Origin: Pigoraptor vietnamica
Lineage: Eukaryota; Opisthokonta; Filasterea
Assembly: GCA_943704525.1 (NCBI GenBank)
Contig: CALSCQ010001081.1
Location: 1 to 26,335, forward strand
Length of the DNA stretch: 26,335 bases
Direction: 5' to 3'
Positions 1-26,335 of the stretch are shown here, piece after piece. The notes below the pieces were generated by a model. It ran no database searches. It was not told the origin of the DNA and saw only the letters and a program-made list of their open reading frames with translations. Each line of letters opens with the position of its first letter. The stretch's first letter is position 1. The translations under genes and the position numbers were made by a program.

Positions 1-117
1 CGCGACATGCGTCAGACGGTCGCCGTCGGTGTCATCAAGGAGGTCGACAAGACGGAGAAGGCCGCCGCCGCCGGCAAGGTCACGAAGGCCGCCACGAAGG
101 CCGGCGCCAAGAAGTGA
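1..117 (+). CDS. Elongation factor 1-alpha, C-terminal 38 codons (partial)
   Basis: Reading from base 1 in frame 1 gives a protein tail that opens [17 protein letters not shown] and ends in an Ala/Lys-rich stretch closing KAGAKK, with a TGA stop at 115-117. The [13 protein letters not shown] segment is the strongly conserved last beta-strand region of eukaryotic EF-1alpha (eEF1A), the GTPase that brings aminoacyl-tRNA to the ribosome in the cytosol; the Lys-rich tail is also usual. The rest of the gene lies left of the window. It points toward the large minus-strand gene, so the two converge. Identification as eEF1A rather than the EF-like paralogue rests on only 38 residues, but the motif is very characteristic. 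Confidence 0.93.
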
Positions 118-785
118 GCGTACCACGCCCGCGCTGTTGTGCTGCGGTCGCGTGTGTCGTTCGCCTTTGCGTTTTTCCTTCTTTTCGCGCGTCTCTTCTC
201 TCTCGTTACTCGATCCATTATCCCCCACATCCGCGGCACGCCGAGTGTAATGGCTGTGGCGACGGACGCTATTGCTTTGTAACTTAGTGGTGCGAAAGCG
301 CCCGGGGTGTCCGCCGGCTGCGACGCCCGCCCTTTGTATTCTGGCTGCGCTCTGATTATAAAGGGAAAGACAAAAAACAACATTCCGTCTCTTACCTGCC
401 TGCCCGCGACACTAGACCTTGAAGTCCGAAGACACTGACAAAGTCACACACAAAGGCTCTCGTGCTCCGTTGCACTCGTATCTGGCCATGCTGTTGGCAG
501 TAACATCAAACCCAATTGTGCTCTTCCGTCGGGCAGCAGTTTTATACTCTCCCAATGCCACGGCTGACGCAACGCGAAATGTGGTGCCCAGAGGCACAAG
601 GAAATTTGGCACAAGGAAAACGCACACACACTGAGTACACGAAACACACGCGCAAAGAGTGGCAAGTCGCCGAAACAAAAACCTATTGAAACATGGAAGG
701 GGGGAAAAAACGCAGCGCGCACGCGCGAGATGCGGATTTGTCTGTAACACAAGCGACATTGTGGCAGAGACGTGCCGGCCGCGGC
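118..785. other. Tail-to-tail intergenic region, no gene supported
   Basis: This 668-bp stretch lies between the eEF1A stop and the stop of the large minus-strand gene. It must hold both 3' untranslated regions and poly(A) sites. Two TGTAA pentamers occur on the plus strand (around 247 and 276), which could be eEF1A polyadenylation signals, but there is no canonical AATAAA. Base composition is less GC-rich than the genes. Open frames here are short, lack recognisable domains and are not supported. Confidence 0.6.
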
Positions 786-2053
786 TTACATCCTCGGCCA
801 GCGCTCGTCCTCCTCTTTAGAGCGCCCGCCACGGCCCGCAGCGGGCGTAGTGTCCATAGTGGGCGAGACGGTGGGCGAAGGGGACGCCGTCTTCTGCGCC
901 CAAACACTCGCCGACGACGACGCCGCCACCTGGTTGAGGAACGTCTGTGTTTGGAGCATGCAGCTGTCGAAAATCGGGTCGGTCGTGATGGCAAAATCGT
1001 AGGTGGTGGCGTTGTAGACGCAGTAACGCGTCGCGTCGCTCCAGCGATTCGGGTTGCTCGTATCGCGGCAGAGAGAGTCGGCGCTGTCGCGCACGTTGCC
1101 TCTGCCGGCCAAGCTCGATAGCAGCGCAATGTTGTTCACGGCGAGGTCGCACTGGTCCGTCAAATCTGGGGAACGAAAGCGCGAAGAGGATGTGAGTCAC
1201 CGTAGGCGATACACGAACGCGCAGAGACGCAAACTAACTTGTCACAGGATAAAGACAAAGAACCGCGCGCAGACGCTTGCGATGCACCCACTCTTGCCGA
1301 AGAATATCTCAAAGGCCGACGGGATGTAAGGCGGCGGCGCCACGCACGCGCCAAGCTCGTTGCACGTTCCGTTCTTGCAGTTGATCGTCGTGTCGCACAA
1401 AACCGAGCACGCGGGCGTCACGAAAGACATGTTGCCCTTGTACTGCACAAGCTGCGCCTCCGTGACGTTCGGCAGCGGGTAGTAGCTCGTGAGGCACGTC
1501 GCGCACGGCGCCGTGTCCGTGTGGTTGAAGCCCGGCTGGCACTCGCAGTCGCGGTGATTCCACACGCGCGCTCCTGTCCCAAACTTGGTCGTGTTCCACG
1601 TGCCATACTTGCCGCACGCTGCGCGAGAGAAAACGTGTTAGACCATATTTCTGTTCTCCTGTCTCGGCACGGCGCATTCCCCCCAACAGGAGCACTACGG
1701 GGCGGCCGCCATGTCAACCCACACTGGCAGTGGCCCAGGTCGTCGCACACGCCGTTGTTGCACCCCGATGAAATGCACTTGGTGCCACAGTACGTCGCGT
1801 TCTCCGGAAGGGCGGACCTGCCGAGCGGCTGGCCGGGGACCTGTCCGAGGAAAAGGTACGACGCGTCAGTGAGTGCGCAGAGGAACGAACACACAACAAG
1901 CACGAGAAGCCCTCGACAAGACACTCGCCTGCGGGAAGTAGTCGGGCGCACAGATCGAGCACGGCGCCGTGAAGTCCCTGTTGCGCCATCCCACGTTGCA
2001 TATGCACGCCGTCGTCGCCGGGTCGTACACGCCGCGGCCGATGAGGCACCGGG
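786..2053 (-). other. Exons 12-15: Cys-rich EGF-like tail and C-terminus
   Basis: Exon 12 (2053-1923) and exon 13 (1840-1723) share a phase-0 intron and form one 1-1 block: RCLIGRGVYDP, CICNVGW, CSICAPDYFPQA, then TYCGTKCISSGCNNGVC, CQC. Exon 14 (1618-1292) repeats the theme: CECQPGFNHT, CATCLTSYYPLP, CKNGTCNELGAC. These are EGF/laminin-like disulfide modules. Exon 15 (1165-786) holds DQCDLAVNN, SLCRDTSN, YCVYNATTYD, FDSCMLQTQTF, then a Ser/Thr/Pro-rich and charged end and a TAA stop at 788-786. No membrane anchor is seen. Confidence 0.78.
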
Positions 2054-5000
2054 CTGAAGGGAGTCAAGGGGAAGGTTATCACACGTGGGGCATGTAAGCG
2101 CACACAGAGGTTAACCAGTTGCGATAGAGCACGCGCAGTCGCCGCAGCAAACGACCAAACAGACACACAAAAGCGTACTCACAAGAGTCGCACGCTTCCA
2201 GCGCATAGGGGAGGCTGTTGCTCGCATAGCAGCCGACGCTCGTGTCGCCCACAAAGTTGTTCGGGCACGCGTCGCACGCGTACGTGTGGTTCGTCATCGT
2301 GCAGGGCGGCGTCGCGCAGTTTTCAATGTCGAGGACGGGCGGGCGCACCGAGAGCAGCTCGACGTGCAAGATCGGAGGGTTGTGCGCGATCGCGGGCGTC
2401 AGCGACTCGTTGCCCATGTTGTAGATGGCCGCCTGGCACCCGAAGCGAACGAGCGGGCAGATGTACCCGCGCAGCGTGAGGGCGTCGCGCACCTTCCACA
2501 TCTGCATCCACGTGCGCATCGTCGTGACCCCCTCTCCTGCCGCCTTGGTCGTGCCTTTGAACGAAACGGACAGCTGTCCCTCCACGGGCGCGCGCGTGAG
2601 AATCGGAACGTTCAGGACGACGATCTCCTCAAAGATTTGCTTCGAGTTGGCGGCGACGTCCGGCACGGCCGCCACGAGCTTGGCGACGGGGTCCGTCCGC
2701 GCGTCCACCGAAAATCGGTCAAAAATGGTGATGCCCTCGCCAATGATGCGGCCGTTGGGGTTCGCGCCGGGGATCCTGAGCTGCGGGTAGCCGGCGTCAA
2801 AGTTGGCGCTCGCAATCACAAAGTACATGAAGCGCTTCGCGAGGCCGCTCGACGACGACGGCGGCAGGAACGCGTCGGTGAACTGCGGGACGGCGCTGTT
2901 CGCAGGGAACTCTGTCGAGCGGTCGCCGTACACGGTCGGGTACGGCTCCTGAGCCGTGATCTGCGTCTCGAGCCACGCGACGTCAAAGTAGTCGCCCGCG
3001 TTCGTCGGGTAGGCGAACGTCGATCCAGAGGGCGGGCTGAGGGCGTTGACAAAATCCAGGTACGCCTTTCCGTCGAGGTTGACGCGCGTGCTCATGATCG
3101 AGGTGACGAGATCGCGCAGCGTCGTCGCGTCCTTGACGGGCAGCGGCACGCGGGGCACGACGGCGCCGTCATACAGCCCCGTCGCAAAGTTGCGAACGAC
3201 AAACACGTCGGCCGGGAAGAGCACCGTGACGCCGTGGATGGGGAGCGAGTACACGGCATCAATGTTGATGGTCTTCCGGAAGTCCATGCGCGACACGCGG
3301 TCCGCGTGGCACGCGGCCGTGGCGTTGACGCTGACGCTCGCGCACGACGGCGGGAACTTGATCTTGGCCTGGATCGCCGACACCGTGATCCACGTCTCGC
3401 CAAAGGGCGACCACGGCGCCGTCGAGCCGCCGACCAGCTGAATGTCCGTGCCGTACGTCCACGAACCCTTGCACTCGAGCATGATGACGTTGGCGCGCTT
3501 GTTGCGGTCAAAGTTGAGGCGCAGGCGGCCCGTCATGATGAAAGACGCGGCGGCGTTCGACACGACGGGGTCCGCCGACGCAATCTCCTTCTTGATCGTT
3601 GCGCGCACGACGAGCCCCGACATGCGGAGCCCGGGCGACACAATGTCAAAGGGAGAGCCCGTGAGGACAATGCTGAGTGGCGTCTCAGACCCGCGCCGTA
3701 CGTCGAGCAGCGGTCCCGCCACGGCCACCTGGAACATGCCGAGAGAGACGGCCGTGTACGACTCCGAGAGCACGGCGAGTTCCTGCAGCAGCCACCCGCG
3801 CAGCGTGCCGACCGTTGAGACGGCAAAGCCCTTGCGCACGCCCTTGTCCACAAAGTCCGCGGACGCCATGACGAGGTCCACGCCACGGTTGGGGAGGGGC
3901 GTGAGGTCAAACGACTTGTCCGCGGGGAACGCCGTCGCCGATCCGAGCCAGAGGAACGACACGAGGCTGGCGATCGAGGTCATCTTGAGGGGGAGATCGG
4001 CGCTCGTCTTGACGTACGACTCGATCGAGTACTTGTTGTTCGCGAGGTCGAGGACGACGCGCGCGAGGCCCTCGACGCGCACGCTGTGGGCGCCCGGCTT
4101 GTCGTAGGGCATGCTGATGGCCGCAATGCCCTTGAACTCAAACTCGTTGATCATGACGTCGCTGTTCGTGTTGAGCGAGCACGACACCTGCGCCGACGAC
4201 AGCGACATCCACGAGCGACCGTAGACGTTCCACGGGAGGGGATCGACGATCGTGCCCTTGAGGTTCGACTCGCCGCCGCCGTTGCGCACGAGCTGCCACG
4301 GCGACTGCTCCACAAAGAACGTCATCGTCCCAAATTCGCGCACGCGCATGGACAGCAGAAAGTTGAGGAACAGCTTCGACGGACGGTTCGAGTCGGCGCC
4401 GTACAGCGCCCCCGCAGGGCTCTGGTCGGCGTCCTGGATCTCAATCACGACGGGACCCGAGGTGATGAGGTCCACGTCCGTGGCTGTGCGGAAAGCGTCC
4501 AGCGGCGTGTTGAGGTTGATGCGGAACCGAGAGCTCGCGACGCGGCTGTAGTTGTACGTGGGCGGCCGCTGTTCGAGGAGGAAGCCGCCCCATATCGACA
4601 GCGCGGGCGCCGCCGGGGCAGACGTCAGCGGCTTGGTCGGGTGCGCGCTGAAGAGGCGGTTGAGCGTGTCGAACGACTGCACGCGGAAGTTGTAGCGGAC
4701 CTTGCCGTAGAGGTTCACGCCTTTCTCGAGGACAGAGTGGTGGAACGTGTCCGAGAACAGGTTGCGAAGCAGGTCCGTGAGGCCGCCGAGCGACGACGAG
4801 AACTTGTCCGTGCTGGTGCCCGTCGCGTCCTTCACGAGAGTCTCTCCAAACAGCGCGCGCGCCTGCGCAATCGTCAGCGAGCACGTCGACACCACCATGG
4901 TCGTCTCGGAGAAGTCAAAGCTGCCGAGCCACGACGTGAAAATGTCCGACGCAGGGAAGGCGTAGTCCGGACGCCAAGGAATGGACATCGGGATGACCGT

Positions 5001-8000
5001 CGTCGGGTCGAGACCCTGCTGTTCGCGAACGACAGTGTCGGGCACCTCGATTACGATGGCCATCTCGCGCGATTCGAACGGCGTGCGCCGCACAAAGAGG
5101 TTGACAGCGACGTTCACCGCCGTCGTAAAGTACATCGTGTCGATGCGCTGCGCCTGTCCACGCACGACCACGCGAGGCGAGAGGGGGTACACGGCATCAA
5201 TCACAGTGACCGTCGGCAACGTGAGCTCGAGTCGGGCGGCAGAGTCCGGAAGCAGCGGCGTCCAGCCCATCTGCGCGGATATCAGCGACTCCATGTCCGC
5301 GCCGCCGTACGCACGCACCGAGGGCCGGTCCACCACAAAGGTGCCCGAGCGCATCCAGCTGTTCGCAATGTCCGCGAGCTCGCGCAGCTTGCTCGTGCGC
5401 ACGTTGACCTTCGTGACGTGCGTCGTCACAAGGCCGCCGTCGTCGGTGATCGTCAGCCGGAGATCAACGAAGCGAGGCGTACCGAAGGCCGGAATGTACT
5501 GCGACACGTCCTGAGAGTGCCCCTCGGGGGGAAGCACATACTGCTGCGTCGTGGGGGTGTCGACGAGCGGGTCGGTCCAAACAGCAACGACCGTGTGCGA
5601 GTCGCCCGCACCTTCGTCGTCCACAGGCACCTTCACGGTGCATGTCGCGCCCTCAAAGCACTCCACCGCAACGGGCGCGGGGACGCGCGCGGGAACGTTG
5701 AAGACGCGGAACAGCGTCGAAGCCGCGCCGTACGAACCCTCACCGTCGCTCACGGTGACTGTTGCGCGGTAGAGGCCGCCCTTGGTGTAGATGTGCGACC
5801 GCGACGCCGACCACGTGCCGGCGTCAATGCCGAGGCGCTCTGCAGAACCGTCGTTCCAATCGATGAGGGCGGTGAACGGCCCGGCCGAGTCGCCGTCGTC
5901 AAAGGAGAATGTCAGCGTCGCCGCGAATCCCTCGTTGGCGCTGATCTCCTCAGGGACGATGACCGTCGGCGACTCCGAGAACGGGCTGCCGGGGCACGCC
6001 GCGCCGCCGCACGCCTTGCTGATGCGGTAGCCCTGGCGGAAGTTATCAATGCCAATCGACAGCTTGCAGAGGAAGGGGAGGAACGTCTCGCACGAGATGA
6101 CAGAGTACGTCCCCACGGCATTGCGCGCGAGGCAGTTGCGCGGGGTGTCGGCGGGGTAGCTCCCGGCGTCCTCGGGACCGGCCGCGGCCACCCACATCTG
6201 CGGAGTGGACCCAATCAGGTTGGCGACGTGCAGGTACTCGTCCGCGTTGAGCACGGCCAGGTCGCCGCCGAGGCCCACGCACGTCGCACGCGCGCGGTCC
6301 TTGGGGAGCCCGGAGCCCGGATTGTTCGGGTCGGTCCGCAACGTATAGCACGAAGCGCCGTACGCGTGCGTGCACACGGACCCGGCAATGATTGCGCGCG
6401 TGTTGCGGCCGAGCACCTCGATCTCGTAGATCGAGTACACAGACTGTGCGCCCTGGGCGCGCATCGTCACCCGAACCTTCGAGCCGCGCGCGTTGGCCGC
6501 CATCGTGTGCTCGCGCACGTGGTCCGTGTTGTACGACACGTTCGCGACGCGCATGTAGCCGCTGTCCGTCAGGATGTCGACGTCGTAGAATGTCGTGGGG
6601 ATGGCCCAGTATATCTTGATCGAGTCGATGGCGTGCGAGTACCCGAGATCAATCTCGACCTGATCGTCCAAGAACGACGAGTGGAGGGCGCTCGCCCAGC
6701 GGCGGCCAAAGTCCGTCTTGACGCCGTCGACGACAAGCGCGCAGCCGTAGTCGGGGCCGTACGTCGACGTGCAGACGACGGGCTTCATCAGCGCCACGTT
6801 GAGCGCATCCTCGGCGCCCGCGCAGTCGCGGCGCACGAACGAGATGTCGTCAAAATAGACCATGCGCCCGGGAGTGGCGGGCGAAGTTGAGTCGTACGAG
6901 ACAGTCCAGCCGCCGATTGCCGAGGCGTCATTCTGGAACGTTTGCGCTGCGGTGCGTAACAATGACGATGTGTCAAGAGCGCATCGCAGATGAACGAGAA
7001 AGTGTTCGAGAACAACGAACATAAGTGAAAACAAGACCGCACCACAACGCCCACAATTGTGCGCGCGAACACAACCACTCGCCAGCAGCTGAACTCGCAC
7101 AATTGCGCGCGCGAACACAACCACTCGCCAGCAGCTGAATTCGCACAATTGCGCGCGCGAACACAACCACAAGCAACTGCACACTACACCCACTGAGGCA
7201 TTGTCCCCATCGCCTGCGCGGCACATAGTCGGGGTCGGTGAAGCACCACGGCGTCGGGTTATCGACCGTCGTGCACGTGTAGTACTTGATTCCCTTGTAC
7301 GAGAACGGGAACACGCACGCCGCGCCGTTCGCGGTGCCGCCGTACGTCACGTCCGTGTAGTAGCGCCACTTCGAGTGGTTCTCCCAAATGGACAGAAGCA
7401 GCATCCCGGCGCCGTCCGCAGCGCTCCCGGCATCAATTGTGATCGACACGCCCCATTCCTTGTGGATGAGGAGGTCGCCGTTGTACCACCGCAGCCGCTG
7501 CCGGTCGTCCGTCGGGTCGCACGCGGCGAGGACCATCCACACCTTCCCGTTGCGCCACGACGCGTCGTAGATGGCCGCCTTGCCCGAGCGCGCAACGCAA
7601 AGGCCCGTGCCGACGCTCCGGAGCAGGGCAAAGTCCTTGTTTCCGTCGCCGTACTCCCACACGAAGCGCTGGTGCGCCTCGGCCGTGTTGCACGTGTACT
7701 GGCGCACGAGCGAGCCGACAGCAGAGCCGCCCTGCGAGCTCATGCACTTGTTCGTGCCCTTGTTCTGGAGCAGGAAGAACGACTCTGCGCGGCGCGTGCC
7801 CGTTCAAGAGCGCGGGGACGAAGGCGAGGTGGTCGGTGTGAGTACAAACCTAAAATGAGAAGGGCAATTAGGCAACGCGCACGCACACGCACGCAACGCA
7901 CCCGTCAGCATGGCAGTGAGGGGAACCGACGCCTTGGACCACTTCGGGTCCGCCGTCGCATTCGAAACAACGTAGTCCGAGAGCATGACGCCGTCGCCCA

Positions 8001-11000
8001 GCTTGCGTCCTAGCGTGTCCACCAGCGACAGCCGCAGCGACGTGCTTGCCGCGGGCACCGGCGTCTTCCCGTCTGGCTCCTCGGCGTAAAAGTACACGTG
8101 CATCTCGTTGTAGCTGCTGGGAGTCGAGGGCGCCGCCACGGAACGCGCCTTCCTCGCGGCCACCTTGGGGGCGCAAATCTCCGCAGCGGCGCAGAGAGCA
8201 CCGCCGCCAACGGAGTGCGATTCACCGACCTCGAGGTCGTTGAACGCGGCGCCGGGACCGACGTCCACGGAGCAGTCCGTGAAGATGGTCGAGTGCGGCA
8301 CGCCGTCAATGTACACGCGGATGCTCTCGCCAAACGAGTCGGTGGGAAGCGCGCCGGCAACAAGGTCCACGAACGAGCCGGTGCCGGGCACGGTCGCGTT
8401 GAACAGCGTCTTCGTGTCGCCGTTCACAATAGAGTAGCTCGTGATGACGAGGGGGACGTAGGCGCTCTCGCCCTTGTACTTGAGCGACATCGCGTTGACG
8501 CCGGCCTTGCACGGCGCGCACGCCGCATCGCCCAGCTCGCCGCCGCCCGTCGAGAAGCCCTCCTTCACCACAAAGTGGCCCCGGCGAGTGCCAACGCCAA
8601 ACGAGTGCGCGCACGTCATGTCCACCATCGCGTCCAGCTTGCCATCGACGAAGAGCGCAACGGCGTGGCCGAGCGTCTTCCCCGGGGCGGCGCGCAGGGC
8701 CACGAGGTCGTTGCCGCCGGGCGTGACCGTGCCCTCAAAGAGCAGGGCGTTGTTGTCCGTGTTCGATGCCGACAGGAAGGCTTCCACCGTCACGGGATCC
8801 GGGCCGCCCGTGTACTGGAACGTCACGTGGGTCACCTCGCCGACGCAGGGCCCGCACGAACCGTCCTTCTTGCAGTCGCTGCCGGCGGCGGAACAGAGGG
8901 GGACGCCCGTGGCCTGGAAGGCGTCGACGACGACAAAGGAGCCCATACGCCAGTTGGGCCCAATCTTGTGCGAGCAGTCCGTGACAATGTCAGAGTCGCG
9001 CTTCCCGTCGACGAAGAACGAGACGAGGTGGCCGAGTACTCGCGACTGCGACGGGTTTGCCGCCACGCGGATGATGTCGTCCGGCTGGACCGTCGCATTG
9101 AACAGCCGGTCCTTGTTGTTCACGTCAATGTCCGTCTGCGAGCCCACACCCGGCAACGCGAGCACCCACGCGCTCTTGGCGCCCTTGTACTGCACAACCA
9201 GCTCCGAGATGCCTTCGCAGTACGTCGTCGGGTCGCACACGACGGGGCACAGCGGGCCGCCGTGGAGAGACTCGCCGTCGACAATCTGGAACATTTCGAG
9301 GTTAAGCGACTTGCCAAACGACGCGTCCGAGCAGCTCGTGTTGATCGTCGTGGCCGGGAAGCCCGTTGGGACGACAAGGAGCGTGTGGCCAAACACCGTG
9401 GCGTTGGCAGACAGCTTGAACTTCCCGTCCGGCGTCGCACACGTGCCGCCGGACTTGCAGAGGGGGTCGACGTCCACAGAGTACGTGTGGCCCTTTTGCG
9501 CATCGTACACGGTGACCGTGGTCGCCTCCGTGCCCTTGTACTGGAGGGTGAGCCACGTGATGCCGCCCGAGCACGCCGAGCACGACAGGTCGCCCATGTA
9601 ACCGCCCTTGTGGAAGAGACCGCCGACGACAGTAAATTCGCCGCGCGAAATACCTCTGCCCTGCGGGTACTCGCAGCCGGTCGGGAAGACAACCGTCCCA
9701 GCGTCCGTCTTGATCGACACCGTGTCACCGATCACGGACCCGGCGGCAACCGACAGCGGCGCAATCCAGACGACGTCGTTCGTCTTGAGGGCGGCGTTGT
9801 TGAACAGAAGGTTGGACGCCCCCTGCGTCACGGTGATGCTCGAAGAACCGGCGCCAGTGTACTTGAGGGCAAGTCGCTCGATGCCGTACACGCACGAGCC
9901 CACCGACAACGGGCACACGCGGCCGCCCTGCAGCGAGTACGTCTCGGGTTCCATAACCAGCATGGCGAGCGACGAAAACGCGGCCGACGAGGGGATGTCG
10001 GCGGCTTGCACAGGCGCAACGTGCGGATCAGAACAGTCAAGGTTGAACGTTTGGAACGCGACGGGGACGATGGTGGCCACGTATCGAGCCTCGAGCGTGC
10101 CGAAGACGGCGCCCGCGGGGGCCTGGATGGCGATCCTGCCCTGGGGCGGCAGGTTGTACGCCGTGCCCAGCGAAGCGGCCGTGTCGGGATTGTACATCGT
10201 GAGCGGCGTGCCGGAGTCCGTCGGGTTCACAAACTGCAGCTGCTGGATCGTCTGCGCGCCGGCGTTGCGCAGCACGAGCCGCGAGATGCCGCCCCGGCAC
10301 TTGTCGCACGGCGCGCTGCAGAGCGGCCCGCCGCGGACAGAGTACACCTTGTCCACAGTGAACGACGTGAGAATGCCGAGGCGGTAGTCCGTCCCGATGG
10401 TGCTGTTGCACGAGAGGTCGATGACGTCCTCGGTCGCGCCAATGACCATGCCCCCGGCAACTTCGTCGGGCGTCGGGCAGTGCGGCGCCGAGGGATTCGC
10501 AGGTGTGCCGTCCGCATTCACGTTGCAAAAAGCGGCGTTGGTGCAGTCGCACACCCACACCTTGCCGACGAGGGGAACCGCGTTCGATCCAGAGTCGATG
10601 AGGACGGTGGCACCCGTGGCGAAGAAGGTGCTGGGACTGGTGCCAATGTTGATGCTGTAAAGGTTGTTGGCCACTTTGAGCTTGTACGTCGTCGAGCGCA
10701 CCACAATTTTCCGCGCCGGCCCGCCGTTCGTGATCGTCAGGCGCGTTACGCCGCCCGCGCACGCCTGGCACGTGAGCGGGCACATCTTGCCGCCGTCGAC
10801 CGAATACGCGTCAACGACCTCCCAATCGCCCACGCGAAGGCCGGGCCCGAACGCAACCAAACAGCTCGCGTCAAACGTCGCCGTGCCGTACGACCCGAAC
10901 GTGACGTTGAAAAATCGGCCAAACGTCGGCGTCAGCGCGTCGCGGCTAACGCGGAGCGTCGTGCCGAAGGACGCCGAGACGTAGATCGTGTCCGCGGTGG

Positions 11001-14000
11001 TAAACACCTTCGCGTTGTCCTGGTAGAGGACCTCGCCAGCCGCCGACGTCACAGTCAGCGGCGCCGCAGGCCGACCGCTCAGCGCGCCAATGTACTTCAG
11101 AGTCACCGTGGTCACGCCCCCGCGGCAGGGGCCGCAGTTGAGGAAAGACTTCGGAGTCGCGGCCACGCCAGTGTTCACGACCGTTGCGTTGGGCGGCGGG
11201 GCAGTCGCGCGCATGTAGGGTCCGCTCGGCGACACGTCCGGACGCTGCATGACGGACATTGCGCCGCGCGCGGGCTCAAACGAGAGCGACGTGGAGCCGT
11301 GGAGCTTCTTGTTCGAGGCCCGTGACACCCACGCCGCGGGGACGGGCGCAAAGCCCGATGCGAGCCCGTCGTCAAAGACGCGGAGGGGAGGGTCGGCGTG
11401 GCCGCAGCACTCTGTCCCGGGGAGTGAGCAGCGCCCGCACCGGTCCCGCACGAGGCCCGAGTAAGGCACGTTGTCGCAGCCGTAGCACGAAGCGCGCACG
11501 AAGCGAATGTCATCGAAGTGGACCGTCGTCGTGTCGTTGACGGCCGATGTGCCCTCGCGAGCCTCAATCACGACGGTGAACGTGCGCGCGCGGTAGAACG
11601 ACACGGGCACGCTGAGGATGTCCAGGCCAAAGTCGAGGAGGGGAATGGCCACGCGCACCCATTGCTGGGCGGGAAGACCGCCGCGCGCGGCGCTCAGATA
11701 GGGCGCCAGGTCAAAGGGGCCCGCCAGCGAACCGTCGACGTACGCCGATATCTGCAGCAGCTGGCCGCCGGCGTCCATGCCGCGCACCTTGAACTCGAGG
11801 GCGTCGTAGAGGTAAGGGTTCGGGAACGCAGAGTCGCCGCGCGCCGAGATCACGAGGTACTGCGTCGGATTCACGACCATGGAGATGACCTTGTTCCCGG
11901 GGGGCGTCGCGTCCGGGACCGTCAGCAAGACGCCGGCGCTGCTGAGCGAGGCGGAGAAGCCCGCGGCGAACGCGTCGTCGTAGATGATCGATGGACTCAC
12001 GTTCTCGCACAGCTTGTCGCTGGGAAGGTACGTGATGCCGGGGGACGTGATCGTGCGCGTCAGGCCGGCGTTGTTGGTCGCGCGGAGGCTCACGTGGTAC
12101 GTCGAAAACGGCGACAGCGAGAGTCCGCGCGCGACGGCGCCCGTCGGGAATCCGCCCTGCGAAGCACGACGCGCCGAGAGCGAAAAGTCCTCCCATCCTT
12201 GAATGTCCGACGCCCGCGGAGTGGACCCGAGCGCCCACTGCATCGCGTAGATGCCAGTGTTGGGGCTCTTGGGGCTGCCCCACGAACCGTAGAGTGCGTC
12301 ACCGACAAACTGGACGTCCGCCTGCACGTGCGCTCCGTGCGTGCTCGTCTTGACGCCGTCCATCAAAAAGCCCATGTTAGGCCGCGTGCGGACAAGCGTC
12401 ACGGGGTCCGACACGCGGTCGTGGTACATCCCGTTGGCGGCGACGCAGCGCACCGTCACGCGGTAGGTAAAAGAAGTGCTCAGCGTCGTCGGCAGGTCCA
12501 CGCGCGTCGAATTGATGCTCGCCGCCGCGATGGCGCGGTTCAGGGCATAATCGTGCGTGAGCACGCCGTGCTCTTTCGTCGAGGTCACCGCCACCGCCCA
12601 GTCGCTCGCATGGCGAGTGCCGAGCGTCGAGCTGTACTGCTGCGAGTCCACAACGTGCACGAGGGGCGGCCGAAGGGACACCCACGGCGCAACATCGGCC
12701 GCGCCGGCCGCAGTGCCGACAGCGAGCTGCACGTCGACGATGGGCGTGTTCGAGTCGACGCACGCGGCAAACTGAATGTTGAGCGGGCCGGGCACCTGGC
12801 TCAGCGACGGGATTTTGAAGTACGGGTGCACCAGATCGACCGTGTCGCGCGTCGCCTGCAGCGGTGCCGTCCTGTCGAGCTGGATGCCGTTGGACACAGC
12901 GACGGCGCTGGCCACGCCCTTGTCGTCCTTGGCACGCACGCTGACGAAGAGGACGGGGCTGAACTTCGTGTCGTCGTACATGGCATTGAAGGCAGTGTTG
13001 CCCTCAAGGTTCGCGCACGCCGACGTCTGGACACGCGAGACGGCCGTGAAGCCCTGCAGAGCCGTCGGGTCGGCCTTGGTGCCGATGGCCCACTCGTAGC
13101 CGTCCACCTGCACGACGGCGTTCGTGTAGTCCGCGGGGAACGCCGGGGTCGTGAACGCCTCCCAGCTGGCGCACAGCACAAGCGAGTTCTGGAAGTCAAT
13201 GTCGACGCCGTAGACGGGCCCGTCAAACACGCGGCCGGGGCGGATGTTCGTCGACGTCCACTGGTCGCACGCGGCACCAGTCCACCCGGCATTGCACGTG
13301 CACGTCTGGTTGGCCGTGCAAGATCCCCGCCCGTTGCAGTTGCCGACCGTCGAGCAGTCCGGGAGTTCGCACGCGAACCCTGCGTAGCCGTTGTCGCAAA
13401 CGCATTCTCCGGGGAGTGCGGCCGAGCACTTTGTCCCGCGGCCATTGCAAGGCGTGCGGCAGTCGATCTCGCAGCGGGAGCCCGAAAAGCCGGCGTTGCA
13501 CGTGCACACGTTGGGGTTCGCGGGGTCGCACACTGTCCCCTTGTTGTTGCAGAAGGCCTTGCAGTCGTACTCGCAGTTCGGGCCGGTGATCCCGTCGTCG
13601 CACACGCACTGACCGGGCGACTTTGGGCTGCAGACCGAGCCCTTCCCGTTGCACGGCGCGCGGCAGTCAATCTCGCACGCCTGGCCGCCGTAGCCGGCAC
13701 TGCACTGGCATGTGGTGCTGACGCACGTGCCGTGACCGTTGCAGTCGAGCGGACAGAGCGTCGTCGTCCCGCAGCGCTGGCCGTCAAGGACAAACGAGCG
13801 CACCGCCGTATTCGGGTCCGGAAGAGCGCCTGCCGAGCGCGCAACAAACGTAAACTGGATGCTGCCCCCGTCGGCAATGTCCTTGCAGTCGGTGCCGGGC
13901 TCCACAAAGACGTAGCGTCCGGACACCGGGCGGTACGCCGCCGGGTAAATGTCCTTCACGGGGCACAGAGACCGCTGCTCGTACGAGGCGGCGAGCGTGA

Positions 14001-17000
14001 CGACAAAGCGGCCAGCGACGTAGCCGGGACCAAAGCCGGTCTGGCAGCCCGTCGGGATGGAGGCCTCAAACACGTCGTTGACGTAAAGCGAGACGGAAGG
14101 GCCGAGAGAATTGCCCGGGACGGCGCCCGCGTCAATGTTGGCAAAGCCGCCCGGCAGAACGAAGTTCGAGTACGCCACCGCGCCCGTCTTGTCGTGGACG
14201 ACGCGCAGGCGCACCTCTTCAGCGCCCTCGTTGCGCAAGGACATCGAGCTCACCATGCCGGGGTGCGTCACGTTGCGGTCGCGCGCGGGCGCGGGGCACG
14301 GCACGCACGCAATCGGGTCCTCGGCACCGCTGTCAAGGAAGAGGCCGTCGAGGGCCTTGTCCGGGTTGATGAGATCCGGCACGCGGTCGAGAATGTAGTA
14401 CGACAGCGCCGGGCCCCGCCTGTAGGTGCGGCCGTACGACACCTGGAGCCCAGAGAGCTGCTCGACGAAGAAGCCGTCGACGAGCTCGTACTCGAGCAGC
14501 CAGTCCGCAAGCGGGCCGTACGTGTTGGCCGACGTGACCGTGATCTTGCCCGTGAAGCGGTTCGCGAAGAGGTCCACCGCCTCAAATTTGTACTGGCATC
14601 CGCGCGGGCGCCGGCACGAGCCATCGTCGACGTCCGCCGACGGGTCGTAATTGGCCGCCCACGGCTTGGTGCAGCCGGCAATTCCGTCGCACTTGGAGCC
14701 GTCGTGCGCGTTCGCCGCGGGATTGTAGCGGAGATCGAGCGGGTTCATGCACCCGATCACCTTCGCGCGACACGAGCCGTCGTTGACCGTGGCAGAGGCG
14801 TTGTAGTTGACGGCGCCCTTGTCCGTACACCCGAGCACAATCGGAACGCAGCTCCCGTCGTCCGTGTTGGCGCGAGGATCAAAGTTCACGGCCGAGGGGT
14901 CCGTGCAGCCGTACGTCCGCAGCACGTACACGCACGAGCCGTCGTTCGCGTTCGCGTTTTTGTTGTAATTGTACGCAGCCGGATCGGTGCACCCGGCGAC
15001 GGGATTGACATTGTAGTCGCGCGCAAACGTCGGGGCGATGCAGCAGCCGGTCCCGACCGTGTCCTTGGGCTGGCACGGGGCCGCAGTCGAGATGCCCAAG
15101 AATTCGGCGCTCACGTTGAAGTTGGCGGCAAAGGGGTTCGAGCAGAGGGGAACGGCAACCTCGCACGACCCGTCGTCCACGGTCGCGAGCGGGTTGTAGC
15201 TATCCGCGTATATGTTGGTGCATCCGTAGATAAACGCGGTCGCTGCGAGTCATGAGGAGAGGAGCAGTGAGCGGTGATTCCAAGCCGCATCGCAAAAAAA
15301 GGGAGTCTCGGCGCTCTCGTGCATGCATCCGGGCACAATACGAATCTCTGACGAAAAACACGCGAACTCACCGACAGTGATGGGCACCGAGGCATACGAC
15401 AGGGTTGTCGCCGCATTCCCGCTCGTCTGCACCAGCGCCAGCGTTAGCGTGTACGTGCCGCGCTTCGGCAGCAGGTTCGCCGCCTCGATACTCGTGGGCG
15501 CGTCGGTCGTGAGCGGGGCAGTCTTGACGACGTTACCATCCACGAAAAGTCGCAACTCCGTGTTCGTCAATGGGTCCATGGTACCGGCGGCGTACGAGTA
15601 CCCGTCGAGCGAGAACTGGACGACAACGCGTACCGTGTTGTCGTTCGTCTTGACAAAAGTCTGGCCGGGCAGCGGGTACGTGATGCGGACCGACGGCTGC
15701 ATCACCGTCACAGCGATAGAGTCCATCGCGACAAAATGATCGGTATCGATGAAGGTGCGCACGTCCACGGCGACCTGGACTTGGGTGGCCGAGGGGGAGA
15801 ACACGCGCTCAAAGTACCCCTTCTTTCCGGTGCCGTCCGACACGAAGGGGACTTGCACCGCGGGCGCGGAATCGAGCGCGCAGTACACGAGGTTCGGGGG
15901 AACGTCAATGTACGTCACGCTGTACGAGAAGCGGACGCGCGCCTCCGTGGCGTTGCTGGGAATAAGCACGACGGAGCGCGACGCGGGACTCAGGATTTTC
16001 ACAGCCGGCGTATCGGTACCTGCAAGCGACGGAGATCAGAAGGTCGGCAAATGTGCGCGGAAAGGGAAAAGGTCACAGAGCCGAGGGCATGAAGGTGAGG
16101 CAGCATCACACGCGCTGCGGGAAGCGCCGATTGCACAGGCAGAGCGCGCGCACGCAAAAGACACCCACACACGCCCTTGTCGCACTGGGATCCGTAGCAC
16201 GACTCGATGCGGAATCCGCTGCCGCCGAGGCGGACGAGGACCGCGCAGTTGGCACCGACGCACTTGCCGCTGTTCATGACAGTGTAGGGCGTGCGCATCA
16301 GGCGCGTCCCGTCCAGCACAGTGTCCCACACCGCGTCGTCCAGCGAGCCCTCGTTGCGGACGCACTGGCGCGTGTCTGTGAGGTGGGGCGACAAGTAAGC
16401 AAATTGAAGCCGTCACACGAAAATTCAAGCGACCGCGCGCGCCCGCACGAACACATGCGACAGGAGCGCACGTACACACGAGCACGCTCTATCTATTAAA
16501 TGCAAACGCACAAACGCAACAAACGCGCAACATCACAAGACACACGCGCACAGGCACATGCCTTCGGCGATGGAGAAGTATGTCACGTTCCACCCGTCGC
16601 GATACGTCGCCGCGTCCGTCTCGAAAACAAGCGTGAGCGCGTTTCCGCTCGAGCGAACAAACGTGTTTGGGGCGAGCGCGCCGTTCGCAACGACCTGCGG
16701 GACTGTCGAGGCAATAGTGCTGGTGCTTCCACAGCCCGCCATGCAGCCGATTTGGGTCGACCCGGTGGACGGCCCGTCGTAGATGCACAGGCGGTCGTTC
16801 CACACGGCGCCGTTGCGCTCCGTGCAGAACGAGTCAAATTCCAACAGGATAAGCGTGTGATTGGGGCGTTGGATGCGGAAGACGCTGAGAGTGTTCGGCG
16901 GGTAGTGTCCGTCCGCATCGACGGGATTGCTAAACCACCCGGTGCTGTCCGTCAAGACAGTTTCTGCGGACAGCAAGAAAGAGGTCGCGTTAGCGGCGAA

Positions 17001-18825
17001 CGATGGCGCAGCACGCACACGCAAGCGAGGAGGCATGCACATCGACGTGCACAGAGTGGGTCTTCCGTCTCACCGTTCAGAGTCGTTCGCGCCGTGCTCT
17101 CGAAGGATGCGAGGAAGCGGATGGTGCACGACGAGCCCGCGGGGACCCTCGCCGTCACAAACCACGTGTCGAGGTTCGCGGCAGGCGCCCACCAGAAGAG
17201 CGAGACACCCTTCGTCACGTCCAGCTGCGCGGTCGAAGAAAACGAGAACAGGCCGACGTCGCGCCGGTAGTAACGGTCGGCCGTCGACACAACCTTCTCG
17301 CGAAGGTAGCCGTCGGGATTGCAGGATCCGCTGACCAGGCCGAGGGCAAACTGGGCGACAGTGCAATGTGAGCGCGAGTGCATGTCGACTCGAGTGGGAC
17401 GGAGAGCCTCATAGACTGAGCTTGCGCAAAGAAATCACTCTCCCTCTAAATCCTGCACGCAGACCTCAATGTACGTGTGGGAGGGCGTTGGCATGTGTGT
17501 GTGAGCGAGTGTGATATGAGAATGCCCTCGGATGGATACTCACGCTGAGCTTCGTGCCCTTGTCCCAGTTCACCTGGCACGTCTGCCAAGTGTCCCCGCC
17601 CGTTGACGTGACGAGAATGTCCTGAGGCACGCCGTTCGTGAGCACGCACTGCGTCGTCCCGTTCACGATGGGCGCTGCGCAACACGCAAGGAGGAAAGGG
17701 ATGCATCAGCACAGCCGCCGCCGTCACACGCAAACCAGCGACTCTCGATCCTGCAAGAGAGTGACAACTCGCACAAAGACAACTTCTGTTTGCTGCGTGC
17801 GCACTCTCTGTGCCTGCGCAGCGAGAACTGTCTGTTCGTGCGCGTGCGCCAAGAAACCGCAGCACGGACCTTCCCGGAAACCGATCGCCTGCACTTCGGC
17901 GATGCGAAGGGCGCCCTGTCCGATGCGCTGCACGAGAATGTACCGAGCGCCAGACACGGCCTCGCCCAGCCAAGATCCCCACGAGTACGTCACGGCCGGT
18001 GTCGAAAACGTCTGCGACGCCAGCTCGGCGCCGTTCTCCGCGAAGAGCGACAGCTTGAACGGGACATTGCCCGCCATGCATGCGTCCTTCGTGCACGACT
18101 GGCAGCAGCCGACGTCGTTGATCCCAAATACCGTCACGCGGCGCACCGTGCACGGAGAGCCAAGGTCCACGCGCCACCACGGGTTCGTCTCAAACGCGGT
18201 GACCGCCATGCTGCCGCCCTTCACCGTCTGGTCGCTGATGCCGTCGACGGCGAGCATCGCATTCGCATTGCCCACAGTGCTCGACTGAGTCGCGGTGCGT
18301 CGAAGGGCCACGTTGGATGCTGCGAGTGCGCGTGCAGGTCAGAACGCAGCACGTACGCCATCCTAATCTGCCCGAACAAGAACGGCACCCACTGGTCTGG
18401 TCCCACGGCGCCGAGAACGTCTGGCACGCGTCCGCGAACATGGCGGCGTCGTACTTCTGGAAAGCGGCGTCCTGGCTCGACAGGTCCGGGGCGTTCCAAT
18501 AGCAAGGGTAAATGTTGACCTGGTTGGTCGCCTTGCAGCAGTCATACGCTGCCTGGGGCGATGTCAGCGCATCTGCCGTGCGAGAGGCGATTTGGTGAGC
18601 AGATTGTCGCAGCTCGTGGATACGCGGCGAGTCGGACATTGTACAGCACAGCGACAGTGGCAAACCGATTGATAATCGCGAATAAAAAATAGCCACACCC
18701 TCCCACGCTACAGGCACTTCGGGCCACTCACTGCATTCGTAACACTGCGTGCTCGCCGCATCCGCCTGCGCAGCAAGCACGTTCACCGCCGCGAGCACGG
18801 CGAGGAGCGCCTGGAGGCGCCCCAT
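786..18825 (-). CDS. Giant secreted multidomain lectin/adhesion protein, 15 exons, about 5,352 aa
   Basis: Exons in transcript order: 18825-18732, 18572-18393, 18319-17870, 17674-17544, 17350-17074, 16963-16544, 16375-16169, 16019-15372, 15242-7902, 7784-7194, 6946-2183, 2053-1923, 1840-1723, 1618-1292, 1165-786. All 14 introns are GT-AG; 12 are phase 1 and the two phase-0 introns (after exons 4 and 12) each divide one 1-1 block. Summed length is 16,059 nt, a multiple of three. The start MGRLQALLAVLAAVNVLAAQ is a clear signal peptide; no transmembrane segment or GPI signal is seen, so the product is probably secreted or matrix-bound. Several carbohydrate-binding folds (F-type lectin, cysteine-rich beta-trefoil, C-type lectin) with CUB, EGF, PKD and Ig-like modules suggest adhesion, prey capture or extracellular matrix. 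I know no single family with this order. Least certain junctions: the donors of exon 6 (GTGTCT) and exon 12 (GTCTTG). Confidence 0.82.
2330..5395 (-). other. Unrecognised ~1,020-residue beta-rich region
   Basis: It runs from SKLRELADIANSWMRSG to about DIENCATPPCTM. It is almost free of cysteine, rich in alternating hydrophobic strands and has no motif I recognise. Recurrent elements hint at internal repeats: WNVYGRSWMSLSSAQV and WSPFGETWITVSAIQA; MASADFVDKG and VIASANFDAG; VIDAVYPLSPRVVVRG and NIDAVYSLPIHGVTV. It sits between PKD domains and EGF-like modules, where REJ-like regions occur in polycystin relatives, but I see neither REJ nor GPS motifs. Confidence 0.6.
6062..6380 (-). other. C-type lectin-like domain
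   Basis: About 105 residues from CTHAYGASCYTL to FLPFLCKL. Visible landmarks are the opening SCY, the helix-like RARATCVGLGGDLAVLNADEY (the classical A-x-x-x-C-x-x-x-G-G-x-L-A-x-(L/I) motif), QMWVAAAGPEDAG in place of WIGL, NCLARN, and the closing SCETFLPFLCK (FxC-x). No EPN, QPD or WND triad is apparent, so calcium-dependent sugar binding is doubtful; the fold itself is well supported. Confidence 0.82.
7052..7170. repeat. 46-bp tandem repeat, about 2.6 copies, in intron 10
   Basis: Units begin at 7052, 7098 and 7144 (plus-strand coordinates), each starting cacaattg and containing cgcgcgaacacaaccac. The first two complete units differ at only a few bases, and the third stops after about 27 bases. 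The repeat occupies half of the 247-nt intron 10 (6947-7193), the longest in the gene, immediately downstream of the CysR-FN2 exon in transcript sense. The 46-bp period is not a multiple of three, which fits non-coding status. Confidence 0.85.
7194..7784 (-). other. Exon 10: mannose-receptor-type cysteine-rich (ricin B) domain plus fibronectin type II domain
   Basis: A 591-nt symmetric phase 1-1 exon. The first ~143 residues form a beta-trefoil: SFFLLQNKGTNKCM, QRFVWEYGDG, LLRSVGTGLCVA, VLAACDP, QRLRWYNGDLL, and MLLLSIWENHSKWRYY. The remaining ~50 residues are a textbook FN2 domain: ANGAACVFPFSYKG, YYTCTT, PWCFT, RRRWGQC, with all four cysteines. The same two domains in the same order open the mannose receptor/PLA2R/DEC-205 family, and the sequence pattern (LCxG/A, AC-D, Q-x-x-x-W, ANGAxCxFPF) matches closely. 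The exon sits between two halves of a sandwich domain. Confidence 0.88.
8180..11145 (-). repeat. Eight tandem ~100-155-aa Cys-bounded beta repeats
   Basis: Eight diverged units follow a common pattern: C-x2-C-x-GG-(V/I)-x3-(L/M)-x-(L/I)-x-Y-x-G, a loop, LF-(N/E)-x-(T/A)-V, a Gly-rich strand ending VDGK or similar, DCS-x3-GPG-x3-G, FVV, then GGxLC. Approximate limits: 11145-10775, 10780-10318, 10317-9910, 9909-9588, 9590-9245, 9245-8893, 8892-8530, 8530-8180. A ninth, more degenerate copy lies upstream at about 14310-13960. They resemble a domain of unknown function found in bacterial (planctomycete and Bacteroidetes) surface proteins with a GK-x-x-x-LT-(L/M)-x-YTG start (the DUF7467 type as I recall it), but I cannot confirm the match. 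Probable beta-sandwich spacers. Confidence 0.7.
11488..11990 (-). other. Carbohydrate-binding-like beta-sandwich, intact copy
   Basis: About 165 residues from NVSPSIIYDD to HFDDIRFVRASC. The pattern, an opening IxYDD, a middle QQWVRVAIPLLDFG, and a final xVHFDDIxFV strand, is typical of galactose-binding-like/CBM sandwiches appended to secreted enzymes and lectins. A second copy of the same domain lies split between the end of exon 9 (KWSKASVPLTAML) and the start of exon 11 (MVYFDDISFVRRDC). Confidence 0.6.
12000..13245 (-). other. Three FN3-like domains of the WAIGT type
   Basis: Three domains of about 110-150 residues share an early strand with EWAIGTKAD, QLAVGTAAG or QWALGSTPR, then a D-(I/V/L)-x-x-(W/F) motif, and a late strand with VSVRAKDDKGVAS, VTVRCVAANGM or VSLRATNNAGLTR, followed by a DRTAP- or RTRP-like linker. 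This matches a class of fibronectin type III-like extracellular domains common in metazoan and bacterial surface proteins. Role: structural spacing or protein binding. Confidence 0.6.
13258..13765 (-). other. Five tandem EGF-like domains (tenascin/teneurin type)
   Basis: Five units of about 30-35 residues follow one another with the spacing of tenascin-type EGF repeats, for example CNGHGTC, CQCSAGYGGQACE, then CNGKGSVC, CVCDDGITGPNCE, then CNNKGTVC, CTCNAGFSGSRCE, CNGRGTKC, CVCDNGYAGFACE, and CNGRGSC, CTCNAGWTGAACD. The linker EIDCR recurs between units, which indicates local duplication. Such arrays form extended rods. No calcium-binding EGF consensus (D-x-D/N-E) is seen. Confidence 0.92.
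14610..15242 (-). repeat. Exon 9 start: tandem DDGSC repeats (GCTDPxAxNY type)
   Basis: The first part of the 7.3-kb exon encodes about eight copies (six clear, two degenerate) of a 20-30-residue motif: GCTDPxAxNY, a few residues, then (D/N)DGSC. Examples are GCTDPAAYNYN...NDGSC and GCTDPSAVNFDP...DDGSC. This repeat is well known from surface and secreted proteins of marine bacteria (especially Bacteroidetes) and from some algae and protists. The conserved Asp/Asn pattern suggests calcium-binding loops, held by one disulfide per repeat. Confidence 0.85.
15372..16019 (-). other. Exon 8: two tandem Ig-like beta-sandwich domains
   Basis: This 648-nt phase 1-1 exon (residues about 587-803) carries two halves of roughly 105 residues. 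Each begins with a V-(K/R)-I-x-x-P strand (VKILSPAS and VRITYPLPG), has a central hydrophobic strand (VRFSYSV and VRVVVQFSLDG) and ends in an alternating hydrophobic strand before the next unit. This is the pattern of bacterial-type Ig-like or cadherin-like folds that act as spacers in surface proteins. Superfamily assignment is moderate; the exact family is not. Confidence 0.55.
16169..16375 (-). other. Exon 7: short Cys-containing module
   Basis: A symmetric 207-nt exon encodes about 69 residues with RQCVRNEGS, a central LMRTPYTVMNSGKCVGANC stretch and a final ESCYGSQCDKG. There are six cysteines. I do not recognise a family; it is small, disulfide-rich and probably extracellular. Intron 7 that follows is 149 nt. 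Confidence 0.55.
16544..16963 (-). other. Exon 6: CUB domain
   Basis: Residues about 378-518 show the CUB signature: GWFSNP, YPPNTLSVFRI, LILLEFDSF, then WNDRLCIYDG, and SSGNALTLVFETD followed by YRDGWNVTYF. CUB domains are about 110-residue jelly rolls in extracellular and developmental proteins, often binding calcium and partner proteins. The acceptor (ctgtccgcag) is strong. The donor that best keeps frame is GTGTCT at 16543, which is weak, so the last few residues are uncertain. Phase 1-1. Confidence 0.85.
17074..17674 (-). other. Exons 4-5: unrecognised extracellular module
   Basis: Exon 4 (17674-17544) enters in phase 1 and leaves in phase 0 at GTGAGT; exon 5 (17350-17074) enters in phase 0 and leaves in phase 1. 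Together they form one 1-1 block of about 136 residues. It starts PIVNGTTQCVLTNG and contains two widely spaced cysteines, SGSCNPDGY and SSCTIRFLASFE. The predicted character is mixed beta. I chose the acceptor before FALGLVSGS because it has the best pyrimidine tract and keeps phase 0. No family recognised. Confidence 0.6.
17870..18319 (-). other. Exon 3: F-type lectin / F5/8C-like domain
   Basis: This symmetric phase 1-1 exon encodes about residues 93-242. It opens NVALRRTATQSST, followed by AMLAVDG, then NPWWRVDLGS, VRRVTVFGI and a closing strand ILVQRIGQGALRIAEVQAIG. This is the fucolectin/tachylectin-4 (FTP) pattern: NVAxxxxATQSS, then AVDG, then WWxVDLG. Such domains bind fucose or other glycans with a jelly-roll fold. 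The His usually found before the WWRVDLG motif is not at its normal place, so sugar specificity cannot be assumed. Confidence 0.85.
18393..18825 (-). other. Exons 1-2: signal peptide and small Cys-rich module
   Basis: Exon 1 (18825-18732) gives a hydrophobic signal peptide, then QCYEC, and ends with a perfect GTGAGT donor in phase 1. Exon 2 (18572-18393, phase 1-1, 59 codons plus the split ones) contains the pattern DCCKATN, PCYWNAP and FADACQTF. I do not recognise the domain. It resembles weakly the segment in the last exon (SLCRDTSN, YCVYNAT, FDSCMLQTQTF), so the protein may start and end with related small modules. Intron 1 is 159 nt and intron 2 is 73 nt. Confidence 0.7.
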
Positions 18826-19870
18826 GTCTCACACGCGCCGACGGCGCCGCAGTCGAAGTAGATGCCCTCGCGATCACACAGTCGCCATTGCCCTCGCAAA
18901 CGCCAGTGTGCAGAATACCAACGGGAACAAGCACAGAGTACACCAGTATGTGCGGCGGAGAATAGTTTTCTCGGATGATGCGGGGGTCACTCTTGGCGAA
19001 AGTGCCTCTGCGGCGAATTGGAAACAAAGCCGTCGCGTGTGCGCAGCCCCTCAAACAGACACAGCGGGTGGCGGCTTTTCCATTGTGCCCCATGTGCATC
19101 CGGGGTGTATGAGGCAAAATATATACATATATAGATTGTCCGGGAACGCCCAAGTAACTAAACATAGAGTTAAAGGTGAATGTTATCTTTATATGGCATA
19201 GTTGGACGTGTCTGTCTCACTTCCGATTGGTCCTCGTGAACCTCTCCTTTCAATGCTCCTATATAAAGATTTATTCAACCCACTGTTATACAAATATGGT
19301 CATTGACTGATTGAATTTGTTACGCTGATTGTTACGCTGTCCCGAGCTCTCGCTGAGTTTATTTGTTTAGTCGTTGCCGTGGCACCGAATGAAAATATTG
19401 GACACATTTCAAATTTCAGTGGGCAGGACTCTTAATTATACTTATTGCTCTACAATTCAGCGTGATTTATATTACACGTAAGCACTTTTTTCTATAATAA
19501 TTAAAATGACAATAAGAATCAAATTGTACTGATTTTATCATATAGAATGTAGTGCGCATTTATGATACACATTACCCGGACAACTTACCCATTGGAATTT
19601 GAGGTGTGCGCCTTCTCCACTCTCTCTCCCCTTCCCGCTCGTCCATGTCCCCCGGGAGCACCGTCACCCGCTCCGTCTCTCTCAGCTGACGAACTTGTTT
19701 TCGCGCTCTCTTTGTCTTGCTTTTGTTCATCTCTTCTTCAATCGTTCATCGCACTTCGCCCTTAGCAGTGTAGCTCTAGCACTCGTGTGAGCGCACGTTG
19801 GCTTGATCGCAGCCGCACTTGGGATTGCCGTGTGCTGCTTGGGCGGCGCGGCGAACTTGCCGACCGGCCG
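18826..19870. promoter_or_regulatory. Head-to-head intergenic region of the two large genes
   Basis: This 1,045-bp region separates the ATG of the giant lectin gene (18825, minus) from the ATG of the VWA gene (19871, plus), so both promoters should lie here. Next to the VWA gene, 19586-19760 is strongly pyrimidine-rich (ctctctctccccttcc-like runs) with an ATTGG box at 19591, typical of a TATA-less promoter or 5' UTR. The middle is occupied by an AT-rich transposon-like segment. No conserved gene is seen in this region. Confidence 0.5.
19132..19587. mobile_element. Putative AT-rich MITE-like element with TA flanks
   Basis: The segment 19134-19585 (452 bp) stands out by low GC in a very GC-rich neighbourhood. 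Its ends carry a short inverted repeat: left ga-ttgtccggg (19134-19144) and right cccggacaa-ct (19575-19585). Each is flanked directly by TA (19132-19133 and 19586-19587), the target duplication of Tc1/mariner/pogo-type transposons. There is no transposase frame, so it would be non-autonomous. The inverted repeat is only 9 perfect bases plus a swapped pair, so other copies in the genome are needed to confirm it. Confidence 0.4.
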
Positions 19871-22800
19871 ATGTCGCACCGTGCGAAGTCTGCCCTCGGT
19901 TACTTGGCCAGCGACATGGGGTGGCGCTCTGACAGCCCGACGTCGGTCAGTTCGTCTGACGACTTTGGGCCATCGTCGTCGCGGCGTCACCACGGGCACT
20001 CGTCGTTGGGTCACCACGAGCACGGTGAGCACCACAGCAGTCTCCATCACAAGACGCGTTCGCCGTCGTCGATCCACGCCGACCTCACGTCGCGCGCGTG
20101 GCTCAAGCTGCACGGCCTGAAGCACAACAAGCTCACGCTGCAACAGATTCTCGAGAGCCGTCGCTCGACCGACCGCTCGCACTCGCCGGGCGTCGATGGG
20201 TTCGTGGCCAGTTATCAGCTTGCCGACGGCTCGTCCCGCGAGGTCTTTCTCTCGAACGGCGACGTCGAGGATTTGCAGAAGCGGCTTCTCAGTCTCATTC
20301 GCACGTGCCAGCGGCGGATAGAGTGGCTCGGAAAGGCAAGCAGGCGCGTGTTTGGGACGCTCGTCGAGGATGGCGTGACGATCGTAGTCGACTTTAGCGA
20401 CGGCATGGTCCCGCACGTGCACGAGTGCAAGCAGGCGCTCCGGTTCCTCATCTCGGAGCAGGTGCGCATGCGCCGCCGGTTCAACATTATCGCGTACGCC
20501 ACCGAAGCCGAGGCGTGGGAGGAGTCGCAGATCGACGTCACGGAGGAATCGCTCGACTCTGCGTGGGAGTGGCTGCAGGAGATGCAGGCGGGTGGCCAGG
20601 CCAACTTGTACGACGCGCTGAAGCTCGCGCTCGAGGACCAGGCCACCGACGGTGTTTACATCGTCAGCAGCGGCCGCACCAACACGGACGCCAAGCGCCT
20701 CGTTCGCCTCGCAACCGACTTGAACAGCATCCGTGGCCGTCCCGTACACACGGTCGCCTACAACGTCGAGTCGGAGGGCGGCGCGGAGCTTCTGCGCACG
20801 CTCGCGGCGGAGACCGGCGGGCGCTTCCACTCGTTCACCGCGGGCTCGCGCGGCAGCGACCCCTCCGTCGAGAGCGACGACATATATCTCCTCGACAGGG
20901 AGACGGAGCGCGCGCGCGAGGTGCTTGCGCGCATTCTCGCACTCAAAGCGGAGTCGTCGGTCGACTCTGCGCTGCGCAACCCGCACGGTCACCACGGCGG
21001 CCATCACAGCCACCACGACCTCCACTCGCCGTCCAACGCGCGCCCGCACACGGCCTCCCGTCGCGGACGCAGCGGCGCGCACTCGCCCGTGTCCTCGTCC
21101 ATCTCTCTCCGCCGCTCGCTGCATGCCTCTGCGCGGTTTGAGCCCCGGCGGCCCACGAGCGCGGCGTCCGCCCGCCACCTTCCCTCGCTCGACAGGCCCA
21201 AGACGCCGACGCGTTCGCCCAGCAGCCTGGGGCGCTCGCACTCGTCGCTGGGGCACCACGCGTCGCCCTCGCACACGCACGGCCACTCGGAGCACGGCCA
21301 CGATCATTCGCACGCGCACGGTCACACTGAGCACGGGCACGATCACGCCCACGCCCACGACCACTCGCATGGCCATGACCACTCGCACGGCCACCACGGA
21401 CACGGCGAGTCGGCCGCTGACCTTCGCAAGACGGACGACGCCGTGCTTGACGGGCGCCGGTGGGTGCAGAAGCACGGCATTGGCGCCAAGTCCCTCGCGG
21501 CGCTCGAGGAGCTCCTCGCCGCAGGCCTTCGCCCCGACGTCGCCGCTCCCATGCTCGACCGCCACGAGAAGTACCTGAACGACGTCATTGCGGCGAGCAA
21601 GGCGCGCACCAAGTGGCTTCGGCAGAGCAGCAGGGAGCTGTTTGGCAACGTGCTCGAGCGGAGGGCCGTCTTTGCGATCGACACGTCTGCGTCCATGAAG
21701 GAGCGCCTCGACTTTGTCAAAGACCGCATGCGCAGCCTCCTCAACGAGCAGGTGAAGCACATGGACGCCTTCAACATTGTCCGCTTCAACACGACCGTCG
21801 ACGCCTGGGCACACCGCGTCTCGCCCGTCACCGAGCGCAACCTCGACGACGCGTGGGAGTGGGTGCGCCACCTCGAGGCCAGCGGAACGACGAACGTCGA
21901 GGCGGCGCTCAAGGTCGCCCTCGCCGATGGCGACGCCGACGCCATCTATCTCGTGACGGACGGCATTAGCGACCGCTCGGCGATCGACGTCCTCGAGACG
22001 GTGCGCGTCATGAACGTCCACCACCTCCCCATCCACGCGATCACGTTCGGCCCCGCGAACGCCTCGGAGGCCACGCGCGAGCAGACGGCCGCCGAAGAGT
22101 TCGCGCTGCGCCTCGCCGCGCAAACTGGCGGACGGTACCTCTCCGTGCGCTGGGACGGAAAGCGCTGGCGCGGCGTCGGCGACGACCTCCGCATCGTCAA
22201 GGCGGAAACGGCGCGGGCCGCGGCCCTTCTCCAGCGCATCCGTGCTTTCCGCGGCGATCGCCCCGAGCGGACGCGTTCGCCCGTCCACGCGCGTAGCCGG
22301 TCGCGGTCTCCCGTGCACACGCACGCGCGCTCGACGTCCCGCCCTCGCACGGCGTCTGCCTCGCGCGCCGGCCACGAGCGCTCGGCAAGTGCGGACCGCT
22401 TCCACGACGGCCACCGAAGCCGCAGCCACAGCCGCACGCGCCCGGGCTCTCCCAAGGCGCACGATATGGACGGGACGCTGAGTGGAACGCGCGTGTCGAT
22501 CGCGCCGCACTTCCGCCGCGGCCGTCTCCGCCCCTACGAAGAGCCCGTGACCTCGCGCCAGTGGCTCGACGAGTACGGCCTGGAGCACCGCCGCCTCGTG
22601 GCCCGCCGCGAGGACCTGCACGGAGAGCGCCTCCGCGACTACGTCTCGCGTCTGGAGACGGCGCTGTCGATGTACCGCCGCCGCCAGGAGTGGCTGTGCA
22701 GCGGCAGCCGGCGCGTGTTTGGCTCTGTTGTCGGCGACAACGTGATCTTCCTCATCGGGACGTCGCGCACGCTCGGCGGCGAGTTCTCGTTCATGAAGGA

Positions 22801-25800
22801 CGAGGTGTGCCGCATGCTGCAGGAGCAGCTGGACCCCGCGCACCGCTTCGCCATCGCCTCGTATGATGCGAGGATCCGCACGTTCCGCGACGACCTGTGC
22901 GAGGCGACGACCGACAATGTTATGGCGGCGTGCGAGTGGGTTCAGAAGCTCACGATGGGCGACGGCGCGGACACGATCGGCGCCCTCCGCACGGCCTTCT
23001 CCCTCGGCGACATTGACTCTGTCGTCCTCGTCACGGACCGCGTGCCCGACCACAACGTGCGCCTGATTCTCGACGAGGTCGTGGAGCTCAACGCGCGCCT
23101 GGCGGTGCCCATCCACACGGTCAGCTTCAACTGCGTCGACGTCGAGGCCAACGACTTCCTCGCGCAGCTCGCCGAGGAAACCGGCGGCCGCTACCACTAC
23201 TACGTGCGCACGGGCCTCGACGCCGAGTACGAGGGCGAGGACATCCGCCTCATGCGCCTCGAGATCGAGCGCGCCGAGTCGCTCCTCGACATTGCGCGCT
23301 CGTGGGAGCTCTATCTCCCGGGCGACGAGCGGCGCCGCGACCTCCTTCGCCAGGCGCACTCGATCAGCTACAACCGCCCCAGCAGCGCTCCGCCCACGCG
23401 CCATCGCAGCTTTGGTCCGGACATTGCGATTGCGTCGGGCCGTCGCCTTCTGCGTAGCGGCCTCGTGCGGTCGGCCACCCCGTCCCCTCCGCGCACGCGC
23501 CGGTATTACGATTCCGCGTACTACTTTTCCGATGACGAGTACTACGACGATGGGCACCATCACACCCATCGCACGCGCCGCCTCTCGCCAAGCGTGTACG
23601 GCGACGTGCACGCCGGGCAGAGGGTGATTGTGCGTAGGGACTCGGACGGGTTCTATGTCGACGGAACTGTGAAAATGGTCGCCGACGACGGGCGATGCCT
23701 GGTGGTGACGGACGTCGGGGCGTCGTGGTGGGTTGAGCGCGAGAACCTCATCACGCGTGAGGAGAATTCGCGGCGGATCATCACGGTGAGTGTCGATTCA
23801 ACTGTGCGCTACGTGTCTTTTGCGCCACACTTTCTTGTGTGCTCACTCGGTCGCTGACGCTCTCTGTTCAATTGCTGCGTGTGCAGGTTGGCTGCCGGGT
23901 GCTCGCCAAGTCGATGGTGGAGAAGGGGTCCTACATCCCCGCGATTGTCGAGGGACAGCGCGGGGAGGCGTGGGACGTCCTCTTCTACAACAACGTGCAG
24001 GTGAGGCACACGTCGCGTGCGTCAATGTGTGCCAAGCACGTGAGCAATGTGCAGTATGTTTGTGTGTAAAGACAAACGAAAACTAACCTTTCTCCTGCAC
24101 TTGCAGGCGACGATTGCGCCCTTTGACGTGTTCTGGCTCTCGATCGACCACTACGACGCCGTGTGCGGGTACATTCGCCAGCGCGTCGCGGCGGAGATCA
24201 ACAAGCTCAGGCGCGAAATGGACAACCTCGACGACGATTTCGCAGAGACGTTCGGCTCTCTCCGCCGGTCGCACTCCCTCACTCACTCCCACTCGCTCAA
24301 TCGCTCCCATTCGCTCACGCGCGCACGTTCGCGCTCTCGTTCGCGCTCGCCGACCATGACGCGCTCGCACATTCCCACCATGCCCGGCACCGTCCACGTG
24401 CCGCACTACGAGGGGTACCTCACTGCGTCGTCCAACTCACGGCCCGCGTCCCCGACGCGATCACGTGCGCGCAGCCCTGGCGCCTCGCGGCTTGCCGAGT
24501 CAACGACGCGGCGGCCGCCGCTTCCGACCAAGTCGGACGAGTGTGAGTGTTGCAATGCGGCACACAAAGCCTCCACTGTGTCGTATGAGTTACTTATGTA
24601 TTGTCCTTCGGCCCACGCAGCTGGCAATGCAACAATCGACAAGCGCGAGCTCCAGCACGACGTCAAGGAGCTTGAGCGCCTGCGGTGGCTGCAGGAGCGC
24701 GCGCGCATCGAGGAAAAGAAGGCCAAGACGCTCGAGGTCGAGGACGAGAAGAAGAGGCTCCAGGAAGGTGCGTGCATGCGTGCATTCGACACGGGTTGTT
24801 GCTGTTGTCGTGGGCTCAAGCATGATTCTCCTCCTTTCGCACGCAGAGAGGCACCGGTGGTGGCTTGAGCGGACGAAGGTGATCGATCGCCAGCGCGCCG
24901 AGAAGGCAAAGAAGAAGGCCGAGGAAGAGCGCATGAAGCGCGAGAGCGAACTCAAGCGGCTCAAGGACGGTGGGTTGTCGCAGCAGCATGTCGTGCATGG
25001 CGCCCAATTCTATATGACAAGAGACGGCCCACTGCTCCCACTGACTAACCCCCACCTTTCCCCAACCACTACAGAGGCGTTCAAGATGGAGCAGGAGGCG
25101 CGGCTGAAGCTGTGGAAGGCGCAGGTCGAGAGCCGCAAGTCGCTCGAGCGCTCGCTCGACCGCAGCAAGGGAAAGGCCGACGAGAGTGAGTGTCCGTGTC
25201 AATCTTGCTGTGGGCACTGTTGCGCGTTTGTATCAGTCGGTTGTGTGCACATTCTCGCGCCAATCGCAGGTGTTGATGTGTGTGTGTGTGTGTTTACGTG
25301 CGCAGTTGCGCGATACAAGGACATTGAGCGGCGCCTGAAGGAAATGGACCGCGAGCGTGCTGCACAGCGCGACCGCGACTCCAAGGACACGTGGCGCCGC
25401 GAGCTCAAGGGTGAGTGTTGTAAAGTGTGCCACGGCGTACTAGACTTCGATGTCTCTGAATGCATGAGCCACTCCGAATAAGTGAGCGCCGTGCTCTGTG
25501 ATGGTGCTCGACGCCCCGTCTCACATGTTGTTGTTTGCAGAGCGCCGGGATAAGGAAGCCCTCCGGCTGCAGGAGGAGCTGGACAAGAAACTCCGGCTGG
25601 TTGAAGGTGCGCTTGCACGCATGCGCACAGCTTTCTTCTTTCCCCAAGTGGGGCATGGGCACGTGACGTGCCGTTGAGCCATGCGTGTACTCACCTGGAT
25701 CCCATTTCCCTTCCCTCAGAACGGCGCCGATCGAAGGAACAGGAGCGCCGGATGTCGGTGGAAGACCTGCGCAAGTCTCAGGAACGCCGGTGGACCGCCG

Positions 25801-26335
25801 AGGATGTCCACCGCAAGGATATTGGTGCGTACCCCAACCCTAACCGCATGTGTTAGGCCCTGTGGCTACTTCTCAGCGTCGCCTGCTGTGTCGATGCGCA
25901 CAGTATTCTGACGGCTGCGATGTGCTTCGCGTTTGTGCAGAGGCGAAGGAGCGCATTGAGCGCGAGCGCCTTCGCGAGGAAGAGCGGGCCAAGCAGCGTG
26001 ATGAAGGTGAGACGCCGAACACTCTTTCGTTCTTCGCACCCAAGTCGTTTTTTTTTTCGCGTTACTAATGCACGTGTTGTAACGCACAGAGCGCCGCAAG
26101 CGCGACTTTGAGCGGCACCAGAAGGCCGAGGAGGCGCGCGTTACCAAGGAACACGGCGCCGAAATGGCCCTGTACCACAAGAAGCTCGCCGAAGGTTCGT
26201 TGCGTGTGTGTGAGCAGAGTGCGTGTGTGCGTGCGCGTGCGCGTGTGTGCGCGTGCGTGTGTGCGTGTGCGTGTGTGGGGGTGGGGGTGGGGTGGGGGGG
26301 CGCGGGTGTGTGTGTGTGTGTGTGCTGGTGGAGGG
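19871..26335 (+). CDS. VWA3A/VWA3B-like protein with three VWA units, Tudor-like domain and coiled coil (3' incomplete)
   Basis: Exons: 19871-23785, 23887-24000, 24107-24542, 24621-24767, 24847-24969, 25075-25185, 25306-25410, 25541-25606, 25720-25824, 25941-26006, 26090-26194, continuing beyond the window; at least 1,764 residues. All visible introns are GT-AG with good donors (GTGAGT, GTGCGT) and CTAAC/CTAAT branch sites (24082-24086, 25043-25047, 26063-26068). The ATG at 19871 gives MSHRAKSALG; no signal peptide, so it is intracellular. Three times a WxxxxG-(L/I) helix (RAWLKLHGL, RRWVQKHGI, RQWLDEYGL) precedes a VWA domain, the layout of VWA3A/VWA3B. These are linked by knowledge of the family to ciliated cells. 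A Tudor-like (DUF4537-type) domain and a charged coiled coil follow. The first exon is 3.9 kb without introns. Confidence 0.85.
20365..20845 (+). other. VWA domain 1, degenerate metal site
   Basis: Residues about 166-325: GVTIVVDFSDGM, then FNIIAYATEAEAW, GGQANLYDALKLAL, YIVSSGRTN and ETGGRFHSF. The MIDAS sequence DxSxS reads DFSDG, the second-site Thr is replaced (QAN) and the third-site Asp is Ser (SSG). Fold kept; metal coordination probably lost. Confidence 0.85.
20983..21408 (+). other. His-rich linker between VWA 1 and VWA 2
   Basis: Two clusters flank an Arg/Ser/Pro-rich stretch. The first (about 20983-21040) contains HGHHGGHHSHHDLH. The second (21254-21408) has 24 His in 51 residues, mostly as H-x-H with Gly, Asp, Ser or Ala between (for example EHGHDHSHAHGHTEHGHDH). 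A third small cluster lies near the N-terminus (about 19985-20055). Such strings bind zinc, nickel or copper in metal-storage proteins and ZIP transporter loops; here the role is unknown. Confidence 0.85.
21658..22150 (+). other. VWA domain 2, complete MIDAS
   Basis: Residues about 597-760: RAVFAIDTSASMKER carries an intact DxSxS; SGTTNVEAALKVAL supplies the conserved Thr; YLVTDGISD supplies the third-site Asp; TGGRYLSV closes the domain. It is the only one of the three units with every metal ligand, so it is the likely divalent-cation-dependent binding site. Confidence 0.9.
22258..22470 (+). other. Arg/Ser/His-rich linker between VWA 2 and VWA 3
   Basis: About 70 residues dominated by RS, SR, TR and SH dipeptides (RTRSPVHARSRSRSPVHTHA and similar), then RSRSHSRTRPGSPK. 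Low-complexity, basic and probably disordered; the many SP sites suggest phosphorylation. A similar SH/SR stretch occurs in exon 3 at 24260-24370 (HSLTHSHSLNRSHS). Confidence 0.75.
22735..23214 (+). other. VWA domain 3, first MIDAS Asp lost
   Basis: Residues about 956-1115: NVIFLIGTSRTLGGE (Asp replaced by Gly, last Ser by Thr), HRFAIASYDARIRTF, GADTIGALRTAF (Thr kept), LVTDRVPD (Asp kept), ETGGRYHYYV. The core fold is intact but the principal metal ligand is missing. Confidence 0.85.
23614..24180 (+). other. Tudor-like (DUF4537-type) domain over exons 1-3
   Basis: The segment GQRVIVRRDSDGFYVDGTVK, ending exon 1, followed by VGCRVLAKSM, SYIPAIVE, WDVLFYNN (exon 2) and ATIAPFDVFWLS (start of exon 3), shows two small SH3-like barrels, each with the G-x-x-V-x-(A/V)-(K/R), (Y/F)-x-x-(A/G)-(T/I)-V, then F-(Y/D)-x-x pattern. 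Tudor-like domains of this kind occur in the C-terminal half of VWA3B. Introns of 101 and 106 nt interrupt it in phase 0. Confidence 0.65.
24621..26194 (+). other. Coiled-coil region on eight small phase 1-1 exons (exons 4-11)
   Basis: Eight exons of 147, 123, 111, 105, 66, 105, 66 and 105 nt, all entered and left in phase 1, encode an Arg/Lys/Glu-rich helix such as KELERLRWLQERARIEEKK and ERIERERLREEERAKQ. Six of the seven internal junctions rebuild a Glu codon from G plus AG or AA; the junction after exon 6 makes Ile. 105 nt is 35 residues, exactly five heptads, and 147 nt is seven. The intron between exons 6 and 7 contains a short (TG)n run (25277-25293). The helix probably continues right of the window. 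Confidence 0.85.
26201..26335. repeat. GT/G-rich microsatellite in intron 11
   Basis: After the GTTCGT donor at 26195, the intron degenerates into (TG)n, (GTGCG)n-like and G-rich runs up to the window end, including an interrupted G8-type tract. It is simple-sequence DNA with GC-skewed strands; no feature beyond that is seen. Confidence 0.9.

What the first reader, a model, noticed from the sequence alone, without database searches (positions are those of the whole stretch)
6826..8115. A symmetric cassette exon splits a beta-sandwich domain; skipping would rejoin it
The end of exon 9 (VYFYAEEPDG ... KWSKASVPLTAML) and the start of exon 11 (QTFQND ... MVYFDDISFVRRDC) look like the two halves of the domain that is present intact at 11990-11488 (QQWVRVAIPLLDFG ... 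VHFDDIRFVRASC). Exon 10 lies exactly between the halves, is phase 1-1 and 591 nt long. Exon 9's last G plus exon 11's first CG make an Ala codon, so skipping keeps frame. This looks like an exon insertion into a domain, with possible alternative splicing between an intact sandwich form and a lectin-bearing form.
Basis: partly seen in the sequence, partly recalled or inferred. Interest (0 to 1): 0.78.

Follow-up and report, generated by a model that had tools for sequence, protein, structure and literature searches.

The report
Lectin exon inside split CBM8-like domain
In a large secreted-looking protein of an unidentified eukaryote, one exon carrying a mannose-receptor-like lectin pair sits inside a carbohydrate-binding-type fold that is already interrupted by eight repeats, so the split is real, but a switch by exon skipping is unproven and would not make the fold continuous.

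Summary
The anatomy is confirmed. On the minus strand exon 9 ends at 7902, intron 9 is 7901-7785, exon 10 is 7784-7194 (591 nt, phase 1-1), intron 10 is 7193-6947 and exon 11 starts at 6946; inclusion and skipping both keep frame. Exon 10 is a ricin-B plus fibronectin-II pair, aligning over its whole length to C-type mannose receptor 2. The flanks belong to a sandwich domain like carbohydrate-binding module family 8 (CBM8), reached through bacterial relatives and the Dictyostelium structure 7t7y.

The N-terminal part lies at 11385-11221, cut off by an in-exon insertion of eight repeats with linkers (1,034 codons). The three parts joined read as a full CBM8 (hhalign 82%; best of 300 shuffles 2.6%; 22% with exon 10 kept). 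Skipping exon 10 therefore cannot give a continuous sandwich.

Phase 1 is the best placement at 12 of 13 junctions of this gene, so symmetry is no evidence for a cassette. Best reading: a fold tolerating nested loop insertions, exon 10 acquired by class 1-1 exon shuffling and normally included. No RNA evidence was available; skipping is untested.

The parts
11485..11997 (-). Intact CBM8-like sandwich copy (171 aa), without insertion
   Evidence: hmmsearch with the profile of 37 bacterial domains 33.2 bits; hhalign 97% against bacterial+DdCBM8 profile
11221..11385 (-). Part A: N-terminal part of the split CBM8-like domain (VFDDGLASGF...SPSG)
   Evidence: model positions 2-39 in a scan of exons 9-11 (profile includes the intact copy); hhalign 37% alone, 82% joined with B and C
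8119..11220 (-). Insertion 1: linker, eight cysteine-bearing repeat units (11136-8173), linker; 1,034 codons inside exon 9
   Evidence: unit borders set by eye and located, alignment; 2 of 8 units weakly match DUF7467, best E 0.013
7902..8118 (-). Part B: middle part of the split domain, end of exon 9
   Evidence: model positions 94-114; no significant match to the intact copy on its own
7785..7901 (-). Intron 9, 117 nt, GTGCGT...CGCAG, phase 1; retention meets a TGA at 7806-7804
7850..7855 (-). Acceptor-like TTTTAG inside intron 9, with a CTAAT motif before it; its use adds 65 nt and shifts the frame
   Evidence: sequence; function not tested
7194..7784 (-). Exon 10 (insertion 2), 591 nt, phase 1-1: ricin-B lectin (about 7776-7405) plus fibronectin type II (about 7317-7198)
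   Evidence: Pfam; phmmer match of residues 2-195 to C-type mannose receptor 2, E 3.1e-5; coding score
6947..7193 (-). Intron 10, 247 nt, GTGGGT...CGCAG, phase 1, with a 46-nt tandem repeat (2.6 copies, 97% matches) at 7052-7170; retention meets a stop at 6975-6973
6822..6946 (-). Part C: C-terminal part of the split domain, start of exon 11 (...VYFDDISFVRRDC)
   Evidence: 0 of 2000 shuffles reach its score against the intact copy; model positions 131-141

Best explanation
This is one CBM8-like beta-sandwich, encoded in three pieces, that carries two insertions in two loops. Insertion 1 is an array of eight repeats just before the stretch YNEMHVYFY. Insertion 2 is a mannose-receptor-like ricin-B/fibronectin-II pair, encoded by exon 10, after the stretch WSKASVPL. 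Shown by sequence: the order of the parts, the reading frames, the domain identities of exon 10, and the positions of the insertions on the family alignment. Inferred: that the three parts pack as one sandwich; that it acts as a scaffold holding the inserted modules out from its loops; that exon 10 came in by recombination between phase 1 introns (class 1-1 exon shuffling); and that exon 10 is normally included in the mature mRNA. Because the fold already accommodates insertion 1, inclusion of exon 10 need not break it, and no switch between isoforms is required. The split copy has lost the ligand-contact residues known from Dictyostelium CBM8, so I expect scaffolding rather than cellulose binding.
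For: Bacterial relatives were found from the window's own sequences: 3 of 384 pattern matches. A profile of three bacterial domains hits 7t7y, E 6.6e-16, which PMC9079177 describes as DdCBM8, a sandwich of 11 strands. Against bacterial domains plus DdCBM8, without window sequence, the three parts joined give hhalign 82% over columns 2-140; the best of 300 piece-shuffles is 2.6%; A+B 44, B+C 25, A 37, B 2, C 23; with exon 10 kept 22%. HMMER with the bacterial profile: 8.6 bits joined, 0 of 3000 shuffles reach it. In a scan of exons 9-11 with a profile that includes the intact copy, A, B and C are three of the five best places outside the intact copy, at model positions 2-39, 94-114 and 131-141. 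Both insertion points fall between strand-like stretches on the alignment, near DdCBM8 residues 613 and 676, and outside the strands of the model of the intact copy (residues 61 and 126). Exon 10 is coding. Phase 1 is the best placement at 12 of 13 junctions and the only frame-compatible phase at 6 of 13. Discoidin-like and CUB matches lie in two other exons for which both introns place best in phase 1, one of them (intron 6) with a poor score.
Against: Each part alone is weak, and B alone has no signal against the intact copy. When only C is shuffled, 90 of 2000 shuffles still reach the joined score with the bacterial profile (16 of 2000 with the intact copy in the profile); A only 2 and 2, B only 7 and 8. 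Other windows of the same protein in place of A, B or C reach it in 12 of 3724, 20 of 3679 and 145 of 3772 cases (7, 11 and 35 with the intact copy in the profile); among the top five shown some overlap A or C, none overlaps B. An unrelated stretch (4688-4517) scores 3.8, above A at 3.5, and another ties with C at 1.2. Pfam lists no family for the intact copy; for the joined copy only a sub-threshold DUF1737 at E 0.13. The model of the intact copy has low confidence (pLDDT 55) and no Foldseek match at E 0.001 or below; 7t7y is eighth and virus capsid proteins are among its neighbours. The joined protein itself was not folded. The low T content before the intron 9 acceptor could favour skipping.
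Confidence: 0.66

Rival explanations
1. Regulated cassette exon: exon 10 is skipped in some transcripts, giving a form without the lectin pair, whose sandwich is still interrupted by the repeats.
For: Skipping keeps frame. Of 10 introns measured, intron 9 has the lowest T content before its acceptor (0.16; the others 0.22-0.38), and a TTTTAG lies 65 nt upstream.
Against: Symmetry is the rule in this gene. By C+T content the intron 9 acceptor region is not the lowest. No RNA evidence. The abstract of PMC6142364 reports that only bilaterians have significantly raised exon skipping and that enrichment of frame-preserving skipping is a feature of animals; the window's compact GC-rich genes do not look like a typical animal's (my judgement; composition).
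Confidence: 0.18
2. Splicing switch by competing acceptors in intron 9: use of TTTTAG at 7850 gives a 65-nt longer exon with a shifted frame and an early stop, which would turn the gene down.
For: TTTTAG is preceded by pyrimidines and a CTAAT motif; 65 nt shift the frame, and exon 10 read in the shifted frame meets a stop early.
Against: Branch-point and acceptor preferences of this organism are unknown. The 65 nt have no coding signal in the frame that would be read (-1.15 bits per codon), as expected of an intron.
Confidence: 0.08
3. The parts are not one domain: A and B-C are independent degraded CBM8-like remnants next to unrelated modules, and no three-part sandwich forms.
For: Weak single-part scores; replacement windows sometimes score as well; ligand residues lost.
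Against: Successive, non-overlapping model positions and full coverage when joined; on the alignment B and C meet between two strand-like stretches without a missing piece.
Confidence: 0.2
4. Assembly or sequencing artefact: a base error in intron 9 hides a longer exon 10, or exon 10 is misplaced.
For: One frame of the last 65 nt of intron 9 has G+C at third positions of 0.86 and no stop, and is one base out of step with exon 10.
Against: That frame scores only -0.01 bits per codon, and it would need both a base error before exon 10 and a donor of another phase in exon 9. Both introns have GT-AG borders.
Confidence: 0.04

Closest known systems
Carbohydrate-binding module family 8 (DdCBM8 of Dictyostelium CelA, PDB 7t7y/7t7z)
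   Same: Related by profile; the intact copy and the three-part copy cover the whole model
   Different: Ligand residues W572, W574, Y600, Q686 are V, A, R, S in the split copy and S, S, Y, E in the intact copy; no glucanase domain was found in the pieces scanned; two large insertions
Mannose receptor family (C-type mannose receptor 2 and relatives): CysR ricin-B domain, fibronectin type II, C-type lectin domains
   Same: Exon 10 matches the CysR-FN2 pair from end to end; a weak C-type-lectin-like stretch follows further on (Lectin_C E 0.26, below its cut-off)
   Different: The pair is inserted in a sandwich domain; the sandwich's last part and a discoidin-like domain come before the lectin-like stretch; no row of C-type lectin domains was detected in the pieces scanned
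Class 1-1 module shuffling of animal extracellular proteins (PMC8001218, passages seen)
   Same: Extracellular-type modules bounded by phase 1 introns
Domain gain by exon insertion into an intron (PMC2926785, passages seen)
   Same: A middle exon with symmetric phases, as in 28 of 49 middle gains by novel exons there
   Different: 40 of 49 intronic gains there were coded by several exons; here by one, and within another domain

Membership tests
CBM8 | Full-length profile match to characterised members | tested here: met
   bacterial profile to 7t7y E 6.6e-16; intact copy 97%, joined split copy 82% in hhalign against bacterial+DdCBM8 profile
CBM8 | Ligand-binding residues W572, W574, Y600 and Q686 of DdCBM8 | tested here: not met
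   V, A, R, S in the split copy; S, S, Y, E in the intact copy. I therefore call it CBM8-like, not a member with the family's function
CBM8 | Beta-sandwich of the CBM8/CBM11 kind | tested here: inconclusive
   low-confidence model of the intact copy; CBM11 first and 7t7y eighth in Foldseek, none at E 0.001 or below
CBM8 | Binding to insoluble cellulose or glucomannan | not testable with these tools
   needs a protein assay
Mannose receptor CysR-FN2 pair | Ricin-B trefoil followed directly by FN2 | tested here: met
   Pfam; residues 2-195 matched to 5e4k, 5ao5 and 5ao6, E 3.1e-5 to 4.8e-5
Mannose receptor family | FN2 followed by several C-type lectin domains | tested here: not met
   one sub-threshold Lectin_C match only in exon 11, after the sandwich end and a discoidin-like domain
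Class 1-1 exon shuffling | Domain-bearing exon bounded by phase 1 introns | tested here: met
   exon 10, and exons holding a discoidin-like and a CUB match, by best-scoring placement; the history itself was not tested
Alternatively spliced cassette exon | Transcripts with and without the exon | not testable with these tools
   no RNA data

The most novel reading that the evidence does not exclude
Class 1-1 exon shuffling, described in print as practically restricted to animals, worked in a non-animal eukaryote and placed a ready-made mannose-receptor CysR-FN2 module not between domains but inside a folded sandwich that also holds a nested repeat array; the sandwich became a two-loop display scaffold, with exon 10 possibly optional.
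Probability: 0.4. Interest if true: 0.75.

Novelty: new variant of a known kind. Interest (0 to 1): 0.52.

Why it matters
Nested domain insertions and class 1-1 shuffling are both known kinds. Here a module bounded by phase 1 introns sits inside another domain that already holds a second, larger insertion. If the host is not an animal, as its compact GC-rich genes suggest to me (no call identifies it), the case bears on a question printed in PMC8001218: why exon shuffling should be restricted to Metazoa. It also offers a direct test of how much a CBM8-like sandwich can carry in its loops.

Tried and rejected
Embleya plasmid match to the joined domain (E 0.1): it lies in a different frame from the annotated hypothetical protein there, and that protein gives no match to the joined domain; taken as chance. 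The same search at E up to 10 gave 28 records, none covering 80% of the query; not used. Intact domain against plasmids: no match.

Viral contig scans for the intact domain, the two-row alignment, exon 10 and the bacterial alignment found no relatives.

The eight-repeat alignment matched 0 of 101 genomes and no solved structure at E below 0.35; without a positive control the first shows little.

Extending exon 10 upstream to 7849 was considered and rejected: the frame that would be read has no coding signal, and the frame that leads into exon 10 holds a stop.

Exon 10 folded alone gave a useless model (pLDDT 32.8) and was not searched. C-type lectin stretch: one search used a wrong frame and is void; replace it.

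NCBIfam gave nothing for exons 9 and 10 and one far sub-threshold match in exon 11.

Papers: searches (listings). PMC9079177: abstract and passages. PMC8001218: passages. PMC2926785: passages. PMC6142364: abstract and outline. I made no search worded for a CBM8 interrupted by a lectin exon, so I do not claim it is absent from print.
Full report
Anatomy. The gene runs on the minus strand. Exon 9 ends at 7902 with codon ACG plus G. Intron 9 is 7901-7785 (117 nt), exon 10 is 7784-7194 (591 nt), intron 10 is 7193-6947 (247 nt), and exon 11 starts at 6946 with CG. With exon 10 the frame is open; without it G plus CG makes Ala and the frame is open too. In its frame exon 10 resembles exons 9 and 11 in codon use (0.57 bits per codon, G+C3 0.90, no stop); its other frames are negative.

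What exon 10 is. Pfam gives Ricin_B_lectin at E 1.6e-8 and fn2 at E 9.8e-12. Against solved structures the FN2 part hits gelatinases and fibronectin (best E 6.7e-17), and residues 2-195 of 196 align with residues 15-200 of a C-type mannose receptor 2 chain (5e4k, E 3.1e-5). So exon 10 is a complete CysR-FN2 pair.

What the sandwich is. Pfam lists no family for the intact copy, and only a sub-threshold DUF1737 (E 0.13) for the joined copy. A two-row alignment of the intact copy and the joined copy found three bacterial relatives in genome contigs among 384 pattern matches; one of them shows CBM_11 below its cut-off. A profile of three bacterial domains hits PDB 7t7y at E 6.6e-16. The abstract and passages of PMC9079177 describe it as DdCBM8 from Dictyostelium CelA, a sandwich of 11 strands, with binding residues W572, W574, Y600 and Q686. 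Two further searches gave matches in 16 of 151 and 17 of 145 genomes, many of the latter partial and weak. From the loci I took 70 strong near-full-length domain matches, 37 of them unique strings; near-duplicates and truncated copies were left in.

Three parts, not two. Against the intact copy alone, part C is significant (0 of 2000 shuffles), part A marginal (56 of 2000) and part B not (921 of 2000); B+C joined 1 of 2000, A+B+C 0 of 2000. With the 37-domain profile the three parts joined score 8.6 bits, and 0 of 3000 piece-shuffles reach that. Shuffling A only, B only or C only, 2, 7 and 90 of 2000 reach it. Replacing A, B or C by other windows of the same protein reaches it in 12 of 3724, 20 of 3679 and 145 of 3772 cases. 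With the intact copy added to the profile the joined score is 12.3 bits (0 of 3000), and the corresponding counts are 2, 8 and 16 of 2000, and 7, 11 and 35 windows. hhalign against bacterial domains plus DdCBM8, without window sequence, gives 82% over columns 2-140 for A+B+C; A+B 44, B+C 25, A 37, B 2, C 23, and 22% if exon 10 is left in; the best of 300 shuffles is 2.6%. With the intact copy in the profile A+B+C is 95%, B+C 88, C alone 88, and 45% with exon 10; shuffles at most 4.0%.

Where the insertions lie. On an alignment with DdCBM8 and the bacterial domains the first insertion falls near residue 613, just before YNNIEFDI (YNEMHVYFY here), and exon 10 near residue 676, between WTKIKASF and GIWIQ. 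The low-confidence model of the intact copy (pLDDT 55, pTM 0.59) has strands at 64-72, 113-119 and 141-148; the matching points, residues 61 and 126, lie outside them. Foldseek puts CBM11 first and DdCBM8 eighth, with no match at E 0.001 or below.

Insertion 1. Between A and B lie 1,034 codons: a linker, eight units with paired cysteines at 11136-8173, and a linker. Two of eight units weakly resemble DUF7467 (best E 0.013). The stretch is open and inside exon 9.

What skipping would do. Since the domain already holds insertion 1, inclusion of exon 10 is compatible with a folded sandwich.

Symmetry. I placed the best GT-AG pair at 13 junctions of the gene, with anchor peptides chosen by eye: 12 are phase 1, one (intron 4) phase 0. 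At 6 of 13 (introns 2, 3, 5, 7, 8, 11) every frame-compatible pair is phase 1; introns 1 and 6 are poorly placed; introns 9 and 10 are best in phase 1 but not forced. Discoidin-like and CUB matches lie in two other exons for which both introns place best in phase 1. So 1-1 symmetry is the gene's habit. It fits exon shuffling and says nothing for a cassette. PMC8001218 calls exon shuffling practically restricted to animal evolution (passages); PMC2926785 counts 28 of 49 middle gains by novel exons with symmetric phases (passages).

Splicing hints. Of 10 introns measured, intron 9 has the lowest T content before its acceptor (0.16; others 0.22-0.38), though three others have lower C+T. A TTTTAG ending at 7850 lies 65 nt upstream of the acceptor; its use shifts the frame into an early stop. 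Retention of either intron meets a stop. These keep a regulated exon possible. [quoted passage not shown]

Function. The split copy keeps none of the four DdCBM8 residues named above and the intact copy keeps one, Y600. I infer a scaffold that presents inserted modules. That CysR domains bind sulphated sugars and FN2 domains bind collagen or gelatin is recalled, not from a call. The signal-peptide-like start of the protein near 18825 is read by eye.

Verdict.

Noticed in passing
window 7052-7170: Intron 10 carries a 46-nt tandem repeat, 2.6 copies, 97% matches; intron 10 is the longest of the 10 introns measured.
   Followed up: no
window 8173-11136: Eight units of 104-154 aa with paired cysteines; two weakly match DUF7467. 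A similar-looking unit lies further upstream in exon 9 (by eye).
   Followed up: partly
window 12600-15249: Upstream exon 9 holds repeats of the type GCTDPxAxNYDPxANxDDGSC (by eye) and teneurin-like EGF repeats.
   Followed up: no
window 16533-18338: CUB and discoidin-like (F5/8 C) matches lie in exons for which both introns place best in phase 1, intron 6 poorly.
   Followed up: partly
window 19766-23785: Plus-strand neighbour gene with three von Willebrand A-like stretches (VWA_3 E 2.1e-42) and a sub-threshold DUF4537 match; its introns do not look all phase 1 (by eye).
   Followed up: partly
window 2082-5717: About 1,200 residues of exon 11 after the PKD-like stretch for which Pfam lists no family.
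   Followed up: no
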